From positions 1-64,000 of the forward strand of contig JAIOPP010000029.1 of the NCBI GenBank assembly GCA_021413845.1: a DNA stretch of 64,000 nucleotides. The letters run 5' to 3'. Positions 1 through 64,000 of this stretch are shown piece by piece. How positions within the stretch are numbered: position 1 is the stretch's first letter; each line of letters opens with the position of its first letter. A model generated the notes under the pieces. It did not search any database and had not been told where the DNA came from. It was given only the letters and a program-made list of their open reading frames with translations. A program made the position numbers and the translations under genes. Source of the stretch: Planctomycetia bacterium (lineage in GTDB: Bacteria; Planctomycetota; Planctomycetia; Pirellulales; PNKZ01).

Positions 1-320
1 TCGGGTTGGGAACTGCCGGAAGGAGGCCGAACGTCGGCGTCGCCGGCGCGCGCAACCGCCGCTTCGCCCGCAGACCTCGGAACCTCCAGCTCACGAACTA
101 CTTTAAGGCAAGCCGCCTCACCCACAAAGGGTTCCGCTGCGGATGGAGATTGGATTCTGGCGATCAAGCCGTCGGAAGTGAGGCCTAGGTTGTGCAGCGT
201 GTCTTCGCAATCGGTGCAGGCCGCGATGTGTTCGGTAACTTCCTCGGCTTGCGGAACCGGCAGAGTTCCTAAGGCATAGCCCGATAGTTGCTCGCGGCTG
301 GGGCATTGGCGCTGCGACAT
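1..320 (-). CDS. Partial gene: N-terminus of HxxxCxxC protein, probably a serine/threonine kinase
   Basis: An open reading frame starts at the ATG at 318-320 and runs off the left edge; 106 residues are visible. The start reads MSQRQCPSREQLSGYALG, followed by a His31-x3-Cys35-x2-Cys38 motif like a small anti-sigma-type zinc finger. Planctomycete serine/threonine kinases often begin with this kind of N-terminal module, and such kinases commonly sit next to ECF sigma factor genes. That matches the sigma factor gene just upstream on the same strand, 210 bp away. No kinase domain is visible, so kinase identity is inferred from the N-terminus and neighbour; an anti-sigma factor or another zinc-finger fusion is possible. 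Confidence 0.6.
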   Translation of the reverse strand, partial: MSQRQCPSREQLSGYALGTLPVPQAEEVTEHIAACTDCEDTLHNLGLTSDGLIARIQSPSAAEPFVGEAACLKVVRELEVPRSAGEAAVARAGDADVRPPSGSSQP

Positions 321-412
321 GCTGACGAATCCTAGCGAAGGAAAAGAGACGATTGCGACGGCGTGAGACCTGAAGTGCGGGGCAGTTCAAGTCACCCTAT
401 TGATAAATAACG

Positions 413-463
413 CCGGGGGTTCACAGTTATTTTTTCAACTGCGAATAACCGCATAAACCCCGG
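413..463 (-). terminator. Nested stem between sigma factor and downstream gene, possible terminator or attenuator
   Basis: CCGGGGGTT at 413-421 pairs with AACCCCGG at 456-463 with one bulged G, and inside it GTTATT (426-431) pairs with AATAAC (444-449). The structure lies in the 210-bp space between the sigma factor stop and the next start. On the minus strand it is followed by an AT-rich stretch but not by a clean U-run, so an attenuator or mRNA structure is as likely as a terminator. Confidence 0.35.
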
Positions 464-530
464 TGTTTCGCTGAGTTTACGCGATCGCAAGCGACTGTTT
501 TCCTGCGCCGAAACTTTCCTGCGCTTAGGC

Positions 531-1109
531 TTAACCTAGCCCGTCCATCTCTTCGCGCAACCGCCGCAAGACTCGATACTTGGCTTGGTGAACGGCATGT
601 TTGCTGATGCCGAGTGCGGCACCGATTTCGGCGGCCGTTTGCTTTTCGACCGTGGCACTCCAGAACGCTTGCCAGGTCGTCGTTTCAAACTCGGCTTGGA
701 TCAAGCCTAACGTCCGTGCTACCACACCTTGCTCGGTAACGGTTCGTTCCTGGGCATCGTCGACGGGCTCCGGTGCGTCGGCGGCCAATTCCTGCAGCAG
801 CAAGTGAGCGGTCGTGCCGCCGGTAGCCAGCGCACGATCCGCCGAGCGACGGATGTGGTCGCGCACGCGATTGCGGGCGATCGTCCAGAGCCAGCCCCGG
901 AACGAGTCTCCCTGTTTGTCGCGGCGAAACGTGTCGATCTTCCGAGCCAGGATGCCGAACGTTTCTTGCACGATATCGGCCGAGTCTTCCGTCGAAAGTC
1001 GGCAGCGCCGCGACCAATGATAAACGAGCGGCCCGTAGATCTTCGACAAGCGCGACCAAGCCGCCGGATCGTGGTGCATCGCGCGCAGCAGCAGGCTCGG
1101 CGAGGTCAT
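531..1109 (-). CDS. ECF-family RNA polymerase sigma factor
   Basis: The 192-residue product has the two-domain layout of extracytoplasmic-function sigma factors. Region 2 is at about residues 20-90, with DSADIVQETF and FRGWLWTIARNRVRDHIRR. Region 4 is at about 135-190, ending in the helix-turn-helix AAEIGAALGISKHAVHQAKYR. The family directs RNA polymerase to specific promoters. The chosen ATG at 1107-1109 places the start (MTSPSLLLRAMHHDPAAW) where planctomycete relatives begin; an upstream extension to 1271 adds 54 residues without recognisable content. No strong ribosome-binding site is visible at this start. The gene on the same strand downstream encodes a zinc-finger protein, probably a kinase, suggesting a sigma/kinase signalling pair. 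Confidence 0.9.
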   Translation of the reverse strand: MTSPSLLLRAMHHDPAAWSRLSKIYGPLVYHWSRRCRLSTEDSADIVQETFGILARKIDTFRRDKQGDSFRGWLWTIARNRVRDHIRRSADRALATGGTTAHLLLQELAADAPEPVDDAQERTVTEQGVVARTLGLIQAEFETTTWQAFWSATVEKQTAAEIGAALGISKHAVHQAKYRVLRRLREEMDGLG

Positions 1110-1376
1110 GCTTAGGGAAGTGTGCTCTACTTCAAGGTCGTCCAAGCGAACGCTCCCCCAAACATGGATGCAAACCCGGCGTGCCGTTGATTTTACTTCC
1201 CGCCCGATTCCCAAGCGAACGGAATCGAACGCAACGGATGCGTAAATGTCGATGGATCGCGGGATCGGCATCGAATATCGACTTTTTCTCTTGAGCTAGA
1301 GTCCGATCGTCTCGCGTTGATTAAGATGGCTGCCGGTCCCTTTTGCCCGACTTTTTGCTTCAAGAGTACTCCACTC

Positions 1377-4300
1377 ATGGTCTTGCGAGTTGCTTTGCTG
1401 CTGCGCTGCGTACTAACCCTGGCCGTGGTCTTCGTCGGCGCGAACGTCGCGTCGGCCGATGTTCCTCTTGCCCCGGCCCTGCGCACCGATGATCTCGATG
1501 CCGCGGCTTGCAGTTCGTTCGTCGCCGGACAAGCGGCACCGGTCGATCTGCCGACGCTGGTCTCCGTGCTGGGGTTGCATGAAAGCGCGGTCGATAAAAG
1601 CTGGCAAGGTCGCCAAGCGAATCGGGATCCGTCGCTGCCGGCCGTGCATTATCGAGTTGCCTTCGTGCGGCCGATCACGATCGGTTCGCTGCTCACGTTC
1701 GGCGACCCGCGCGACGTCGCTCTGCTCAAGGCCGATGCCCCGTATCCCGGCGATCCGGAGAAGCCCGAGCACTGGCAATCGCTGTCGTATGCCGAGCGGC
1801 AAACCGGGGGCCGGACGACGACGCTCGACCAGCCGCTCGCGACGCGCGCCGTGCTCGTCACCGATCGCACTGCGCAAGGCCGGTCGCGGCTGGAAGCGCT
1901 TCGCATCTGGACCGAGCGCCGCTTCAACGCCGTGCCGTCGGCCCTGGCTTATGCCGCGACGGAATACTATCGACCACCGGCCAACTTCTCTTCGCCGTTC
2001 ACCTACCATGCGTCGCTCGTCACGACCGGCGGCGGCCCATGGCAAAGTTCCGGCAAAGGAACCGAGGGCCGCATCACCACGCCGCCGATTTCCGACATCG
2101 CTCCTTCGTGGTTCATGCTCACTTGGGACTCGGCGCAGAAGTTCGACGGCCTCTGGATCGACGGTAGTTTGCTGCAATACGAACTCGACACGTTCGACGG
2201 CCCGACCGGAGTGAACCCGCGCACCGGCACCGATGCCGAATGGCGCAAACTTACTACCGTCAAGCGCTTCGACAAGCATGGGACTTGGCTCCAGTTCGAG
2301 CCGGTCGCGACGCGCGGCTTCCGCCTGCGCATCACGAAGTCGTCGGAACCGCAAGTCGCCGAGATTCGCGGTATGCATGCACTCGTGGCCTTGGGCGATG
2401 CCCCGATCCCCACGGAACTCGCGGCGCCGAAGTCGGGCACCGCCGACACGGCCGTGGCCCCGAAACAAATCTCGGTCGCGATGCCCTTCGAGGGGCAGCT
2501 TACCGTGGTCGTCGACGGGCCCGATGGTCGACGTGTTAAGAACGTCCTCGATCGTGAATCGTTGGCGTCGGGCGCGCAGCCGGTCGGCTGGAACTTGCAG
2601 GATGAAAGCGGGCGCTACGTGGCGCCGGGTAAGTATCGCTGGAAAGCGGTGGCCCATCCGCCGTTGGAATTGAAATACGAACAAACCGCTTACCCGAACA
2701 CGGCGCCGTTCGCCCCCGACAACGCTCCTTGGCTCACGACCGCGCAGGGGCCCGACGGTTGGCTCGCCGATCACACGCCGCCGATCTCGGGCTGTGCCTT
2801 AGGAGACCGGATGTATGTCGGCGCGATGACCGCCGAGAGCGGCGTCTCGCTGCTCGAGTGCGATCTCGACGGCCGCAAAACATGGGGACATCATTCGTTC
2901 GCCGCTTGGACCGGTCCGCGCTTTCTCGCGGGAGATGGTCGGACTTTGTTCGCCGCGGCACGGATGTTGAACGACACGACGGATGTCGTGTGGAGCGTCG
3001 ATACCGAGACCCGCGCGATCAAGCAAATTTTGAATCTGGCCCCGACGGCGCTCCGCAAGCGCGGCATGCAAGGGATCGCGGTGCGCGACGGCAAGCTCGC
3101 GATGAGCGTTCACGGCGATCCTTCTTGGCTCGCCACAGCCGCTAGCGGCGACGACGTCGATCTCCCGAATTGCATTCCGACGTATGCTCCACAACGCAAA
3201 GTGACGAAAGGAATCGCCGCCGACAAGCGGGGCGACTTCTTGCGTCTGCTGCGGTTGATCGGCACGCCGCCGGGCACGTGTGCCGATGGCTCGTTGGTAA
3301 CGCTCCAGGCCGAGCCGAGCAGCGACGATCAACAACACTTGCTGGTCGGGTTCAAGCGCGCGATACCGCTCGGCAGCCTCGTTCTAGCTTCTCCGGCATT
3401 GAAAGGGACGGCGGTCAAGTTCAGCGTGCTGAAGACCGATGCTCCGTATCCGCCCGATGTTCACGACGGCCGACAATGGTCGCCGCTGCCGACGCCGACG
3501 ACCGCGCATTGGGACGTCATCGCCGCGCCCCCGGGCACGCAGACCCGCGCCTTGCGCATTACCTTCGCGCGCGGTTCGGCTGCGGCCGACGGCGACGATC
3601 CGCTCGGTAAGCTCTTGGAACAAAACAGCGCGAAGCGCGACGTGCCGGCCGATCCGCTGGCGATCGATCGCGCGAAGAAGCCGACCTCGGCACGCGGCGC
3701 CGGCTCGCTCGGCAACACGGGCGATCAATGGCAAGGTCGGCTCGAAGGGCTCAAACTGTTGCGCCGCCGGTTCGAGAGTCGGTTGCCGCAAGCCGCGGTG
3801 CGATTCAACTCCGGACGGATGTACGGACAAGTTTGGGATGCCGAACGAAGCGAGCCGCTGACCGGGGCGAATCCCGGTATCTACGCGCTCGAATGGAAAG
3901 AGCCGCAAGCGCTGCATGGGCTCGCGATTCGCGAGATCGACGGACGGCTGACCAAGGTCGACGTCTATGAAGGAGACGCCGCGAGTCCGATCGACATCGG
4001 GGCCGAGTCCGGCTGGCGCGAGATTGCGCAATACGAACAACCGCGCCGCGACTATTACAACCCGAGCTCCGTGCAGAACACGAACGCGCGCTACCTCGAC
4101 GGCTATGTCGATTTCGGCGGCGAAGTGCGCACGCGGGCCGTGCGTTTGCGCGTCGTCGAGCAATGGTCCGACAACGGCGAGCGCGGCACCATGGGCGTTC
4201 GCGACGATCAAGGTGGAAAGAAGATCGAGCCCTCGCGCTGCCGCGTCTACGGCGTGTTGCCGTTGTCGTATATCGGCGGCGAAGCACCTCTCGAAGACGG

Positions 4301-6680
4301 CTTGAGCGAGCGGATCGACATCTTTGCTGCGGCCGACGGCAAGCCGTTGCTCGAGGTTCCCCTTGCGCATCCCGGCTCGATCGCGTATCACCCGCAAGGC
4401 GAGTTGTATGCCGTGAGCGGCACGCAAGTCGTACGGGTCGACATGCAGGGGAGCAGCCACCAGCCGTTCGTGACCGACTTGGAGAAGCCGTCGGATCTCG
4501 CGTTCGACGCCGAAGGGAACCTCTACGTCTTCGATCGGGGTGCGGAGCGCAAACAAATTCGGGTCTACGACTCGACCGGTAAGTTTCTCCGCGCGATCGG
4601 CACCGCCGGCGGCTTCCGCGCCGGTGCTTGGGATCCGACGCGCCTCGGCGAGGTCTCGGCGCTTGAAGTCGATGCCCGCGGGCAAGTCTGGGCGGTGGAG
4701 TCGCAATACTGGCCGAAGCGCGTCACCGTTTGGACGCGCGAGGGCCGGTTCGTGCGCGAACATCTCGGCAACACCGAATACGGCGGCGGCGGCGTCCTCG
4801 ATTCGCAAGATAAGACCCGACTGGTGTGCGGGCCGTTGGAGTTCGCGCTCGATTGGGATAAAGGAACGTCGCGGTTGAAGAACCTGACCTGGACGGGCTC
4901 GACGCCGGCCGGCGAAGTGCCGATCCGTGTCGGCGAGCGGCTCTATCTGGTCACGCGGCCGATCTTCAACAGCATGAAGTGCGGCATCGTTTACCTCTAT
5001 GAAGACGGTCGTCTCAAGCTCGCGGCGGCGGCCGGACAAGCCGCGGCGTTCGAGCCGTTGAAGAGCGAAGCGGTCATGGCGAAGATCGCAGGCCAACCGT
5101 TGACCGAGCGCCATTTCCACTGGAGCGACCTGAACGGCGACGGCGAAGTGCAAGCGGAAGAAGTCGTCTTAACGGCGGATCCGAAGCCGGCAGTCGTCAC
5201 GAACTTCGACCATGACCTCGGCCTGCAAGCCGGCACGCTGCGGTATGTCGTGAAGGAATATCTCCCCAGCGGCGTTCCTGTTTACGCGGAAGAACGATTC
5301 CCCGCCCTCACCGGCGACTCGCTCTATCGTCTTGCCGACGGCAACTTCTTTCGTCTCGGAACCGGTGCGCTGCCGGAAGCCCTGTTGGCTGCCGACGGCT
5401 CGACTCTCTGGAGCCACGAATCGGAAGGGAACGGCGTCCACTCGCTTTATAGCGCCACGCCGTGGCGACCAAGCCAAGTCGTCGCCGAGTTCGGCGTCGT
5501 CGGACGTTTGAAGCATCCGATCGGGGAAATGATCGTGCTGCACGGCAACGCCGGAGGTTGGAACGTGTGGACCGCCGACGGACTATTGATCGGCCCGATC
5601 TTCCACGACCAACGCGACGGCAAGGCACAACCCTGGAGCATGCGCGAACACGCGCGCGGACAAACGCTCGCCGACGTTACGCCCGGACAAGAACACTTCC
5701 ACGGCTACGCCTGCGTTTCCGAAGACGGCAAGACGCGCATCGTCGCCGGGCACAACCACGTCACGGTGCTCGAAGTCGCGGGCTTGGAGCGCGCGACCCG
5801 GCTCGAAGGGGAAATCGAAGTCACGGCCGACGACTTGCGCAACACGCAAGTTTGGGCTCGCGCCAAAGAGAAGCAGGAAGTCTACGCGCGCTCGCCGGTG
5901 ATCGATTGCTATCGCGCGAAGGTAGCGCCGAAGATCGACGGCGACCTAGGCGAATGGACTGAACCCTTCGCGGCCGAAGTGAAGGAAGGCCGTGATCGCT
6001 ACGCGCAGTTCCGCATGAGCTTCGACGAGCGAAATCTGTACCTAGCGTACGACGTGCGCGGTTACGGCCCGCTGCGCAATGCGGGAGGCGAATTCGCGCG
6101 GCTCTTCAAGACCGGCGCCAGCGTCGACTTGCAGCTCGGCGTCGATCCGGCGAGCGCCGCCGATCGTAGCGAGCCCGCCGTCGGCGACTCGCGCTTGTTG
6201 CTGACGTTCGCCGATCAAGAACCGACGGCCGTGCTCTATCGCCCGACCGTGCCCGGCACTCCCGAAGATAAAGTCTATCGGGTCGTCTCGCCGGTCGGAG
6301 AAGTTGCGATCGATCGGGTCGACCGACTCCCCGAAGTGCAACTCGCGCGCAGCGGAACGGACGAGCACTACACGTTGGAAGCGGCCGTGCCGTTGGCCGC
6401 GCTGGGCCTCAAACCGGCGGCCGGCTTGCGACTCAAGCTCGATTGGGGTTTGCTCGTCTCCGGCCCGAACGGAAGCGAAGTGATTCGCCGCGTGTATTGG
6501 TCGAACCAAGCGACGAACATCGTGGCCGATGCTCCGAGCGAGGCCCGTCTGCATCCGAACCTGTGGGGGCATGTCTTGTTTCACGACCAGCGCCGCACGG
6601 CCGAAGACCGGCTCGACTCGATCGACAAACCGACGGCCCCGAAGGGCCTCGAAGATCTGCTCGACGGCAAACGGAAGTAA
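1377..6680 (+). CDS. Giant secreted protein with FlgD-like, NHL-like propeller and C-terminal CBM9-like domains
   Basis: The 1767-residue product begins with a signal peptide (MVLRVALLLRCVLTLAVVF, then GANVASA). The ATG at 1377 is preferred over a TTG at 1317 because it puts the hydrophobic core at the N-terminus. Visible parts in order are: discoidin-like segments near residues 100-370; a FlgD-type Ig fold around 390-450 (PVGWNLQDESGRYVAPGKYR); a propeller region with NHL-like repeats (LAFDAEGNLYVFDRG and ALEVDARGQVWAVES) around 1030-1150; an EF-hand/dockerin-like loop DLNGDGEVQAEE near 1255; and a C-terminal family 9 carbohydrate-binding-like domain starting PKIDGDLGEW near 1530. The combination suggests an exported or cell-surface protein that binds carbohydrate. 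No catalytic motif was recognised. It stands alone between a divergent sigma factor and a convergent membrane gene. Confidence 0.85.
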   Translation: MVLRVALLLRCVLTLAVVFVGANVASADVPLAPALRTDDLDAAACSSFVAGQAAPVDLPTLVSVLGLHESAVDKSWQGRQANRDPSLPAVHYRVAFVRPITIGSLLTFGDPRDVALLKADAPYPGDPEKPEHWQSLSYAERQTGGRTTTLDQPLATRAVLVTDRTAQGRSRLEALRIWTERRFNAVPSALAYAATEYYRPPANFSSPFTYHASLVTTGGGPWQSSGKGTEGRITTPPISDIAPSWFMLTWDSAQKFDGLWIDGSLLQYELDTFDGPTGVNPRTGTDAEWRKLTTVKRFDKHGTWLQFEPVATRGFRLRITKSSEPQVAEIRGMHALVALGDAPIPTELAAPKSGTADTAVAPKQISVAMPFEGQLTVVVDGPDGRRVKNVLDRESLASGAQPVGWNLQDESGRYVAPGKYRWKAVAHPPLELKYEQTAYPNTAPFAPDNAPWLTTAQGPDGWLADHTPPISGCALGDRMYVGAMTAESGVSLLECDLDGRKTWGHHSFAAWTGPRFLAGDGRTLFAAARMLNDTTDVVWSVDTETRAIKQILNLAPTALRKRGMQGIAVRDGKLAMSVHGDPSWLATAASGDDVDLPNCIPTYAPQRKVTKGIAADKRGDFLRLLRLIGTPPGTCADGSLVTLQAEPSSDDQQHLLVGFKRAIPLGSLVLASPALKGTAVKFSVLKTDAPYPPDVHDGRQWSPLPTPTTAHWDVIAAPPGTQTRALRITFARGSAAADGDDPLGKLLEQNSAKRDVPADPLAIDRAKKPTSARGAGSLGNTGDQWQGRLEGLKLLRRRFESRLPQAAVRFNSGRMYGQVWDAERSEPLTGANPGIYALEWKEPQALHGLAIREIDGRLTKVDVYEGDAASPIDIGAESGWREIAQYEQPRRDYYNPSSVQNTNARYLDGYVDFGGEVRTRAVRLRVVEQWSDNGERGTMGVRDDQGGKKIEPSRCRVYGVLPLSYIGGEAPLEDGLSERIDIFAAADGKPLLEVPLAHPGSIAYHPQGELYAVSGTQVVRVDMQGSSHQPFVTDLEKPSDLAFDAEGNLYVFDRGAERKQIRVYDSTGKFLRAIGTAGGFRAGAWDPTRLGEVSALEVDARGQVWAVESQYWPKRVTVWTREGRFVREHLGNTEYGGGGVLDSQDKTRLVCGPLEFALDWDKGTSRLKNLTWTGSTPAGEVPIRVGERLYLVTRPIFNSMKCGIVYLYEDGRLKLAAAAGQAAAFEPLKSEAVMAKIAGQPLTERHFHWSDLNGDGEVQAEEVVLTADPKPAVVTNFDHDLGLQAGTLRYVVKEYLPSGVPVYAEERFPALTGDSLYRLADGNFFRLGTGALPEALLAADGSTLWSHESEGNGVHSLYSATPWRPSQVVAEFGVVGRLKHPIGEMIVLHGNAGGWNVWTADGLLIGPIFHDQRDGKAQPWSMREHARGQTLADVTPGQEHFHGYACVSEDGKTRIVAGHNHVTVLEVAGLERATRLEGEIEVTADDLRNTQVWARAKEKQEVYARSPVIDCYRAKVAPKIDGDLGEWTEPFAAEVKEGRDRYAQFRMSFDERNLYLAYDVRGYGPLRNAGGEFARLFKTGASVDLQLGVDPASAADRSEPAVGDSRLLLTFADQEPTAVLYRPTVPGTPEDKVYRVVSPVGEVAIDRVDRLPEVQLARSGTDEHYTLEAAVPLAALGLKPAAGLRLKLDWGLLVSGPNGSEVIRRVYWSNQATNIVADAPSEARLHPNLWGHVLFHDQRRTAEDRLDSIDKPTAPKGLEDLLDGKRK

Positions 6681-6704
6681 TCGCACTAAGAATCGGCGCT
6701 GAGA

Positions 6705-6720
6705 ATCGGCGCACGCCGAT
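6705..6720. terminator. Small hairpin between convergent genes
   Basis: ATCGGCG at 6705-6711 and CGCCGAT at 6714-6720 form a perfect 7-bp inverted repeat with a 2-nt loop, between the convergent ends at 6680 and 6737. There is no U-run on either side, so terminator function is uncertain. Confidence 0.3.
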
Positions 6721-6736
6721 CGATCGAACTCGGCGT

Positions 6737-7318
6737 TTATTTCGACGCGGTGAGCTTCTTCACGGCTAGCGCCATGACGATGAGCGACCAGCCGTTGAAG
6801 AGCATGTCGAGCCCGATGAACAGCCCGATGACCCACAGGCCCGACAGCGGCCAATCTTTCCAGATGACGAAGCCGAGCATCAGGTTGATGACGCCGTGCA
6901 GAATGAGCCAGAGCCGGTTTTGATAGCGCACGCTCAGGCCGATCGCGATGCGAAAGATTCCGCCTAAGATCAAAAACACGGCGATCAACAGCGTCAGCCC
7001 GATCGCCGTAGCGCCGGGATGGGCGACGATCATAAATCCAACGACCATCGAAAGCACGCCGGCGATCAGGTCGAGATAGAAGCCGCTCCAGCCGCGCAGC
7101 GCGATCGCGTGGAGCGTTTGCAGCGCGCCGCCGATGAGCATCAGCGTGCCGAAGAAGATCATCGTGGCGAGCGTCGCGGCCATCGAGGCCCCGATGGCGA
7201 CCATGCCGAGCACGACCAGGAGGACGCCCAGGCCGAGAATCCAACTCCACTTCTTCCCGACTTCCTGGAGGCCGACGAGATGAAGATCCGCGAGCGGAGA
7301 TGGTTGAGGAGACGACAT
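6737..7318 (-). CDS. HdeD/DUF308-family integral membrane protein
   Basis: The 193-residue protein is almost entirely hydrophobic after a short polar N-terminus (MSSPQPSPLADLHLVGLQEV), with six likely membrane helices in pairs, for example LGVLLVVLGMVAIGASMAA and GLTLLIAVFLILGGIFRIAI. The repeated helix-Gly-helix layout and length match the HdeD/DUF308 family, whose E. coli member is associated with acid stress; the biochemical role is not settled. The ATG at 7316-7318 has GGAG about eight bases upstream. It is transcribed divergently from the metalloprotease/lectin gene at 7470. Confidence 0.85.
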   Translation of the reverse strand: MSSPQPSPLADLHLVGLQEVGKKWSWILGLGVLLVVLGMVAIGASMAATLATMIFFGTLMLIGGALQTLHAIALRGWSGFYLDLIAGVLSMVVGFMIVAHPGATAIGLTLLIAVFLILGGIFRIAIGLSVRYQNRLWLILHGVINLMLGFVIWKDWPLSGLWVIGLFIGLDMLFNGWSLIVMALAVKKLTASK

Positions 7319-7469
7319 TTTTAGGCTCCGGTGTTCGACAGAGATGAGATGCCGGAATTGTAGGGCTTCCCGACGAGCGCCGCCTCGGGGCCGAAAAAAT
7401 AATCGCCGGCGGTTACTGAAAAGCTTCATTATAGTGAGAGGTCGCCGTCCCCTTTTTCGGAGAATTCGC

Positions 7470-8750
7470 ATGCCCCGCTCTTCGCTCGCTCGTGCGCACG
7501 CGTCTTTTGCGCCTCTGGCCTCGCTAGGCGTTGTCTTGCTCCTCGCGCTCGGCATGGGCGAACGATGCGACGCGCAAACCAAGACCGGCCCGACGGCTTC
7601 GGGCACCGCTGGCGTTCGTAAGCCCGCCGCGCCGGCAACGAGCGACGGACAGCGGCTTCATTCGCGCTCGCAGCACTTCATTCTGCATACCGATCTCGCC
7701 CCTGCCGAGGCGCAGGAATTGATCGATCGTTTGGAGTATATGCTGGGGATCATTTCCATTTATTGGGATAAGCAACCGCAGGGGCTCATCGAATGTTATG
7801 TCGTGAAAGACTTGAAGAACTGGCCCGATGGTTCGTTGCCCGATGAGCGGGGCCGACAATCGATCGCCTCGGGGGGCGGCGTCACGCTGTCGCTCGTGCT
7901 CGGCAACTCCGGCAAGTCGACCGTTTACGCCGGCGCCGATCACGGCACGCCGCAGCACGAAGCGGTCCACGCTTATTGCGCCACCAACTTCGGCACGACC
8001 GGCCCGACGTGGTATAGCGAAGGGATGGCCGAGATGGGTCAGTATTGGCGCAAAGGAGACAACAGCGTCAAGGTCCACGACGTCGTGGTCGACTACATTC
8101 GCAAGAGCGAACCGAAGACCCTGAATTCGATCGTCAACGGCAACGAGACGACCGGCGACTCATGGCAGAACTATGCCTGGCGCTGGGCGCTGTGTCATCT
8201 CCTGGCGACGAATCCGAACTACGCGGCCGACTTCCGTCCGCTCGGCTTGGGAATCTTGCAGCAGAAGCCGGTCTCGTTCGAGCAGACCTACGGCTCGATG
8301 GCGAACGAAATCTCGTTCGAGTATCTCTTCTTCCTCCAACATCTCTGCAACGGCTACCGGATGGATCTTTGCTATTGGGATTGGAAGCGGAAGTTCAGCG
8401 GGCTCGCAAACGGTCCGGGACGCAACGTGACCGTGCAAGCGGGGCGAGGCTGGCAGCCGAGCGGAATCCTCGTCCGCAAGGAAGCCGAATACACGGCGAA
8501 AGCCACGGGCACATGGAAGCTCGAGAAAGCTGCGACGAAGGGGGTTACGGCCGACGGCAACGAAAGCGGTGAGGGGAAACTCGTCGGCATCATCTTCAAC
8601 GACTTCTCGCTCTCCGAAGAGTTCGACATCGGCGCCGATGGGACGTTCACGCCTCCGAGCGACGGCCAGCTTCACCTGCGTTGCAAGAGCGAGTGGTCGA
8701 GCATCGGCGACAACACCGGCGCCGTGGCCGTGAAGATCGCGATTAAATAA
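7470..8750 (+). CDS. Secreted gluzincin-type metalloprotease with C-terminal LecA-like domain
   Basis: The 426-residue product has a signal peptide (LASLGVVLLLALGMG, cleavage near CDAQ). Zinc-protease motif HEAVH is at residues 163-167 and the third-ligand helix WYSEGMAEMGQYW has its Glu at 184, the layout of DUF1570-type gluzincins. The last 100 residues (SGILVRKEAEYTAKATGTW onward) resemble the PA-IL/LecA galactose-binding fold, which would tether the enzyme to sugars. The ATG at 7470 follows GGAG and precedes the hydrophobic core; the open frame extends further upstream but only with Arg-rich sequence. It ends 31 bp from the convergent transglutaminase gene. Substrate unknown. Confidence 0.8.
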   Translation: MPRSSLARAHASFAPLASLGVVLLLALGMGERCDAQTKTGPTASGTAGVRKPAAPATSDGQRLHSRSQHFILHTDLAPAEAQELIDRLEYMLGIISIYWDKQPQGLIECYVVKDLKNWPDGSLPDERGRQSIASGGGVTLSLVLGNSGKSTVYAGADHGTPQHEAVHAYCATNFGTTGPTWYSEGMAEMGQYWRKGDNSVKVHDVVVDYIRKSEPKTLNSIVNGNETTGDSWQNYAWRWALCHLLATNPNYAADFRPLGLGILQQKPVSFEQTYGSMANEISFEYLFFLQHLCNGYRMDLCYWDWKRKFSGLANGPGRNVTVQAGRGWQPSGILVRKEAEYTAKATGTWKLEKAATKGVTADGNESGEGKLVGIIFNDFSLSEEFDIGADGTFTPPSDGQLHLRCKSEWSSIGDNTGAVAVKIAIK

Positions 8751-8781
8751 TGCCGCGTCCGATGAGCGCCGTGCGCAGGCG

Positions 8782-9858
8782 TTAGGGGACCGCGCCCAGT
8801 TGCTCGCGCACGAACTTCACCTTCGGATTGCCACCCTTGCCGGTGAGATACTCGGCGACGTAGCGCTGTCGATCGCGCGGCTTTTCGGGGATCTGGAAAT
8901 TGTCCCCCTTTTGCAAGATCGGGCGGTGTTCGGTGATGCCGCCGAACTCGCGCGTGCCGGCCGCTTGGCAAGGAAACCAATAGCCCTTGCCGCTTTCGTC
9001 TTCTAAGTAAAACTCCGGATAGCAATGATCCGGCACCCAGACGATGCGGGCCGGAATGCCCGAAGATCGGCAGACCGCGATGAAGAGCGAGCTCAATTCT
9101 TCGCAATCGCCGTTGCCGTCTTGCAACGAGCGGAGCGCTCCCTTGAGCGGCCCCTTCTTGTATTCCACCTTCTCGCGCACCCAATCGTAAATTCCTTCGA
9201 CGTGCTTCCAAGCGTTGTCGCTTTTGTGCGTCGCGGTAAGTTCCTTCGCGATCGCGCGAATCTTCGAGTGGTTGCTTTCGATCGAAGGGCTCGGCGTCAG
9301 AAAGAGACGCAGCTCCTTCGGCATTTTCTTATCGTTCGGGAGCACGTAGATGCTCGTGTCGGTCGGCGGCGTCAACGAGAAGCGGCGAATCTCCAGCGTG
9401 ACGAGCGCTTTCGCTTCGTCTCCCGGCGCGATGTAGGGCATCGAGACGAGCATCTGCTTCACCGTGCCCCCGAGCGTACGATACTCCGTCTTCTGCACCG
9501 CCGGCGACATCTCTTCGCTGACGATCTGCACGCTCTGCTCCGGCCAGTTGATCGGCACCGGTGCCGTGGCGTAGATGCCTTGGCAAGCGCCCCCCTGCGC
9601 CGTGACCGTCATGCCGATCTGATAACGCTGCGTCAACTCTTTTGCGAGCTGCGGTCCTTTGCCGTCGGGAGCGGGCCCGAACTGAGTGCTCGGTGCCACG
9701 CCGAACTGCGACGGAGCCGCAGTGCCGCCGGTTGCGGCTTGCGGCGCGCTATTGACGCCGAACCCCTGCGCGCGAGCCGGACTCTCGAACGCCACACCAG
9801 CGCTAGCGCCGCCGGCGAGGAACAAGAGCCCGACGAAACCGAAGCGGAAAATAGTCAC
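8782..9858 (-). CDS. Secreted transglutaminase-like protein
   Basis: This 358-residue protein has a signal peptide (FGFVGLLFLAGGASAGVAF), a Gly/Ala/Gln-rich linker to about residue 70, and a C-terminal transglutaminase-like core. The active-site Cys252 lies in GDCEELSSLFIAVCRSSG and His278 in VPDHCYPEF. The third member of the usual triad, an Asp in a WxPxD-type segment, is not obvious: the matching stretch reads YWFPCQA. It may therefore be a protease-like or non-catalytic relative rather than a crosslinking enzyme. Such proteins act outside the cytoplasm, often on peptides or cell-wall material. No operon partner. Confidence 0.8.
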   Translation of the reverse strand: MTIFRFGFVGLLFLAGGASAGVAFESPARAQGFGVNSAPQAATGGTAAPSQFGVAPSTQFGPAPDGKGPQLAKELTQRYQIGMTVTAQGGACQGIYATAPVPINWPEQSVQIVSEEMSPAVQKTEYRTLGGTVKQMLVSMPYIAPGDEAKALVTLEIRRFSLTPPTDTSIYVLPNDKKMPKELRLFLTPSPSIESNHSKIRAIAKELTATHKSDNAWKHVEGIYDWVREKVEYKKGPLKGALRSLQDGNGDCEELSSLFIAVCRSSGIPARIVWVPDHCYPEFYLEDESGKGYWFPCQAAGTREFGGITEHRPILQKGDNFQIPEKPRDRQRYVAEYLTGKGGNPKVKFVREQLGAVP

Positions 9859-10060
9859 GAGCCGATCTCCCGAGAGAATGTCGGCTTCCTAAATGCCGAA
9901 GACAGCGAAAGTCCTTCCTCAGTACCAGTGTAACTCACGCTTTCCAGAGCGTAGGCATGAGAAACGGATCGCCGCAGCAAGTGCTGGCGATCAGAAGACT
10001 TATCGGCCGTACGGAGCCGCGAATTTACGAGTTCGACCTGCCGGCAGCGACTACGCGGCG

Positions 10061-10996
10061 TTACTTCCCCGTCAGGCCGGCGTCCGTCGGAACGACGAAA
10101 CGCTCGTTTTCGAGTTGCTGCTCGCCGTCCCAACGGTAGGCGCACAGCGTGCCTCCTTTCGCCATGCCGTAGTCTAAGCAAGCGACGTTCGGCGCTAAGA
10201 TCGTGGGCCGGCCCTTCAGCGCGTAGTGGCCGATGAAGACCGGCTTCGCCGTCGGCGCATACGGCTGTGCTTCCGCCGCGAGCGATGCATCGAGCGGCAG
10301 ATCGCAATCGATTTCATTCGTCAAGGCATAGCTGCGATACGTGTGGCCGCGCGGCGAAAGATACCAGCGGATGCGCGTCTGCTTTCGCACGATCCCCTGA
10401 TCGTCTTGAAACGTCATCCCGCCCGGCAACGCGAAGTATTTCCCTTTGAGCACGGTCTCGACCGGGCCATACAACGGCCCCTCGAAGGGAAACGCGGCCT
10501 GTAGGAAATCGTCCGAGAGCGGCTTTCCTTGTTCATGTGCGAGCCCGATCGAGGCTATCGCCCGTTCGTCCCAGCAGGCATGCACGACGCGCAACCCTGC
10601 GAGCTCGAGCCAGAGAGGCAAGGTCCGAAACCATTGCAGATAGTCGGCGAGCTCCTGCGGCTTCAACTGCGCGAGCGTGGCTGCATGTTGCTTCGTGTTC
10701 TTTGCGTTGCGGCGGCGCAAGAATTCCCCCGGCCGCGCGCGATCTTCCGTCGCATAAGCGATCGCGTTGAGTTCATGATTGCCGAGCACGGCCAAGGCCG
10801 CTCCCGCTTCCACCATCGGCCGTGCGATATCGAGGGTCTCGCGAATCTTCGGTCCACGATCGATGAAGTCGCCGAGGAAGATCGCCTTCCGTTCGGGATG
10901 GCGATAAACTCCGCGCACGGGGCGATAGCCAAGCGTTTCTAAGAGCCGCACAAGCTCGTCCGCATGACCGTGGATATCGCCGATGAGGTCGTACAT
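10061..10996 (-). CDS. Calcineurin-like metallophosphoesterase (ApaH/PrpE-like)
   Basis: The 311-residue product contains the metallophosphoesterase motifs in order: GDIHGHADEL near residue 6, GDFIDRGP near 41, GNHE near 71, and FIGHYALKG near 254. These residues bind the two metal ions. The family hydrolyses phosphoesters, including diadenosine tetraphosphate and phosphoprotein substrates; which applies here cannot be told. It is the last gene of a three-gene minus-strand operon, starting 10 bp after the dehydrogenase-like gene. Confidence 0.85.
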   Translation of the reverse strand: MYDLIGDIHGHADELVRLLETLGYRPVRGVYRHPERKAIFLGDFIDRGPKIRETLDIARPMVEAGAALAVLGNHELNAIAYATEDRARPGEFLRRRNAKNTKQHAATLAQLKPQELADYLQWFRTLPLWLELAGLRVVHACWDERAIASIGLAHEQGKPLSDDFLQAAFPFEGPLYGPVETVLKGKYFALPGGMTFQDDQGIVRKQTRIRWYLSPRGHTYRSYALTNEIDCDLPLDASLAAEAQPYAPTAKPVFIGHYALKGRPTILAPNVACLDYGMAKGGTLCAYRWDGEQQLENERFVVPTDAGLTGK

Positions 10997-11006
10997 GCGG
11001 TTGGCG

Positions 11007-12143
11007 TTACCAACCCGCCCGAATGCCGAGTGCGACGGCCGGATCGACCATCACGGCCGTCGCCATGTGAATCGCTTGCGCGCCGGCAACGAGATAGCGC
11101 CGGGCATCTTCGGCCGAGAACGTGCCGCCGACGCCGATCAAAAACGGCGGCTTGATCCCTTGATGCAAATAACGCTGCGTCACGACTTGGCGCAGCATCC
11201 GCGTCTGCCGGAGCGAAGGCTCAAGCACCGCGGCGCCGCAGATTCCGCGCGGCTTGCCGTCGAACAGCGAGCGTCCTTCGGCGTCGACGACCGGCGCCGC
11301 GACGCTGTTGGTCATCGCGAGGCCGTCGATGGTGGAGCCGAGTGCGGCGACCAGCGATTCCGCTTCCGCCGAGTCGCGGATGTGGCCGATCTTCACGACG
11401 AACGGCGTCTTGCCGATCGCCTCGCGCACGCGCTCGGCGCAGAGAGCAGCGTCGCCGGGAGTTTGATAGAGCTGACCATCGGTCGTGCAGACGTTCGGGC
11501 AAGAAAAATTCGTTTCGACGACGTCCGCTCCGCTCTCCACCGCCCAACGGGCACACCGCGCATAATCGTCGGCCAAGTCCTCGATCGTCCAGCCCGGTTG
11601 CTCGCTGGCTACGACGGAAACGACCAGCACTTTCTCACGCGGCAGGCGCTTGCGCGTCTCTTCGACATCGGCCCGCCACACGCTCGGCGGCTTCGACGGC
11701 ATGCCGAACGAAACGGCCCAAGTGCCGAGCATCGTCGGCGAAGCGGCGACGTGCGGCTCGTCGCCGGTCATCGTCTCGCAGCGGACGGGAACGAGATTCG
11801 GCAGCGGAAAACAAGCCCGTTCGACGCTCCGCACGGTCTTATAAGTCAGCACATCGAAGCCGAGGCGCGCGTAATAACGCAACCAACGACCGTTGAGCAA
11901 GGGCCCGGCCGCGATCCCGAGCGGCGAAGAAACCGGCAGGCTGCAAAACTCCCAAGAGCCTGGGATCGAAGGAACGTCGAAAGGATCGCGCGTGTCGCCG
12001 AGCTGCGCAGCCGACGAATGCGGGGCCGCGACGAATTCCTCCGGTGCGTGCTCGTAATTCCACTCGTAAGATTGCCGAGCATCGTAGCGCGGCAAGCTTG
12101 CGAACGGCGCATCGTTTGGCGAGGGGGTGGAACTATCGGACAT
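11007..12143 (-). CDS. Dihydroorotate dehydrogenase-like FMN oxidoreductase
   Basis: The 378-residue protein shows the TIM-barrel flavin enzyme pattern of the dihydroorotate/dihydropyrimidine dehydrogenase family: SPLGIAAGPLLNGRW early, NFSCPNVCT in the middle, VVKIG, a late IGVGGTFSAEDARRYL phosphate-binding stretch and AIHMATAVM. The N-terminal 50 residues are unusual and proline-rich. It need not be the pyrimidine-pathway PyrD, because neighbours are a sigma-54 activator and a phosphoesterase rather than pyr genes. The ATG at 12141-12143 lies 22 bp after the activator's stop, suggesting co-transcription. A longer open frame overlaps the activator and is rejected. Confidence 0.8.
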   Translation of the reverse strand: MSDSSTPSPNDAPFASLPRYDARQSYEWNYEHAPEEFVAAPHSSAAQLGDTRDPFDVPSIPGSWEFCSLPVSSPLGIAAGPLLNGRWLRYYARLGFDVLTYKTVRSVERACFPLPNLVPVRCETMTGDEPHVAASPTMLGTWAVSFGMPSKPPSVWRADVEETRKRLPREKVLVVSVVASEQPGWTIEDLADDYARCARWAVESGADVVETNFSCPNVCTTDGQLYQTPGDAALCAERVREAIGKTPFVVKIGHIRDSAEAESLVAALGSTIDGLAMTNSVAAPVVDAEGRSLFDGKPRGICGAAVLEPSLRQTRMLRQVVTQRYLHQGIKPPFLIGVGGTFSAEDARRYLVAGAQAIHMATAVMVDPAVALGIRAGW

Positions 12144-12165
12144 GAACGCTTCCGATCCGAGACCG

Positions 12166-15100
12166 TTAATCGAGGCCGTACTTCCTGAGTTTACTGAAGA
12201 ACGTGCTGCGGGGAATTCCCAGCATCCGCGCCGCTTCGGCTTTGTTGCCCCGTGCGCGAACCAGCGCTTCGGAAAGTCGTTCGCGCTCGAAATGGTCGAG
12301 GTCGTCACCGAGCGCCGTCGGCGCGGAAGCGACGGCGCTCTCGACCACGACGGTGCGCGCGATCCGGCCCGAGGCGACGACGTCGCGACGAACGGGAAGG
12401 CGATTCTTCGGCTCGGCGTGTGCTTTCCGCACGGCATCGAGAATTTCAGGAGGCAAGTCGGCGACACCGATCTCGTCGCTCTCCGAGAGGACGACGGCTC
12501 GTTCGATGGCGTTTTCCAATTGCCGGATGTTGCCGGGCCAAGCGTAGTTCGTCAGCACTTCGAGCGCTTGCTCTTCGATGCTTGCCGGCGGCTTGCCGGC
12601 TTGCTTGGCGTAACCGCGCAAGAAGTGCAGAGCGAGCTCGAAAATATCGTCGCGACGTTCCCTTAGCGACGGGCAACGGAGGCTGATGACGTTCAACCGG
12701 TAGAATAAATCTTCGCGGAATTTGCCGACCCGAATGAACTCTTCGAGGTTTTGATGCGTCGCGGCGATGAGCCGCACGTCGACCGCTTGCGTTTGCACGC
12801 CGCCGACGCGCTCGAACGTCCGCTCTTGCAAGACGCGGAGGAGTTTCGTTTGAGTCTCGAGGCTGATGTCGCCGATTTCGTCGAGGAACAGCGTGCCGCC
12901 GTCGGCGAGCTCGAAGCGGCCTGCCTTGTCGCGATCGGCTCCGGTGAACGCCCCTTTGACGTGACCGAATAGTTCGCTTTCCAAAAGCCCGCTCGAGAGG
13001 GCCGCACAATGCACGACGATGAACGGCTTGTTCGCGCGCGGGCTGTTGCGATGAATCGCGCGCGCCAGCAATTCCTTCCCGGTTCCGCTTTCGCCGCGCA
13101 CGAGAACCGACGCCGGACTGAGCGCTACTTTCGCCGCCTTTTCGAGCAATTCGCGCACCACCGGGCTCGCACCGAGAATCTCGCTGCGCCAAGGCTCCGG
13201 CTCGCGCTCGCCGCGCGGCTTCGGTTCGCGGTGTATGTCGACGGCCCGATCCCCTTCGCCGCGGCTGAGCAGCTCCCCTTGGAGAAACATGATCCGTCGC
13301 TGCTGCTCCGAGATCTTATCGACTTTCGATTGCAGCTCTTCTTTGAGCGTGAGAATCGTGCGATGGCCCTGGGCCGTGCTGAGCGCGAGCGTCGTCGTAC
13401 GCGCGAGCGTGCTGACGAAGTTTTGGTCTTCCGGCGTGTAAGGATCGCCGTCGAGGCGGGGGCCGAAGAACGCCGCCCCGATGAGAGCCCCTTCGAGTTC
13501 CAAGAGGAACCCTAACTCGGCACCGAAGGCATGCAGCTCGCGCGCGCCGACGCTGACCGCCGCGCGCTTCAAGGTGCCGGAGATCGCCAACTCGGCGATC
13601 AACGGATGCTCCGGCTTGAGATACTTCGGCGCGGAGGGCCAGCCGACGTGATCGGCGACGGAGAAGCCGTCGTCATCGAGGTTGCGTAGATAAACGATCC
13701 CTCGTTCCGCGCCGATGGTGTCGCGAGCACCTTGCAATAACTGCCGCGCCAGTTGCGCCGGCTCGACCAGTCGATCGACGGCCGCGCCAAGTTGGCGAAC
13801 GGCTTTGTCGAGGCGATATTTCTCGCGAAAGAAATTCCGATCGAGCGACTTTTGAAACCGATCGCGAATCCAGCCGAGGAACACGACGATGACCATCGCC
13901 GTGAGGCCGGCGGCTAGCGCATTCTCCCAGCGAAAGTAGAACTCGCCGACTAGGGCCGTCGCGAGGCCGACCGTCGCGCAGAACAGGAACGTCGCTACGG
14001 AGCTGATGCCGACGTACAAGATGCCGCGGTTCACTACGCGACCGACCTGCATCAGCTTATAGCGCGTGATGCTCAGGCCGTACGCCGTCGTGAACAGCAG
14101 GCTCGTGATGTAGACCATCAACTTCGGCATCGGGCCGAAGGCGAACTCGGCACGGTCGTTGAGTGCGGTGCGAAGCAGATAGCCGACGGGGCCCATCGTG
14201 AGCATCACCGCGGCCAACAGCCCTTGCACTTGTTGCCGCTCCTGCGTCGTCCGACCGCGCAAAAAGCGATAGATCAGCACCCCGAAACCGACGAGATACA
14301 TCCCGACCGAGGCTGCGAGATAGCCGTAGATGGTGCCCGCGAGTTTACCTAACAGGCCCGCCAGTTCTACGGCCGATGAAGGATCGTAGTAGAGACGATC
14401 GATGAGCCAGATCTGATAAAAGAGAAACAACATCCATACGCCGGGCACGGCGTAAATGACGATCGTCGAGATGCGCGGACGAGCACGAATGATCCCGAGC
14501 GGCCGGGGAAACATCGCGAAGAAGTGCAACGTCATCGGCGCGAGCAGCATCGCGCAAAAGACGAACGGATAAGCCAAGGCTTTCGAGCCGATCAAGTTCG
14601 GCCAATGAAACGCTCCCATGAACGTCACGGCGTTGACCGTGCATAGGAGGAAGAAGAGCACGGCCGAGCCATCGCCGGGACGCTTCCATACGACCGTCGC
14701 CCCGATCACGAAGATTCCCATCTCCAAGAGGAACCAGCCGAACGAAATTCCGACCGCCGCCGTGGAGCTCGGAAGGAGCAGAAGCCAGTCGGTCTTCTGT
14801 GTTTTTTCGGCGGCGCTGAAATAGTCGACCCGCACCCAGCGTTGATCGCCGATATCGGCGACGACGGCATCCGTCGGCAAGCTTGCCAGCGCTTCGACCG
14901 AATTCAAGTGCGGGACGTTTTCATGGATCGCACTCGGAGAGGCTTGATCGAACAAGTCTTGCAGATGGAGCGCGCTGGGAACCTCGCGGCCGGCCACGCG
15001 ATATAAGAGGTCGCCGTTTCGAGGCCCGAGGCCGACGGCCGACAGAGCCTGCTCCGACCAGCCCACGAGCGTGCTTTTCTCGTCGGCAACGGGCGCCGAG

Positions 15101-15225
15101 GCGTTGGAGAAGAGCCCGCGCAGGCCGAGGTCCCAGCCGGTCTGAACGTGGTAGAGCACGCTCAAGCAGTAGAGAATCACGAGCGGAGTCGTGACGTAGA
15201 GCAAGACTTTACGAAGCGTATTCAT
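12166..15225 (-). CDS. Membrane-embedded sigma-54-dependent transcriptional activator with GAF domain
   Basis: The 1019-residue protein fuses sensor and activator. TM1 is at residues 5-28, followed by an exported segment to about 150 that includes a PDZ-like stretch ([19 protein letters not shown]). About nine further membrane helices run to residue 470, then a GAF-like domain around 490-630 and a short coiled coil. The AAA+ core has Walker A GESGTGKE at 711, the sigma-54-contacting GAFTGA loop near 758, and Walker [10 protein letters not shown] near 778. The last 40 residues form a Fis-type helix-turn-helix ([16 protein letters not shown]). It should activate sigma-54 promoters in response to a membrane or extracellular signal. 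The start at 15223-15225 gives a short cytoplasmic lead before TM1. It heads a likely three-gene operon. Confidence 0.9.
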
Positions 15226-15475
15226 CTCACGCAATCTCAACAATGCGGCTAGATTCACAGCGCCGAAACGTCGAATTATCGGCGCTCGACAGTAGCATTG
15301 AAGCCGTTTGGTCGCCGAATTGCAAGCGCCGAACGAAAATCGTCGAACTACCCGAATCGACAAAAAGGTAATTCTGAAAGAGAGTTACAGCGCCCGAATT
15401 ATTTTAGTTCGAGCGAAATAGCGAACGGCATAAGCTTTGCTTCTAATCTGGATCGAAACCCTTCGCTACCCAACG

Positions 15476-15605
15476 CCCACAGGCAACTTGGCTCGGCGGT
15501 TTCGGCTCAACAGTTCCCATATCGGACGCACCGGCTCTACCCAAGCCGGCTGTGTCGCTTCTCCCGAGCCGTGCCGGCACCCGCCTAGCCAACTGTGGGT
15601 TTTTT
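15476..15605 (+). ncRNA. Candidate structured RNA ending in a U-run
   Basis: The 454-bp gene-free stretch 15226-15679 contains a long rod-like fold on the plus strand. CCCACAG (15476-15482) pairs with CTGTGGG (15593-15599); TTGGCT (15488-15493) with AGCCAA (15587-15592); GGCGG (15495-15499) with CCGCC (15581-15585); CGGCT (15503-15507) with AGCCG (15567-15571). An apical part has GACGCA (15525-15530) with TGTGTC (15551-15556) and CCGGCT (15531-15536) with AGCCGG (15544-15549). Six Ts (15600-15605) follow directly. An unpaired central bubble separates lower and upper stems, a layout reminiscent of 6S RNA, though no family signature was recognised. It could instead be an elaborate terminator. 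No clear promoter was found. Confidence 0.4.
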
Positions 15606-15679
15606 ATGCGCGGGGTTTTTTATTGCGCTGCCGGGAACGAGGTCGCAAGCGCTGCGGATCGTAAGCCTGATCGCCGGAG

Positions 15680-16576
15680 CTAGGTCGCGAGGTCGTGGAG
15701 GCGGAAATGGAATTTTCCGAGCTTCCCGCCGTAGTTTCCAGCACCGATCGCGGCGACTTCGTCGCCGGCCGCAGCCTGCATGGCCGACTGCATGGCGCGA
15801 CGAACCGCCGCTTCGTCTTCTCCGTCGATCACGATCTCGTAGGCGTAATGGGCCTCGGGATGCAGAAGCGTCGTGCCGACGTTGCCGCGCAGCGTCGGGC
15901 AATAAACGTCGGCCGTCGAGGCGGCTAGGCCTTTATACACGGAGCCGACTTTGCTCCCGCTCCGGGCGATGCCGCCGGGAAACGGCGTGATGACGCCAGG
16001 CATCTCGGCGAGGGCTTCGGCGGCACGGCGGGCCGCGGCCAGCGCTCCTGCGAAGGTTCGGCCGTGAAAAATGAGATTGCCCCCTGCGATCCCCTTATTC
16101 ACGCCGAGCCGCTCTTCGACGAGAAACTCGCCGTCCATGACCGGGATGCGCCAATAACGACGGCCGTTCAAACGCTTGCTTTTTTGGAACCCGTCGCCGA
16201 AGAAGCGGAGATGCTTCCCGAGCGCAAGTTTTTCTTCGCCCGCCGGCAAACCATCGTAGACGGCCGTCGTCGGGCAGGTCATCAGGCATTGGCCGGTGCG
16301 GTTGGGAATCGCTTTCGCCAGCGCTTCCGTGGAGAAACCAAATGCCAGCAGCGACACGCCCGGCCGGCCGTCGGGCGTGGCGGTCGTTGCGAGATGTCGT
16401 TCGACGCCGATCTCGGCATCGCACGCGATCACGCTGCTGGCGTAGCCGCTAAAGGCGCGCACCGCCGCGTCGAGCCAATAGTCGTCGTGTGCCGTAACGA
16501 TCAGCCGCGTGTAGCGCATCCGAAACGCTTCGGCGAACGTATCGATGATTTCCGTCGTTCCGATTCTCACCCGCAC
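15680..16576 (-). CDS. ftr: Formylmethanofuran:tetrahydromethanopterin formyltransferase
   Basis: The 298-residue length and sequence match Ftr/FhcD: the N-terminus IGTTEIIDTFAEAFRMRYTR, then GQCLMTCPTTAVYDGL, LRFFGDGFQKSK, GVNKGIAGGNLIFHG and SGSKVGSVYKGL. The enzyme moves a formyl group between tetrahydromethanopterin and methanofuran. In archaea this belongs to methanogenesis; in methylotrophic proteobacteria and planctomycetes it belongs to formaldehyde oxidation or C1 transfer. No other C1 genes are adjacent here, so partners must be elsewhere. The start ATG at 16574-16576 gives the family's usual N-terminus. Identification by family resemblance is strong. Confidence 0.92.
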   Translation of the reverse strand: MRVRIGTTEIIDTFAEAFRMRYTRLIVTAHDDYWLDAAVRAFSGYASSVIACDAEIGVERHLATTATPDGRPGVSLLAFGFSTEALAKAIPNRTGQCLMTCPTTAVYDGLPAGEEKLALGKHLRFFGDGFQKSKRLNGRRYWRIPVMDGEFLVEERLGVNKGIAGGNLIFHGRTFAGALAAARRAAEALAEMPGVITPFPGGIARSGSKVGSVYKGLAASTADVYCPTLRGNVGTTLLHPEAHYAYEIVIDGEDEAAVRRAMQSAMQAAAGDEVAAIGAGNYGGKLGKFHFRLHDLAT

Positions 16577-16660
16577 CGACTCCCCACATGCGTTCGCGCT
16601 TGCGAATCCGATTCCGAGGCGTCGTCATCCTGACTCACGCGAGGAGTAAAATCCAGAGGA

Positions 16661-17074
16661 TCATCGCCCGGGCAGGCGCATCGAGCGCGCCTCGGCAGGG
16701 CGCTCCGAGGAAGAGTCGGTGTTCGGCCGGCGTTCGTTCGGCCCACCGCGGTCGAACATTCGGCTTCGATCGAGCGGACCTTCGTGCGACGAACTCGGCC
16801 GGCGATCGCGTCCGGGTCCGAACTTCGCATCGCGCACGCGACAAAGCCGACAGGGCATATAGACGGTTCCGCCGCAGGTCGGGCAGCGGGCCGGAGGGCC
16901 GAGATCGGCGTCGAGCGGTTCTTCGCGCCGCGGCACACGCTCGTTGCGGCGATTCATCGAGATCGCCGTGATCGTTCCGCGGCTGATTCCGGTTTGCTTC
17001 GAGATGGCCCGTTGCGATAGTTTTCCTTCCGCCAGCAGACGACGAATTTCTTCGACCACGATGTTGGAGAGCAT
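16661..17074 (-). CDS. Small HTH plus zinc-ribbon DNA-binding protein
   Basis: The 137-residue product has an N-terminal helix-turn-helix (GKLSQRAISKQTGISRGTIT, residues about 17-36). It is followed by a treble-clef/zinc-ribbon-like segment with Cys pairs CPTCGG and MPCRLC near residues 64-82, then an Arg/Ser-rich disordered tail. Similar small HTH/zinc-ribbon proteins are common in planctomycetes; their function is unknown to me. The ATG at 17072-17074 has GAGG about 10 bases upstream; an in-frame start 30 bp earlier is possible. An inverted repeat lies 64-85 bp upstream and could be its operator. Confidence 0.7.
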   Translation of the reverse strand: MLSNIVVEEIRRLLAEGKLSQRAISKQTGISRGTITAISMNRRNERVPRREEPLDADLGPPARCPTCGGTVYMPCRLCRVRDAKFGPGRDRRPSSSHEGPLDRSRMFDRGGPNERRPNTDSSSERPAEARSMRLPGR

Positions 17075-17137
17075 GGCGTGAGTCCTCGCAGCTAAGGCCG
17101 TCATGGCACCGGTTTCAGCGAAGAAACTCGATGGGAA

Positions 17138-17159
17138 GACGTGTACAAATGATCACGTC
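17138..17159 (-). promoter_or_regulatory. Inverted repeat upstream of the HTH gene
   Basis: GACGTG (17138-17143) and CACGTC (17154-17159) form a 6-bp inverted repeat with a 10-bp spacer. It lies upstream of the HTH/zinc-ribbon start at 17074 and contains GTGTACAAAT, a 10-mer that also occurs (reversed) upstream of the XRE-like gene at 44535. Confidence 0.3.
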
Positions 17160-17355
17160 TACGGCATGAATATAGGCCACGCTCGGCCCAATATCTAACT
17201 GTGGAAACGCACAAGATGTGGTGTAGCGAGAGACCCGAAACGCAACCTGCATCGCCGCAAAAATCCTCGACGATTCTCTCGAAACACGCCGATTTTACTT
17301 GCGAAGAATAGGCCGCGGCCGCGGCTCGTATCGGGCTCTTCGGCATTCGCCGGCG

Positions 17356-18108
17356 CTAAGGAATGCGCGCGTTCCATTCGGGGTCGGAATATTTCTGCGC
17401 GGCGAGAGTACGCGCCTCGGCGAGAAGCTCGACACATAGATGCGGCGCATATTCGTTCGCGGCACCGAACTCTTCGACGAGCCCCGCGATCAGCATCTCG
17501 CGCCCGATCGGCAGGTTGCCGACGAACTCCAAGTGGTTGCGCGCCGCACGATACTCCGGTTGTCGAGGCGCATAAGCGAGCAGAGTCGCCAGGGTTGCGA
17601 GCGGAAAATCATAGAGGAGCGTTCCGTGGTAGAGCATGTGGTTGCGACGACAACGCAAACTATTGCCGGAGAATTTACGCTCGGCGAGCGCGAGGTCGCT
17701 CGTGCCGCGCCGTTCCGCCTGCGGCACATGGCGACGAACGGCGCGCAACACCCCTTCGAGCACGAAGCGATGAGCCACATCGATGGCGCGTAGCTCGGGC
17801 CGAGAAACGTAGCTCAACACTACCGAGTACATCAGACAACCGGTCCCCATCACGACCGCCGCGCCCCCGCTGGTGCGTCGCAAGATCGGCACTCCTTGCC
17901 GCGCACATTCCTGCACGTCGACTTCCGACGACAGCGACGACGAGCGACCGATCACGACCGTCGTTTGGCGCGGTTCCCAAAGCCGTAGCACTTCAAGCTC
18001 CGACGGCGATTCGCCCTGCTCGGCCAGTCGCTCCGCTCGATCCAGCAACGCCTCATCGAGCGCCAGGTCTTCGGCCGGGGTCGGGCAGGTGTGCGCGAAT
18101 AGATACAT
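17356..18108 (-). CDS. Lipoate-protein ligase A-like (LplA/LipM/LipL superfamily)
   Basis: The 250-residue protein has the biotin/lipoate protein ligase fold motifs: LWEPRQTTVVIGRSS, the lipoate-binding loop RRTSGGAAVVMG, and the conserved lysine in AERKFSGNSLR that contacts the acyl-adenylate, followed by HGTLLYDF. It should attach or transfer lipoyl or octanoyl groups to carrier domains of 2-oxoacid dehydrogenases or GcvH. The ATG at 18106-18108 starts the conserved domain directly (MYLFAHTCPTPAEDLALDEA). No lipoate-dependent enzyme genes are adjacent, so ligase versus octanoyltransferase cannot be decided. Confidence 0.85.
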   Translation of the reverse strand: MYLFAHTCPTPAEDLALDEALLDRAERLAEQGESPSELEVLRLWEPRQTTVVIGRSSSLSSEVDVQECARQGVPILRRTSGGAAVVMGTGCLMYSVVLSYVSRPELRAIDVAHRFVLEGVLRAVRRHVPQAERRGTSDLALAERKFSGNSLRCRRNHMLYHGTLLYDFPLATLATLLAYAPRQPEYRAARNHLEFVGNLPIGREMLIAGLVEEFGAANEYAPHLCVELLAEARTLAAQKYSDPEWNARIP

Positions 18109-18421
18109 CGTGAGCAAGCTTAGGTAAGGGAAGGCGATTCGACTCTCGCTTGAGCAAGGCAAAGTCTATCTTCATCGACGCTCGCGATGCGGCAAAGCCC
18201 CCTGGCGAACACCGACCGGTCGGCTCGCAGCATCAGCGCTTTCTTCGAAAAAACGGGATAAAACCGTACTGTTTCGCATCGTGAACGCTTCCTGAGCCGC
18301 AGCGGGCTCCTCGTCGTCGGACCTCGTTTCGACTAAAATGCGTTATGCATCGAGCGTGAAACACCTTCGTTTCGCGTGTCGGAATTCGCCGCGTCTTTCC
18401 CTTTGTCGAGCTGCGCCACGC
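18109..18421. other. Intergenic region between divergent genes
   Basis: This 313-bp stretch separates the divergent lipoate-ligase-like and HEAT-repeat genes and should hold both promoters. I see no clear -35/-10 pair, no strong hairpin and no additional supported gene. An upstream in-frame extension of the HEAT-repeat gene enters it but has no recognisable content. Confidence 0.5.
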
Positions 18422-19441
18422 ATGTCGTCCGAGCGATCTGAAACTCCCCGTCCCTTGGCCCCGAACGACGTGCTCCCGCCGGTCGAGCCGCCGAGCGCCG
18501 GCTTCATCGTCCAGTTGTTCGTCATTCCCGCGGCGATCGTGGCGATCATCATCGCCGTCTGGGCCACGTTCAACTGGCTCGCCCATATGGGAAGCGATCC
18601 GCGCAACTATGTCGAGGCGATGAAGCGCAACAATGAAGGTCGCTGGCAAGAAGCGGTGAATCTGGCGAACGAATTGAATCGGGCCGGCAACGAAGAGCTG
18701 CGCAAAGACCCGAAGCTGCTCAAAGACCTAGCCGATTTGTTCGACACCGAGATCGACGCCGGCGGCATGGACGATAAGCCGGTCAGCTTTCGGGTTTACT
18801 TGGCTCGGGCCGTCGGCGAGTTCCACTTGCCCGAGTCGTTGCCGCCGCTCATCAAAGCGGCCAAGACGAATCGTGACGATCGGGAGCGCGATGTGCGCCT
18901 CGCCGCACTGCAAGCGATCGCGCGCTTAGTCCCCCACATTCCGCAAGCGAAGCCGCAAGCCGATCCGGCACTTAACGATGTTTTGGCACAGGCAGCGAAA
19001 GACCAAGATTCCGTCGTCCGATATCATGCGGCCTACACGCTCGGTGTGTTGGGGGGCGTCGATGCGTTGCGCCAGTTGGAAGTTCTTCTGGGCGATGCCA
19101 ACGTCGATGTGCGCATGAACGCCGCCGTCGGACTGGCGCGGCATGGTGTTGCCGCGTGCGTTCCGGAGCTAGCGAAGATTCTCGACCCGAGCGAAACGGC
19201 CGGCATGCTCGCCGAGCAAAACGAAAAGGCTCGCGAAGGAAAACAGTTCACCATGATCGCCAACGGGCTCGCCGCCGCGCTGCAATTTCACGTGAAGAAC
19301 CCGACGGCCGACGTGAAGCCTTTGATCGCAGGCATCGACAAGTTGCTCGCCACGAACCCGCAAACGAACCTGAAGCTCGAAGCCGAAGACGTGCGGCGGA
19401 AGTTGCTCGCTACGGCCGCCGCCGCCGCGCCTGCCCCGTAG
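18422..19441 (+). CDS. Membrane-anchored HEAT-repeat protein
   Basis: The 339-residue protein has a Pro-rich cytoplasmic lead, one membrane helix (FVIPAAIVAIIIAVWATF, about residues 33-50) and a C-terminal helical repeat domain. Units such as VRYHAAYTLGVLGGVDALRQ and VRMNAAVGLARHGVAACVPE are HEAT/PBS-lyase-like repeats, usually protein-interaction surfaces. The ATG at 18422 is preferred over upstream starts because it precedes the anchored domain without Arg/Cys-rich nonsense. It ends 8 bp before vsr, so the two may share a transcript. No specific partner is known. Confidence 0.75.
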   Translation: MSSERSETPRPLAPNDVLPPVEPPSAGFIVQLFVIPAAIVAIIIAVWATFNWLAHMGSDPRNYVEAMKRNNEGRWQEAVNLANELNRAGNEELRKDPKLLKDLADLFDTEIDAGGMDDKPVSFRVYLARAVGEFHLPESLPPLIKAAKTNRDDRERDVRLAALQAIARLVPHIPQAKPQADPALNDVLAQAAKDQDSVVRYHAAYTLGVLGGVDALRQLEVLLGDANVDVRMNAAVGLARHGVAACVPELAKILDPSETAGMLAEQNEKAREGKQFTMIANGLAAALQFHVKNPTADVKPLIAGIDKLLATNPQTNLKLEAEDVRRKLLATAAAAAPAP

Positions 19442-19449
19442 AGCAACGT

Positions 19450-19869
19450 ATGGTCGACAGGCTCACGACCGAAGAACGAAGCCGGCTGATGAGCGCCGTG
19501 CGCGGGCGCGATACCTCGCCGGAGTTGGCCGTGCGGCGACTCGCAACCTCGTTCGGCTTTCGCTATCGACTCCACTCGAAAAAGCTGCCCGGTCGGCCCG
19601 ACTTGGTGTTCCCCGGTTTGCGGAAAGCCGTGTTCGTCCACGGCTGCTTCTGGCACCGGCATCGCTGTCGCCGAGGCCGCTCGATGCCCGCGACGCGCAT
19701 TCCGTTTTGGACGGAGAAGTTCACTCGCAATGTCGAGCGCGACGCCGCCGTTCGTAAGCAACTTCGCCGCGCAGGGTGGCAAGTGCTCATCGTGTGGGAA
19801 TGCAAGCTCACTCCGAAGAACATCGCGCAAACCGCCGAGAGGTTGAAAGCATTTTTGACGGCAAAATGA
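19450..19869 (+). CDS. vsr: Very short patch repair endonuclease
   Basis: The 139-residue product matches Vsr in size and motifs: LTTEERSRLMSAVRGRDTSPE at the start, then RPDLVFPGLRKAVFVHGCFWHRH with the metal-binding Asp and catalytic His cluster, and VIVWECKL-type ending (VLIVWECKL). Vsr nicks 5' of T in T:G mismatches produced by deamination of 5-methylcytosine, starting short-patch repair. It is usually beside a cytosine-5 methyltransferase gene; none is present on either side here. The start at 19450 lies 8 bp after the HEAT-repeat gene. Confidence 0.92.
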   Translation: MVDRLTTEERSRLMSAVRGRDTSPELAVRRLATSFGFRYRLHSKKLPGRPDLVFPGLRKAVFVHGCFWHRHRCRRGRSMPATRIPFWTEKFTRNVERDAAVRKQLRRAGWQVLIVWECKLTPKNIAQTAERLKAFLTAK

Positions 19870-19948
19870 GAAAGCAGTCTCGGGTTTTTCAATAGCCCTA
19901 GATGCATATCTGGGGACACAGCCGTGATCGTAGCTCGCAGCCATCCGT

Positions 19949-19979
19949 GGCGGACGGCACGTGGAACGTGCCTGCTACT
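19949..19979 (-). repeat. Single unit of a dispersed hairpin repeat
   Basis: On the minus strand the unit reads AGTAGCAGGCACG, then TTCCACGTGCC and GTCCGCC; its core GGCACGTTCCACGTGCC folds as a 7-bp stem with a 3-nt loop. It begins 22 bp after the stop of the hydrolase gene ending at 20001, in the orientation leading out of that gene. The same unit occurs at 28539, 28649, 34531 and 34641. Confidence 0.85.
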
Positions 19980-20000
19980 ATACGCGGATCGCGACCGTCG

Positions 20001-22400
20001 TCATTTCGGCGCGGGCCATTGCAAATGTCTGTGCAGAAAATCAAACGTGCCGACCGCGTGGATTTCATGAGGGCCGTCGAAGTATTCGATCTCGGTTTGC
20101 TCGGGAATCTTGAGATCGGCGTAGAGTAGTCGGATTTTGCCGTATTCGTAGCCGACCCATTCGTCGATACCGACGCCGTCGCGATGGCCGCGCTCGACCA
20201 TAAACGGCCGAGGCGCAATCAAGTACGCCATCTCGGCGTAGTTGAACGTGTGACCCAGATCGAATTCGAACATTTCGTATTCGGTGGTCCCCATATAACT
20301 GAACGGATCACGCACGCTCGTACATTTCCGAATCCACTCGTTGAAGTCGCCCGAGCAGATCGACAAACAATAGCGCTCGACCAGCGCCGGCACGCGCATC
20401 GCCGTCTTGCCGCCGTACGACAGGCCGTAGAAGCCGATCCGCTCGGCATCGACGAACCCTAGCGACGCGAGCCAGTTCGTGATCTGCTCATGCTGCGGAA
20501 CGATCACCGACCAGAGCGTCTGCTTCAGCGGATAAAGCTTCCGCACGAGTTGGCGAAAGTGGTGCTTCCCCAAGTACGGATTCTGCGGCGAGAACGCAAC
20601 GAAGCCTCGCTCGGCCAAGTGATGCGCGAAGCGATGGTAGTAGCGCTCGCCGCTGCCGCCGGCATCGATCGTATCGCGCGGCCGACCTTCGAGCCCATGC
20701 TGACATACGACGACGGGCCGGCGTTCGCCCGATTTCAAACCTTTAGGCACCAGCAGCACGCCGTATGCAAACACGTTCGCCTCAGGTTTCTCCGGATCGT
20801 TGTCGAATACATCGAGCACGACTTCGTAGCCCACGTATTTCGGCGTGTCGTAGATTTGTCGCGTGCGCGCGTTCGGCGGCAAGAGCGGCAGTTCGATCTT
20901 GCCGAGTACCTCTTCGTATAAATGTTTCCGATACGGCCCGAGCGAAGCTTTCCACTTCTCCGGATCGCGCGCGGCGTGGTCGGCATTCTTCCAGTAGTCT
21001 TTGCGAACGTACTCGCTTTCGCGAACGAAGGCCTGCGTCTGCTCGACGAGTTGATGGACGTAACGCCCTTGCCAATGCTCGGGCTTGTGCCGACTTCCGA
21101 ACGCAGACTCGCTCGGCCTCGGCGGTGGGTTCGGGATCTTGTCGTCGCCGTAGGCCGCGACGAGCTCGGCGATGAATGCGTCGCTCCAGGGGGCTTGGTC
21201 GGCCGCATCGCCGGCGACGAGCTTCACTTGGTTCGCAAATGCCGGATGACCTTCCGTAAGCTTTAAGGCCCTGGCGATCTCGGCTTTCACATCGCCGATC
21301 GCCGGCGTCGTCAAAGTGCCGGGCGTGATTCGAGTCACGTCTACTTTGCCGTCGCTGGGAATCTTGATCTTCGGCGCTCGCGAGGCTTCGACGATCAATT
21401 GATTCGGCGCGATCATCGCGGCCAACTCGGCGTCGCCGAATTCGTCGAGCAAGCCCCAGACGTTCCGGTAGATCGGCTCTTGCCACAACTGCTCGCGCGG
21501 CCCGAAGTAGCCGCTGACGCCGACGACTTGGATGCGCGGATCGAGCGCGGCCGCATAAAGTGCGAGGAGGCCTCCTTCGCCGTATCCCGCGATCGCAACG
21601 CTCGTAATTCTCCCGTCGACCGCTTTATCGCCGTGTAGTTCCGTCAGGATGCGAATCAGATCGAGCTCGTATCCGATCACATGGCGTCCCATTTCGAACG
21701 CTTGACGATAAATGAACTCGCGATGCGGCTGCGGTGTTTTCCTTGCGCCGTTCACCAATGTCGAGTGCTCGTGATTCCGATCGATCAACCGAGGAACGAC
21801 CACATGAAATCCCGCCGCGACGAACCGTCGTGCGACCGCGCGCTCGTCCGGTGCATTTTCATCGAAGCCTATGAACGACTCGGGCGTTTGATCGGCGTCG
21901 GGAAGCAAGATGATCGTCGGGGAGTTGCGAAGCGGTTTGTCGGGATACAGTTCATACACGTCCGCTTCAAAGCCCGTGGCGACTGCGACGACGCTGTGAA
22001 CCAGCTTAAATCCCGGACCATAGTTCTCACCTTGCTCTACCGAGACTTCGTTCTTATCGCGCAGTTCTTTTTTCGCCGGGTCGCCGAACCCGAGATACTT
22101 CGCTAATCGCGCACGATTCGACTCCATGCTTTTCACATAGGCCGTGGGGCTGGAGAAGTCGCGCTGCCAATGACGAGCGCGGCGTTCGACGCTCGCCGCC
22201 GTTTCGCGATCGGCAAAGCTGTGGAGATCGTCGACCATGCGCAGCGAGATGTCTCCTTGCCACACCAGCGGTTGCGTGCCGGGAAGCGGCGCAGCAGCTT
22301 GGCCGAACGTCGTCGCCGTGAACGACGCATACAACAACGCATAACCGACCCCCAGTGCGATCGTGCGAACGACTGAGAGACGCGATCGGAGAGCGAGCAT
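20001..22400 (-). CDS. Secreted tandem alpha/beta-hydrolase (dienelactone hydrolase/acetyl xylan esterase-like)
   Basis: The 799-residue protein starts with a signal peptide (TIALGVGYALLYASFTAT) and contains two alpha/beta-hydrolase domains. The C-terminal one is intact: nucleophile elbow GLSYGGK with Ser661 and a late histidine in DGPHEIH (about 778-781). The N-terminal one has GYGEGG at 272-277, where the nucleophile serine position is Gly/Glu, so it looks degenerate. Members of this family cleave ester bonds in plant or algal polysaccharides or small lactones. The ATG at 22398-22400 follows GGAG; an alternative at 22430 lacks one. A dispersed hairpin repeat sits 22 bp after the stop. Confidence 0.8.
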   Translation of the reverse strand: MLALRSRLSVVRTIALGVGYALLYASFTATTFGQAAAPLPGTQPLVWQGDISLRMVDDLHSFADRETAASVERRARHWQRDFSSPTAYVKSMESNRARLAKYLGFGDPAKKELRDKNEVSVEQGENYGPGFKLVHSVVAVATGFEADVYELYPDKPLRNSPTIILLPDADQTPESFIGFDENAPDERAVARRFVAAGFHVVVPRLIDRNHEHSTLVNGARKTPQPHREFIYRQAFEMGRHVIGYELDLIRILTELHGDKAVDGRITSVAIAGYGEGGLLALYAAALDPRIQVVGVSGYFGPREQLWQEPIYRNVWGLLDEFGDAELAAMIAPNQLIVEASRAPKIKIPSDGKVDVTRITPGTLTTPAIGDVKAEIARALKLTEGHPAFANQVKLVAGDAADQAPWSDAFIAELVAAYGDDKIPNPPPRPSESAFGSRHKPEHWQGRYVHQLVEQTQAFVRESEYVRKDYWKNADHAARDPEKWKASLGPYRKHLYEEVLGKIELPLLPPNARTRQIYDTPKYVGYEVVLDVFDNDPEKPEANVFAYGVLLVPKGLKSGERRPVVVCQHGLEGRPRDTIDAGGSGERYYHRFAHHLAERGFVAFSPQNPYLGKHHFRQLVRKLYPLKQTLWSVIVPQHEQITNWLASLGFVDAERIGFYGLSYGGKTAMRVPALVERYCLSICSGDFNEWIRKCTSVRDPFSYMGTTEYEMFEFDLGHTFNYAEMAYLIAPRPFMVERGHRDGVGIDEWVGYEYGKIRLLYADLKIPEQTEIEYFDGPHEIHAVGTFDFLHRHLQWPAPK

Positions 22401-22522
22401 GAAAAGTTGCTCCGTGGCGGGCGAGGGCATAGCATGGCGGGATCGAACTCGCCCACGATACACCGCGCCGCGGCGCGGCACAACTTTTCAGCCCGACACA
22501 ACCATTCGGCTAGGAGCGATCC

Positions 22523-23935
22523 ATGCAATGTTGCGACCTGAGGCAACGGATTCTCATGTCGGTGCTGATCTTGTCGGCCGTGGGTTGCGAGCGCGATGTC
22601 TACGACCTGCGCTTGGAACCGGCCGACAAAGGGCTGGTGCGCACGCTAACCGTGTGGCGTGAAAGCGAAGCGCCGGCGGCTTCGACGGCGCCGGAAAACG
22701 TGAAACCGAATAAGCCGCATAAGCCCGAGCAGTTGAAACGGCTCGGCGAGTTGTATCCCGAGCGAGTAACCGGCGATGCCGATATTCGGCAGACGTTTCG
22801 CGGGACGTTCACGAAGAAGATGCCGGTCGATTTCGGCGGCTCGGGCACTTACGAAATGCTCGACTCCCCGCTCGGCTCGGCCCATTGGTACTTGGAGCGT
22901 TTTCGAGGCAACGACGATCTCGACGGGCAACTCTACGATCGCCGCACCGCCGCCGATCGCGTGACCGACCTGACGGTCGCTTGGTTCGACGAACGCTTGA
23001 AGGATTCCCAGCACCGCGAGCCCGTCCACCGCCTCTTGCATCAAGAATTCCGTCAAGATCTGCGCAACATCTCGATCTTTTTTTCGATGGCGCCGGCGCG
23101 GCACGAGCCCGAGGCGACGAACGAAAACGAACGAACCGGTTCCGAGACGAAACTCGTTCCGCACGATCATCCGTTGCTGCGCGTGGGACAGTATTGCATC
23201 GAGCAGGGATATTTCACCTCCGGCGAGTTGACGGCGCTCATCGCGCAAGATTCGAACCGCGAAATGGAAATCCTGCGGCTCGTACGTCGCCTGCTCGGCA
23301 AGAACTGCAAGCTCGACGCGACCGAGGCGGACAAGGAGTTTGCGTTTCTCGCACCGACGGACGAGTTCGCCGAGTCGTGGCGCACGCTGCTAAAAACGAC
23401 GCCCGAATATGCCCGTCTGTTGAATGCTTGGAAGAAGCTGAAAAAGCCCGACGAGGAAAAACCGGAGCCGTTTCAAGTTTTGGAAGAACTCATGACTCCG
23501 ACGATCGCCGGACCGGGCTTCTTGGAAACGGGAGACGACTTGCGATTGCAACTCCGCATTCCAGCGCGGCCTTACCTGACGAACGGCGCGTTCGACGTCG
23601 ATGAATCGGTCGTCCGTTGGCGCGGAGCGTTGAACTCCCCGAGCTTGGGGTTGCCGATGCTCTGCATGGCTTCGTGGTCGGTGCCGAATGAGAAGTTTCA
23701 AGTCGCGCATTTCGGCAGCGTGGCGTTGAAGGGAGAAGCGCTCGCTTCGTTCGTCGCGTTGTATGGAACGCTGGCCCCGGCGCATCAAGCGGAATTCGTT
23801 AAGCACCTTAACGCCTTGGAGCCGGGAGATGCCCTGCGCGGACGGGCCCGCGACTTCGCCCTCGTCGAGCGGGCCGACGCCGCGACCATGGCCACGATCG
23901 ACCGATTAGGGGAATTATTGGCCGAAAACCTGTAA
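22523..23935 (+). CDS. Hypothetical lipoprotein
   Basis: I do not recognise the family of this 470-residue product. It begins with a hydrophobic segment and a lipobox-like end (RILMSVLILSAVGC, Cys22), suggesting an exported lipoprotein. The rest is soluble, rich in charged residues, with a Lys/Glu/Pro-rich stretch around residue 300. The ATG at 22523 is preceded by AGGAG at good spacing. The gene stands alone, divergent from the hydrolase gene. Confidence 0.75.
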   Translation: MQCCDLRQRILMSVLILSAVGCERDVYDLRLEPADKGLVRTLTVWRESEAPAASTAPENVKPNKPHKPEQLKRLGELYPERVTGDADIRQTFRGTFTKKMPVDFGGSGTYEMLDSPLGSAHWYLERFRGNDDLDGQLYDRRTAADRVTDLTVAWFDERLKDSQHREPVHRLLHQEFRQDLRNISIFFSMAPARHEPEATNENERTGSETKLVPHDHPLLRVGQYCIEQGYFTSGELTALIAQDSNREMEILRLVRRLLGKNCKLDATEADKEFAFLAPTDEFAESWRTLLKTTPEYARLLNAWKKLKKPDEEKPEPFQVLEELMTPTIAGPGFLETGDDLRLQLRIPARPYLTNGAFDVDESVVRWRGALNSPSLGLPMLCMASWSVPNEKFQVAHFGSVALKGEALASFVALYGTLAPAHQAEFVKHLNALEPGDALRGRARDFALVERADAATMATIDRLGELLAENL

Positions 23936-24051
23936 TTTGCCTCCGGAATTTGCCTCTCGAAGGTTTTCGACATACGTTTTCGATTGAACACCGCGCATGT
24001 AGGCGGAACTGATCGTAGTGCCGTGATTTAACCTCTTTTCGAGGCCTGAGC

Positions 24052-24441
24052 ATGCCCTGCACTCTGCAAAGCGACGTCGAGTTTTATTCGATGGTCCATG
24101 AGATGAAGCGGACCGCCGACGCGACTTCGCAAGCCAATTCATGCCGTCGCGAGCGATCGCGGATTCCGTTTCATTGCAAGCAATGGATCGCTCCGATGCT
24201 CGGCAGCGCGGTCCCCGGCGATGCGGAGTTCATCGAGGTGGGATGCCGCGATATCTCCACTGCCGGCTTCTCTTATATCAATGCCGAAGTACCGGAATCG
24301 AACGTGCTTTCCGTACGGCTCGGCAAGACCGGCGCCTGGATTTACCTCACGGCGGAAGTCATCCGTTGCGAGAGCACCGCGCTGGGCGAGGGAGACGGCT
24401 ACCTGATGGGCTGCAAATTCATCGGCCGTAGTCCGATCTGA
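24052..24441 (+). CDS. PilZ-domain protein
   Basis: The 129-residue product carries the two PilZ signature elements for binding cyclic di-GMP: an Arg cluster RRERSRIP near residue 33 and the D-x-S-x-x-G motif (CRDISTAGFSYI) near residue 68. It ends in a beta-rich part with MGCKFI. PilZ proteins act as c-di-GMP effectors in motility, adhesion or polysaccharide production. It is a single-domain protein with no adjacent diguanylate cyclase, so its target is unknown. Confidence 0.85.
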   Translation: MPCTLQSDVEFYSMVHEMKRTADATSQANSCRRERSRIPFHCKQWIAPMLGSAVPGDAEFIEVGCRDISTAGFSYINAEVPESNVLSVRLGKTGAWIYLTAEVIRCESTALGEGDGYLMGCKFIGRSPI

Positions 24442-24601
24442 TTTCTGCTTCTAGCTATCGCGGCAAGATTTCAGCCGGCCGGCTCTTCGGCCGAGCGACG
24501 TGGCGGACTTGACAGTCGTGTCGCGGCGCGTGATCGTGACGAATGCGTTTCACATGCTTTCGATCACGTTCGTTCGCCCCTCGCGCAGTCGGCGCCGCTT
24601 C

Positions 24602-25756
24602 ATGGATCGTCGTTCTCACGCCCTGGCGTGTCTGATCTCTTGTTCGATTCTTGCCGCACCGAACCTCGGGCAAGGCCGTGCGTTCGCCGTCGAGCCGACG
24701 TCGATCCCAGCCGACGGCATCGACCTGACGAGCACCGCCTCCGAGGCCGTCACGAAGCGCGTGGCCGAGCATGTCCGTCGGCAGCTGGTGCGCTATCGAG
24801 CGTTCTTGCCGCCGCGCCTCGAACCGCTACTCGCGAGTCCCACGCGCGAGGTCTCGGCGTCGTCGAGCCTTGAGCGCCGCGAACTTCGGATCCGGCTCTT
24901 CGGCACGCTCGAAGCCTATCGGGCCGAAGTCGCTAAGCGGGGGCTGCGCGTCGGCAATCCGGCTTGTTACATCGCCGTAGACCATCTGATTCTGCTCGGC
25001 TTCGACGGCGCGAAATTCGACGATATCTTGAGCGCGGCCCAGGAGCGCTCGAAAAAGATCGAAGAGGCGCGCGTCGACACGGCGCTTCGCTTTGCCGCTT
25101 CGCAGAAAGAGCAGGAACTCCGCTTCAGACGCGAAAACGTGCCGGACAAAGAGCGGCACGACCTATTGCAACGACAGAATCAAGAGTTTCAACGGTCGAA
25201 AGCCGCAGCGAAGCGAGAACGAAAAGAAGCGGACGAGAAAAACGAAAAGCTCTACGACGAGGCCACCGCTCGCCTGCTCGCGCTCGCGGCTCATGAGTTG
25301 TTTCACGCCTACGTCGAGAGAGAAGTGTACCCGCGCGAGCATGGAGGCTTACCAGCTTGGCTGGATGAAGGTTTGGCGCAATTCGTCGAAAACGCGCGCT
25401 GGCGCAACGAGCTACCGATCGTCGACGCTCCGGCCCCCGAGTTGGTGAAGCGACTGCGCGACGAAGCGAAGAACGGAGAGATTCCGAGCGTCGGTTCGCT
25501 GCTCTCGCTGGAAGGGAAGCATTACCTCGCAGGAGTCGCGCAAGGCACCGACGATGTGCGCCGGCGCTACGTGTTCGCCTGGGCCCTGGTTCAGCTTCTA
25601 GCGGAAACGAAACGACTCACGCCGCGCGAGTCGCTCGACCGTTATGTCGAGAACCGCAATGCCGATCCCACGACCCGCTTCGCGAGCTTCGTGAAGAAGT
25701 CGCCGGCGGAATTCGAAACGGAATGGCGCGCGTATCTCGCCAAGCTCACGCGCTGA
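24602..25756 (+). CDS. Secreted DUF1570-type zinc metalloprotease
   Basis: The 384-residue protein has a signal peptide (ALACLISCSILAAP, cleavage near AFA). The gluzincin motif is HELFH at 231-235 and the third-ligand helix LPAWLDEGLAQFVE has its Glu at 257. Between them and the N-terminus is a long charged helical segment (residues 145-220), probably a coiled coil. The layout parallels the protease at 7470 but lacks the lectin-like tail. Longer starts exist upstream (for example GTG at 24500) but they bury the signal peptide. It ends 24 bp from the convergent glnD. Confidence 0.8.
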   Translation: MDRRSHALACLISCSILAAPNLGQGRAFAVEPTSIPADGIDLTSTASEAVTKRVAEHVRRQLVRYRAFLPPRLEPLLASPTREVSASSSLERRELRIRLFGTLEAYRAEVAKRGLRVGNPACYIAVDHLILLGFDGAKFDDILSAAQERSKKIEEARVDTALRFAASQKEQELRFRRENVPDKERHDLLQRQNQEFQRSKAAAKRERKEADEKNEKLYDEATARLLALAAHELFHAYVEREVYPREHGGLPAWLDEGLAQFVENARWRNELPIVDAPAPELVKRLRDEAKNGEIPSVGSLLSLEGKHYLAGVAQGTDDVRRRYVFAWALVQLLAETKRLTPRESLDRYVENRNADPTTRFASFVKKSPAEFETEWRAYLAKLTR

Positions 25757-25780
25757 CGCTCTCAAGACTCCGGAGCGACG

Positions 25781-28474
25781 TCATTGCTTCGAAGCATCGC
25801 TTCGTTCCCAAGCCTCGATTTCGACGAGCAAACGCGTGCGCAGTTCGTTGAGCTTGGCGGTCGAATCGATCTTCTTCCCTTTCTGATCGACGACGTAAAA
25901 CACATCGACGACCTGATCGACGTATGTGCCGATTTTGGCGACCCCGACGGATAGTTTCATATCGAACAGGGTCCGCGTAATCGTATAGAGCAAGCCTCGT
26001 CGATCGGCGGCGAAGATGTCGACGACGGTGTAACGATCCGAGGTGTTGTTGTCGGTCTGCACGCGCGTCGGCAGCGCCGGCAGCGCGGCATTGCGCACCG
26101 CTGCGCTTCCCCAAACGCGACGAAACACCGGTCGGCGATTGTGCCGAGGATCGAGCGATTTCACGAGCGCTCGACAAACCTCGTCGGTGCGCGTCGAGGA
26201 AGGTTCCGCGGCATAGTCGGGATCCTGTACCCAAAACCGATCGACGATCAACCCCTCATCAAGCGTGTTGATTTCGGCGGAGAGAATTTGCAATCCTTGC
26301 GCGGCGAGCGCTCCCGTCAGACGATGAAACACGCCTGGCGCAATGTCTTCATAGGTGCCGATCCAATACTCGGTCGTGTTGCTTTCGGGAAGGTATCGCG
26401 CCTGCGCGATCGCTTGACTTCGATCGAGCGTGCGAAGCTTGCCCAAGTCTTCGGCGATCCGCTCCGGGGCTACTCCACGAAGATAACTCGGCGGCAAGCC
26501 TGCGATCCGTTTTTCGTACCAAGCCGTATCTTGAGCTGATGCCTGTTTCGATACGGCGGCAAGCGCGCTACGCACCAGGCCGCGTCGTTCGTCGAGCGCC
26601 GCGGTCCCGTCGTCGTCCGCTGCGTCGCTCGTCAGCTTGCGGCGCGTCCGGCGATAAAGATCCGCCAACACCTCCGTCTTCCAAGCATTGAGCGTACCGG
26701 GCCCGACGGCCGCGGTGTCGCAACACGTCAGCACGAAGAGCATCTGCAACCACTCGGGCGACCCGACATCGACCGCGAACTTGAGCAACACGCGCTCGTC
26801 GCTCGTATCGCGGCGAAAAGCCAGATGCGACATCACGAGATGTTTGTGAACCAGAAACTTGAGCGCTTCGCCGTCGGCTTCTTCGATGCCGAGGCGCACG
26901 ACTGTTTCCGCGGCGATGCGCAAGCCGACTTCGCTATGATCTTCGGCGTAGCCCTTGCCCAAGTCGTGCAACAACAACGCGAGGTGAAGAATGCGTTTTC
27001 GCTTCAACCCTTCGTAGGCTTGCCCGAGCACGCCCGTATCGCCGACGAGCGCCGTGGCGTATTCGACGGCGCGAAACGTATGTTCGTCGACCGTGTACTT
27101 GTGATACTCGTTGAACTGCAGCAAGCAGCGCGCATGCGCGAACTCGGGAAGAATCTTTTCCAGCGCGCCGACTTCGTGCAGCATTCGCAACAACTCGGGA
27201 AGCCGTGCCGAGTGGTCGAGCAATACCAAAAACTTCTCGGCCGTTTTCGGGGTCGGAGTCGCAGGGAGCTTCGGCACCGCCTCGCGAATCGCTTCGATCG
27301 TGTCGCGATCGATTGGCTTATCGTAAAGATTCGCGAGCACGCAGAGCCGCAAAATTTCGTCGAGGCCGGTGGATAATTGCGCATGCGCCGAACGACGCAG
27401 CCCGATCTGCTGCGGCCCGACCACGAAGTCGCGCTCGAAGCGGTGCGACACCAGCGGGCTCATCATCTTCGACCAGAGCGGCGTTTCACGGGTTCGATCG
27501 ATGAACCGTGTTGCGATTCCGCTCACGCGACTCGTCAGTCGAAAGTATTGCTGCATGAACTCCTCGACCGGGAGTTGCCCTGCATTGCCGCGAAAGCCGC
27601 GCACCGCGGCCAATCGCATTTGCTCCGCCTTGTCGAGTACGTCGCTGCTCTTGCCGGCGTGAAAGTGCATGTCGTTGCGCAGTTGCAACAGAAATTCCCA
27701 CGCCTCCTGCAGAGCGTCGAAGTCTTCCCGGCTCAAGTCGCCCTGCAACCGTAAGCCGTCGGGCTCGGCCATGCCGTACTTCAAGAAGCCGACCCAACGA
27801 ACGAACTGGATGTCGCGCAATCCGCCGCGCGAACGCTTGAGGTTCGGTTCCAGGAGATAAACGGTTTCGCCGTACTGATTTCGTTCCTCGCCGCGGGCCG
27901 CTTCGACGATCGCGAGCAGCGCATCCGCGCGCCGCATCGTCGCTTTCTTATAGCGATTCTTAAAAGAATCGAACAACTCCGGGCTGCCGCATAGTCGACG
28001 CGATTCGATGAGCGACGTGCAGATCGTGGCGTCGTCGCGCGCGGAGTTGCAGGCTTGCGCGATCGTGCGCACCGATTGTCCGAGCTGTAGACCGACGTCG
28101 AAGACATCGCGCATCATGCGCTCCGCGAGACGCGCCGTTCGTCGCTGCGCATCGGCGCCCTCGGCGTGCAGCAGCATGAGATCGACGTCGCTGTAGGGAG
28201 CGAGATCTTGTCGACCGGTGCCGCCGTGCGCAACCACGCAACAGAGCTTCTCCAAGCCGTCCGGCCCCGCCTCGCCGAGGTCTTCCAGCGCCGCACGATA
28301 GAGCTCCAGCACGATCGAGTCGTAAAGCTCGGTCATCGCCCGACAGACTTGAATGCCGGGCGAACCTTTTTCGTGTCGCTGCCGAATGCGCTCGCGACCT
28401 TCCGCTAAGCGACGCTTCGAATCGACGACGAGCGGACGCAAGCCGGGAGAAGGAGTCATAGCGAGATCGGGCAT
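25781..28474 (-). CDS. glnD: Bifunctional uridylyltransferase/uridylyl-removing enzyme (PII regulator)
   Basis: The 897-residue length and domain order match GlnD. A nucleotidyltransferase domain has the GGTGRQDLAPYSDVDLML motif at about residue 80. A central HD domain, with LLLHDLGKGYAEDHSEVG near 465, performs uridylyl removal. Two C-terminal ACT domains, one starting near YTVVDIFAADRRGLLYTI, sense glutamine. The enzyme modifies PII proteins according to nitrogen status. The start at 28472-28474 is preferred; the frame stays open to 28618, but that extension is translated dispersed repeat (it reads ADGTWNVPAT). MTPSPG at 28459 is another possible start. No glnB or amt gene is adjacent. Confidence 0.92.
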   Translation of the reverse strand: MPDLAMTPSPGLRPLVVDSKRRLAEGRERIRQRHEKGSPGIQVCRAMTELYDSIVLELYRAALEDLGEAGPDGLEKLCCVVAHGGTGRQDLAPYSDVDLMLLHAEGADAQRRTARLAERMMRDVFDVGLQLGQSVRTIAQACNSARDDATICTSLIESRRLCGSPELFDSFKNRYKKATMRRADALLAIVEAARGEERNQYGETVYLLEPNLKRSRGGLRDIQFVRWVGFLKYGMAEPDGLRLQGDLSREDFDALQEAWEFLLQLRNDMHFHAGKSSDVLDKAEQMRLAAVRGFRGNAGQLPVEEFMQQYFRLTSRVSGIATRFIDRTRETPLWSKMMSPLVSHRFERDFVVGPQQIGLRRSAHAQLSTGLDEILRLCVLANLYDKPIDRDTIEAIREAVPKLPATPTPKTAEKFLVLLDHSARLPELLRMLHEVGALEKILPEFAHARCLLQFNEYHKYTVDEHTFRAVEYATALVGDTGVLGQAYEGLKRKRILHLALLLHDLGKGYAEDHSEVGLRIAAETVVRLGIEEADGEALKFLVHKHLVMSHLAFRRDTSDERVLLKFAVDVGSPEWLQMLFVLTCCDTAAVGPGTLNAWKTEVLADLYRRTRRKLTSDAADDDGTAALDERRGLVRSALAAVSKQASAQDTAWYEKRIAGLPPSYLRGVAPERIAEDLGKLRTLDRSQAIAQARYLPESNTTEYWIGTYEDIAPGVFHRLTGALAAQGLQILSAEINTLDEGLIVDRFWVQDPDYAAEPSSTRTDEVCRALVKSLDPRHNRRPVFRRVWGSAAVRNAALPALPTRVQTDNNTSDRYTVVDIFAADRRGLLYTITRTLFDMKLSVGVAKIGTYVDQVVDVFYVVDQKGKKIDSTAKLNELRTRLLVEIEAWERSDASKQ

Positions 28475-28538
28475 GGGGCGAGGTTCGGAAAGGGGCCTAT
28501 TATCGCAAATGCCGTCCGGCCGGCTACGGCACCTCTCT

Positions 28539-28649
28539 GTAGCAGGCACGTTCCACGTGCCGTCCGCCGCAAATGACCCGAGGGCTACCGAATCCGACTC
28601 CCTCGCCGAACGACGCATGTGGCTACGGCACGTGGAACGTGCCTGCTAC
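28539..28649. repeat. Paired inverted hairpin repeat (about 110 bp element)
   Basis: Two copies of the hairpin unit face each other: GTAGCAGGCACGTTCCACG at the left end (28539) and its reverse complement ending ...CGTGCCTGCTAC at 28649. The 23-bp ends are perfect inverted repeats; the middle contains ACCGAATCCGACTC. The same layout, with the same middle 14-mer, recurs at 34531-34641. The element fills most of the space between the HAD-gene stop (28652) and the glnD start (28474). Confidence 0.85.
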
Positions 28650-28651
28650 TT

Positions 28652-29248
28652 TTATCGCGGGAGCGGCGTTACCCGACGCGGACGGTAAATCGTGCGGACG
28701 TCGACGAACTCCATTCCGGCTCGCCGGGCCGCTTCGATGCCCGGATCGGCATCTTCGTAGACGCGACAGTTCGCCGGCTGCACGCCGATCTTGCGGGCCG
28801 ACTCCAGAAAAATATCGGGCTCGGGTTTATGCCGCGTGACATCGTCGCTCGTGACCAGCACATCGAACCAATCACGAATGCCGACGATGTTCAACGTTCG
28901 TTCGCAAACGCTGCGCGAAGCCCCCGTCGCTACGGCCATCGGCAGTTTGCCGCGATACTCTCGGGCAATGCTCACGATCGGCTCGATCAGCGTGACGTCG
29001 GCGAGCCGTTTGAGATAGAGCGTTTCTTTATGCAGTGCGATTTCATCGACATCGATCGGGATGCCCGCTTCGTCGAATAGCGCTTTGGCGACGGTCTTCG
29101 TCGGCCAGCCCCCCATCGCGTAGAAGCGATCTTCATCCAGCGTGAGGTTGAAATCGGCGAGCGTTTCGAGCCAAGCCTCGAGGTGGGCGGGCATCGTGTC
29201 GACCAACGTTCCGTCGCAATCGAAAATCAATCCGCGCAGTTCCATCAT
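28652..29248 (-). CDS. HAD-superfamily phosphatase/phosphomutase (beta-phosphoglucomutase-like)
   Basis: The 198-residue protein has the HAD motifs: I, FDCDGTLVDTM, with the nucleophile Asp; II, VATGASR; III/IV, HKPEPDIFLESARKIG and YEDADPGIEAA. A small helical cap lies between motifs I and II, typical of beta-phosphoglucomutase-like enzymes acting on small phosphorylated sugars. Tandem ATGs at 29246-29248 and 29243-29245 follow GAGAG; longer frames upstream lack the fold. The gene ends 2 bp from a hairpin repeat element and lies upstream of glnD. Confidence 0.85.
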   Translation of the reverse strand: MMELRGLIFDCDGTLVDTMPAHLEAWLETLADFNLTLDEDRFYAMGGWPTKTVAKALFDEAGIPIDVDEIALHKETLYLKRLADVTLIEPIVSIAREYRGKLPMAVATGASRSVCERTLNIVGIRDWFDVLVTSDDVTRHKPEPDIFLESARKIGVQPANCRVYEDADPGIEAARRAGMEFVDVRTIYRPRRVTPLPR

Positions 29249-29473
29249 GCTCTCACAAATCGAGTTCGTGGTGTCCGTAAATCGTTGCGCCGTCGACGAG
29301 AAGCGACGACGGCCTGCCGCGACACCCCCGAAAGAGCAGCAGACGGCCGGCGAGTTTAAGGGGCATTCTATCGTCGATCGTCGCAGGGGGCCGGCCCGCC
29401 GGCGGAGCGAAACGTCTGCTATAACATTTTCGGCGCAAAGCCGCGGATTCGGTTCATTCACGGAGGCTTATCG

Positions 29474-29980
29474 ATGTCGGATTCGGATGCCCATTCGGAA
29501 AGCGAGCAATTCGCCTGGCGCGACACCTACTTCGTTTGGTTCATGGCCGCGCGCCGGCCGACGCTCAAGCAACTGCAAACGACGCTCGCCGCCCTGCCCG
29601 ACCATTATGCGTTGGAACACCCGGAAGCGGATGAGATGGGAAACATCGAGTCGATCACGGTGCTCTCGACGATGGACCGCGCCGCGCTGGAGATTTCTTA
29701 TCTCGCCGGCGACGATATTCACGAGCAAGCCGAAACATCGGCGGAAGAAATGAAATCGGCCGGCGATTCCGATCCGAAACGCTTGCATCGGCTGGCGATG
29801 TGCAACGCTCGTTTCGAGGTGATGCAATTCGAGCGCGTCGACGAATCGAACATGGGAGACGAGGACGACGAAGAGCTAGGCGAAGGTTTCGATCCGAGCA
29901 TGCTCTTGATCGTGGTGAATGCGCTGACGAAACTGGTCGATGGAATCGGCGTCGATCCGCAGTCGGGCCTGATCGTGTAG
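29474..29980 (+). CDS. Conserved hypothetical protein, planctomycete-type
   Basis: The function of this 168-residue acidic protein is unknown. It reads RDTYFVWFMAARRPTLKQLQ early, has a Glu-rich middle and an acidic MGDEDDEELGEGFDPSM patch, and has no signal peptide or membrane helix. The ATG at 29474 has a good GGAGG upstream. It is divergent from the HAD gene and lies 40 bp before the ThuA-like gene. Confidence 0.75.
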   Translation: MSDSDAHSESEQFAWRDTYFVWFMAARRPTLKQLQTTLAALPDHYALEHPEADEMGNIESITVLSTMDRAALEISYLAGDDIHEQAETSAEEMKSAGDSDPKRLHRLAMCNARFEVMQFERVDESNMGDEDDEELGEGFDPSMLLIVVNALTKLVDGIGVDPQSGLIV

Positions 29981-30020
29981 ATACGAACGAAGAGAACGGC
30001 GCATGTTTACTACGGAGCCC

Positions 30021-30875
30021 ATGATGAAGAACGTTCACCGCTCGCCGCAGTTTCTCGTTGTCGTAGGGTTGGCGATGCTCGTCGGTCTGGCTCAGGGAAC
30101 CGCGGCATGCGGCGATGACGCTGCTCCGAAGCGGTTGCTGTTGCTCGGGCAAAAGCCCGACGGTCATCCTCCCGGCACGCATGAATACATGCGGGGCCAG
30201 CGGATCCTCCAGCAGGTGCTGGAGCGTGTGCCCGGGTTGAAAGTCGAGGTCGTGCAAGCCGACGGAGATTGGACCGAGGGGCCGGAGCTGCTCGGCAAGG
30301 TCGATGGGGTCGTGCTGTTCGTGTCGGAAGGGGCGAAGTGGATCTCGGCCGATGCGCGCCGTTATGAAGCTTTCGTGAAAGCAGCCCAACGCGGCGCCGG
30401 CCTAACCGGCATTCATTGGGGGATCGGCACGAAGGACGCCGCGAACATCGAGCCGTTCGTGAAGTTGTTCGGTGCGTGCCACGGCGGGCCGGATCGGAAG
30501 TATCAAGTCGTCGAGACGGAAGTCGCGCTCCCTGTCGCCGAGCATCCGATTTGCGCGGGGCTCAAGCCGTTCCGGATTCACGAAGAGTTCTACTTCGCGC
30601 TGAAGCGCCCCACCGACGGGAGCGCGAGATTACTTCCGATCGCGACGATTCGGATCGCCGCCGCCGATCAGCAACCCGAGGAGCAAATGGTCGGCTGGGC
30701 ATACGATCGGCCCGACCGTGGCCGCTCGTTCGGCTTCACCGGCCTGCACTATCATGAGAACTGGAAGCGCGAAGAATATCGCCGGCTCCTCGCGCAAGGT
30801 GTGCTCTGGACGATGAAGCTGCCGCTGCCGAAGACGGGACTCGACGTCAACGTTTCGGAAGAGTTCCTGAAGTAG
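30021..30875 (+). CDS. Secreted ThuA-like protein
   Basis: The 284-residue protein has a signal peptide (FLVVVGLAMLVGLAQGTAAC) followed by a ThuA-type glutamine-amidotransferase-like fold: KRLLLLGQKPDGHPPGTHEY, GVVLFVSEGAKWISADARR, GAGLTGIHWGIG, and GLHYHENW near the end. ThuA-like domains are abundant and exported in planctomycetes and are usually linked to carbohydrate use; the catalytic role is unclear. The start ATG at 30021 (second codon also ATG) has CGGAG upstream; an ATG at 30003 is possible. Confidence 0.85.
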   Translation: MMKNVHRSPQFLVVVGLAMLVGLAQGTAACGDDAAPKRLLLLGQKPDGHPPGTHEYMRGQRILQQVLERVPGLKVEVVQADGDWTEGPELLGKVDGVVLFVSEGAKWISADARRYEAFVKAAQRGAGLTGIHWGIGTKDAANIEPFVKLFGACHGGPDRKYQVVETEVALPVAEHPICAGLKPFRIHEEFYFALKRPTDGSARLLPIATIRIAAADQQPEEQMVGWAYDRPDRGRSFGFTGLHYHENWKREEYRRLLAQGVLWTMKLPLPKTGLDVNVSEEFLK

Positions 30876-30887
30876 TCTCGCCGAACG

Positions 30888-31397
30888 TCACTTCTTCCCG
30901 AGCTTCCGCTTCTCTTGAAAAAATCGCGAAAGAATCTCACCGCATTCGCGCCCTAGGACGTCGGAGGCGGTCAGGCAGCGGTGGTTCAAGCGCGGATCGC
31001 GCAACAGCTGAAAGAGCGAATCGACCGCGCCGGCTTTAGGGTCGGCCGCGCCGTAAACGACCCACGGCATCCGCGCCTGCACGATCGCACCGGCGCACAT
31101 CGGGCAAGGCTCGAGCGTGACGTAGAGCAAGCAACCATCGAGCCGCCAACTGCCGAGACTTTGAGCCGCTTGCGTGATCGCGATCATCTCGGCATGCGCG
31201 GTCGGGTCGTTCAGCTGCTCGCGCTGGTTATGAGCCGACGCGATCACATCTTCGCCATGCACGATCACGGCTCCGACCGGCACTTCGTCCTCGGCGTAGG
31301 CCCGTTCCGCTTCGCGGAGCGCCATGCGCATGAAGTGTTCGTGCGACTCGCGCTCGAAGCGTTCCATGCCGTTCTTAAACTCGTTGCTGGATTCCAA
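30888..31397 (-). CDS. tadA: tRNA-specific adenosine deaminase
   Basis: The 169-residue protein shows the cytidine/deoxycytidylate deaminase zinc motifs: TAHAEMIAI with the ligand His and proton-shuttling Glu, and PCPMC with two Cys ligands. The order and length fit TadA, which converts A34 to inosine in tRNA-Arg(ACG). [10 protein letters not shown] and [19 protein letters not shown] support TadA over riboflavin or guanine deaminases. It ends 13 bp from the convergent ThuA-like gene. Confidence 0.9.
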
Positions 31398-31418
31398 GAT
31401 CGTGTCGCTTTTTCGGTG

Positions 31419-32651
31419 TTAAGGTGCGTTGCCGGTCGATTTCGCTGCGGCGACGTAAAGTTGCGTGAAGTCGCCGGCCGAGACGTTGAAATAGATTCGC
31501 TTGCTATCCGCGCTGAAGACCGGATGCGGGTCGTTGCGGCGCCACGAACGGGCTCCGTGCGAATTATCGAAGTGGTGCAACAATGCGTAGCGTCCGCCGC
31601 GAAGATCGCCGGCCATCACGCCCCACTCGCCGGACTTTCCGCCGATGGAATCGGCAACGCCGTCCGTCGCCATCAGCTTCCCATCGGGACTGATGCAAGG
31701 ATGCGTGCCGCGCAGGTTCGGAAGATCCGGAATACGGGTCACGGCCATGTCGTTGGTATCGATCAGGATGTTGCCCATTTCGATGATCGTGCGCGAGTCC
31801 GGGTGCCAAGCCGGGTGGCCCCACTTCTCGCGCATGGAAATGATCTTGCCGCTTTCGAGATCGAAGACGATGAGCCCTTGCCGCACGCTCGCTCCCTTCG
31901 ACATGAAATCGTCGCCGCCGTTGCCCGCCGCGATCTTCACGAAGGCTCGCTTCCCATCGGAGCTGATCACCGGGAAGAAGAGCGAAATCCGCTTGTCGCC
32001 GAATTGTTTCTTCAACCACGGAGCGTACGCCGTTTCGACGTCGGACACTTTCCCTGCCGTGCGGATCTTACCCGTCGCGGCATCGACGATCTCGAAATCG
32101 CGATACGGCCCGGGATTCCAATGGCAGCCGTAGATCGGCAGCGCGTCTCCCGTCGGCCAACCGAATCCTAGTTGCCGATCTTCGGCGACGATCGTTTGTT
32201 GGAGCGTCGCGACATCGACGACGACGACGCGCCAACGCTTATCGCGCACTTCATGAAAGGCGACGCGTTTGCCCCCGGAGATCCATTGTTGACAAGCCGC
32301 GCGATGCGCATCTTCGACATGGACATCGCGAGCCAACACGGTTTCCGCACCGGTCGCACGATCGAGCATCACGATATCGCCGACGTAGCCGCTCGGCTCT
32401 TTCGACGCATAGAAGAGCACACGGCTGCCGTCGGGGCTTTCCGGATTATTGACGTAATAGCTGTGAATCGTATGGCGACCGGCAACCGACGAAACGAGTC
32501 GCACTTCCGCCCCCCGCCACGCGGCGACGGGATCATCGGCGCCTTGCGATACGGTTTGCCCCTGAAGCGTCGACCAACCGGATGCGAGCAGCAACAGGCA
32601 GGCACACTGCGCGGCTCGGCGTAACGTTCGTGACATAGAGACACCGCGCAT
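31419..32651 (-). CDS. Exported beta-propeller protein (oligogalacturonate-lyase/TolB-like)
   Basis: The 410-residue protein has a signal peptide (RRAAQCACLLLLASGWS). It then has repeated propeller-type strands with SPDGSRVLFYASKEP, SSDGKRAFVKIA, HPDSRTIIEMG, SPDGKLMATDG and SADSKRIYFNVS. These D/S-P/A-D-G/S-x-x turns are typical of TolB/WD40-like blades, and the overall pattern resembles oligogalacturonate lyase-type propellers. No catalytic residues are assigned. The ATG at 32649-32651 is used; one five codons downstream is equally plausible. Confidence 0.75.
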   Translation of the reverse strand: MRGVSMSRTLRRAAQCACLLLLASGWSTLQGQTVSQGADDPVAAWRGAEVRLVSSVAGRHTIHSYYVNNPESPDGSRVLFYASKEPSGYVGDIVMLDRATGAETVLARDVHVEDAHRAACQQWISGGKRVAFHEVRDKRWRVVVVDVATLQQTIVAEDRQLGFGWPTGDALPIYGCHWNPGPYRDFEIVDAATGKIRTAGKVSDVETAYAPWLKKQFGDKRISLFFPVISSDGKRAFVKIAAGNGGDDFMSKGASVRQGLIVFDLESGKIISMREKWGHPAWHPDSRTIIEMGNILIDTNDMAVTRIPDLPNLRGTHPCISPDGKLMATDGVADSIGGKSGEWGVMAGDLRGGRYALLHHFDNSHGARSWRRNDPHPVFSADSKRIYFNVSAGDFTQLYVAAAKSTGNAP

Positions 32652-32790
32652 CGAAGGCGAGAAATTTTCGGCAACCGGCTTGCATTATGTCCCGCACGGC
32701 GAGCATGATCAACGCAGAATCACGAGCACGATCGGCTCGGCATCTCGGTTCGACTGAACGATGCGAAAAGCTCCTTACGAGAAAACTACG

Positions 32791-34530
32791 ATGAAGAAGT
32801 TCGCTTGGCTGTTGCTCGGCTGCGTTTTGCTCGGGCCGATTTGTTTCCCTTCCCTTGCTTCGGCCGCCGAGGAAGTGCCGAAAGGGGAGGTCGTGAAATA
32901 CTCGTTCGATAAGAGCAAGATTTTTCCCGGCACGGTGCGCGATTATTGGATTTACGTTCCCAAGCAATACGATCCGGCCAAGCCTGCCTGTACGTTCGTT
33001 TGCCAAGACGGCATCCAATACAAAGCACCCGAGGCGTTCGACAAACTGATTGCTGCCGGCGACATCCCGGTGACGATCGGCGTGTTCATCATGCATGGCC
33101 GGGTGAAGGCGACGAGCGATCAAGCCCTGGATCGTTTCAATCGGAGCTACGAGTACGACGGCCTCGGCGACGCCTATGCGCGGTTTCTGCTCGAAGAACT
33201 CTTGCCCGAGGTCGAAACGAAGTCGACGGCCGACGGTCGTGCGATTCGCCTCTCGGCCGACGGCAACGACCGCTGCATCGCGGGCAATTCGAGCGGCGCG
33301 ATCTGCGCCTTCACCGCCGCTTGGGAACGGCCGGATGCTTTCTCACGCGTGTTCAGCGGCATCGGCACGTACGTCGGGCTGCGCGGCGGCAACGAATACT
33401 CGACCCTCATTCGCAAGTACGAGCCGAGGCCGATCCGGGTCTTCCTGCAAGACGGCTCGGCCGATCAAAACATCTACGGCGGCGATTGGTGGATGGCGAA
33501 CCAAGAGATCGAGCGGTCGCTCAAGTTCGCGGGCTATCAAGTCGAACACGTTTGGGGAGACGGCGGTCATAACGGCAAGCACGCCACGGAAATCTTTCCC
33601 GATGCCATGCGCACGCTTTGGAAAGGTTGGCCGGAGCGCGTGAAGCCCGGCCTCGGGTCGCCGCAGTTGCAAGAGATTCTGTTGCCGAACGAGCCGTGGC
33701 AACTGGTCGCCGAAGGGTACAAATTTACGGAAGGCCCGGCCGTGAATGCGGCCGGCGAAGTCTTCTTCAACGAAGTGCCGAGCAGCACCACCTATAAGAT
33801 CGACGGCGAAGGAAAAGCCGTGAAGTTCTTGGAGAACACCAACCGAGGCGACGGCCAAGCATTCGGGCCCGATGGTCGACTGTATAGCGTCGCCGGGGGA
33901 GCGGAACAGATCATCGCCTACGATGCGGCGGGGAAAGGGACCGTCGTCGCCGAAGGGTTTCGCGGCAACGATCTCGTCGTGCGCCACGACGGCTCGATCT
34001 ATGTCACCGAGCCGGGCTGGGACGGCAAGTCGCCGAGCAAGATTTGGTACATCGATCCGAAAGGGGAAAAGAAAGTCGTCGATACCGGTCTCAAGTTCTC
34101 CAACGGCCTCACCCTCTCCCCGGATCAATCGCTCCTTTACATCGCCGATAGCCGCACGCATTGGGTCTATAGCTACCAGATCGCGACGGATGGAACGCTC
34201 GCCTACAAGCAGAAGTATTATCACCTGCATGTGCCCGACACGGCCGACGAAGCGGGTGCCGACGGAGTCGAAGTCGATCGCGACGGTCGGCTGTATGTGG
34301 CGACGAAGCTCGGCATCCAAGTCTGCGATCAGGCCGGCCGCGTGAACTGCATTATCCCGGTCCCCAATGGACCAGGCACGATCAGCAAAGTCTCGAACGT
34401 AACGTTTGGCGGCCCGAAGTTCGACGTCCTCTACGCGACCTGCGGCGATAAGGTCTTCAAACGGAAAGTGAAGACGCAGGGATCGCCCAGTTGGGCCGCG
34501 CCGGTGAAGCCCGCGGCTCCGCGACTGTAA
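32791..34530 (+). CDS. Secreted esterase fused to SMP-30/gluconolactonase domain
   Basis: The 579-residue protein has a signal peptide (FAWLLLGCVLLGPICFP). The first half is an enterochelin-esterase-like alpha/beta hydrolase with nucleophile elbow GNSSGAICAF, ending in GDGGHNGKHAT with the catalytic-His candidate. The second half, from about residue 310, is an SMP-30/gluconolactonase-type propeller (FTEGPAVNAAGEVFFNE, FGPDGRLYSVAGG, FSNGLTLSPDQSLLY). The pairing suggests stepwise hydrolysis of an ester or lactone sugar. The stop TAA at 34528-34530 directly abuts a hairpin repeat at 34531. The start is placed before the hydrophobic core; 32761 is an alternative. Confidence 0.82.
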   Translation: MKKFAWLLLGCVLLGPICFPSLASAAEEVPKGEVVKYSFDKSKIFPGTVRDYWIYVPKQYDPAKPACTFVCQDGIQYKAPEAFDKLIAAGDIPVTIGVFIMHGRVKATSDQALDRFNRSYEYDGLGDAYARFLLEELLPEVETKSTADGRAIRLSADGNDRCIAGNSSGAICAFTAAWERPDAFSRVFSGIGTYVGLRGGNEYSTLIRKYEPRPIRVFLQDGSADQNIYGGDWWMANQEIERSLKFAGYQVEHVWGDGGHNGKHATEIFPDAMRTLWKGWPERVKPGLGSPQLQEILLPNEPWQLVAEGYKFTEGPAVNAAGEVFFNEVPSSTTYKIDGEGKAVKFLENTNRGDGQAFGPDGRLYSVAGGAEQIIAYDAAGKGTVVAEGFRGNDLVVRHDGSIYVTEPGWDGKSPSKIWYIDPKGEKKVVDTGLKFSNGLTLSPDQSLLYIADSRTHWVYSYQIATDGTLAYKQKYYHLHVPDTADEAGADGVEVDRDGRLYVATKLGIQVCDQAGRVNCIIPVPNGPGTISKVSNVTFGGPKFDVLYATCGDKVFKRKVKTQGSPSWAAPVKPAAPRL

Positions 34531-34641
34531 AGTAGCAGGCACGGTCCACGTGCCGTCCGCCATGCGCGCTTGGAAGCAACCGAATCCGACTCTTTCAGGA
34601 ACTACGCACGTGGCTACGGCACGTGGAACGTGCCTGCTACT
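34531..34641. repeat. Paired inverted hairpin repeat (second copy)
   Basis: The left unit begins AGTAGCAGGCACG at 34531, right after one gene's stop; the right unit ends CGTGCCTGCTACT at 34641. The middle contains ACCGAATCCGACTC, shared with the copy at 28539-28649. The left unit differs at one base of its hairpin (GGTCC instead of GTTCC). The right unit supplies the TAG stop codon of the RND gene ending at 34637. Confidence 0.88.
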
Positions 34642-37600
34642 TTTCGTCGTGAGGCTCAGCTTCAGGCGACGGTAGCAACTTCGGGGCGACGACCAGCGCC
34701 GTCGCAGGGGCGTGCTCCGTTGGGCTTACGTCGGCCTCGTCTTCCGGTTTCGTTCTTGGACCGCGGAGGTCGACGAGATATTGAATGACGTAAAAGAAAA
34801 CCGGCGTCAGCACGATGCCGAAGATCGTGACGCCGAGCATGCCCGAGAACACGGCGGTGCCGAGCGTGCGACGCATTTCGGCCCCGGCCCCTTCGCCGAT
34901 CACCAGCGGCACCACGCCGAGAATGAAAGCGAACGACGTCATGACGATCGGTCGCAAGCGCAACCGGCAGGCTTCGAGCGTCGCTTCGCGGAGGCCCATG
35001 CCGGCGTCGTGCTTAGCCCGTGCGAACTCGACGATGAGAATCGCGTTCTTACAGGCGAGGCCGACGAGCACGACGAAGCCGATTTGCGTGAAGATGTTGA
35101 CGTCCATCTTCGCCATGCGCACGCCGAAGATCGAACAGAGCAAGCACATCGGCACGACGAGAATCACGGCGAGCGGCAACGCCCAGCTTTCATATTGCGC
35201 CGCGAGCACTAAGAACACCAGCACGACGGCCAGCCCGAACGCGTACATCGCGGTATCGGAGGCGCCGAGTTGCAGCAGCGCCAGTTCGGTCCATTCGCGG
35301 CGCATCGAAGGGGCGAGCGTCCGATCGGCGACTTCTTGCATCTTCTCGATCGCTTCGCCGGAACTCGTCCCCGGTGCCGCATCCAGATTGATCGCGGCGG
35401 CCGGATAAAGATTGTACCGATAGAGCAACAACGGCCCCTGCGTTTCGCGCGTGTGGGCCAAGGTGCCGAGCGGGACCATGTGTCCTTCCGAGTTGCGGAC
35501 CTTCAGCAGTTTCAAGTCTTCGATCGAGCCTCGGAACTTCGCATCGGCTTGCAGATTCACTTGCCAAGTCCGGCCGAAACGATTGAAGTCGTTCACGTAG
35601 AGCGAGCCGAAATAGATCTGCAGCGTTTCGAACACATCCGACACCGAAACCCCGCGCGACTTCGCCGCGACCCGATCGATATCGAGAAACTGCCATTTGG
35701 TATCGGCGCGGAAGCTGGTGAAAAGTCCTTGCAGCTCCGGCGTCGCCGCGCCTTCCTTCACCATGTTCTCGCTGACTTGTTGCAGCGTGGCGAGCCCGAG
35801 ATCGCTGCGATCTTCGACGACCAATTTGAATCCGCCGGCGGTGCCGAGCCCTTCGATCGCCGGCGCGTGAAACACGCTCGTGTCTCCATCCTGAATCGAC
35901 GCGAACGCTTCGCGCAGCTTATCGGCGACGACCTCGCCCGACAGGCCGTCTTTCGACCGTTCGTGAAAGTCGGCGAGCATCACGTAGATGGTTCCGAAAT
36001 TCGGTGCGTTGGCGTTGAGTAAGATCGATTGCCCGGCGATCGCGACGGTGTGGTTCACTCCCGGAACTTGGCGCGCCTTCTCTTCGATCTGCTTAATGAC
36101 GTCGATCGTTCTCCCCAGCGGCTTCGAGTCGGGCAGCCGCAGATTGACGAGCAGATAGCCTTTGTCTTGCGCGGGAATGAAGCCGGTCGGCGTCGTTTGA
36201 AACGAATGATACGTTTCCCAAACGAGAAAGCCGTAGACGGCGAGCAAGATGAGCGACACGCGCAAGCTGAGGCCGACGGCGCGCACATAGCCGCGCGTAA
36301 ACCAATTGAACGCGATGTTGAACGCCGAGAAGGTCCAGCCGAGGATGCGATTCAAGATTCCGGCTACGAGGAATCCGGCAAATGCTCCGACGAGTGCCGA
36401 GCCGGCGCGGAGCGCCATGTCGAACGTTAGAGGTGCGGGAAGCTCTCGCGCCGGAACATACGCGGCCAGCAAGGCCGGAAGATATTCGTAGCCGAGCCAG
36501 GCGCCGACGATCCAAAACACCGGCCGGGGCAATGCTTCATGCAAGCCCGCACTGCGCGGACGGAGCAGCAGTACGGAAAGCGCAGGGCTCAACGTCAGCG
36601 AGTTAAACGCCGAAATGACCGTCGAGATCGCGATCGTCAGCGCAAACTGTCGAAAGAATTGGCCGACGATGCCGGAGATGAACGCGCAGGGCAAGAACAC
36701 GGCGCTGAGCACGAGACCGACGGCGATGACCGGCCCGGAAACTTCGTCCATCGCGCGGATCGCGGCATCGCGGGGCGACATGCCTTCTTCGATGTGATGC
36801 TCGACCGCCTCGACGACAACGATCGCATCGTCGACGACGATGCCGATCGCCAGTACCAAGCCGAAGAGGGTGAGCGTGTTCAAGCTGAAGCCGGCGGCGA
36901 TCATGACCGCGAACGTACCGACGACGGCGACCGGTACGGCGACGAGCGGGATGATCGCCGGGCGCCAACCTTGCAGGAAGATCAACACGACGACGGCGAC
37001 GAGAATCACGGCGTCGCGCAGCGAGTGGAACACTTCGGTGATCGATTCTTCGATGAACGGCGTCGTGTCGTAAACGATCTTATAATCGACCCCCTCGGGA
37101 AATCGGCTGCGCAACTCTTCCATCTTTTGCTTCACGAGCTTCGCGGTTTCGAGCGCGTTCGAGCCGGGCAGCTGGTAGACCGAAAGCGCTACCGAAGGCT
37201 GACCATCGAGCGTGCAGGCCTGATCGTACGCGAGCGCGCCGAGCTCCGCGCGAGCCACATCGCGCAGCCGAATGAGCCGGCCCTGATCGTCGGACCGGAT
37301 GACCATCTCTTCGAATTGCACTTCCTCTTGCAGTCGACCGGTCGTGGTCATCGTGTATTGAAACACTTGCCCGTTCGGGGCGGGAGGTTGGCCGATCTGC
37401 CCTGCCGCGACTTGCAGGTTCTGTTGTTCGATCGTGTGGGCGACGTCGCCGGCCGTGAGGTTGCGCGAGGCGAGCTTGTTCGGATCGAGCCAGATGCGCA
37501 TGCTGTAATCGCGCCGGCCGAGGAACGTGATATCGCCGACGCCGGGCAAGCGCGAAAGCTCGTCGCGGAGTTGAATCGTCGCGTAGTTGCTTAGATACAA

Positions 37601-38056
37601 ACTGTCGCGCGAGTTACCCGGCGAGTACAAGTTGACGATCATCAACGTGCTCGGCGATTTCTTTTTCACCATTACGCCGCGCCGCTTCACCAAGTCGGGC
37701 AAGATGGCCTGCGCCAAGTTCACGCGATTCTGCACCAACACCTGTGCAAGATTCAAATCGGTGCCGGGCCGGAACGTTACGGTCAACGAATAGTTGCCGT
37801 CGTTCGTGCATTGCGACGACATGTACATCATGTCTTCGACGCCGTTGACCTGCTGCTCGATCGGCGCGGCGACCGTATCGGAAACCACCTTCGAGTTGGC
37901 CCCCGGATACACGGCCGAAACCTCGACGGTCGGCGGCGTGATTTCGGGATACTGCGTCACCGGGAGCGCGAACATCGCGATCCCGCCCGAGAGCGTGATG
38001 ACGATCGAAAGCACCGACGCGAAGATCGGCCGGTCGATGAAGAAGCGAGAGAACAT
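34637..38056 (-). CDS. RND-family (HAE1/AcrB-like) efflux pump, intact
   Basis: The 1139-residue protein is a full inner-membrane RND transporter: N-terminus MFSRFFIDRPIFASVLSIVI, two large periplasmic loops, and proton-relay Asp pair in VLAIGIVVDDAIVVVEAVEHH (TM4). It exports drugs or other amphiphilic compounds with the periplasmic adaptor encoded two genes upstream. About 60 extra residues between TM6 and TM7 contain two additional hydrophobic stretches (PVFWIVGAWLGYEYL and SALVGAFAGFLVAGIL), unusual for the family. The C-terminal tail is polar and Pro-rich, and its TAG stop lies inside a dispersed repeat. It starts 12 bp after the first RND gene. Confidence 0.92.
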   Translation of the reverse strand: MFSRFFIDRPIFASVLSIVITLSGGIAMFALPVTQYPEITPPTVEVSAVYPGANSKVVSDTVAAPIEQQVNGVEDMMYMSSQCTNDGNYSLTVTFRPGTDLNLAQVLVQNRVNLAQAILPDLVKRRGVMVKKKSPSTLMIVNLYSPGNSRDSLYLSNYATIQLRDELSRLPGVGDITFLGRRDYSMRIWLDPNKLASRNLTAGDVAHTIEQQNLQVAAGQIGQPPAPNGQVFQYTMTTTGRLQEEVQFEEMVIRSDDQGRLIRLRDVARAELGALAYDQACTLDGQPSVALSVYQLPGSNALETAKLVKQKMEELRSRFPEGVDYKIVYDTTPFIEESITEVFHSLRDAVILVAVVVLIFLQGWRPAIIPLVAVPVAVVGTFAVMIAAGFSLNTLTLFGLVLAIGIVVDDAIVVVEAVEHHIEEGMSPRDAAIRAMDEVSGPVIAVGLVLSAVFLPCAFISGIVGQFFRQFALTIAISTVISAFNSLTLSPALSVLLLRPRSAGLHEALPRPVFWIVGAWLGYEYLPALLAAYVPARELPAPLTFDMALRAGSALVGAFAGFLVAGILNRILGWTFSAFNIAFNWFTRGYVRAVGLSLRVSLILLAVYGFLVWETYHSFQTTPTGFIPAQDKGYLLVNLRLPDSKPLGRTIDVIKQIEEKARQVPGVNHTVAIAGQSILLNANAPNFGTIYVMLADFHERSKDGLSGEVVADKLREAFASIQDGDTSVFHAPAIEGLGTAGGFKLVVEDRSDLGLATLQQVSENMVKEGAATPELQGLFTSFRADTKWQFLDIDRVAAKSRGVSVSDVFETLQIYFGSLYVNDFNRFGRTWQVNLQADAKFRGSIEDLKLLKVRNSEGHMVPLGTLAHTRETQGPLLLYRYNLYPAAAINLDAAPGTSSGEAIEKMQEVADRTLAPSMRREWTELALLQLGASDTAMYAFGLAVVLVFLVLAAQYESWALPLAVILVVPMCLLCSIFGVRMAKMDVNIFTQIGFVVLVGLACKNAILIVEFARAKHDAGMGLREATLEACRLRLRPIVMTSFAFILGVVPLVIGEGAGAEMRRTLGTAVFSGMLGVTIFGIVLTPVFFYVIQYLVDLRGPRTKPEDEADVSPTEHAPATALVVAPKLLPSPEAEPHDEK

Positions 38057-38068
38057 GCGGCGGCGTTC

Positions 38069-41000
38069 CTACGGCGATGTGTGAGTATCGGAGTGCGGAT
38101 CTTGCGCAGAGTCGTGCGATGCGACGGCGACCAACTCGCGAGATTCGCTTTCGTGTTTCGGTTCCGGCTTGCGCGCCGCTGCGCTGCGCGGCTTCTTGAA
38201 GTAGCTCGCTATGCCGCTTGCTCCGGCGACGAGAAAGCGGAGCCGTACGAGATCGAGCAGAAATCGGCCGACGCGCGCGGTTCGAGAGCCGCGAAACCAG
38301 CGATGTTCGGCGATCTTTTCGACGAGCACGAAGAAAACGGGAGTGAGGAAGATGCCGAAGAACGTCACGCCGAGCATCCCGCTCAGCACCGCGACTCCGA
38401 GCGCACGCCGCATCTCGGCGCCGGCACCATGCGCGGCGACCAACGGAATCACCCCGAGGATGAACGCGAACGAAGTCATGATGATCGGGCGCAAACGAAG
38501 GCGGCAAGCGTCGAGAGCCGACTCGTAAAGATCGGCGCCGGCATAATGCTTCGCCTTTGCGAACTCGACGATCAAGATCGCGTTTTTGCAGGCTAAGCCG
38601 ATGAGCACGACGAAGCCGATTTGCGTGAAGATATTGATGTCGAGCTTGGCCCACGCCACGCCGCCGATCGAACTCAGCACGCACATCGGCACCACTAAGA
38701 TGACGGCGAGCGGCAAAGCCCAGCTTTCATACAAAGCGGCCAGCACGAGGAACACGAACACGACAGAAGCGCCGAACACTTGCATGCCGGTGTTCTCGGC
38801 CATCCGTTCGATAAACGTGATCTCGGTCCATTCCGAAGCGATCGAGCCCGGCAGATCGCGGCCGGCCAATTCTTCCAGCGAGGCGATCGCTTGGCCGGTG
38901 CTGAACCCCGTGGCGACGTTGCCGTTGATCGCGGCGGCGGGATACATGTTGTAGCGCGTCAGCACGAGCGGACCGCTGATGAGGCGCACATCGGCCAAGG
39001 TGCCGATCGGAACCATCTGACCGTGCGAGTTGCGCACCTTGAGCCTCCGCACGTCTTCCACTTCGTTGCGATACTTCGTATCGGCCTGCACGATCACTTG
39101 CCACGTGCGCCCGAAGAGATTGAAGTCGTTCACGTAACGGGAACCGAGATAGCCTTGCAGCGAACCGAACAGATCGGCGAGGTTGACTCCTTCGCTCAAG
39201 CATTTTTGTCGATCGACGTCGACGAACAATTGCGGCGAATTTGCATTGAAGACGGTGAACAAACCGGTGAGGCCCGGTGTTTTGTTTCCCGTAGCGATCA
39301 ACTTATCCGTCGCCGCTTGAAGCCGCGCGAGGCCGTTATCGCCCCGATCTTCGACCATCAGCTTGAACCCACCGGCCCGACCGAGACCGGAAACGGCCGG
39401 CGGAGGGAAGACGTTCACCGTAGCGCCGGGGACTTCCGCGGCGTAGCGTTTGCGAAGCGTGGCGAGAATCGAATCGCCCGAGAGCTCCGGAGTGCGGCGG
39501 TCCGCAAAGTCTTTCAAGATGATGAACATCGAGCCGAAATTGGAACCGTACGCGCTCAACAAGAACGAATTGCCCGCCACGGAATTCACGTTCTTCACGC
39601 CGGGCGTTTCCAGAGCGATCCGTTCGATGTTCGCGATCACATCGCGCGTGCGCACCGAGGCGGAAGAATCCGGGAGTTGCACGCTCGCGAGGAGGTACGA
39701 ACCATGCGCACGTAGATGTTCGTTCCGAATTGAAAACCCTTGTTGAAGAGTCGGAAGAACCAGCCGATCGTCACATCGGTCAACCAAGTGAGCGGATCCC
39801 GTTTCGCGCCGCGCGGCCGGAGCAATAGCGCGGCGAGAGCCGGGCTCAGGGTGAGTGAATTGATAGTGGAGATGATCGTCGAGACGGCGATCGTCAGCGC
39901 GAATTGCCGAAAGAACTGCCCGACGATGCCCGACACGAACGCGCAAGGAATGAATACCGCGCTCAGCACCAGCCCGACGGCAAGCACCGGACCGGAGACT
40001 TCCTCCATCGCTTTAATCGCGGCGGCTCGGGGCTTCAGGCCGCGTTCGATATGATGCTCGACCGCTTCGACCACGACGATCGCGTCGTCGACGACGATGC
40101 CGATCGCCAGGACGAGTCCGAACAGCGTGAGATTGTTTAAGCTGAAGCCGGCGACGGCCATCGCGGCGAAGGTGCCGACGATCGCGACCGGCACGGCGAT
40201 GAGCGGAATGATCGCCGGACGCCAACCTTGAAGAAATACGAGCACGACGAGCGCGACGAGGATGATCGCATCGCGCAGGGCATTGAAGACTTCATTGACC
40301 GACTCGCGAATGAACGGCGTCGTATCGTAGCCGACCGTGTAGTCGACCCCCGGCGGGAAGTCGTGCTTAAGTTCGAGCATCTTCGCTTTGATGCTGTCGG
40401 CGGTTGCCAGAGCATTGGCGTTCGGCAGCTGAAAGATCGCGAGACCGACCGTCGGTTTGCCGTCGAAACGATTGTTGATATCCTCGCTGCGCGCCTTGAG
40501 TTCGACTTTGCCGATGTCGCGGATTCGGACGAGCCGGCCATCGTGCGTAGCGCGCACGATCACGGCCTCGAAGTCTTCGATCGTGCTGAGGCGTCCTTGC
40601 ACTTCGATCGGAACTTGAATGCTCGAAGTGCCATCCACCGGCGGCTGACCGATCTGGCCGGCGGCAAGCTGCGCGTTCTGTTCGCGCAAAGCGCCGATCA
40701 CGTCGGACACGGTCATGCCGCGGCTGGCGAGCTTCTCCGGATCGACCCAGATCCGCATGCTGTAGTCGCGCTGACCGAACACCAGCACCTCGCTGATGCC
40801 CGACAGTCGGGCCAACTCGTCTTTAATGTGCAACACCGCGTAGTTGCTGAGATAAAGCTGGTCGTACTGGCCGTTGGGGGAGTTGAGGCTCACGGTCAGC
40901 AGGATGTCGGGAGCGCGCTTCTTCGTCACGACGCCGGTCTGCCGCACGACGTCGGGCAGCGCAGGGAGCGCCAAGTTCACGCGGTTCTGCACGAGCACTT

Positions 41001-41313
41001 GCGCGAGATTCAAATCGACGCCGGTGTTGAACGTCACGGTCAGCGTGTACGAGCCGTCGTTCGTACTTTGCGACGACATGTACAGCATCCCTTCGACGCC
41101 GTTCACTTGCTGCTCGAGCGGCGAACCGACCGTTTCCGCAACCGTTTGCGCGCTGGCTCCCGGATAGTTGCAGTCGACTTGCACCGTCGGCGGCGCAATC
41201 GAAGGATACTGGGCGATGGAGAGGGTCCAGACCGCGATCGAGCCGGCGATCGTGATGACGATCGAGATTACCGAGGCGAAGATCGGTCGATCGATAAAGA
41301 AACGAGAGATCAT
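38069..41313 (-). pseudogene. RND-family efflux pump, frameshifted with internal deletion
   Basis: The reading frame starting MISRFFIDRPIFASVISIVI codes normally to about 39705 (residue 536, ...TNIYVRM) and then goes out of frame, stopping near 39637. The rest of the transporter continues in another frame from SYLLASVQLPDSS to the normal C-terminus at 38069. Compared with the intact pump downstream, about 35-40 codons are missing at the junction (around 39695-39705), including TM7 and the PTGFIPxQDKG segment. So this is deletion plus frameshift, not a simple slip. With the adaptor and second RND gene it had the MdtABC-like order. A sequencing or assembly error is possible. Confidence 0.75.
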
Positions 41314-41364
41314 GCCATTCGCCTATCGTCGACATGGTCGGCCGATCGCGCGACCGTCGTCGGT

Positions 41365-42585
41365 TTATTCGCCTGCGGGAGTCGCATTCGTTTTTCCCAC
41401 GGCGACTCGCAGCTTCGCTCCGTTATCGGCGGCGCCGGTTTGCGCCGTAGTGCTTGCAGCCGGCTTCGCGAACTGCGGCACGACTTTCGCGCCGGCCTTG
41501 ATCCGTTGCAGGCCGTTGACGACGACGCGGTCGGTCGGCTCGAGGCCGTCTTCGACGACCCGACGACCTTCGGTAAGCCACCCGACATGCACGCGACGGT
41601 AGACGGCTTCATCTTTCTCATTCACCACGTAAACGAAACGCTCGCCTTGGTCGGTGCCGAGCGATTCTTCGGAGATCAACAGCGCCGGTTGCGGATTGCC
41701 GATCGGCACCCGCAGCCGTAAGAAGAGGCCGGCCGAAAGCATTTGACTCGAGTTATCGACGACGGCCCGCACGCGGAGCGTTCCCGTATTCGGATCGACT
41801 TGGTTGTCGATGAAGTTGATTTTGCCGCTGAGCGAAAACTTGTCTTCATCGGCCAGCGCGATCTCGACCGGCAGTTGCGACTCTTGCGTCGATTGCAATT
41901 GGCCCGACGTAATCAAGCGGCGCAGACGGAGAACCGTTCGCTCGTCGAAGTCGAAGTACACGTACATCGGATTGACGGAGACGATCGTCGTCATCGCCGT
42001 CTCATCGGCCCGTACCAAGTTGCCGGGATCGACCATCCGGCGGCTGATGCGACCGGAGATCGGCGAGGTGATTTGCGTGAAGCCGAGATTCAAAGCCGCC
42101 AAACGGTTGTTCGCTTGCGCGGCCGCGAGTGCGCCGGCTGCTTCGGCCCGATCGAACTTGATCTGCTCGAACGTCTCTTCGGGAATCGCGACGCTGTCGA
42201 CGAGTTTCTTGGCGCGATCTTCTTGCAGCTTCAATCTGTCGAGCTTCGCTTGAGCTTGTTCGATGGCGGCTGCCGTACGATCGACTTCCGCGCGATAAGG
42301 ACGGTCGTCGATCTGGAACAAAGGCGCGCCGGCCACGACGTCTTTGCCGTCGGTGAAGAACACTTTTTCCAGAAACCCACTGACACGGGCACGGATCTCG
42401 ACCGTTTGTACGGCAGCGGCCCGACCTGTGAACTCTTCATACTCCGTCACCACTTTTTGAATCGGCCGCTCGACCAGGACCTCGGGCGCTTTCGTTGCTG
42501 CCGCCGGTGGGGCCGCTTTCTTGCAGCCTGTCGTCATTGATGTTGCCAGCAGCAACGCGCCGAAGATCCAGATCGAGGTTCGCAT
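41365..42585 (-). CDS. RND efflux periplasmic adaptor (membrane fusion) lipoprotein
   Basis: The 406-residue protein has a lipoprotein signal (IWIFGALLLATSMTTGC) and the adaptor domain order: beta-barrel/lipoyl part (VQTVEIRARVSGFLEKVFF and GAPLFQIDDRPY), a coiled-coil hairpin (residues about 95-150), then LNLGFTQITSPISGRI and the C-terminal barrel. It links RND pumps to an outer-membrane channel. It is first in the operon, 51 bp before the first RND gene, and divergent from the TetR gene with a palindromic operator between. The start ATG at 42583-42585 gives the normal signal length; an ATG 39 bp upstream is possible. Confidence 0.9.
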   Translation of the reverse strand: MRTSIWIFGALLLATSMTTGCKKAAPPAAATKAPEVLVERPIQKVVTEYEEFTGRAAAVQTVEIRARVSGFLEKVFFTDGKDVVAGAPLFQIDDRPYRAEVDRTAAAIEQAQAKLDRLKLQEDRAKKLVDSVAIPEETFEQIKFDRAEAAGALAAAQANNRLAALNLGFTQITSPISGRISRRMVDPGNLVRADETAMTTIVSVNPMYVYFDFDERTVLRLRRLITSGQLQSTQESQLPVEIALADEDKFSLSGKINFIDNQVDPNTGTLRVRAVVDNSSQMLSAGLFLRLRVPIGNPQPALLISEESLGTDQGERFVYVVNEKDEAVYRRVHVGWLTEGRRVVEDGLEPTDRVVVNGLQRIKAGAKVVPQFAKPAASTTAQTGAADNGAKLRVAVGKTNATPAGE

Positions 42586-42655
42586 GACAGGACGATCCAA
42601 AGTGAAGTCGGAGTGCGTGGACAAACGGGCGGCAGTCTCGTAGAATGGAGGCAGG

Positions 42656-42673
42656 TGACTGACTGGTCAGTCA
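42656..42673. promoter_or_regulatory. Perfect palindromic operator in efflux/TetR divergent region
   Basis: TGACTGACTGGTCAGTCA consists of two perfect 8-bp arms, TGACTGAC and GTCAGTCA, around a 2-bp spacer. It lies between the adaptor gene start (42585) and the TetR start (42879). TetR repressors bind such sites in the divergent promoters they share with efflux genes. No clear -35/-10 boxes were assigned. Confidence 0.75.
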
Positions 42674-42878
42674 TGACGACTTTCATTCTAGGCACCCACC
42701 GTAGCGCTATCAATCTCGATTACTCGTTGTCTGGCAAAATCGTAAGCTGAAGTCTTGTAACCAGAAGGGGTTAGCCGGTTACCCAGGCTGCATTTCCCGT
42801 TCCCTACTAGAATGACAGACAGCATCTCGAAGGGTTCGACATCGAGTTCGCTTTCATTTTCCAAAGGCTGAGGAAGCT

Positions 42879-43538
42879 TTGAGTAGTTCCGGCATCAATC
42901 CGCTGAAAGTTTCGGAGCCGACGACGATTGCCGCCGTGCCCGAGGAATCGAGCCGGCGTGCCGAGCGAAGGCTGGCGATCGTCGAAGCAGCGGCGAAGCA
43001 ATTCGCGGCCCACGGCTACAACGACTGCGACATGGAATGCGTGGCCGTGAAGGCCGGGATCGGTAAGGGGACCCTCTATCTTTATTTTCCGGGCAAGCAG
43101 GAGCTTTTCTTCGCCTGCGTCGACTTGGGAATGAAGCAGATGCAGGCCGCCGTGCGGGCGGCGGCGGAAACGGTTAGCGAGCCGTTTCAAAAGATCGACG
43201 AAGCCATCCGGGCCTATCTTAAATTCTTCGACGAACATCCGGAGCATGTCGAACTGCTGATTCAAGAACGGGCCATCTTCCGCGATCGGGTTCGGCCGAC
43301 CTACTTCGAATATCGAGATGCCAACCGCGGCCCTTGGCGGCAATTGTATGTCGAACTTGCGGCTGCCGGACGTCTGCGAACCGATATCGCGATCGAGCGG
43401 ATCCTCGACACGGTCGGAAGTTTGCTCTACGGTACGATGTTTACCAACCACTTCATCGGCCGAACCATTACGCTCGAAGAGCAACATCAAGCGATCCTCG
43501 CCGTGACTTTGCGCGGAATCTCTCCGGCAGGTCGCTAA
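42879..43538 (+). CDS. TetR-family transcriptional regulator of the adjacent efflux operon
   Basis: The 219-residue protein has the TetR N-terminal DNA-binding domain: ILDAA-like AIVEAAAKQFAAHGY followed by the helix-turn-helix AGIGKGTLYLYFPGKQELFF (residues about 60-80). The rest is an all-helical ligand-binding domain. The start is a TTG at 42879 with AGGAAG at good spacing (the sequence is GAGGAAGCTTTG); no upstream ATG is in frame near it. It should repress the divergent efflux operon through the palindrome at 42656-42673. Confidence 0.88.
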   Translation: MSSSGINPLKVSEPTTIAAVPEESSRRAERRLAIVEAAAKQFAAHGYNDCDMECVAVKAGIGKGTLYLYFPGKQELFFACVDLGMKQMQAAVRAAAETVSEPFQKIDEAIRAYLKFFDEHPEHVELLIQERAIFRDRVRPTYFEYRDANRGPWRQLYVELAAAGRLRTDIAIERILDTVGSLLYGTMFTNHFIGRTITLEEQHQAILAVTLRGISPAGR

Positions 43539-43603
43539 GCGGTGCGATCGTCGAGTCGTGTGCTCCGCAGCGAACGGTTGCGTTGCGTATTGAGGAGTCA
43601 ATC

Positions 43604-44422
43604 GTGCCCCCGAGCGTGCGCTACTTCGTGTTCGATACGGAAAGCGTCGCCGATGGCGCGCTGGTATCGAAGCTTCGTTTTCCCGGCGAAGGATTGACGC
43701 CGAAACAAGCGGTCGATCGCTATCGTGAAGAGCTGATGGCGAAGCACGATAGCGACTTCATTCCGTACACGTTTCAAATGCCGACGGCGGTAGCGGTTGC
43801 GAAAGTGGCGGCGGATTTTCGCCTGATCGACTTAGTCGCGCTCGACGAGCCCCACTATCGCCCTCACGTCCTCACCGAACATTTTTGGCGCGGTTGGGAG
43901 AAATACGGCCGACCGACTCTCGTGAGCTTCAATGGTCGGACGTTCGATGTGCCGTTGATGGAACTAGCCGCGTTTCGTTTCGGGCTGCCTATCCCGACTT
44001 GGTTTGCGCTCCAGTCGAAAAGCTTCGATCAACCGCGCAATCGATTCAATATCGAAGCGCATATCGATCTGCAAGAATTGCTGACCAATTTCGGCACGTC
44101 GCGCTTCACCGGCGGCTTGAACCTCGCTTCCAACTTGCTCGGAAAGCCCGGCAAGATGGACGTGCAAGGAGACATGGTGCAAGACATGTTCGAAGCGGGC
44201 CGCTTGAAAGAGATCAACGACTACTGCCGTTGCGACGTTCTCGATACTTATTTCGTCTTCTTGCGCTCGCGCGTCTTGGTCGGCCAATTGACCCTCGACG
44301 AAGAGCAAGGACTCGTCGCCGAAACGAAAACGTGGCTCCTCAAAAAGACGTCGGACTACCCGATCTACGAGGACTACACGAAGCGCTGGGGAGATTGGAA
44401 GAATCCTTGGCGGGCGTCGTAA
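43604..44422 (+). CDS. Predicted 3'-5' exonuclease, DNA polymerase B-like
   Basis: The 272-residue product matches the PolB-like exonuclease family (DEDD fold): motif I FVFDTESVADG, motif II LVSFNGRTFDVPLM, motif III in YCRCDVLDTYFVFLR. The four acidic residues bind two metal ions for 3'-5' hydrolysis. The GTG at 43604 is chosen because GAGGAG lies 7-12 bases upstream and the conserved domain starts just after; a longer frame from 43334 overlaps the TetR gene. No polymerase gene is nearby, so it may act in repair or RNA/DNA processing. Confidence 0.85.
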   Translation: MPPSVRYFVFDTESVADGALVSKLRFPGEGLTPKQAVDRYREELMAKHDSDFIPYTFQMPTAVAVAKVAADFRLIDLVALDEPHYRPHVLTEHFWRGWEKYGRPTLVSFNGRTFDVPLMELAAFRFGLPIPTWFALQSKSFDQPRNRFNIEAHIDLQELLTNFGTSRFTGGLNLASNLLGKPGKMDVQGDMVQDMFEAGRLKEINDYCRCDVLDTYFVFLRSRVLVGQLTLDEEQGLVAETKTWLLKKTSDYPIYEDYTKRWGDWKNPWRAS

Positions 44423-44496
44423 AAGTAGCGCGCTTTTCGGCGAATTGATCGAGAAATACTTCGTTTTCAGGAAATGATTGCATCGCTCTTGGGTAT

Positions 44497-44512
44497 GTGT
44501 ATATTTGTACAC
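44497..44512 (+). promoter_or_regulatory. Palindrome upstream of XRE-like gene
   Basis: GTGTATATTTGTACAC has 5-bp arms GTGTA and TACAC around 6 bp. It lies 23-38 bp before the GTG start at 44535, an operator-like position consistent with autoregulation by the encoded HTH protein. Confidence 0.4.
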
Positions 44513-44534
44513 TATCCACACTAGGGAGGTGCCT

Positions 44535-45071
44535 GTGCCGAGCGAACGAAACGTGCCGATCGTGGTCGAAAGACGCGGTGTTTTGTCGGAGAATTTGAGC
44601 CGCTGGATGGAGAATGCCAAGCTCTCGCCGCGTGAGGTTGCGGAGCGGACCGGTCTTGAGGAAACGATCGTTTGCGATGTTCTACGAGGGGAGATTCCGC
44701 GCCCCTTGCTCGGGGTTCTCGATCGTTTGGCGCGAGGCCTGAAAGTCGATCGCGATACTTTGCTGTCGACGGCGGTTCCGGCATCGCGACGCTCGTTCGA
44801 CCGACGCACCAACCCGATCGTGGCGGAAGTGATCGCGGCGCATCCGCGCCTGTTCGACGATTGGGCGCCGGCCGATTACGACGAGTTGTATAGCCGCTTC
44901 GGGACCGGCGGCGAGTTGACTTACGTCGGGGTACTGGCTTGTGCCCGAGCGATGAACCGCCGCCGCGAGCTTTGCGCAAAGCTCGCCTTGTTGCTCGAGA
45001 CCGATCATGCGGAAGGAATCGTACGCACGATCGAGCAAGCGTACGAGCTTAACTCCGCGTCGGTTTTTTGA
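44535..45071 (+). CDS. XRE-like helix-turn-helix protein
   Basis: The 178-residue protein has an N-terminal Cro/C1-type helix-turn-helix: KLSPREVAERTGLEETIVCDVLRGE, followed by a helical domain containing FDDWAPADYDELYSRFGTGGEL. The first part should bind DNA; the second is unknown but resembles a recurrent planctomycete extension. The GTG at 44535 follows GGGAGG at good spacing. A palindrome lies just upstream. Its 3' end overlaps the last gene of the phage cluster by 23 bp, convergently. Whether it belongs to the chromosome or is a phage regulator is not clear. Confidence 0.7.
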   Translation: MPSERNVPIVVERRGVLSENLSRWMENAKLSPREVAERTGLEETIVCDVLRGEIPRPLLGVLDRLARGLKVDRDTLLSTAVPASRRSFDRRTNPIVAEVIAAHPRLFDDWAPADYDELYSRFGTGGELTYVGVLACARAMNRRRELCAKLALLLETDHAEGIVRTIEQAYELNSASVF

Positions 45072-45402
45072 ACGTCATGTGATTCGCAAGCCAAGTTCGC
45101 ACGGACTCATACCAGCGATACCAGCGATTCGGCATGGCGATCGACAGCCAGCGGTTCAACGACTTGCGACGACGCTCGCAACCGCAGCCGGGCTTTTCGC
45201 GAACGCGTCCGAGCGTTGCCGTTTTAATGGCCTTGGCCGTGAACTCGCCGAGCTCGAAGAGGGCGGGATGTTTGCATTGAAATCGAATCGCTTGCGGCGG
45301 GTGATGCGAGAAGCAAACGTTCGAGCAGCCCGCGCGCGAGCAACGCAACTTCGGTAGCCCGCGCGCATTGGACTCGCCGGTCGGACGAAAATCACATCTC
45401 AT
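45049..45402 (-). CDS. Small cysteine-rich phage-cluster protein
   Basis: The 117-residue product has Cys motifs LRCSRAGCSNVCFSHH and KPGCGCERR and a basic C-terminus, without a signal peptide. I do not recognise the family. Its ATG overlaps the stop of the previous gene as ATGA (45399-45402), so it is translationally coupled. It is the last gene of the phage cluster and overlaps the convergent HTH gene's end. Confidence 0.65.
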   Translation of the reverse strand: MRCDFRPTGESNARGLPKLRCSRAGCSNVCFSHHPPQAIRFQCKHPALFELGEFTAKAIKTATLGRVREKPGCGCERRRKSLNRWLSIAMPNRWYRWYESVRTWLANHMTFKKPTRS

Positions 45403-46238
45403 GGTAACCCCGTAATTCTCACGCTCGTCGGCGCGCCGCAGGCAGGCGTCGGCGGTTGCGTGTAACCAGCGATCGGAAACAGCGGTAAGTCGTAATCGAA
45501 TTCGTCGCAATCCAATTCGTCGTCTTCGAACTCATGAAAGCCGTAGAGAATCGTGGCGACTGCGATACCGGTAATGGTTCGGCTGAACAAAATAACCACA
45601 ATGCTCACGGCGGCCTTTCGGTCGACCGTCATGTAAAAAGTCGCGCGTATTCGCAGCTGAATCGGACTGCAAGTGTTCGGCTCTACCGACGCAACGCAAT
45701 CGCCGGCCGGCGCGCAACTTCCCGAGGTGTGATCGGGATCATGTTCTTCGTCGAAAACGCAAGCCATCGACTGAACGCAGTGGGCGCCGCACATCCCGCC
45801 GCCGTAGAAGTAGCAACCCTCGTCGGTGCCGCACACATAGGCGCTGCATCGTTCAGGCGAGCAACCCTCGTCGTCGGTGCAACCGTCGGGACAACTTCCC
45901 ACGCAAACATCCAGGCACGATTGCGGCACGCAGTCGAAGGTTTCATGGAGTTCATAACGGCAACCGGTGCCCGGCGGATCTTCATAGAGGAAACAGGGAA
46001 ATTTCGGCGACGTCAGACTGTAGGCATCCCCGATATCGACGCCGGTATGAAACTCTTCGACGGATGGAATCTCGATGGTCGCGTTGAGCTCTTCGCAGCT
46101 GTGACAATAACCGTCGGGCGAAGAAGCCCAGGCGTCGAAAGCCATTTGCAAACTCGACGCCGTCCGATCCGTTTTGCAAGGACACCCTCGACAGTCGGCT
46201 TCGCAACACTTACAGCGCAACGAGAACGGAAACGGCAT
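45399..46238 (-). CDS. Cysteine-rich hypothetical phage-cluster protein
   Basis: The 279-residue protein has 27 cysteines, concentrated in the first 190 residues (LRCKCCEADCRGCPC, SCLDVCVGSCPDGC, GGMCGAHC). After this comes one hydrophobic stretch (AVSIVVILFSRTITGIAVATIL) and an acidic tail. No family recognised; the cysteines could bind metal or form disulfides in a virion surface protein. The ATG at 46236-46238 is the second in-frame one; the first is at 46268. Confidence 0.65.
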   Translation of the reverse strand: MPFPFSLRCKCCEADCRGCPCKTDRTASSLQMAFDAWASSPDGYCHSCEELNATIEIPSVEEFHTGVDIGDAYSLTSPKFPCFLYEDPPGTGCRYELHETFDCVPQSCLDVCVGSCPDGCTDDEGCSPERCSAYVCGTDEGCYFYGGGMCGAHCVQSMACVFDEEHDPDHTSGSCAPAGDCVASVEPNTCSPIQLRIRATFYMTVDRKAAVSIVVILFSRTITGIAVATILYGFHEFEDDELDCDEFDYDLPLFPIAGYTQPPTPACGAPTSVRITGLP

Positions 46239-46298
46239 GATCGTTGTTCCTTGGAAAATCCGTATCACGACGACGCACCCTCATCGCGACATCGGCGA

Positions 46299-46922
46299 TC
46301 ATTCGGCGCAGTCGCCGGCTTGCGTGATCAGCCACTTGCGCGCGTGAATCAGAAATTGCACGACGACGCGCGTTCCGGATTTCAGTTTCTTGCCCGTAGG
46401 CAACAACCAGTCGTAAGCGACGATGTCGAGATCGGTATCGCTAAACGATCCGGTCTCGCTCATCTGCCAGACACTCACCGTCGCGCTGCTGTTGGATTCG
46501 ATGTCTTCGTCAAGCAGCCCGATGTGCCATTGGAACGCGTCGATGGGAACATAGCGTCCTGCTCCGGGATGAAAGAAGCAGAGCCGTCGTTCTCCTGCGA
46601 GGTAGGTACAGGCCTGCGCATCGCTGAGCGACTTGGTGCCGCTTTCCAACAAGCTCCACTTGTCTTCTTCCTCTTCAGGCTTGTATCGCAGATGTTTGGC
46701 GCTTTTGTCTTTGTCGAACGATTCGATGTTTTCATCCAGTTCCATCAGCTCCCAGCGGGGCTGTGTCGCGAGCGAGATCTGGATGCCTGCCGGCGAGCGG
46801 TGCGCTTCCAACGGGAAACTCGTAGCGATGCGTCGCAACATCTGCACGGTCTCGACCAGCGCGTTGAACGACTCCGTCGTGACCCGCTCGCCGGGCTGCA
46901 GGCGTCGAATATCGGAAAGCAT
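46299..46922 (-). CDS. Hypothetical phage-cluster protein
   Basis: Family not recognised for this 207-residue soluble protein. The N-terminal 45 residues form a helical segment (LNPGERVTTESFN-like start LQPGERVTTESFNALVETVQ), and the rest is beta-rich with acidic patches. It lies 3 bp after the preceding gene's stop in the same operon. Position after the tail genes suggests a distal tail or host-contact protein, by location only. Confidence 0.6.
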   Translation of the reverse strand: MLSDIRRLQPGERVTTESFNALVETVQMLRRIATSFPLEAHRSPAGIQISLATQPRWELMELDENIESFDKDKSAKHLRYKPEEEEDKWSLLESGTKSLSDAQACTYLAGERRLCFFHPGAGRYVPIDAFQWHIGLLDEDIESNSSATVSVWQMSETGSFSDTDLDIVAYDWLLPTGKKLKSGTRVVVQFLIHARKWLITQAGDCAE

Positions 46923-46925
46923 GGG

Positions 46926-47786
46926 CTACTCGAATTGAAAAAGATCTTGAAAATCCGCTGCTCCGTACGGCGCTCCCCCATCCGCATCTTGAATCGCAAC
47001 CCAGTGTTCCCCCTCGGCCGCTTGTTCTTTATAAAAATAGTTCCAGCCCACCTTGTCGCCGCCTGAGCGTTCTTTGGTTTGCTCGGAGAAGTAGTAGTCA
47101 AGCCGCCAGACGCCTCCTTCTTTGAGCATTTGAAATTCACGGACGGCTTTGACTCCCATGAACAGCACGGTGCCTACCGGTGAGCCGAGAAAGGGGCTCG
47201 CATTCACCTTGCCGCGCAGAGCGCGAATCGCCGACCACGGCGGCGCAGGAACTCGCAGCCAAGAAAGTTGCACGCTCCCCGTCGGAATCAAGACTCCGGG
47301 ATTCACATCATCGGGTACCGGTGGATCGTCTTCGCTCGACCATCGCCACACACGGCCCGGCACATGCTGGTATTCGGCTCCTAGCTCGCTTCGATAGACG
47401 AGATAGGTGCCATTGGGTACGCGCGGAAGGTTCTGCAGGCTGTAGCCTTCGCCATCGAACTGTGTCTTGTAAACGGCCGTAACCTTCGCGCCGCTGCGGT
47501 AAGCGTTCGTATCGGTTTGCAAAGAGAACGCCGTTTGCGTGTCGGGAGAATCGGGATCGAAGGGATCGACCGTGATCTCCGCGACGAGGAGATTCTTGAA
47601 GCCGGGAAAAGGGATCGGTTGCACGAACCGCGATGTGCCGCCGATTTCGCCGTAAGTTCCCAGCAGCATTTGTGCAAATGCCTGCCAATCGGACCAGTCG
47701 ACTCGAAACGAGCGAACGGCAGTAGCGCCTTGTTGCGTGATCGCGATGTGCGGCGAGCCGGCGAGTTCTTCATAGACAACCGTCAT
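46926..47786 (-). CDS. Probable phage tail-associated protein
   Basis: This 286-residue beta-rich protein has no membrane segment or signal. It reads FRVDWSDWQAFAQMLLGTYG near the start and LSWLRVPAPPWSAIRALRG near the middle, with an aromatic-rich C-terminus. It lies right after the tail chaperone pair, where siphophages usually have a tape-measure gene; its length and composition are not those of a tape measure (no long helical or coiled region). A distal tail role is a guess. Confidence 0.6.
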   Translation of the reverse strand: MTVVYEELAGSPHIAITQQGATAVRSFRVDWSDWQAFAQMLLGTYGEIGGTSRFVQPIPFPGFKNLLVAEITVDPFDPDSPDTQTAFSLQTDTNAYRSGAKVTAVYKTQFDGEGYSLQNLPRVPNGTYLVYRSELGAEYQHVPGRVWRWSSEDDPPVPDDVNPGVLIPTGSVQLSWLRVPAPPWSAIRALRGKVNASPFLGSPVGTVLFMGVKAVREFQMLKEGGVWRLDYYFSEQTKERSGGDKVGWNYFYKEQAAEGEHWVAIQDADGGAPYGAADFQDLFQFE

Positions 47787-47857
47787 CGACCGTTTCCTAT
47801 TTCGATTAAAAGTGACAAGGACTTCGATCTCGTGCTTTCACCGATTCGGCCTGCGCT

Positions 47858-48307
47858 CTACTCGCTCAATGAAACGCGGCTCGCAGACGTTGCCATCGAT
47901 TGTCGAAGCATTCGCAATTCTTCATGAATTTTCTTAAGCCAATCGGATCCCGGAATCATCGAGCTTTCGGCAGCGTGTTCTCTATCGATGCTGGTTGGCT
48001 GTTCACGCAGTCGGTCGCTCGGCTTCGTCGCCACGATCGCGACCAATCTTTCCCAATCATTCGGCTCGTCTCGGCAACTTATTGCGCTGCTACTCATTTT
48101 GAGTTCTCGATCCACTTCAGCATTACGGCGGTCTCGCGCCGCACCGGCGATCTGTATTGCAATCTCCGGCGAAGCGACAATGCTCGACGGCCGACGATTC
48201 CGAAACTCTAAGAACGTGAGTACCTCGTCGATCGTGAGCTCGAAAATCTCCGCAGGTGTCCAGCCGTAATCGCTGCTCAATCGGTGGCATAAGGCTCCCC
48301 AATCCAT
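47858..48307 (-). CDS. Probable tail assembly chaperone, second of pair
   Basis: The 149-residue protein begins MDWGALCHRLSSDYGWTPAEIFELT and continues IDEVLTFLEF. This pattern resembles the downstream (T-type) tail assembly chaperone of siphophages. Its start overlaps the preceding gene by 31 bp in the -1 frame relation typical of G/GT pairs. I found no canonical slippery heptamer in the overlap, so independent initiation at the ATG (48305-48307) is as likely as frameshifting. The C-terminal half is polar. Confidence 0.6.
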   Translation of the reverse strand: MDWGALCHRLSSDYGWTPAEIFELTIDEVLTFLEFRNRRPSSIVASPEIAIQIAGAARDRRNAEVDRELKMSSSAISCRDEPNDWERLVAIVATKPSDRLREQPTSIDREHAAESSMIPGSDWLKKIHEELRMLRQSMATSASRVSLSE

Positions 48308-48825
48308 TCGGGCTCCACCGGAACCTGTGGCCGGCTTTCGCGGTCGTGGGCCGAAGCACATGGCATCGCGCTTCGGCCCTGAACGTTTCCCAAGTCGAGT
48401 CCCTCTCGCAACCGCATCCCCGTCGCCGCTTCGATCATGCGTAAGAGTTCGCAGCGCTCCGATCCCTCGGCTTCGTAAACTTTGCGCCGGCATCGTTCCG
48501 CCGCAATCAGCGAATGTTCACCGCGTAGACTCAACTCCAGCGCAACGCTTAGTCCTTCGTTTCCCAACAACCAACGGCGCAACTCTTCGACAGTCGGTGC
48601 GACGGCTTGCGATGCTTTTTCGAACGCAAGTTCGAGGAGATGGCGTTGTAATGTTTCCGGCAAGCCGTCAAGGTGAGCTCGAGCTACGACCAGCGGATAG
48701 GGCTTCATCGCCGCGAAACGCCGCTCCAGCTCGATGTAGTCGCGCAAGCTGAAGCGCGAACAACGATGCTCGTGGCCGTCGATCTCGATCGTCATCGTCA
48801 TCGTGATTCGTGTCGAACGGTTCAT
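48277..48825 (-). CDS. Probable tail assembly chaperone, first of pair
   Basis: The 182-residue protein lies between the tail tube gene and the second chaperone candidate, where the G-type chaperone is found in HK97-like phages. It is mixed alpha/beta (TIEIDGHEHRCSRFSLRDYIELERRF) with a helical middle. The ATG at 48823-48825 follows AAGGGA. Assignment rests mainly on position and on the -1 overlap with the next gene. Confidence 0.6.
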   Translation of the reverse strand: MNRSTRITMTMTIEIDGHEHRCSRFSLRDYIELERRFAAMKPYPLVVARAHLDGLPETLQRHLLELAFEKASQAVAPTVEELRRWLLGNEGLSVALELSLRGEHSLIAAERCRRKVYEAEGSERCELLRMIEAATGMRLREGLDLGNVQGRSAMPCASAHDRESRPQVPVEPEWIGEPYATD

Positions 48826-48910
48826 CGCAGTTCCCTTATCACAGTTCCCCTTGTCGCAGCTCGTCGTCGCAGCTCCTCATCGTTGTTTCGAGAGCGCCTA
48901 TGCGAAGAGC

Positions 48911-49297
48911 TCAGCTATAGGTCGGCTTCGTCCAAGCGCCGTCGATGGAGAACTCGGCGATCCCTCCCAAAATGTCCCCTCGGTCGATATCGACCTCCCA
49001 TTGCAGCGCGTCGATCACGGCCGGCACGCTGTAATGTCGCACGTCATCGAGATACAGCAGCAGAGTCACGGCCTGGCCCTCGTTAAGCCGATTTGTAATC
49101 GGATCGTCGACGTCGAGCTTGAAGGCAATCGTTCCGCTGCCGTCTTTCACTCCCGCCACGCGACGTCGAAAGCCGGCCGTCGAAGAACTGGCGTAGGCGA
49201 CATTGTTGGAAGTCGTACGCAAAGTCCATTTGGTTACGTCGGCGATCGTCGCCACGCCGATCATCACCTTGCCGTCTTTACCGCTCATTACCGACAT
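48911..49297 (-). CDS. Phage major tail tube protein
   Basis: The 128-residue product reads SGKDGKVMIGVATIADVTKW, then SSTAGFRRRVAGVKDGSGTIAFKLDVDDP and a C-terminal beta-rich part. The size, beta-barrel character and Gly-rich start fit tail-tube proteins of siphophages. The ATG has AGAGGAGA upstream. Position between the completion/closure genes and the chaperones supports the call. Confidence 0.7.
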   Translation of the reverse strand: MSVMSGKDGKVMIGVATIADVTKWTLRTTSNNVAYASSSTAGFRRRVAGVKDGSGTIAFKLDVDDPITNRLNEGQAVTLLLYLDDVRHYSVPAVIDALQWEVDIDRGDILGGIAEFSIDGAWTKPTYS

Positions 49298-49353
49298 AGC
49301 GTTCTCCTCTTGGAATATCTCGATCGATCAAGGCGACGTGCCGGTTGCAACCG

Positions 49354-49869
49354 TTACGACGATGTCCCCACGATGACGATGCGATAAGTGGCGGAGCCGG
49401 AGCCGGAGTTTAAGATCCGCAATACATCCGTCGTCCCCACGCCGACGCTCCAGCCCGCTTGTTTATTGATCAACAAGAGCGAAGAATCGGCAGCCAACGT
49501 CGCTCGAGCCGTCGCCGTGTTGAAAGGGCCGAGCCAAGTGTGCGAGGCGGCGTTGCCGACCGTCAGCTCTGCCCCTGCGTCCGTCGTCTTGCAGACGATC
49601 AACAGCGCTTTGACTTTGGCAAGCGCGACTTGCACGGAGTTGCCGAACACCGAACTAGCAAGCGCCGACAAAACAAGATCGTCCGCAGCACCGGCAGCCA
49701 GCGTCCGCTCGTCGTGCCAGATTCGATCTGCCTGGCCGCTGCCGACGCCGTTTGCCAAGCCGGCGGTATATTCCAACTTCGAGACGTCCGTGATCGTCGA
49801 AAGTTCAAGCGCGTCTTGCAAAAGCCATGTGAGCGAGGCTCTCAGATCGGTCGAAAGGGCCGAAGCCAT
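49354..49869 (-). CDS. Phage virion-associated hypothetical protein
   Basis: The 171-residue protein has an Ala/Leu-rich first half (VLSALASSVFGNSVQVALAKVKAL) and ends in a beta part with VGVGTTDVLRILNSGSGSATY. There is no signal peptide. A strong TAGGAGA site precedes the ATG at 49867-49869. No named family recognised; location between tail completion and tail tube suggests a structural role. Confidence 0.65.
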   Translation of the reverse strand: MASALSTDLRASLTWLLQDALELSTITDVSKLEYTAGLANGVGSGQADRIWHDERTLAAGAADDLVLSALASSVFGNSVQVALAKVKALLIVCKTTDAGAELTVGNAASHTWLGPFNTATARATLAADSSLLLINKQAGWSVGVGTTDVLRILNSGSGSATYRIVIVGTSS

Positions 49870-49879
49870 CGTAATTCTC

Positions 49880-50272
49880 CTAAGATCGACAAAGCGTAAC
49901 GTCGTAATGAAGTTCCCGGCGAACAGTCCCTTTTGAATCCGATTTCCACACCTCTTCGCCGCGGCGCATCGCGACCACTCGCCCCTCGCCGGCATCGAAG
50001 TCGGCCGAGTCGAATCGATCGGCGATCGCCGCGGCGATCGTGGTTGCAGAGCCGTAACTCGACATTTCCGCTACGAATACGATTTCTACGACGTCCGCGG
50101 ACAAGCCGCTCGACGCACGTAGCAGCGGTTTATTCTTACGCCGCTCGACGACCACGTATGGCCGCTTCGTATCGGCGGGCACGAAGCTCGTATACACGCG
50201 CTCGAGCGGCACCGATGTCGTCAGCGCGACATCGCTTTCCCAGCGTTGTTGAATCGCCTCTTCGAGCGTCAT
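49880..50272 (-). CDS. Phage tail completion/terminator-like protein
   Basis: The 130-residue protein begins MTLEEAIQQRWESDVALTTSVPLERVY, the pattern of DUF3168/HK97 gp10-type tail-terminator proteins, and continues with a beta-rich core. Its ATG overlaps the previous gene's stop (ATGA, 50269-50272), so it is coupled to the head-closure gene. Such proteins cap the tail tube at the neck. Confidence 0.65.
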   Translation of the reverse strand: MTLEEAIQQRWESDVALTTSVPLERVYTSFVPADTKRPYVVVERRKNKPLLRASSGLSADVVEIVFVAEMSSYGSATTIAAAIADRFDSADFDAGEGRVVAMRRGEEVWKSDSKGTVRRELHYDVTLCRS

Positions 50273-50907
50273 GGCACCAGCTCCAAAAGTAAGATCGTTC
50301 CACGATCCAAACGCTCCGCATCGTCGACTCCGCGAATCTCGTACAGCGCATCGTCGTGACGAATCCGCATGTCGGCGACGAACTCGATCGCATCGGCAAG
50401 AAAACAGCGATGCGTCGTTCGCATCGTCGGAGGTGCGGCTTGATCGTCTCGGCGTTGTGCCGCCGGTTGGATTCGTGCGGCAAGTCCACGACGGACTTCG
50501 ATCCAATTCGCAACCGGCACGCCCGACGCGGTCTTCGTCCAGCTTGCTCGTAGAATCGAGACGCGATCATTGAGCTCGGCGGCTACCTCCCACGCTCGCG
50601 CGGTACATCGCCAGCGTGAACCGAGCGTTTCGTGATTCGCTTCGAGGATCGTCCACGTTCGACCTTCCCCGTCCGTGATCGTCGATCCCAACACCGGACA
50701 AGCGGGCACCTCGGAAGTCGGGAAGTGCCAGCGAACATCCCCTGCTAAGTATTTTCCGCGCGAGGCCTCGATCTCTCGCAAAGTCACGGCTCGATGGAGT
50801 CCGGCCGTTGTTTGCTCTCCCGATCTAGGCCTCGGCTCACGGATCACGACGCTCTCCGCCCCGTCAAACACGGCGAAATCGTTGCTTAAGTCCAAGCTCG
50901 AACTCAT
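50269..50907 (-). CDS. Phage head closure protein with extra N-terminal domain
   Basis: The 212-residue protein has a C-terminal half (DRVSILRASWTKTASG, ADMRIRHDDALYEIRGVDD) resembling head-closure/head-tail connectors of HK97/SPP1 type. The N-terminal half (PVLGSTITDGEGRTWTILEA) has a similar strand pattern, so it may be a duplicated connector-like domain; single-domain members are near 110 residues. The ATG follows GAGGAGG. It joins capsid to tail. Confidence 0.65.
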   Translation of the reverse strand: MSSSLDLSNDFAVFDGAESVVIREPRPRSGEQTTAGLHRAVTLREIEASRGKYLAGDVRWHFPTSEVPACPVLGSTITDGEGRTWTILEANHETLGSRWRCTARAWEVAAELNDRVSILRASWTKTASGVPVANWIEVRRGLAARIQPAAQRRDDQAAPPTMRTTHRCFLADAIEFVADMRIRHDDALYEIRGVDDAERLDRGTILLLELVP

Positions 50908-50909
50908 GA

Positions 50910-51125
50910 CTAAGTTCCTCCTCGCGTCGCAAACTCGAACGGTTCCGCATCGTTTAATTTGGCGTCGCACCAATCCAACGTCGTTTGAATTCGCGCCAAA
51001 TATGCTTCCCACGACACGCTCTGTCCGTCGATCGAATAGCTCGGCTTTGGGCTCAGCGTCACATCGAGCAACAGTTGTCGCGTTTGGTCGCGAATCAAAC
51101 GGAGCGTCGTCAGATCGTCGGACAT
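50910..51125 (-). CDS. Small phage-cluster protein
   Basis: The 71-residue protein (MSDDLTTLRLIRDQTRQLLL start) is helical with no recognised family. A strong GGAGG site precedes the ATG. It ends 2 bp before the head-closure start, in the operon just downstream of the major capsid gene, where small head-completion proteins are often encoded. Confidence 0.65.
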   Translation of the reverse strand: MSDDLTTLRLIRDQTRQLLLDVTLSPKPSYSIDGQSVSWEAYLARIQTTLDWCDAKLNDAEPFEFATRGGT

Positions 51126-51264
51126 AGAACCTCCGGAAACGAAATGAAAGAGAACTTGCTAAGCCGCCCAGCGCGCGTGCCCGGCACGGAACATTTACGA
51201 AGTACGATCGGGTTCGAGCCCGTCGACACGCGCGCTGCGACTCACTCAGCCGGTAACGACACCG

Positions 51265-52419
51265 TTATTCGTCGAAGCTCTTCACGACGCAGCGTGGGTT
51301 CAGCACCGCAGCCGCACCACGTTCGCTGGCTTTGAATCGAACGACGATGTCGTTGTTGAATTCCGCATCGCTGTTCGGAGCCGATTGCGTGACGGTGATC
51401 GGCCAGTTCTCCATGTAGGCGAAGGCCTTCTTGAAATCGCCGAGGAACCACCACTTCTTGGCATCTTCCGCCGCGGTGCCCGCCGCAATAATCCGGCGAT
51501 ACGCCAAGCGGCTATCGGCGACGCGGTACTTGCTCAGCGGATTGGCGACGCGCGTGGTCGTGGCCTCGGTGCTGTAATCGATCTCGGCTGCGTTAAATAC
51601 GCGATGTGCCGCATGCCGATATGCCGGCATCACGAGCACCGTGTCGGCGGTTACGAGGACCGGTTCGCCCGTATGTGGATCGAGAATGTCCGCAAAGAGG
51701 TTTTCGGCGGCATCGACGTTGCGCCAATCGACGAGCTCGTTCGCCGATTTGACGTTCACCCAAGATCCGGAGGTGAGATAGGTCGAATAGTTCGTGCCGC
51801 GCCATTTGTAGTTGTTCGTTGCACCGATCAAGATATCGATGAGCCGCTTCTCCTTGTTCAACCCGAGAATCTCGCCGACTTCCGCCGCACGACTCAACAC
51901 CAAGTTCGTCCGATCGAAGAAGATCGCTTCGCGCGTCACCGGCACGATCAGGCCGTGCTTCGTCGTCGAGGGAGTTTCGATATAGTCTTCGCCGAAGCCG
52001 ACGTTCGGATAAGGCATGCCCGGACGAATCGCATCGGCGCCATCGGCCGGAACCGTCACGCCGGGAATCTTCTCCCCATCGAGGCGCGTCGGAATCGTAT
52101 CGACGAGCTTCGAGACGACGAAGGCTTCTTGCGTATAGGCCTCCATGATCTTCGAGTAGACGACTTGCCCTGCGATATTGAGAAAGGCGGTAACGTCGAC
52201 TCCTTGGCCCGATTCAAGAATGTTCACTCCGCCCGAGGCGCGAGGGTCGAGCAACCGAACCCATTCATGACCGTCGGGCACCAGTCCTTCGGCCAAGTCG
52301 CGAAGACTAAAATCCTCGGGCCGCAGTTTCTTCTCGCGCAACGCTTCGGATAGATGCTCGACCGTCTTTTGCGCTCCATCGAGTTCGTAGCGCCGCTTCA
52401 ATTCACGGTATTTGATCAT
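51265..52419 (-). CDS. Phage major capsid protein
   Basis: The 384-residue protein follows the decoration protein and precedes the connector genes, the position of a major capsid protein. Sequence features fit: a helical N-terminal arm (to residue 50), then a mixed alpha/beta body with ETPSTTKHGLIVPVTREAIFFDRT and, later, VLVMPAYRHAAHRVFNA. No protease cleavage site was assigned. Strength rests on size, position and internal pattern. Confidence 0.8.
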   Translation of the reverse strand: MIKYRELKRRYELDGAQKTVEHLSEALREKKLRPEDFSLRDLAEGLVPDGHEWVRLLDPRASGGVNILESGQGVDVTAFLNIAGQVVYSKIMEAYTQEAFVVSKLVDTIPTRLDGEKIPGVTVPADGADAIRPGMPYPNVGFGEDYIETPSTTKHGLIVPVTREAIFFDRTNLVLSRAAEVGEILGLNKEKRLIDILIGATNNYKWRGTNYSTYLTSGSWVNVKSANELVDWRNVDAAENLFADILDPHTGEPVLVTADTVLVMPAYRHAAHRVFNAAEIDYSTEATTTRVANPLSKYRVADSRLAYRRIIAAGTAAEDAKKWWFLGDFKKAFAYMENWPITVTQSAPNSDAEFNNDIVVRFKASERGAAAVLNPRCVVKSFDE

Positions 52420-52476
52420 GTGTCTTTACTTTCTCAGGGATAAGTTGGAAGAATGATGTATCGATACGAACGCCGA

Positions 52477-52956
52477 CTACGACGTGATCGCCGATTGCAC
52501 GCCGCCGTACATCACGGTGCTGACGATATCCACCAGCACTTTTACGTCGGCCGGATTGACGCGTCGCGCACAACGCCCGATCGCCAAATGGGCTCCCGCT
52601 ACGCCGTCGATACGTTGATTTTCCAAAACGGTTCCGGAAGCGGCTTCGTCGACGCCGAGCAACGCCCCCACTTCGCGTGTGCCGGACGGAGTGACGAATT
52701 CGAAGACGCCGGTCGTCGCTACGCGAATCGGATCGGTGTCGCCCGATCGCGACCGTTGCATCGCCACGCCGGCGAACTTCGTGTGAAACAACGCTTGGTT
52801 CGCGCTTTCGGTACTTTGGTCGGCCTGCGATGCGGCCGGCTTCGCATCGTCGGTGTCGAGATACACCAAGTCGCCGATCTCGATCACGGTCGCCGAGTCG
52901 ACCGGAAGAACCACGGGATTCGTTTCGCCGTACCGCCATCGCATGACATCTGCCAT
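52477..52956 (-). CDS. Phage capsid decoration protein
   Basis: The 159-residue protein has a beta-rich pattern with IEIGDLVYLDTDD, FAGVAMQRSRSGDTDPIRVATTG and GALLGVDEAASGTVL, resembling DUF2190-type or decoration proteins encoded beside major capsid genes. The ATG follows GGAG. It lies 57 bp before the capsid gene in the same operon. Confidence 0.7.
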   Translation of the reverse strand: MADVMRWRYGETNPVVLPVDSATVIEIGDLVYLDTDDAKPAASQADQSTESANQALFHTKFAGVAMQRSRSGDTDPIRVATTGVFEFVTPSGTREVGALLGVDEAASGTVLENQRIDGVAGAHLAIGRCARRVNPADVKVLVDIVSTVMYGGVQSAITS

Positions 52957-53025
52957 CGTGCTGCTCCAAAATAAATGATTGAATCGTAGGAATGAGTTCG
53001 AGATTCTTTCGGCATTCTTCGCCGG

Positions 53026-53811
53026 TTAAGTCTTGTGCGAAATCGCCTTCACGAACGAGTCGGCGTCTTCGATCGGTCGATGTCGTCCGTGAGTGCTTTG
53101 ATCGACGGAATGTTGATCGCGAGCGCGAATCCTCGGTTGAGCAGCGTCGGCTTCTTCGCGAACCGGCGACGTACGCAGATTGGCGATCTCCGCTTTAAGC
53201 CGCAGAATCTCCGCTCGCTCCTCGGCAACGTTTTGCTCAAGCAAATCCGGTCGCGCTGCCCGGAGTTGTTCGAGCGTTACGCGAGTCCAGTCGGCTTCAC
53301 GAGCCTGAACCGCATCGATCTCCGCAACTTGCTCGTAGAGACCATGCGTCGAGGCGGGATCGGCCACGAGGTCGACGCTGACGACACGTGTGATCGCTTC
53401 GACGACCACTTGTTCGTCACGTCGCGACGTACGGGCCATGACGTTGTGCGAGAGCCCGACGTTCTCCGGAGCATGCCGAGCGTCCCATTCCAACTGCCCG
53501 GCCATGCCGTGTCGCGGGTTGAAATGTAAGTCGCCATATAAGCCGGAGTCACCGACTACGCTCACGTTGCGGATCAATCCGATCCGGTCTTGATAGTCGC
53601 GTGGGCCGAGCGGGCTTCCTTTCGGGTGATTCACATTCACCTTAGCCCCTTCGTACAGCTCGCGAGCTCGAACCAACGTATCGTGAGGATACGACCGCCC
53701 GTTACGCGACTCAGACCCGAGGATTTTCACCCCGCGAATAACGCCTGCTTCGCGATCGACGGACAGTGCCGCACCTCGACTATCCGCATACTCCAACAAA
53801 GTCTCTTCCAT
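53026..53811 (-). CDS. Probable prohead protease with C-terminal scaffold-like segment
   Basis: The 261-residue protein has GVKILGSESRNGRSYPHDTL, VNVNHPKG (His62), DRIGLIRNVSV, GLSHNVMA (Ser121) and SVDLVADPAS, a pattern resembling T4-type prohead proteases, which use a His/Ser pair. A charged helical stretch at residues 190-225 (AEERAEILRLKAEIANLR) may act as scaffold. It is first in the capsid module, right after a terminator hairpin. The ATG at 53809-53811 follows AAAGGAAA. Confidence 0.65.
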   Translation of the reverse strand: MEETLLEYADSRGAALSVDREAGVIRGVKILGSESRNGRSYPHDTLVRARELYEGAKVNVNHPKGSPLGPRDYQDRIGLIRNVSVVGDSGLYGDLHFNPRHGMAGQLEWDARHAPENVGLSHNVMARTSRRDEQVVVEAITRVVSVDLVADPASTHGLYEQVAEIDAVQAREADWTRVTLEQLRAARPDLLEQNVAEERAEILRLKAEIANLRTSPVREEADAAQPRIRARDQHSVDQSTHGRHRPIEDADSFVKAISHKT

Positions 53812-53841
53812 TTCGATTTCCTTTCGTCGACAAACGAAAAA

Positions 53842-53880
53842 AGCCCGTCGTCGACCGAACGATGCGGTCGACGACGGGCT
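53842..53880 (-). terminator. Strong intrinsic terminator between phage modules
   Basis: AGCCCGTCGTCGACC (53842-53856) and GGTCGACGACGGGCT (53866-53880) are perfect 15-bp arms with a 9-nt loop. On the minus strand a run of six Ts follows immediately. It sits 31 bp before the prohead protease start, separating the terminase/portal module from the capsid/tail module. Confidence 0.92.
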
Positions 53881-53913
53881 CGCGTGATACCGGTAAAGGC
53901 TCAGTAAGATACC

Positions 53914-53931
53914 CGTTAACAAGAGTTAACG
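53914..53931. promoter_or_regulatory. Palindrome upstream of the internal terminator
   Basis: CGTTAACAAGAGTTAACG has perfect 7-bp arms (CGTTAAC / GTTAACG) around AAGA, in the untranslated space between the DUF2292-like gene and the terminator. It could be an operator for the capsid module. Confidence 0.45.
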
Positions 53932-53983
53932 TTTAGGGTGCAGCGCGTCGTGTTGTTAAATACGACATGGACTGCTCGGACGT

Positions 53984-54166
53984 TTACTTTTCGAGTTGTT
54001 CGATTCCTTTGCGAATGTGTTGGATTGTGCCGTCTTGCACGCTGATCTCCAGCCGCACAGTACCGTGGAAGCCTCGTTGTAGGGCCTGTTTTAAGAGCTC
54101 CTCCAACGCAGCCGTCGATCGCGTCAGCTTTACTGAATTCGCGGTTGAATGGGAGGCGGTTAACAT
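53984..54166 (-). CDS. DUF2292-like small protein
   Basis: The 60-residue product reads LEELLKQALQRGFHGTVRLE then ISVQDGTIQHIRKGIEQ, the pattern of DUF2292/YezD-like small proteins (short helix, two strands with VQDG). Function unknown. It follows the portal gene by 69 bp and has no strong ribosome-binding site. Base composition around it is more AT-rich than in neighbours. Confidence 0.55.
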   Translation of the reverse strand: MLTASHSTANSVKLTRSTAALEELLKQALQRGFHGTVRLEISVQDGTIQHIRKGIEQLEK

Positions 54167-54235
54167 GGTTCGTATTTTAGAGGATAGAAAAAGTAACTCA
54201 ACATCGGTTTGTAGGACGCTCGTGAAATAAAATAT

Positions 54236-55648
54236 TTACACATCCGCGTCATTCGGCGCTGCCGATTGTCGCCGTGTGTGGTCGCGCAAATTCGTCTGTT
54301 CCTGATCGTAGTCGAGCCCGCTGAGCAAACACCACGTTTGCGGAGATAGAATACCGTGCTTGTATTCGACGGCTCGCACATCGGCCTCACTTTTGACGTC
54401 GCGCATGGCGAGCGAAGGGGGCTCAATCTGAATCTCGACTAGGTTCAATGTCTCGGAAGGAAGCCGTCCTGCGCCGATCGCATTCCGCACGACGCGGCGC
54501 AATACTTCTCGATCGTCGCCAATTTGTTCCGCCTGTAATCGCTCGAACATCCGTAATGCAGGAGATTCGGCGACGAACGTCGAAGCGTAGTTCGCATTCG
54601 AGGCATCGGACGACAACATGAACTCCGGCATCACCAACCTAGCCGCGATGGCCCGCAACTCTGCTTGCAAGATCGCGACATAGCTCGAAGCATCGAGCGC
54701 CGATGCCGGAAAGTCGTAATCGACATTCCCATAGGTGTCGAGAATCGTGCCGGGCGCGAAGCGGCGCATCGTCGTAGGACGAGCGCTGCCGGAAGCAGTC
54801 ACCGAATCCGGCTGAGCCGCCACATATTGCTGCACCGCAGTTCGGGTAGCCGTCCGATGTTTCCGAATCAAGGCGATCGCGGATTGAATCTCCGCCACGG
54901 TGCTCATGTTGCGCAACAGCTTCTCGGCTCGTCGCAAATTCTTTCGCACGGGATAATAGAGCGGCAACCCTCGCTTGACGTTTGCATCGACGTTCGACTT
55001 GCGATGCTGAATCTCATCGGCATCGACCGGCACGCCGTCGATATAGTAGGCGTGGACCGTTTCGACATCGTCATGATCCGTGGCGATGCCGTAGGAAAGG
55101 GACGGATCGCGAACCGCTTCCGCCGGGGCATAGACTTGGCCGGGCTCCACGAAGCGCACGAAGGTCATCCCTCCGGAGCCGACGAAATAGCGCAAGAATG
55201 ATTCGCCGTCGCGATCGTTTCGCAACACGATTTCTTGCTGTCGTCGATGCCATCGATTGACGCGCACGAACTCGTCCAGCAAACTCTGCACGTCGGCTAC
55301 CAACTCGGGCGGCGTGCTGCGATGCTTTTTTCCGGTCGCACGGTAAGTGTGCCCGCTGCCGACGATGTAACTTACGCGGTTTTCATGCCCGTTGACCGCG
55401 AACTCGTTCGACAGCGCCAGCGCGCGACACTCGTTGCGTATCGCCGCCAGTTGATGTTCGTCGGCGAAGCCCGGCATTACGCTACCCGCAGGCCCCCCCT
55501 TCGCACCGAGCATCATCCAGGCAGCACCGTCGCCGTCGTCGAATAGCGGCTCGTTGCGATCGACGACGCCCGACCAAAGATCATCGAATGCCTCGGCGAG
55601 TCGCTGCTCGAATCCTGCCGAATAGGAAGCTTTGTTGGAAGTCGTCAT
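54236..55648 (-). CDS. Phage portal protein
   Basis: The 470-residue protein fits portals encoded next to large terminases. It has an early VSYIVGSGHTYRATGK, a stem/wing region FVRFVEPGQVYAPAEAVRD, and the VMPEFMLSSDASNANYAST element followed by a long C-terminal helix (LRMFERLQAEQIGDD). It forms the dodecameric DNA gate. The ATG follows GGAGA; it starts 81 bp after the terminase stop. Confidence 0.85.
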   Translation of the reverse strand: MTTSNKASYSAGFEQRLAEAFDDLWSGVVDRNEPLFDDGDGAAWMMLGAKGGPAGSVMPGFADEHQLAAIRNECRALALSNEFAVNGHENRVSYIVGSGHTYRATGKKHRSTPPELVADVQSLLDEFVRVNRWHRRQQEIVLRNDRDGESFLRYFVGSGGMTFVRFVEPGQVYAPAEAVRDPSLSYGIATDHDDVETVHAYYIDGVPVDADEIQHRKSNVDANVKRGLPLYYPVRKNLRRAEKLLRNMSTVAEIQSAIALIRKHRTATRTAVQQYVAAQPDSVTASGSARPTTMRRFAPGTILDTYGNVDYDFPASALDASSYVAILQAELRAIAARLVMPEFMLSSDASNANYASTFVAESPALRMFERLQAEQIGDDREVLRRVVRNAIGAGRLPSETLNLVEIQIEPPSLAMRDVKSEADVRAVEYKHGILSPQTWCLLSGLDYDQEQTNLRDHTRRQSAAPNDADV

Positions 55649-55729
55649 GCTTAAGTCTCCGTTGCCGTTGGTTGTCGAAAATGAAGCTCGCTCATCATTT
55701 CATCCGTCGATTGCTTCCGGCTCGCATCG

Positions 55730-57340
55730 TCATGCCGGTTTCGATTCGTGATCTACCAACGATTCTTGCGCCAGCCGCAAGGCCATCTCCAGCGCGTCGG
55801 GCCCATCGTCGTGGTCACCACAAGGAAAATCGCGAAGCTGATCGACGAGCAATCGTGTGCCTGAGGAGTTACTGCGAAATGCGAGACGTCGTTGTGCGAG
55901 CAAGGGAGATAAGCGACGAATCCGTACCCTTTTCGGCGCGGTATTCGAAATGCTCCAAGGTGCGAAGTCGTATCGTCCTTGTCGTTGCGCCTCGCGCACC
56001 AATTCGTCTCCCAACAATTCCTGAAAATGATTCGCTTCGACTCCGAATGCGTCGGGCCCGAACTGCGCATGCCACGTGCAACTATCGGCGACCATCTGTG
56101 GTATCGGGCGGCGGGCGAGATCGGCCTCGACGAAGACGCGGCCCATCGGATCGATGCCTAGCATGACGATCGCGGAGTAATCGCCATGGCGGGCGTCGGC
56201 CCCTTTGCTGGGGTCGAGCGCCATCGTCCTGACGATAAGGTTCTCGGGCCAATCGTCGAACCAGAAATCGTCGTGGAGGAAATAATCTTCCGGCCACTCG
56301 CAAAGTTCAGGATTGATCGGCGACCCCTGCTTTTCACGCTCAAACGCCGTCTTGCCGCTTTCGATGCGCATGCACATCAGCGCGTAGAGATCTTCTTCCT
56401 CCGCCCACAGCAACTCGGCCCCGGCATCCATTGCCGTGCGGTGTGCTTCGTAAAAACATTGGGCCTTGCCGCGAGCGTCGGCATCGCCGATCTCGGAATA
56501 AAGTTTTTCCCAGCGATCCCATAGGTCCATCGCATCGGGCCAGCGCAACACCGCCGGGAAGATTTGCGAGATCCAGCCCGGCGTGCGATGCAGCTGCATT
56601 GCCAACGCATCGCGATGCAGAGCGGTCGCGAGATTCAGCACGTTGGTTCTGCGAGTGCCGGCCTTGAGTAATGTGCCGTGAAACCAACGAGTCGACAGTT
56701 CTCTCTGTCGTGCCGACTCGATGTGCGAGTCGTTCTGAAGATCGTCGCAGATAATGAGCGTCGGGCGATGTTCGCCGCGCCGTCGCCCTCGCATACGCAC
56801 GCCCGTGCCGAACGCTTCGACGACCGTGCCGTTGCGTAGCTCGATGAAATTAGAACGCCATATCGGGCCACGTCCGCAAGCTTGGGAGTAGTCCGAGGCG
56901 AGTTTCGAATTGTCGGTCAGTTCTTTTTTGACGTTCTCCAAATGATTAGCCGCTTGGTTTCGAGTGTCGGAGACGATCCAAACATAAGGCTCGCGCTCCG
57001 TGACGATCGAACGCAACACCCACGCCAGCGTGCCGACCGTTGATTTCGCTCCGCCGCGGGGGCCGATCACATTCAACTTCACGCCGCGCGTCCGCTCGGC
57101 TTCCGCCAAGCGTGTCGTCAAGGTTCGATGCATGATCGACGGCTCGCGTGTGAAGTAGTGCGGCAAGTAGCGACGTCCCCAAGCCAAGAGATCGAGCGTC
57201 GTCGAATCTTCGACGGCCATATCGTCGGGCTTCAACAGATCGACGGCGCAAGCAATGACGCCGAGCAACTTCGATGCGCCGGCCAACTCGAGTCCGGCTA
57301 GATCGAGCGTCGTGCTTTCTAAATGACGCCGCCTGGTCAT
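55730..57340 (-). CDS. Phage terminase large subunit
   Basis: The 536-residue protein has an ATPase with Walker A GPRGGAKST at 93-101 and Walker B LIICDDLQND near 195. A C-terminal RNase H-like nuclease has acidic motifs MALDPSKGADA and DDGPDALEMALRL. It powers DNA packaging into proheads. Its start overlaps the preceding gene by 4 bp (ATGA), giving translational coupling with the small subunit. The sequence is close to other planctomycete prophage terminases in layout. Confidence 0.9.
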   Translation of the reverse strand: MTRRRHLESTTLDLAGLELAGASKLLGVIACAVDLLKPDDMAVEDSTTLDLLAWGRRYLPHYFTREPSIMHRTLTTRLAEAERTRGVKLNVIGPRGGAKSTVGTLAWVLRSIVTEREPYVWIVSDTRNQAANHLENVKKELTDNSKLASDYSQACGRGPIWRSNFIELRNGTVVEAFGTGVRMRGRRRGEHRPTLIICDDLQNDSHIESARQRELSTRWFHGTLLKAGTRRTNVLNLATALHRDALAMQLHRTPGWISQIFPAVLRWPDAMDLWDRWEKLYSEIGDADARGKAQCFYEAHRTAMDAGAELLWAEEEDLYALMCMRIESGKTAFEREKQGSPINPELCEWPEDYFLHDDFWFDDWPENLIVRTMALDPSKGADARHGDYSAIVMLGIDPMGRVFVEADLARRPIPQMVADSCTWHAQFGPDAFGVEANHFQELLGDELVREAQRQGRYDFAPWSISNTAPKRVRIRRLSPLLAQRRLAFRSNSSGTRLLVDQLRDFPCGDHDDGPDALEMALRLAQESLVDHESKPA

Positions 57341-57846
57341 CGACCTTGTTCTCCGGCGGCATCGCCGCTCAGCGACTCCGTCAGCCGTAGCAAGTGCGCG
57401 CCGACCTTTAGTCGATCGTTTCGATTACTGATGCCGCGGCACAGTATTTCGGCAAACTGATTCAACACGATTCCGACCTGCTCGCGGGTCATCGTTGCGG
57501 CGCGGCGTGCCGCGTAGCGATCTGGATAACGCCGTTCCAGCAACCAAGCAGCCGCCTTCCAGCCGTTCTTTTCGCCCGCCGCTTCCTGAATCTTTCGAAC
57601 TAACGTGAGCTCTCGTTCCGCTTCGGCTTTTCGTAATGCATCGGCAAACGCGGGATCGCGCCGCGCAGTGGTAGCGATCGCGTTCATCGAACAGCCGACA
57701 TAAGCGGCCGCGCGACTCCGCATACACCCGATCCTGACGATCGCGCAAATCTCCTCCTTCTTTCGGGCATCTAATTTGGGCGAGATCCTGCTTGCCCGTT
57801 TCGTGGGAACCGGAAGCGGCGTGTCGTCGTCGGAGCGAGTGTTCAT
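57337..57846 (-). CDS. Phage terminase small subunit-like
   Basis: The 169-residue protein has an N-terminal helix-turn-helix (GCMRSRAAAYVGCSMNAIAT, about residues 40-60) followed by helices with EAERELTLVRKIQEAAGE and KAAAWLLERRYPDRYAAR. This is the pattern of small terminases/phage HTH proteins that recognise packaging DNA. It is coupled by ATGA overlaps to genes on both sides. Confidence 0.75.
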   Translation of the reverse strand: MNTRSDDDTPLPVPTKRASRISPKLDARKKEEICAIVRIGCMRSRAAAYVGCSMNAIATTARRDPAFADALRKAEAERELTLVRKIQEAAGEKNGWKAAAWLLERRYPDRYAARRAATMTREQVGIVLNQFAEILCRGISNRNDRLKVGAHLLRLTESLSGDAAGEQGR

Positions 57847-58973
57847 AGCATGGTCCTTTCTTCCGACAGCAACTCAAACGACGCTACGGCGCGACCGGCG
57901 GCACCACGATAGTTGCTCGTCGCACGATCGTTTCTGCGAGTTCCGCAGCGCACGATCCGATTCAAGCGCCAGCGCGGCGACCGGCGGCAATGCGTCAAGA
58001 GTGAGGGATGGGCCGTCGTGATGCCGAATCGTTTGCCGTCGGCCAAATAGAGATCGCCGACCGCTTCGGCAAGCCGAGTGCCGATCCCCAGGCCTTGATA
58101 GTCGGGCAGGGTTACCAGTCGAGTGATTCGCCAACGACCGCGCGTCGCAAACATCGGCAGCACGGCACACAACGCCGTCGGCACTCCGTTCCAAAAAGCC
58201 GCGTAGCATCGAGCACCCCAACTCAGTCGGCCGTTCAAATAGTGATGACGCGCAAACAATCGCCAAGCTTCCAAGGGACAGCGTCGGACTTCGAGACGGA
58301 TCGCCGGTCGCCGAAGACGCCTCCGATGGAGCGTGCCCGTTGCCATGTCGAGCGTCCAATCCGGTTCGAGCCAAGGCTCGACGTCGTAGTGACACGTCAC
58401 GGCAATGAATCGACAAGCGACCTGACTCGATCGAATCGCTTTGACGATGGCGGCCGAGCCGAATTGGGCCGCATTGCGATCGACCAGGCTCGTGAATTCG
58501 TCGAACACTACCAGCGGGCGACTCTTCGAATCTTCGGAGATGTTCGAGTCTGTGGAGGAATGACGACCCACGGCCAAAGCGCGTGCCAAGTCGCAACGAA
58601 ACTTCTCGCCGCCGCTGAGGACGTCGTACGGCTTGATCCAAGAGGGAGGCGATCCGAATCCGACGGCGGTCAACAGGCCGGTGGCTTGCTTGATCGGCAA
58701 TGCATCGAAAAAGTCGATCACCGCTCGGTCGCGGGGCCAATCGCCGTTTTTATAGAGTTCGGCTGGGAATCGATGGCGCGCGATCGTGCTCTTGCCGGAG
58801 CCCGACGGTCCTACGATGAGACCGATGTCCCACTCCTCGCCTTCATCTGGTAGTTCGACGTCGAAGCGTTCCGAAAGCTTTTCTGCGAGCGGCACGTCGA
58901 ACATCCCGGCGACTTGCTCGACGCGAAACGACCGGCGTATCGGGCAACTGACATCTACGGCAACTCGCACCAT
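57843..58973 (-). CDS. ABC-type ATPase fused to GNAT acyltransferase
   Basis: The 376-residue protein has an ABC-ATPase domain with Walker A GPSGSGKST (55-63), signature LSGGEKFR (119-126), Walker B LVVFDEFTS (154-162) and an H-loop TCHYD. It is followed by a GNAT domain with RHHYLNGRLSWGARCYAA and an acyl-CoA loop TLPDYQGLGIGTRLAEA. There are no membrane helices, so it is not a transporter. Related ABC-GNAT fusions occur in phage and bacterial genomes; a role in DNA modification or packaging control is a hypothesis. It is coupled to the small terminase gene (ATGA) and lies after the ParB-like gene. Confidence 0.85.
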   Translation of the reverse strand: MVRVAVDVSCPIRRSFRVEQVAGMFDVPLAEKLSERFDVELPDEGEEWDIGLIVGPSGSGKSTIARHRFPAELYKNGDWPRDRAVIDFFDALPIKQATGLLTAVGFGSPPSWIKPYDVLSGGEKFRCDLARALAVGRHSSTDSNISEDSKSRPLVVFDEFTSLVDRNAAQFGSAAIVKAIRSSQVACRFIAVTCHYDVEPWLEPDWTLDMATGTLHRRRLRRPAIRLEVRRCPLEAWRLFARHHYLNGRLSWGARCYAAFWNGVPTALCAVLPMFATRGRWRITRLVTLPDYQGLGIGTRLAEAVGDLYLADGKRFGITTAHPSLLTHCRRSPRWRLNRIVRCGTRRNDRATSNYRGAAGRAVASFELLSEERTML

Positions 58974-59030
58974 GACGCGTCTCCTTAATGATCTAAATCC
59001 ATCCGGCCGACACGAAGCTTCGCGAACGAA

Positions 59031-59621
59031 TTACAACGTCAGGACACGGCACTTACGACCTTCTTGTGAAAGTCGTTCGTAAACCAAGCGTTGTTCCGTC
59101 TCATCTGCGCATTCGACCAACACCTGGAATGAATCACGCAGCTCGAGCGACGTCCGTGCCGTAACCTCGGTCGTCGCGTTACGATCGGGGGAATCGAGTT
59201 CCAAGCGTAGCGATTGAGATTCCCTAAGAACTTCGTCGAGCATGTCGGAGACGGCTTCGTTTCGGATCTCGATCGTCGAGAGAATGTCGCGCAGCACGTC
59301 AGCATCGGTCTCGGCCATCGCCGCCAAGGGATCATGAACCGCGAGCAAAAGTTCCGCCTCGGCCGCGGAAAGATCGACGACGAGCACAGGTACTTCGGTA
59401 TCAGGGAGCGTCGAGACGCGCAAATGGCCGTCGATCAACTCCAGTCGCCCGTCTTCGCACTCGCGTGCTATGAGAGCTCCCGCGAATCCGATCTCGTCGA
59501 GCACGCCGCGCAAGGCCGCTTGTTGTGCGTCGGGATGCTTGCGCCAGTTGCGCGGGTTCGAGCGTAGTTCGCTCGCGCGGACTCGCCGCAATTCACGCAC
59601 TCGGTCTCGGATCGGTGGCAT
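59031..59621 (-). CDS. ParB-like nuclease-domain protein
   Basis: The 196-residue protein has an N-terminal ParB/Srx-type fold: LRSNPRNWRKHPDAQQAALR, GFAGALIARE, LELIDGHLRVSTLPD and VPVLVVDLS. The C-terminal half is helical and acidic without the ParB HTH, so plasmid partition is unlikely; phage-borne relatives often accompany DNA-modification genes. The ATG at 59619-59621 has GAGG upstream; a TTG 15 bp earlier is possible. It lies 57 bp before the ABC-GNAT gene. Confidence 0.8.
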   Translation of the reverse strand: MPPIRDRVRELRRVRASELRSNPRNWRKHPDAQQAALRGVLDEIGFAGALIARECEDGRLELIDGHLRVSTLPDTEVPVLVVDLSAAEAELLLAVHDPLAAMAETDADVLRDILSTIEIRNEAVSDMLDEVLRESQSLRLELDSPDRNATTEVTARTSLELRDSFQVLVECADETEQRLVYERLSQEGRKCRVLTL

Positions 59622-59724
59622 GCATACGCCTCGCAATAAATGTTTCTAGTTCGTTAAAAACCAAGTTGGGCCGAGAATCGACTCGGCCCAACTTGCCGAT
59701 TGCTCGTTGCCGTCTGCGCGTCGG

Positions 59725-60060
59725 CTAACGGCAATGCACGTTCCGAACGACGACTCGCGACGAGCGAAGCACTTGAACTCGCTGACGCACCACCTGTTGT
59801 TGCACGATCACCGGAGTGGCGAATGCCTGAACCGCAAATGTTTGCACGGCGATCGGTTGCGCAACTACCGACTGCACGGCGACGAACTGGGGCTGCGCCG
59901 TCACGACGAACGGCGAAACCACGGCTGTCGGTACGGCGGCGAATCCGACCGAAGCTTGCGACACGACCAGTTGCGGATTGCAAGCCCGCAACTCATTCCC
60001 GGAGATCGCAAAAACACCCAACGCACAACACAGCAGCGAACAAAGCCGAATGAACCGCAT
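59725..60060 (-). CDS. Small secreted Val/Gln-rich protein
   Basis: The 111-residue protein has a signal peptide (FIRLCSLLCCALGVFAISG, cleavage near the ELRACNPQ segment). The rest is low-complexity, rich in Val, Gln and Ala (VAVQSVVAQPIAVQTFAVQ), ending basic (VVRQRVQVLRSSRVVV). The very strong CAGGAGGTG site fixes the ATG at 60058-60060. Function unknown; it follows two exported heme proteins in the operon. Confidence 0.75.
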   Translation of the reverse strand: MRFIRLCSLLCCALGVFAISGNELRACNPQLVVSQASVGFAAVPTAVVSPFVVTAQPQFVAVQSVVAQPIAVQTFAVQAFATPVIVQQQVVRQRVQVLRSSRVVVRNVHCR

Positions 60061-60110
60061 GATCGAACACCTCCTGAAGTAGACTTCTCGATCGACACCT
60101 TGGAATCGTT

Positions 60111-60629
60111 TCAATAACTCAGCCGCTTCGGCAACTTGGCCCAGCGGCGGATCAACTCTTGCTCTTCGCTCGTCAATCGCACGCGCGCGCCCGGAGGCAT
60201 TGCGGGAAGCTTTCCTTCGGCGCTCGTCGTTTGCTCGAGAACGAGATGGCGTGGAAGTTTTTCGAGCAAGCGACTATCGACATCGAACAACGACAAATCA
60301 CCTTGGGCTAACGAACCTCGATGGCATTCGATGCAATGTTGCCGAAGGATGGTGGTGACTTCCGATCGAAGTGTATCTTCGGTGATCGCCGGTCGTGCGC
60401 TCGATGGGCTGGCCGCAGATGCCGTTTGCGGTGCGTACGTTCCCATGCCGTAAAAGAGGGTCGGTCGTTGTACGACGGCGACCGGCACAGCTACGGGAAT
60501 CGCAAACGGCGCAATCACGAGCCCAGTCGAAGAATTCGCGTTCGTTTCCGAAGCCGTTGCGATGTGCCGAACGAATATCGCGGCGATGGCGACCAGCGCG
60601 ATTTTCACAAGCGGTTGTTTTCGAATCAT
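60111..60629 (-). CDS. Exported planctomycete-type cytochrome c domain protein
   Basis: The 172-residue protein has a signal peptide (KIALVAIAAIFVRHIATASE), a Val/Pro-rich linker, and a C-terminal cytochrome c domain with heme-binding CIECH at 99-103 and probable axial Met144 in KLPAMPPG. The RLTSEEQELIRRWAKL end is typical of planctomycete cytochrome domains. A GGAAGGA site precedes the ATG at 60627-60629. A cytochrome inside a phage operon is unusual. Confidence 0.82.
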   Translation of the reverse strand: MIRKQPLVKIALVAIAAIFVRHIATASETNANSSTGLVIAPFAIPVAVPVAVVQRPTLFYGMGTYAPQTASAASPSSARPAITEDTLRSEVTTILRQHCIECHRGSLAQGDLSLFDVDSRLLEKLPRHLVLEQTTSAEGKLPAMPPGARVRLTSEEQELIRRWAKLPKRLSY

Positions 60630-60679
60630 CGTTGAAATTCCTTCCGATAGAGCGTTCGGTCTTGAGGCGGTTTTCTTTG

Positions 60680-62113
60680 TTAACGTCGCGTTTCTTTCAC
60701 CAGTAACGCACCCTCGCCGAAACTCGCTTCCCATTGTTTTCGCGAGACGCCGATACCGGCCGCAATCGCGAGCAAAATAGGATCGTGCGAGACACGAAAC
60801 GCAGCCACGACGGTATCCTTGGAAACTCCCAATTCCAGCGCCGCGCTCGATGCGTCGAGCAACTCGTCTTGAAACGCACGTACGATCCTGGCGAGTCCGG
60901 CCGACACGGCGATCGGCGTCATTCCGCCGGTCGCCGCAGCGGTCGCCGTCGCCAAGTCTTCACGATCGCGCGTCAACTTCTTTTCCAAATCGCTGAGATA
61001 GAACGATGCCAGGCGCTGTGCGTCTTTCGGGCGTTCGACGAATAGTTCGACGCCGGCATCGAGTAGCCGCCGCTGATCGTTCACGATGGGGCGTAGGCCT
61101 CCTTCGATATGACAGCGAACGCATGAAATCATCGGCACGACGATTCCCGAGCCGTGTCCGTCGCTCGAGTCTTTCGCAATGACGTCGGGCACCGCCGCTT
61201 GGCGCTTGCCTTGCGCATCGAACAATGCATAGAGATGCAATCCGTTTCGCTTGGCAACGATATGTTCTCCGGCATCGTAAACGAATGAAAAAGGATTGCG
61301 AATCGGATCTCTTTCCGGCGTCGCTGCGGCAGTGTCGTAAGTATGCCACGCACCGCCGAGCGGACCTTGACGACGCACGATTCGCCGCGGCTTGAAGGTG
61401 ACGAGCGAGCGAATGACGTTGGCCCCTTCGTCGGCTTTCAGACGATCGATCTGTTCGATATCGAGACCGAGGGACTTGAAGAACGTCGCTTCGTCGTCGG
61501 CGATGCCGGCCAACTCGTAATAGACGCCATCGTCGAGCGTCGTGGTTGCCTTAACGAGAAAATAGTCGCCTCGCAAAACGGCACCGCCGCTTTGCGATAG
61601 CTCGCGCAGACGCGCAGCCGAATGAAGATCGATCCAACCGCCGTCGGTAAACACGGTCTTAACGACCGGTGCGATCGACTTCGCCTCGTTTGCTTTTCGT
61701 ACGGTCGAGGTGGTTTCGATCGATATCGGTGGAACGACTTGGCTGCGCAAATGCCAATAGGGATCGTGCGAAGCGAGGAATTCCCAAACCTCGGCGGGCA
61801 ATCCATAGTCGGCAAGCGAGATGCGCCACAGGCGATGCTCCGTATCCGGCACCGCCACGGGCCGCACGAGAACATCGACACGGCTCACGCTATTGAGCAC
61901 GAACGACGCGACGTTCGCCGCTTCCGATCGCTCCTCGATCGGAAAGTTGTAAAATGATAGATAGCGAACATACGGTCGTTGCTCATCAACGACACGCGTT
62001 TCAAGATCATGCACGGCCGCTTCCAATTCGCTTGCCGGTCCTGAAAACGACGGTAGCGCTGCGGCGATCATCAGCATCCATCCACTCACTGGTCGTTCCT
62101 TTTTGCGCATCAT
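60680..62113 (-). CDS. Exported CxxCH (c-type heme) protein of unknown function
   Basis: The 477-residue protein has a signal peptide (GWMLMIAAALPSFSGPASE) and one heme-binding-type motif, CVRCH at 331-335 in PMISCVRCHIEGGLRPI. No other family features were recognised. The N-terminal part (RYLSFYNFPIEERSEAAN) resembles exported planctomycete proteins. It lies between a subtilisin and the cytochrome c gene in one operon. Tandem ATGs at 62108-62113 with a weak ribosome-binding site. Confidence 0.75.
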   Translation of the reverse strand: MMRKKERPVSGWMLMIAAALPSFSGPASELEAAVHDLETRVVDEQRPYVRYLSFYNFPIEERSEAANVASFVLNSVSRVDVLVRPVAVPDTEHRLWRISLADYGLPAEVWEFLASHDPYWHLRSQVVPPISIETTSTVRKANEAKSIAPVVKTVFTDGGWIDLHSAARLRELSQSGGAVLRGDYFLVKATTTLDDGVYYELAGIADDEATFFKSLGLDIEQIDRLKADEGANVIRSLVTFKPRRIVRRQGPLGGAWHTYDTAAATPERDPIRNPFSFVYDAGEHIVAKRNGLHLYALFDAQGKRQAAVPDVIAKDSSDGHGSGIVVPMISCVRCHIEGGLRPIVNDQRRLLDAGVELFVERPKDAQRLASFYLSDLEKKLTRDREDLATATAAATGGMTPIAVSAGLARIVRAFQDELLDASSAALELGVSKDTVVAAFRVSHDPILLAIAAGIGVSRKQWEASFGEGALLVKETRR

Positions 62114-62149
62114 TTATTCGCCGTTTGAGGGATTCGTTTGCAAGCTTGA

Positions 62150-63217
62150 TTACGCATCGCGAGGTACGAACACAAGCGTGCCGAGGCGACCGTTGATCGA
62201 GAGAGGCCCTAGCTCGAAACGCTCGTTATTCGGTCCATCGACCACCGGGCTCGGCATCGGCGCGATCGTCGTCGGCGTGTCTTGCAAAACGGCATCGGGA
62301 TCGATCAGCCCGAACCCGTAAGCAGGATCACGCCCTTGCGGACCGGCATCGATCGCCGTTCGCTGGAGATGCTCGATCAATTGCGCCGGAGTTTCGACGG
62401 GAGTCGTACCGCCGTATGCGCGATGCTTCGCCAACAGCAATGCGACGACGCCGCTCACGAAGGGCGTCGCCATGCTTGTGCCCGAAAGCTTGGCGTAACC
62501 GCCGCGCAAGTAAGTCGACAGCACGTCTTGGCCCGGTGCGCAGAGATCGACCTCGTCGCCTCGGCTGGAAAAATCGCAAATGCGTCCGTCGCGGTCGACG
62601 GCCCCGACGGCCACGGTGTCGTCGAACTTTGCCGGGTAGTTCACCGAATTCAGGCGACCGTCGTTGCCCGCGGCACAGACGATGAATTTGCCCGCTGCGA
62701 CGGCGCGGCGTACGGCGTCTTCGATCGCGGAACTCGCCACGGGTGAACCGAGGCTCATCGAGATCACATCGGCTCCCGCTTGAGCCGCCCAATCGATGCC
62801 CGCGGCGACGACGTCGTCGCTGCCGCTACCGTCGTCGCCGAGAACTTTGCCGATCAGCAGACGACATTCCGGAGCGACACCGATCACTCCAACATCGTTG
62901 CGCCGCGCTCCGATCGTGCCGGCCGTGTGCGTACCATGGCCGACTCGATCTTCCGCCCCGAAACGGCTGCCGGTAAAATCGCGCACTTCATCGACCGCGC
63001 CGCGCAAATCCGGATGGGTTAGTTCGAGGCCTGTATCGAGCACGGCCACACGGACATCGCGACCGGCCGTTTCGCGCCAATGGTCGGGCACATGGTACAT
63101 CGCCAATCCCCAGTCGATCGTCTCCGACAGCTGCGTATAGGCCGCCGTTACGCGAAACGGGGGCAATCGGTAACGAATCGGTCGTTCGAGTCCTCGATCG
63201 CGACGGCGCACGCTCAT
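62150..63217 (-). CDS. Subtilisin-like serine protease (S8) without signal peptide
   Basis: The 355-residue protein has the S8 catalytic triad: Asp61 (VAVLDTGLE), His94 (GHGTHTAGTIG) and Ser248 (SGTSMATPFVSG). The short N-terminal part has no signal peptide and no clear inhibitory propeptide, so it may act inside the cell or in the particle. Its ATG overlaps the previous gene's stop (ATGA, 63214-63217). A much longer open frame upstream is Arg/Ser-rich and not coding. In a phage operon, maturation or lysis-related proteolysis is possible. Confidence 0.88.
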   Translation of the reverse strand: MSVRRRDRGLERPIRYRLPPFRVTAAYTQLSETIDWGLAMYHVPDHWRETAGRDVRVAVLDTGLELTHPDLRGAVDEVRDFTGSRFGAEDRVGHGTHTAGTIGARRNDVGVIGVAPECRLLIGKVLGDDGSGSDDVVAAGIDWAAQAGADVISMSLGSPVASSAIEDAVRRAVAAGKFIVCAAGNDGRLNSVNYPAKFDDTVAVGAVDRDGRICDFSSRGDEVDLCAPGQDVLSTYLRGGYAKLSGTSMATPFVSGVVALLLAKHRAYGGTTPVETPAQLIEHLQRTAIDAGPQGRDPAYGFGLIDPDAVLQDTPTTIAPMPSPVVDGPNNERFELGPLSINGRLGTLVFVPRDA

Positions 63218-63603
63218 AGCGCACCTCGAATCTGTCGCACGATACGAATGAGTTCGACGACGATCGGCAACCAATCGATGTAGCTTTGCCGATCGATCGA
63301 TTGCGTGAGAATCGCACGGTCGCCTGCATCTCGGCTCGTCCGATGAAGCACGTAATGCACGATCGCCAACACGACTTGCACGAGATCGTCGTCGGTCAAG
63401 ATGGTGTTCAAGCGTTCGACCCAAGCGTCGTCGATGCCGAACAATCCGCCGAGCCGAACGACGAGTGCGATCAGCTTGCGAAATTGCTCCGGCGAGTCGA
63501 GCGGCGCATCGAGATCGCGCACCGCCGCAAGAAGTTCTAAGACGTCGCGCAGTCGGCCGAGTCGTTCCCAAGCGAGGCCGCGTACGACAAGCGGAAGAGA
63601 CAT
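63214..63603 (-). CDS. Hypothetical protein in subtilisin operon
   Basis: The 129-residue protein is helical and Leu/Val-rich (LALVVRLGGLFGIDDAWVERL-like pattern IALVVRLGGLFGIDD) with no recognised family or signal peptide. Its stop overlaps the subtilisin start by 4 bp, so it could be a partner, inhibitor or chaperone. The ATG at 63601-63603 follows AAAGGAA. Confidence 0.65.
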   Translation of the reverse strand: MSLPLVVRGLAWERLGRLRDVLELLAAVRDLDAPLDSPEQFRKLIALVVRLGGLFGIDDAWVERLNTILTDDDLVQVVLAIVHYVLHRTSRDAGDRAILTQSIDRQSYIDWLPIVVELIRIVRQIRGAL

Positions 63604-63662
63604 CGGAGTCGTTCCTTTCGGAGCTATAAATGATTTCAAAGTCGTGATTTGGTCGCTGGATA

Positions 63663-63923
63663 TCAGGGAATACGGCGCGAAAGTTCGCCCAGCGCCTCGA
63701 TGACGAGGCCGTGATCGGCATGCTGCTGACGTCGCTCGGCGGCCAGCTCCGCGTAGAGCAACTCGCGCTCGAAGCCGCACTCGGCACGCATCGCGGCCAT
63801 CTCGTCGCGAAACGCGCTGACGAGGTTGGGAATCGTATGACAAGCCGTGTGCCACGCGTACCAACCGAGAACCGCAGTCGCGGTTAAGGAACTGAATTCG
63901 TGAATCGCGGGTACTTCCGGCAT
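63663..63923 (-). CDS. Small possible membrane protein, first gene of module
   Basis: The 86-residue protein has one moderately hydrophobic stretch (LTATAVLGWYAWHTACHTI, residues 13-31) followed by a charged helix likely to form a coiled coil (RDEMAAMRAECGFERELLYA). Holin-like or other membrane function is possible but not supported by family resemblance. AAAGGAA precedes the ATG at 63921-63923. Confidence 0.55.
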   Translation of the reverse strand: MPEVPAIHEFSSLTATAVLGWYAWHTACHTIPNLVSAFRDEMAAMRAECGFERELLYAELAAERRQQHADHGLVIEALGELSRRIP

Positions 63924-63972
63924 GGCCGATTCCTTTGCTTGTCGAGACTTGCGACCACTTCAAGGCGCAACG

Positions 63973-64000
63973 AAAAAGCCCTCGGCGAGAATGAATCTCG
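63973..64000 (-). terminator. Partial terminator hairpin at the window end
   Basis: AAAAAGCCCTCGGCGAGA near the end of the window is, on the minus strand, the 3' arm and U-run of a hairpin (GAGGGCTTTTTCGT); the other arm lies beyond 64000. Layout and spacing match the complete terminator at 53842-53880, which also ends GGGCTTTTTTCGT, 31 bp before a module's first gene. Confidence 0.55.

Follow-up and report, generated by a model that had tools for sequence, protein, structure and literature searches.

What does a soluble ABC ATPase fused to a GNAT acyltransferase accomplish when the gene encoding it lies between a ParB-like gene and the terminase genes of a planctomycete? The locus is located in a window of 64,000 nucleotides (assembly GCA_021413845.1, contig JAIOPP010000029.1, positions 1 to 64,000 of the forward strand), and a preliminary description had proposed that the module might acylate either phage DNA bases or a packaging protein, as a self-protection or packaging-licensing system not clearly described before. 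The arrangement reported there—the fusion, the preceding ParB-like gene, and the ATGA overlap with the small terminase—was present exactly as described, the position 57843 being the end of the ABC-GNAT stop codon and 59621 the first base of the ParB-like start codon. The interpretation, in contrast, was supported only in part, since the evidence favors a DNA-modification role analogous to that of phage Mu Mom, but neither the packaging-licensing alternative nor the claim that the system had not been described. The features of the locus are collected in the following table.

Coordinates of the features of the locus, with the evidence for each one (order relatives are genomes of the same planctomycete order)
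Position	Strand	Feature	Evidence
59031..59621	-	ParB-like protein (196 aa): N-terminal ParB/Srx-like core plus C-terminal tail domain	phrog_620 (E=2e-10), phrog_723 (E=1e-9) and phrog_498 matches; homologues with PF02195 in relatives; upstream of ABC-GNAT in 14 of 16 order relatives
59034..59135	-	C-terminal ~35-aa tail domain (CT, residues ~163-196; pattern strand-helix-strand inferred from sequence), constant partner of ABC-GNAT	phrog_28816 match; free-standing homologue E=1e-21; upstream of ABC-GNAT in nearly all loci, absent at 62 Mom loci
57843..58973	-	ABC-ATPase/GNAT fusion (376 aa)	phrog_11143, E=2e-93 over residues 8-373
58329..58973	-	soluble ABC ATPase domain (residues ~1-215)	Walker A, LSGGE, Walker B and H195 conserved in 160 relatives; weak SMC_N and ABC_tran matches
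57846..58328	-	GNAT domain (residues ~216-376)	PF00583 E=1e-6; HHY, R285, QGxG and W335 conserved
57337..57846	-	terminase small subunit (TerS), ATGA overlap with ABC-GNAT	phrog_4102 E=1e-18
55730..57340	-	terminase large subunit (TerL)	phrog_38 E=3e-69, PF17289
54236..55648	-	portal protein	phrog_21 E=7e-32
53026..53811	-	conserved head-cluster protein in the protease/scaffold position, function inferred from position only	phrog_29592, unknown function; conserved in 15 of 16 relatives
52477..52956	-	putative head decoration protein	phrog_122 E=2e-4, weak; conserved in 15 of 16
51265..52419	-	putative major capsid protein	phrog_133 E=6e-9, matched in the C-terminal part of that profile; 46 of 57 order relatives, about 56-82% identity in most
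50269..50907	-	head closure-like connector	phrog_25 E=2e-4
49880..50272	-	tail terminator-like connector	phrog_347 E=3e-3, weak
46299..49297	-	remaining genes of the cluster, partly conserved in the order	no family match; no tape measure-sized frame

To ascertain whether the fusion was intact, we searched the protein against family profiles and aligned it with its relatives. The protein carries a Walker A motif GPSGSGKST, the signature LSGGE, a Walker B motif VVFDE, and the H-loop residue H195, followed by a GNAT domain whose match to PF00583 scored 29.4 bits against a cut-off of 20.7. Across 160 nonredundant full-length relatives the core residues of the ABC motifs are about 95-100% invariant, as are the GNAT residues H244-Y245, R285, Q293-G294-x-G296, and W335, with Q293, G294, and G296, which belong to the Q/RxxGxG acetyl-CoA motif, being 98-100% conserved. 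The preceding protein is ParB-like according to the PHROG profiles, although the Pfam ParB_N profile (PF02195) did not reach it, and the ParB-like gene is separated from the ABC-GNAT gene by 57 bases, so that only the ABC-GNAT/TerS junction overlaps. No transmembrane partner or export context of the kind expected for an ABC transporter was found: the neighbors are ParB/CT and terminase or Com, and the protein itself has no membrane-domain match. A sequence search of solved structures gave only a P-loop fragment, whereas the PADLOC hits to mad3/mad8 covered only parts of the ABC domain and were taken as generic. The genome holds a single copy of the fusion.

The fusion is a full-length member of phrog_11143, which family is annotated as of unknown function. 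A tblastn search found 64-71 phage records, all below 60% identity, in phages of hosts as different as Gordonia, Leptospira, Streptococcus, Lactococcus, Porphyromonas, Aeromonas, and Tenacibaculum; scans of viral contigs gave hundreds of relatives; and a genome scan gave planctomycetes, a few archaea, and one Hymenobacter. In streptococcal, lactococcal, and archaeal members the ABC and GNAT parts are separate, usually adjoining or overlapping genes. Data from the literature indicate that the role we consider here had been predicted already: Iyer et al. (2013), as restated in PMC7824862, identified a GNAT coupled with an ABC ATPase predicted to carry out an uncharacterized acyl modification of a DNA base, and the carrier named there, the Tenacibaculum phage pT24, is matched by our protein at E=1e-45. 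Therefore, the core idea of the preliminary description is an independent rediscovery. The archaeal MK0520-type ABC-acetyltransferase proteins are likewise among the closest known systems. Literature searches for experimental work on this family found none, and the paper on the Leptospira phages LE3 and LE4 lists the genes but contains no modification or restriction data. What we add to that prediction is the exchange with Mom in the com-mom slot, the CT partner domain, a linked formyltransferase, and the order-wide cluster in planctomycetes, although parts of these may already have been included in the 2013 study.

By sequence, the GNAT domain is not a Mom: no PF25680 hit was obtained at E<=1, and a profile-profile comparison with Mom (hhalign) gave a probability of 0.15%. 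The genomic position of the relatives, for its part, connects the two. Ten Mu-like phages of P. gingivalis share tail genes and right ends (83-92% identity; about 84-92% through the tail genes and again over the last ~90-130 bases), and between these same boundaries five carry a 42-aa ORF, ABC-GNAT, and a formyltransferase, four carry an "acetyltransferase" of 289 aa in the Mom position—confirmed as Mom for 012a by PF25680 at E=6e-56, the others having the same length and annotation—and one carries neither. In the Pseudomonas phage Komp_PAO1_1 the order is Com (PF10122, E=9e-21), a 49-aa ORF, ABC-GNAT, and formyltransferase, with overlapping frames. In a survey of 206 fetched ABC-GNAT loci (fetched loci of all kinds are numbered below with an L) Com, the translational activator of mom, was found upstream in 71, all of the Mu-like type, and PF10122 confirmed Com in five of five loci tested (E 9e-21 to 3e-5; Komp_PAO1_1 and four further ones). 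In the 50 nonredundant loci with Com and CT, the CT frame overlaps the end of com by a median of 79 bases measured stop to stop, much as in Mu itself, where com spans 1269-1457 and mom starts at 1378 in locus L053. None of the 206 ABC-GNAT loci holds Mom and none of 62 fetched Mom loci holds ABC-GNAT; phage PX29, however, carries both about 17 kb apart, so that the two are not simply interchangeable. No Com was found at the window locus, whose cluster is not Mu-like.

The survey for consistent ParB or terminase neighbors, which check the preliminary description had proposed, indicated that ParB-type proteins are the constant neighbors outside the Mu-like phages, but also that the obligatory partner is not the ParB fold itself but its tail. 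The last ~35 residues of the window ParB (FQVLVECADETEQRLVYERLSQEGRKCRVLTL) form the conserved tail CT, which is seen in the ParB proteins of all kinds of carriers. A model built from ParB tails found the free-standing 42-aa and 49-aa ORFs of the Mu-like phages (E=2e-6 and 6e-10), the latter being also recognized by PHROGs as phrog_28816 (E=1e-21). The 42-aa ORF (L047:4876-5004) is annotated in P. gingivalis phages as an anti-CRISPR candidate, which annotation we reject because that ORF is the CT domain. Of the surveyed loci, 109 have the ParB core and CT fused, 69 have Com and a free CT, 14 have CT alone, and only a few have neither; overall, CT is at 193 of 206 ABC-GNAT loci and at 0 of 62 Mom loci. 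A contig, L002, has a 67-aa ORF that keeps the start and CT but lacks the ParB core. A formyltransferase (phrog_9240, PF00551; L057:6119-6736 and L047:6131-6604), linked to ABC-GNAT in Mu-like phages only, follows in 25 of 36 nonredundant Com-plus-CT loci with room, in none of 83 ParB-plus-CT loci with adequate upstream sequence, and in no Mom locus; that this enzyme might further process the acyl group, as a possible second step of the modification, is conjecture.

ParB cores of the same kind are elsewhere fused to a DNA methyltransferase (phrog_498), and in the Microbacterium phage Appa a ParB-like gene (L055:5469-6002) directly precedes and overlaps a Mom gene, where the ParB ends in a CPSC zinc-knuckle-like tail in place of CT. 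An alignment of ParB proteins was too diverse to be used for scanning, whereas a scan with the Appa ParB indicated that this ParB type also occurs with other ParB-like genes and with a terminase-region gene.

From these results we propose, with a probability of roughly 0.68, that the pair is a DNA-modification module that works like Mom but with different parts. The analysis itself demonstrates the intact catalytic motifs of both domains, the operon structure, the constancy of the CT partner, the slot exchange with Mom, and selection (dN/dS roughly 0.1-0.3 against three relatives, with dS near saturation). All the rest is inferred: that the ABC domains dimerize on DNA with ATP; that CT, here carried by a ParB-like DNA-binding adaptor, docks on them; that the GNAT domain transfers an acyl group from an acyl-CoA to an amino group of a base; and that phage or particle DNA thereby escapes restriction. 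In this view the ParB core would add DNA binding or control where Com is absent, and the natural substrate in the window would be the DNA packaged or delivered by the gene cluster that the module heads, or else the host chromosome. The conservation of both active sites together with a dN well below dS shows that the activity is selected. Against this proposal, we found no nucleoside data for any carrier, the GNAT domain has no detectable sequence relation to Mom, GNATs often acylate proteins, and genes that share a slot can be unrelated morons. The strong comparative evidence for a counterpart of Mom nevertheless concerns a large family annotated as of unknown function or as an iron transporter; cultured phages—Komp_PAO1_1, LE3/LE4, and the Gordonia phage NHagos—make the decade-old prediction directly testable, and CT provides a defined partner to co-express.

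Other explanations seem unlikely to us, though each one has some support. That the GNAT acylates the terminase or another packaging protein, with ParB and ABC as a DNA-end or pac-site complex, would agree with the overlap with TerS in the window and with the presence of TerL within reach downstream in 30 of 55 nonredundant ParB-type loci with enough flank, as well as in LE3, NHagos, Pmp13, SL25, P335, and Javan141; but the module is not adjacent to terminase genes in the Mu-like phages (where it is at the right end, after the tail genes), Jace, pT24, PX29, Enterococcus 9184, and others, the terminases and phage types differ while the module stays constant, and the module is exchanged for Mom. 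Terminase linkage is thus common but not obligatory, and packaging licensing is disfavored. An acetylation of proteins for host takeover or counter-defense—for example, of RNA polymerase or a restriction enzyme, with the ABC domain powering the remodeling of the target—is suggested by the existence of phage GNATs that acetylate host proteins (Rac, in PMC7824862) and by the moron-like character of the cassette with its varied positions, yet the constant DNA-associated ParB/CT partner and the Com control are unlike known protein acetyltransferases, and the replacement by Mom is recurrent. Least likely of all is a DNA-segregation or SMC-like DNA-bridging device with a vestigial GNAT domain, to which the ParB-like partner and the weak SMC_N match might point: the GNAT catalytic motifs are among the most invariant residues, the ParB core is dispensable in the Mu-like phages while the GNAT domain stays, and no ParA partner was recorded in the annotated neighborhoods examined.

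Regarding the genomic setting, the genes from 59.6 down to about 46.3 kb form one minus-strand cluster of which the pair is the first transcription unit, and beyond which lie host genes: RND-type pumps, by sequence, at 34-42 kb, and a subtilase (PF00082) and an unnamed conserved gene at 60-64 kb. We initially considered the neighborhood to be an ordinary prophage, which reading was abandoned upon examining its distribution. Of 57 genomes of the same order, that of the window included, 43 have ABC-GNAT and 46 each have the capsid-like protein and TerL, mostly with one full copy each, whereas in 199 genomes drawn across the phylum only 10 have the capsid protein, and, apart from the window's own genome and one other member of the order (62%), all of those are at 40% identity or less. 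Sixteen fetched regions (L298-L313) keep the gene order. Among the genomes of the order (numbered with a G), the host genes immediately upstream, the subtilase and its neighbor, are shared by G000, G003, G005, G007, and G042, and genes 5-17 kb upstream—a molybdopterin-binding protein, a MerR/TPR protein, and another—are shared in order and strand, in differing subsets, by G000, G003, G007, G027, and G051, which represent four families. The distances of ABC-GNAT, portal, and capsid correlate with the RpoB distances (Spearman 0.64, 0.60, and 0.55; permutation p<=0.0025), but those of TerL less so (0.24, p=0.10), and the trees recover genus and one family clade while disagreeing at deeper nodes.

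A vertically inherited, GTA-like or domesticated head cluster with occasional exchange fits best with these data, although a recurrently acquired, order-specific defective prophage is not excluded. As in gene transfer agents of the RcGTA type, the head-gene cluster is compact, mostly single-copy, near-universal in one order, composed of intact frames under purifying selection, and situated in the same host neighborhood in several families, with no integrase or replication gene recognized; in contrast with them, no tape measure, lysis, or tail-fiber genes were recognizable in the fetched span—no tape measure-sized frame being seen downstream of the capsid genes in the regions listed—and the agreement with the host tree is only partial. 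The formation of particles and gene transfer would be inferred by analogy alone. The presence of the module at the head of this apparently domesticated cluster suggests a GTA-like system outside the classical GTA lineages and raises the question of whether such particles protect their cargo by DNA modification. A more speculative possibility, which we regard as unlikely though compatible with the evidence, is that the order maintains a GTA-like particle whose leading operon marks the packaged host DNA with a new acyl-base modification, so that the delivered DNA survives restriction in the recipient, with CT being the dedicated subunit that couples an ABC clamp to a DNA acyltransferase.

A few loci depart from the general pattern. 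Large or lytic phages (pT24, PX29, P12024S, and 9184; L042, L043, L044, and L052) carry ABC-GNAT without a recognizable ParB core or CT nearby. A ParB protein with CT at L286:2875-3507 has no detected ABC-GNAT in the ~3 kb downstream, which locus was the only such exception seen. Finally, the SSU5-like phage Cyrano and the Rhizobium phage RHEph10 (L049 and L051) contain two ParB-like genes, an ABC-only gene, and a separate divergent GNAT-like gene (phrog_886 in Cyrano), thus presenting a split, divergent version of the module without CT.

Follow-up and report, generated by a model that had tools for sequence, protein, structure and literature searches.

We analysed a window of 64,000 nucleotides, corresponding to bases 1-64000 of a 98,613-base contig in a genome of 7.1 Mb. 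In terms of gene matches, the closest named genome is a “Pirellula sp.” MAG, with other relatives labelled Planctomycetota or Pirellulales. Genes were called with our own codon-score script, which may have missed or mis-started some small genes. Along the direction of transcription the order is m86, D129, a subtilisin, three genes termed here A, B and C, a ParB-like gene, an ABC-GNAT fusion, the small (TerS) and large (TerL) terminase subunits and the portal. Beyond the portal come a small gene, a protease-region gene, a decoration-position gene, the major capsid gene, a gpW-size gene, neck genes and distal genes. All cassette and packaging genes are on the minus strand.

Protein A (60680..62113) is an exported c-type heme protein of 477 aminoacids, with an N-terminal signal-like segment, no Pfam family and a CVRCH motif at residues 331-335. 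Protein B (60111..60629), also exported, has 172 aminoacids counted from its ATG, a 207-aminoacid ORF being a longer reading in the same frame. It combines a V/P-rich N-terminal stretch (FAIPVAVPVAV) with a C-terminal small cytochrome c, where CIECH is found at 99-103 and a distal MPPG at 144. Protein C (59725..60060) is an exported Val/Gln-rich protein of 111 aminoacids, with a signal-like N-terminus and a basic C-terminus. Its mature form contains 28% Val, 15% Gln and no acidic residues, and counterparts come after B in other genomes and in a 55-kb phage described below. The export signals of A, B and C were judged by composition, all three having signal-like N-termini.

Upstream of A lies a subtilisin-like protease of family S8 (62150..63217; 355 aminoacids from an ATG start; Pfam PF00082, E=2e-59). 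The motifs of its Asp/His/Ser triad are all there (DTGL, HGTHTAG and SGTSMATP), with neither a hydrophobic N-terminus nor a signal peptide. Its gene overlaps by 4 bp with that of D129 (63214..63603), a conserved hydrophobic helical protein with a lookalike, identified by eye, at the equivalent place in jumbo phages. One pair of D129 sequences has a dN/dS of 0.49, compared with 0.06-0.30 for nearly all other genes tested. The first gene, m86 (63663..63923), encodes a small protein with one hydrophobic segment, as in the small membrane proteins of other families, followed by a charged helix; it has no Pfam match and is holin-like by shape only.

The genes of this cassette are tightly packed, with spacing between m86 and C ranging from -4 to 59 bp. 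The gaps are 36 bp between subtilisin and A, 50 bp between A and B, 50 bp between B and C, and 103 bp between C and ParB. The initial annotation had described two exported CxxCH genes and a Val/Gln-rich secreted protein placed on one strand between a subtilisin and the ParB/ABC-GNAT/terminase genes. This layout is real.

Between C and ParB, on the same strand, we found an intrinsic-terminator-like hairpin (59662..59695), 14 bp long and GC-rich, followed by GTTTTT. Because this hairpin and T-run separate them, A-B-C and the packaging genes may belong to separate transcripts. Conservation of a hairpin at the C/ParB junction was considered and dropped: a few relatives have long hairpins, but random pieces yield weaker ones just as often (132/240). 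Within the cluster, a 17-bp hairpin with a T-run at 53841-53881, between the portal-side and capsid genes, forms another site resembling a terminator or attenuator.

As for the packaging and head genes, the ParB-like protein (59031..59621) is followed by the ABC-ATPase/GNAT fusion (57843..58973; phrog_11143, E=2e-93), the small terminase subunit (57337..57846; phrog_4102), the large terminase subunit (55730..57340; phrog_38, E=3e-69) and a portal protein of the lambda family (54236..55648; PF05136). The position of the GNAT acetyltransferase fusion between ParB and the small terminase is conserved. Next, after the 53841-53881 hairpin, there is a probable head maturation protease/scaffold region protein (53026..53811, weak PHROG match), a small protein assigned to the head-decoration position by gene order (52477..52956), and the major capsid protein (51265..52419), assigned from its size, its place in the gene order and the fact that it is conserved between families. 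A 71-aminoacid head-completion protein, gpW-like by size and order (50910..51125), precedes two neck genes, g15 and a tail-terminator-like protein (49880..50907; phrog_347, weak). The conserved distal genes g18 (phrog_22694), tail-tube-like g19, g20 and g21 (46299..49821) are present in the family of the window and several others, and absent from family f7.

In several families, proteins that look LamG-like by eye (concanavalin-like) are found between the capsid and gpW-like genes (L117:15569-16675, L121:15657-16484, L127:17073-18014). It is possible that these are capsid decorations.

The packaging cluster is found with the same gene order in many Pirellulales families, and the full colinear cluster from m86 to capsid in several. 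In many families its chromosomal site is one and the same. An upstream flank of TPR9, MoaB and EEP (an exported nuclease) is common to several families, and a downstream HTH22/Exo24 flank to some. Strong matches to a TerL profile were obtained in 77/147 Pirellulales genomes, with two copies in only 2 of them; outside Pirellulales, the matches were weaker. The TerL tree recovers families f1, f18, f19 and f7, as rpoB does, with the same two subclades in f7, and TerL relatives from free viruses fall mostly outside its main group. Inside families, the phylogeny of the element agrees with that of the hosts. Distances correlate with those of rpoB for both TerL (Mantel r 0.43) and portal (0.61), with 0/2000 permutations in each case. 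TerL, portal, MCP and ABC-GNAT have dN/dS values of 0.06-0.26, pointing to purifying selection. Our gene calls between the EEP and HTH22 flanks of the window include no integrase or replication gene.

Judged by these sequences, the packaging cluster looks like a domesticated element with a GTA-like head, not an ordinary prophage. With GTAs (domesticated prophages of the RcGTA type) it shares vertical, mostly single-copy inheritance under purifying selection, head and packaging genes, a tree congruent with host families and a stretch where, among the called genes, neither integrase nor replication gene was seen. Unlike GTAs, it has its own lambda-type terminase/portal lineage, one family (f7) has no tail gene at the locus, and a slot ahead of ParB carries protease/heme or protease/papain-like genes. 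The “phage operon” of the initial annotation needs amending: m86 and D129 belong to it as well, a hairpin precedes ParB, and the element is vertically inherited instead of being an ordinary prophage.

In family f7 the element is head-only. At L116-L118 (G029, G160 and G164, from complete or near-complete genomes) it runs from ParB to gpW/g15 and gives way to host genes, stopping after the neck genes with no tail genes at the locus. A few genomes have two copies or a second partial head cluster, at L105 (G009) and L126 (G018), and in G009 only one copy carries subtilisin-A-B. Many short “viral” contigs of IMG/VR (L136-L153) resemble fragments of the chromosomal element, which is therefore probably counted as virus in public collections.

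In terms of its distribution, A was found in 25/147 Pirellulales genomes at a threshold of E<=1e-60. TerL is present in 22 of these 25 genomes, against 56 of the 122 without A (Fisher p=7e-5 with one split TerL hit counted, p=4e-4 with that hit left out). On contigs that are long enough, most loci have A and TerL no more than about 6 kb apart. Exceptions are G021, with A, B and ParB and no TerL, G048, with ABC-GNAT only, and G015, where subtilisin-A-B is next to host genes. In the TerL phylogeny, the A-carrying terminases do not group into a single clade (8 changes, with deep forks not resolved), and the presence of A tracks the rpoB tree, with 4 changes versus 10.3 when shuffled (a quick tree).

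Families f3, f7, f13 and f17 keep terminase and head genes while A and B are missing, hence heme is not needed for packaging. In these families the slot between EEP and ParB holds a papain/NlpC-like protein (our own reading, without Pfam hit), an exported Trypsin_2 protease, a 225-285-aminoacid protein and a small membrane protein. The slot ahead of ParB is variable, yet a protease is repeatedly there. The suggestion that heme genes always accompany the same terminase lineage is thus half right: nearly all carriers of A have a terminase, but these four families have the terminase without A.

Furthermore, the cassette is present in free viruses and in another order. Using A as bait, we reached the 595-kb uncultured phage LR756511, where A (CIVCH) and B (CAQCH...RMPP) directly follow a papain-like protease and a D129-like gene. 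This row recurs on a 341-kb IMG/VR contig, close to a head-tail adaptor gene. On a 55-kb IMG/VR contig, DNA polymerase, primase and ThyX genes lie upstream of a papain-like protease, which is followed by A, B, a C-like secreted protein and a membrane protein; ParB, TerS and TerL come next. In a Gemmata-like prophage, from a second order, a matrixin protease, A, B and C lie downstream of tail genes including the tape measure. Two further genomes have matrixin-A, one of them also with B and C. Gene calls at the G224 locus are unreliable. By Pfam, the proteases beside A belong to three classes, S8, C1 and M10 (subtilisin, papain and matrixin). Since the terminases differ, phrog_38 in the window and phrog_979 in the 55-kb phage, distinct virus lineages have the cassette in common. 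The row protease-A-B(-C) looks like virus machinery, not a stray bacterial gene.

The initial proposal that exported c-type heme proteins form part of a phage gene cluster therefore holds, with a terminase in 22 of the 25 A-carrying genomes and protease-A-B in unrelated free viruses. An alternative had been that homologues occur mostly outside phage clusters; this is not so for close relatives, but it is for distant fused paralogues. That host cytochrome genes merely adjoin a phage cluster by chance is hardly credible, even with those paralogues being ordinary host genes and a terminator-like hairpin at the junction, given a linkage conserved across families, the A-TerL co-occurrence (p=7e-5) and the recurrence of protease-A-B, in that order, in four viruses or prophages.

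We then considered what A and B may be. CxxCH is kept without change by 12/12 relatives of A and 8/8 relatives of B, at identities of 20-68%, and the motif of A is also invariant across a set spanning viral and host members. Values of dN/dS are 0.065-0.30 for A and 0.10-0.15 for B. Searches with A found no usable match in Pfam or PHROG, and profile A1 found none among PDB sequences.

The predicted structures of A have a mean pLDDT of 76.6 at full length and 84.7 for the domain model. With VIA-align, the best 8 rows for the A domain (residues about 202-350) are all cytochrome c'-beta or P460, with Z between 5.1 and 6.5, and the next unrelated row is at 4.4. The alignments cover 101-106 residues at 9-15% identity, with Z <8, which can reflect a common arrangement. 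We take a cytochrome c'-beta/P460-like fold of the predicted heme domain as a good lead and not as proof, because Z is below 8 and Foldseek, with either full A or the A domain against PDB and a viral library, reported no significant fold. What A would share with this superfamily, across eight structures, is a predicted beta-sheet heme domain ending in CxxCH. On the contrary, it has no sequence-level match to it, and its domain sits in a 477-aminoacid protein with helical N- and C-terminal parts. The heme of A probably has an open coordination site.

By its motifs, B is a small class I cytochrome c of the His/Met type. CxxCH and the distal Met-Pro are kept in 13/13 B sequences, and Cytochrome_CBB3 matches the B set in 8/8 cases (best E 8e-8), with B of the window itself below the cut-off.

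Host paralogues of about 580-700 aminoacids contain a PSCyt1 domain (PF07635) and then an A-like domain, with CxxCH in both. These fusions have the same two CxxCH domains as A and B, but they are host-located and form one protein, whereas A and B are encoded by separate genes within a cluster of viral derivation. The sequences suggest that A and B may act together, and we infer an exported electron-transfer pair from the fact that host proteins join both domains in a single chain. The distant fused paralogues are ordinary and widespread host proteins, so the A and B domains probably came from hosts long ago.

Among the described phage modules that we know of or found, none matches the protease-A-B-C cassette, which, as read from its sequences, would be novel for this reason even though its single domains are of known kinds. 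To our knowledge, c-type cytochromes, which require export and the maturation system of the host, have not been recognised in phage particles, lysis or defence. No description of a Pirellulales GTA or of a phage protease/cytochrome cassette was found in the open-access subset of the literature, which is weak evidence of absence. The novelty would lie in the cassette, the element alone being a further kind of domesticated prophage. As a head-packaging system domesticated in Planctomycetota, the element would have no description in the open-access papers searched, and with it simple deletions can test how genes are transferred and viruses released in this phylum. Found alike in a 595-kb phage, a 55-kb phage, a prophage and an order-wide domesticated element, the protease-heme order indicates a viral function that has been overlooked.

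The explanation we favour, with confidence about evenly balanced, is that the three exported genes belong to a virus-derived protease+A+B(+C) cassette, here in the variable slot immediately upstream of a domesticated GTA-like head and packaging element. Our best guess at its function, more tentative and somewhat less likely than not, is lysis or egress: protease and exported heme pair would work together on the envelope at a late stage of particle formation. A published account of the planctomycete wall calls it “a protein sacculus with disulfide bonds” (PMC2754498). The protease, without signal peptide, would be released via the small m86-like membrane protein in the fashion of an endolysin and would disrupt the layer of disulfide-rich protein in this envelope. 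The secreted A-B heme pair and the Val-rich C would adjust or monitor the redox state of that layer.

By analogy, a protease that is swapped in class while constant in position resembles endolysins. With the lysis cassettes of phages (holin/endolysin/spanin), the genes here share a small membrane protein, a class-swapped hydrolase lacking a signal peptide and exported accessory proteins. In contrast, the hydrolases are proteases only, not peptidoglycan hydrolases. We know of no c-type cytochromes in lysis cassettes. Peptidoglycan is now known in most planctomycetes too, which weakens the argument from a protein wall. Also counting against egress are the 14-bp terminator-like hairpin that splits the cassette from ParB, the retention of the cassette without linked head genes in G021 and G015, and the families f3, f7, f13 and f17, where head genes are kept without A or B.

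Cytochromes c'-beta and P460 bind NO or oxidise hydroxylamine. Given the resemblance of the A domain to both, the His/Met cytochrome c in B and the widespread fused host paralogues, periplasmic redox or NO chemistry would be another role, rather unlikely in our judgement. A would bind or oxidise NO, hydroxylamine or peroxide and B would pass electrons, an auxiliary function by which the viruses and the element would protect or tune host respiration, with the protease an unrelated neighbour. However, one of three protease classes stands beside A in nearly all sufficiently complete loci, and a plain redox role leaves that unexplained. Redox signalling, one of the roles proposed in the initial annotation, would be a further candidate.

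The export of A, B and C, the slot varying between families and the Val-rich, basic composition of C, similar to a fibre or adhesin, would also suit surface exclusion or remodelling, in which the exported proteins would modify the surface of the host so that other phages are kept out or adhesion is altered. We consider this improbable: no receptor or lipoprotein homology was found, and proteases without signal peptides fit poorly. Delivery of the protease and/or heme proteins as particle cargo would agree with the linkage of the cassette to head genes and with subtilisin and papain-like proteases lacking signal peptides. It is very improbable, as the N-termini of A, B and C are signal-like and the attachment of c-type heme takes place beyond the cytoplasm, away from the site of head assembly.

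Extending the lysis/egress explanation to its widest form, planctomycete viruses would carry an undescribed protease-cytochrome module that attacks or rewires the disulfide-rich protein envelope of the host by coupling proteolysis to heme redox chemistry. From one such virus, a large part of a bacterial order would have domesticated the head, packaging and envelope-release genes as a vertically inherited particle-forming system. We regard this as speculative and, in full, unlikely.

Lastly, a host RND efflux operon is located downstream of the element (34637-42624), with an HlyD-like adaptor and two half-size and one full AcrB-type ORF.
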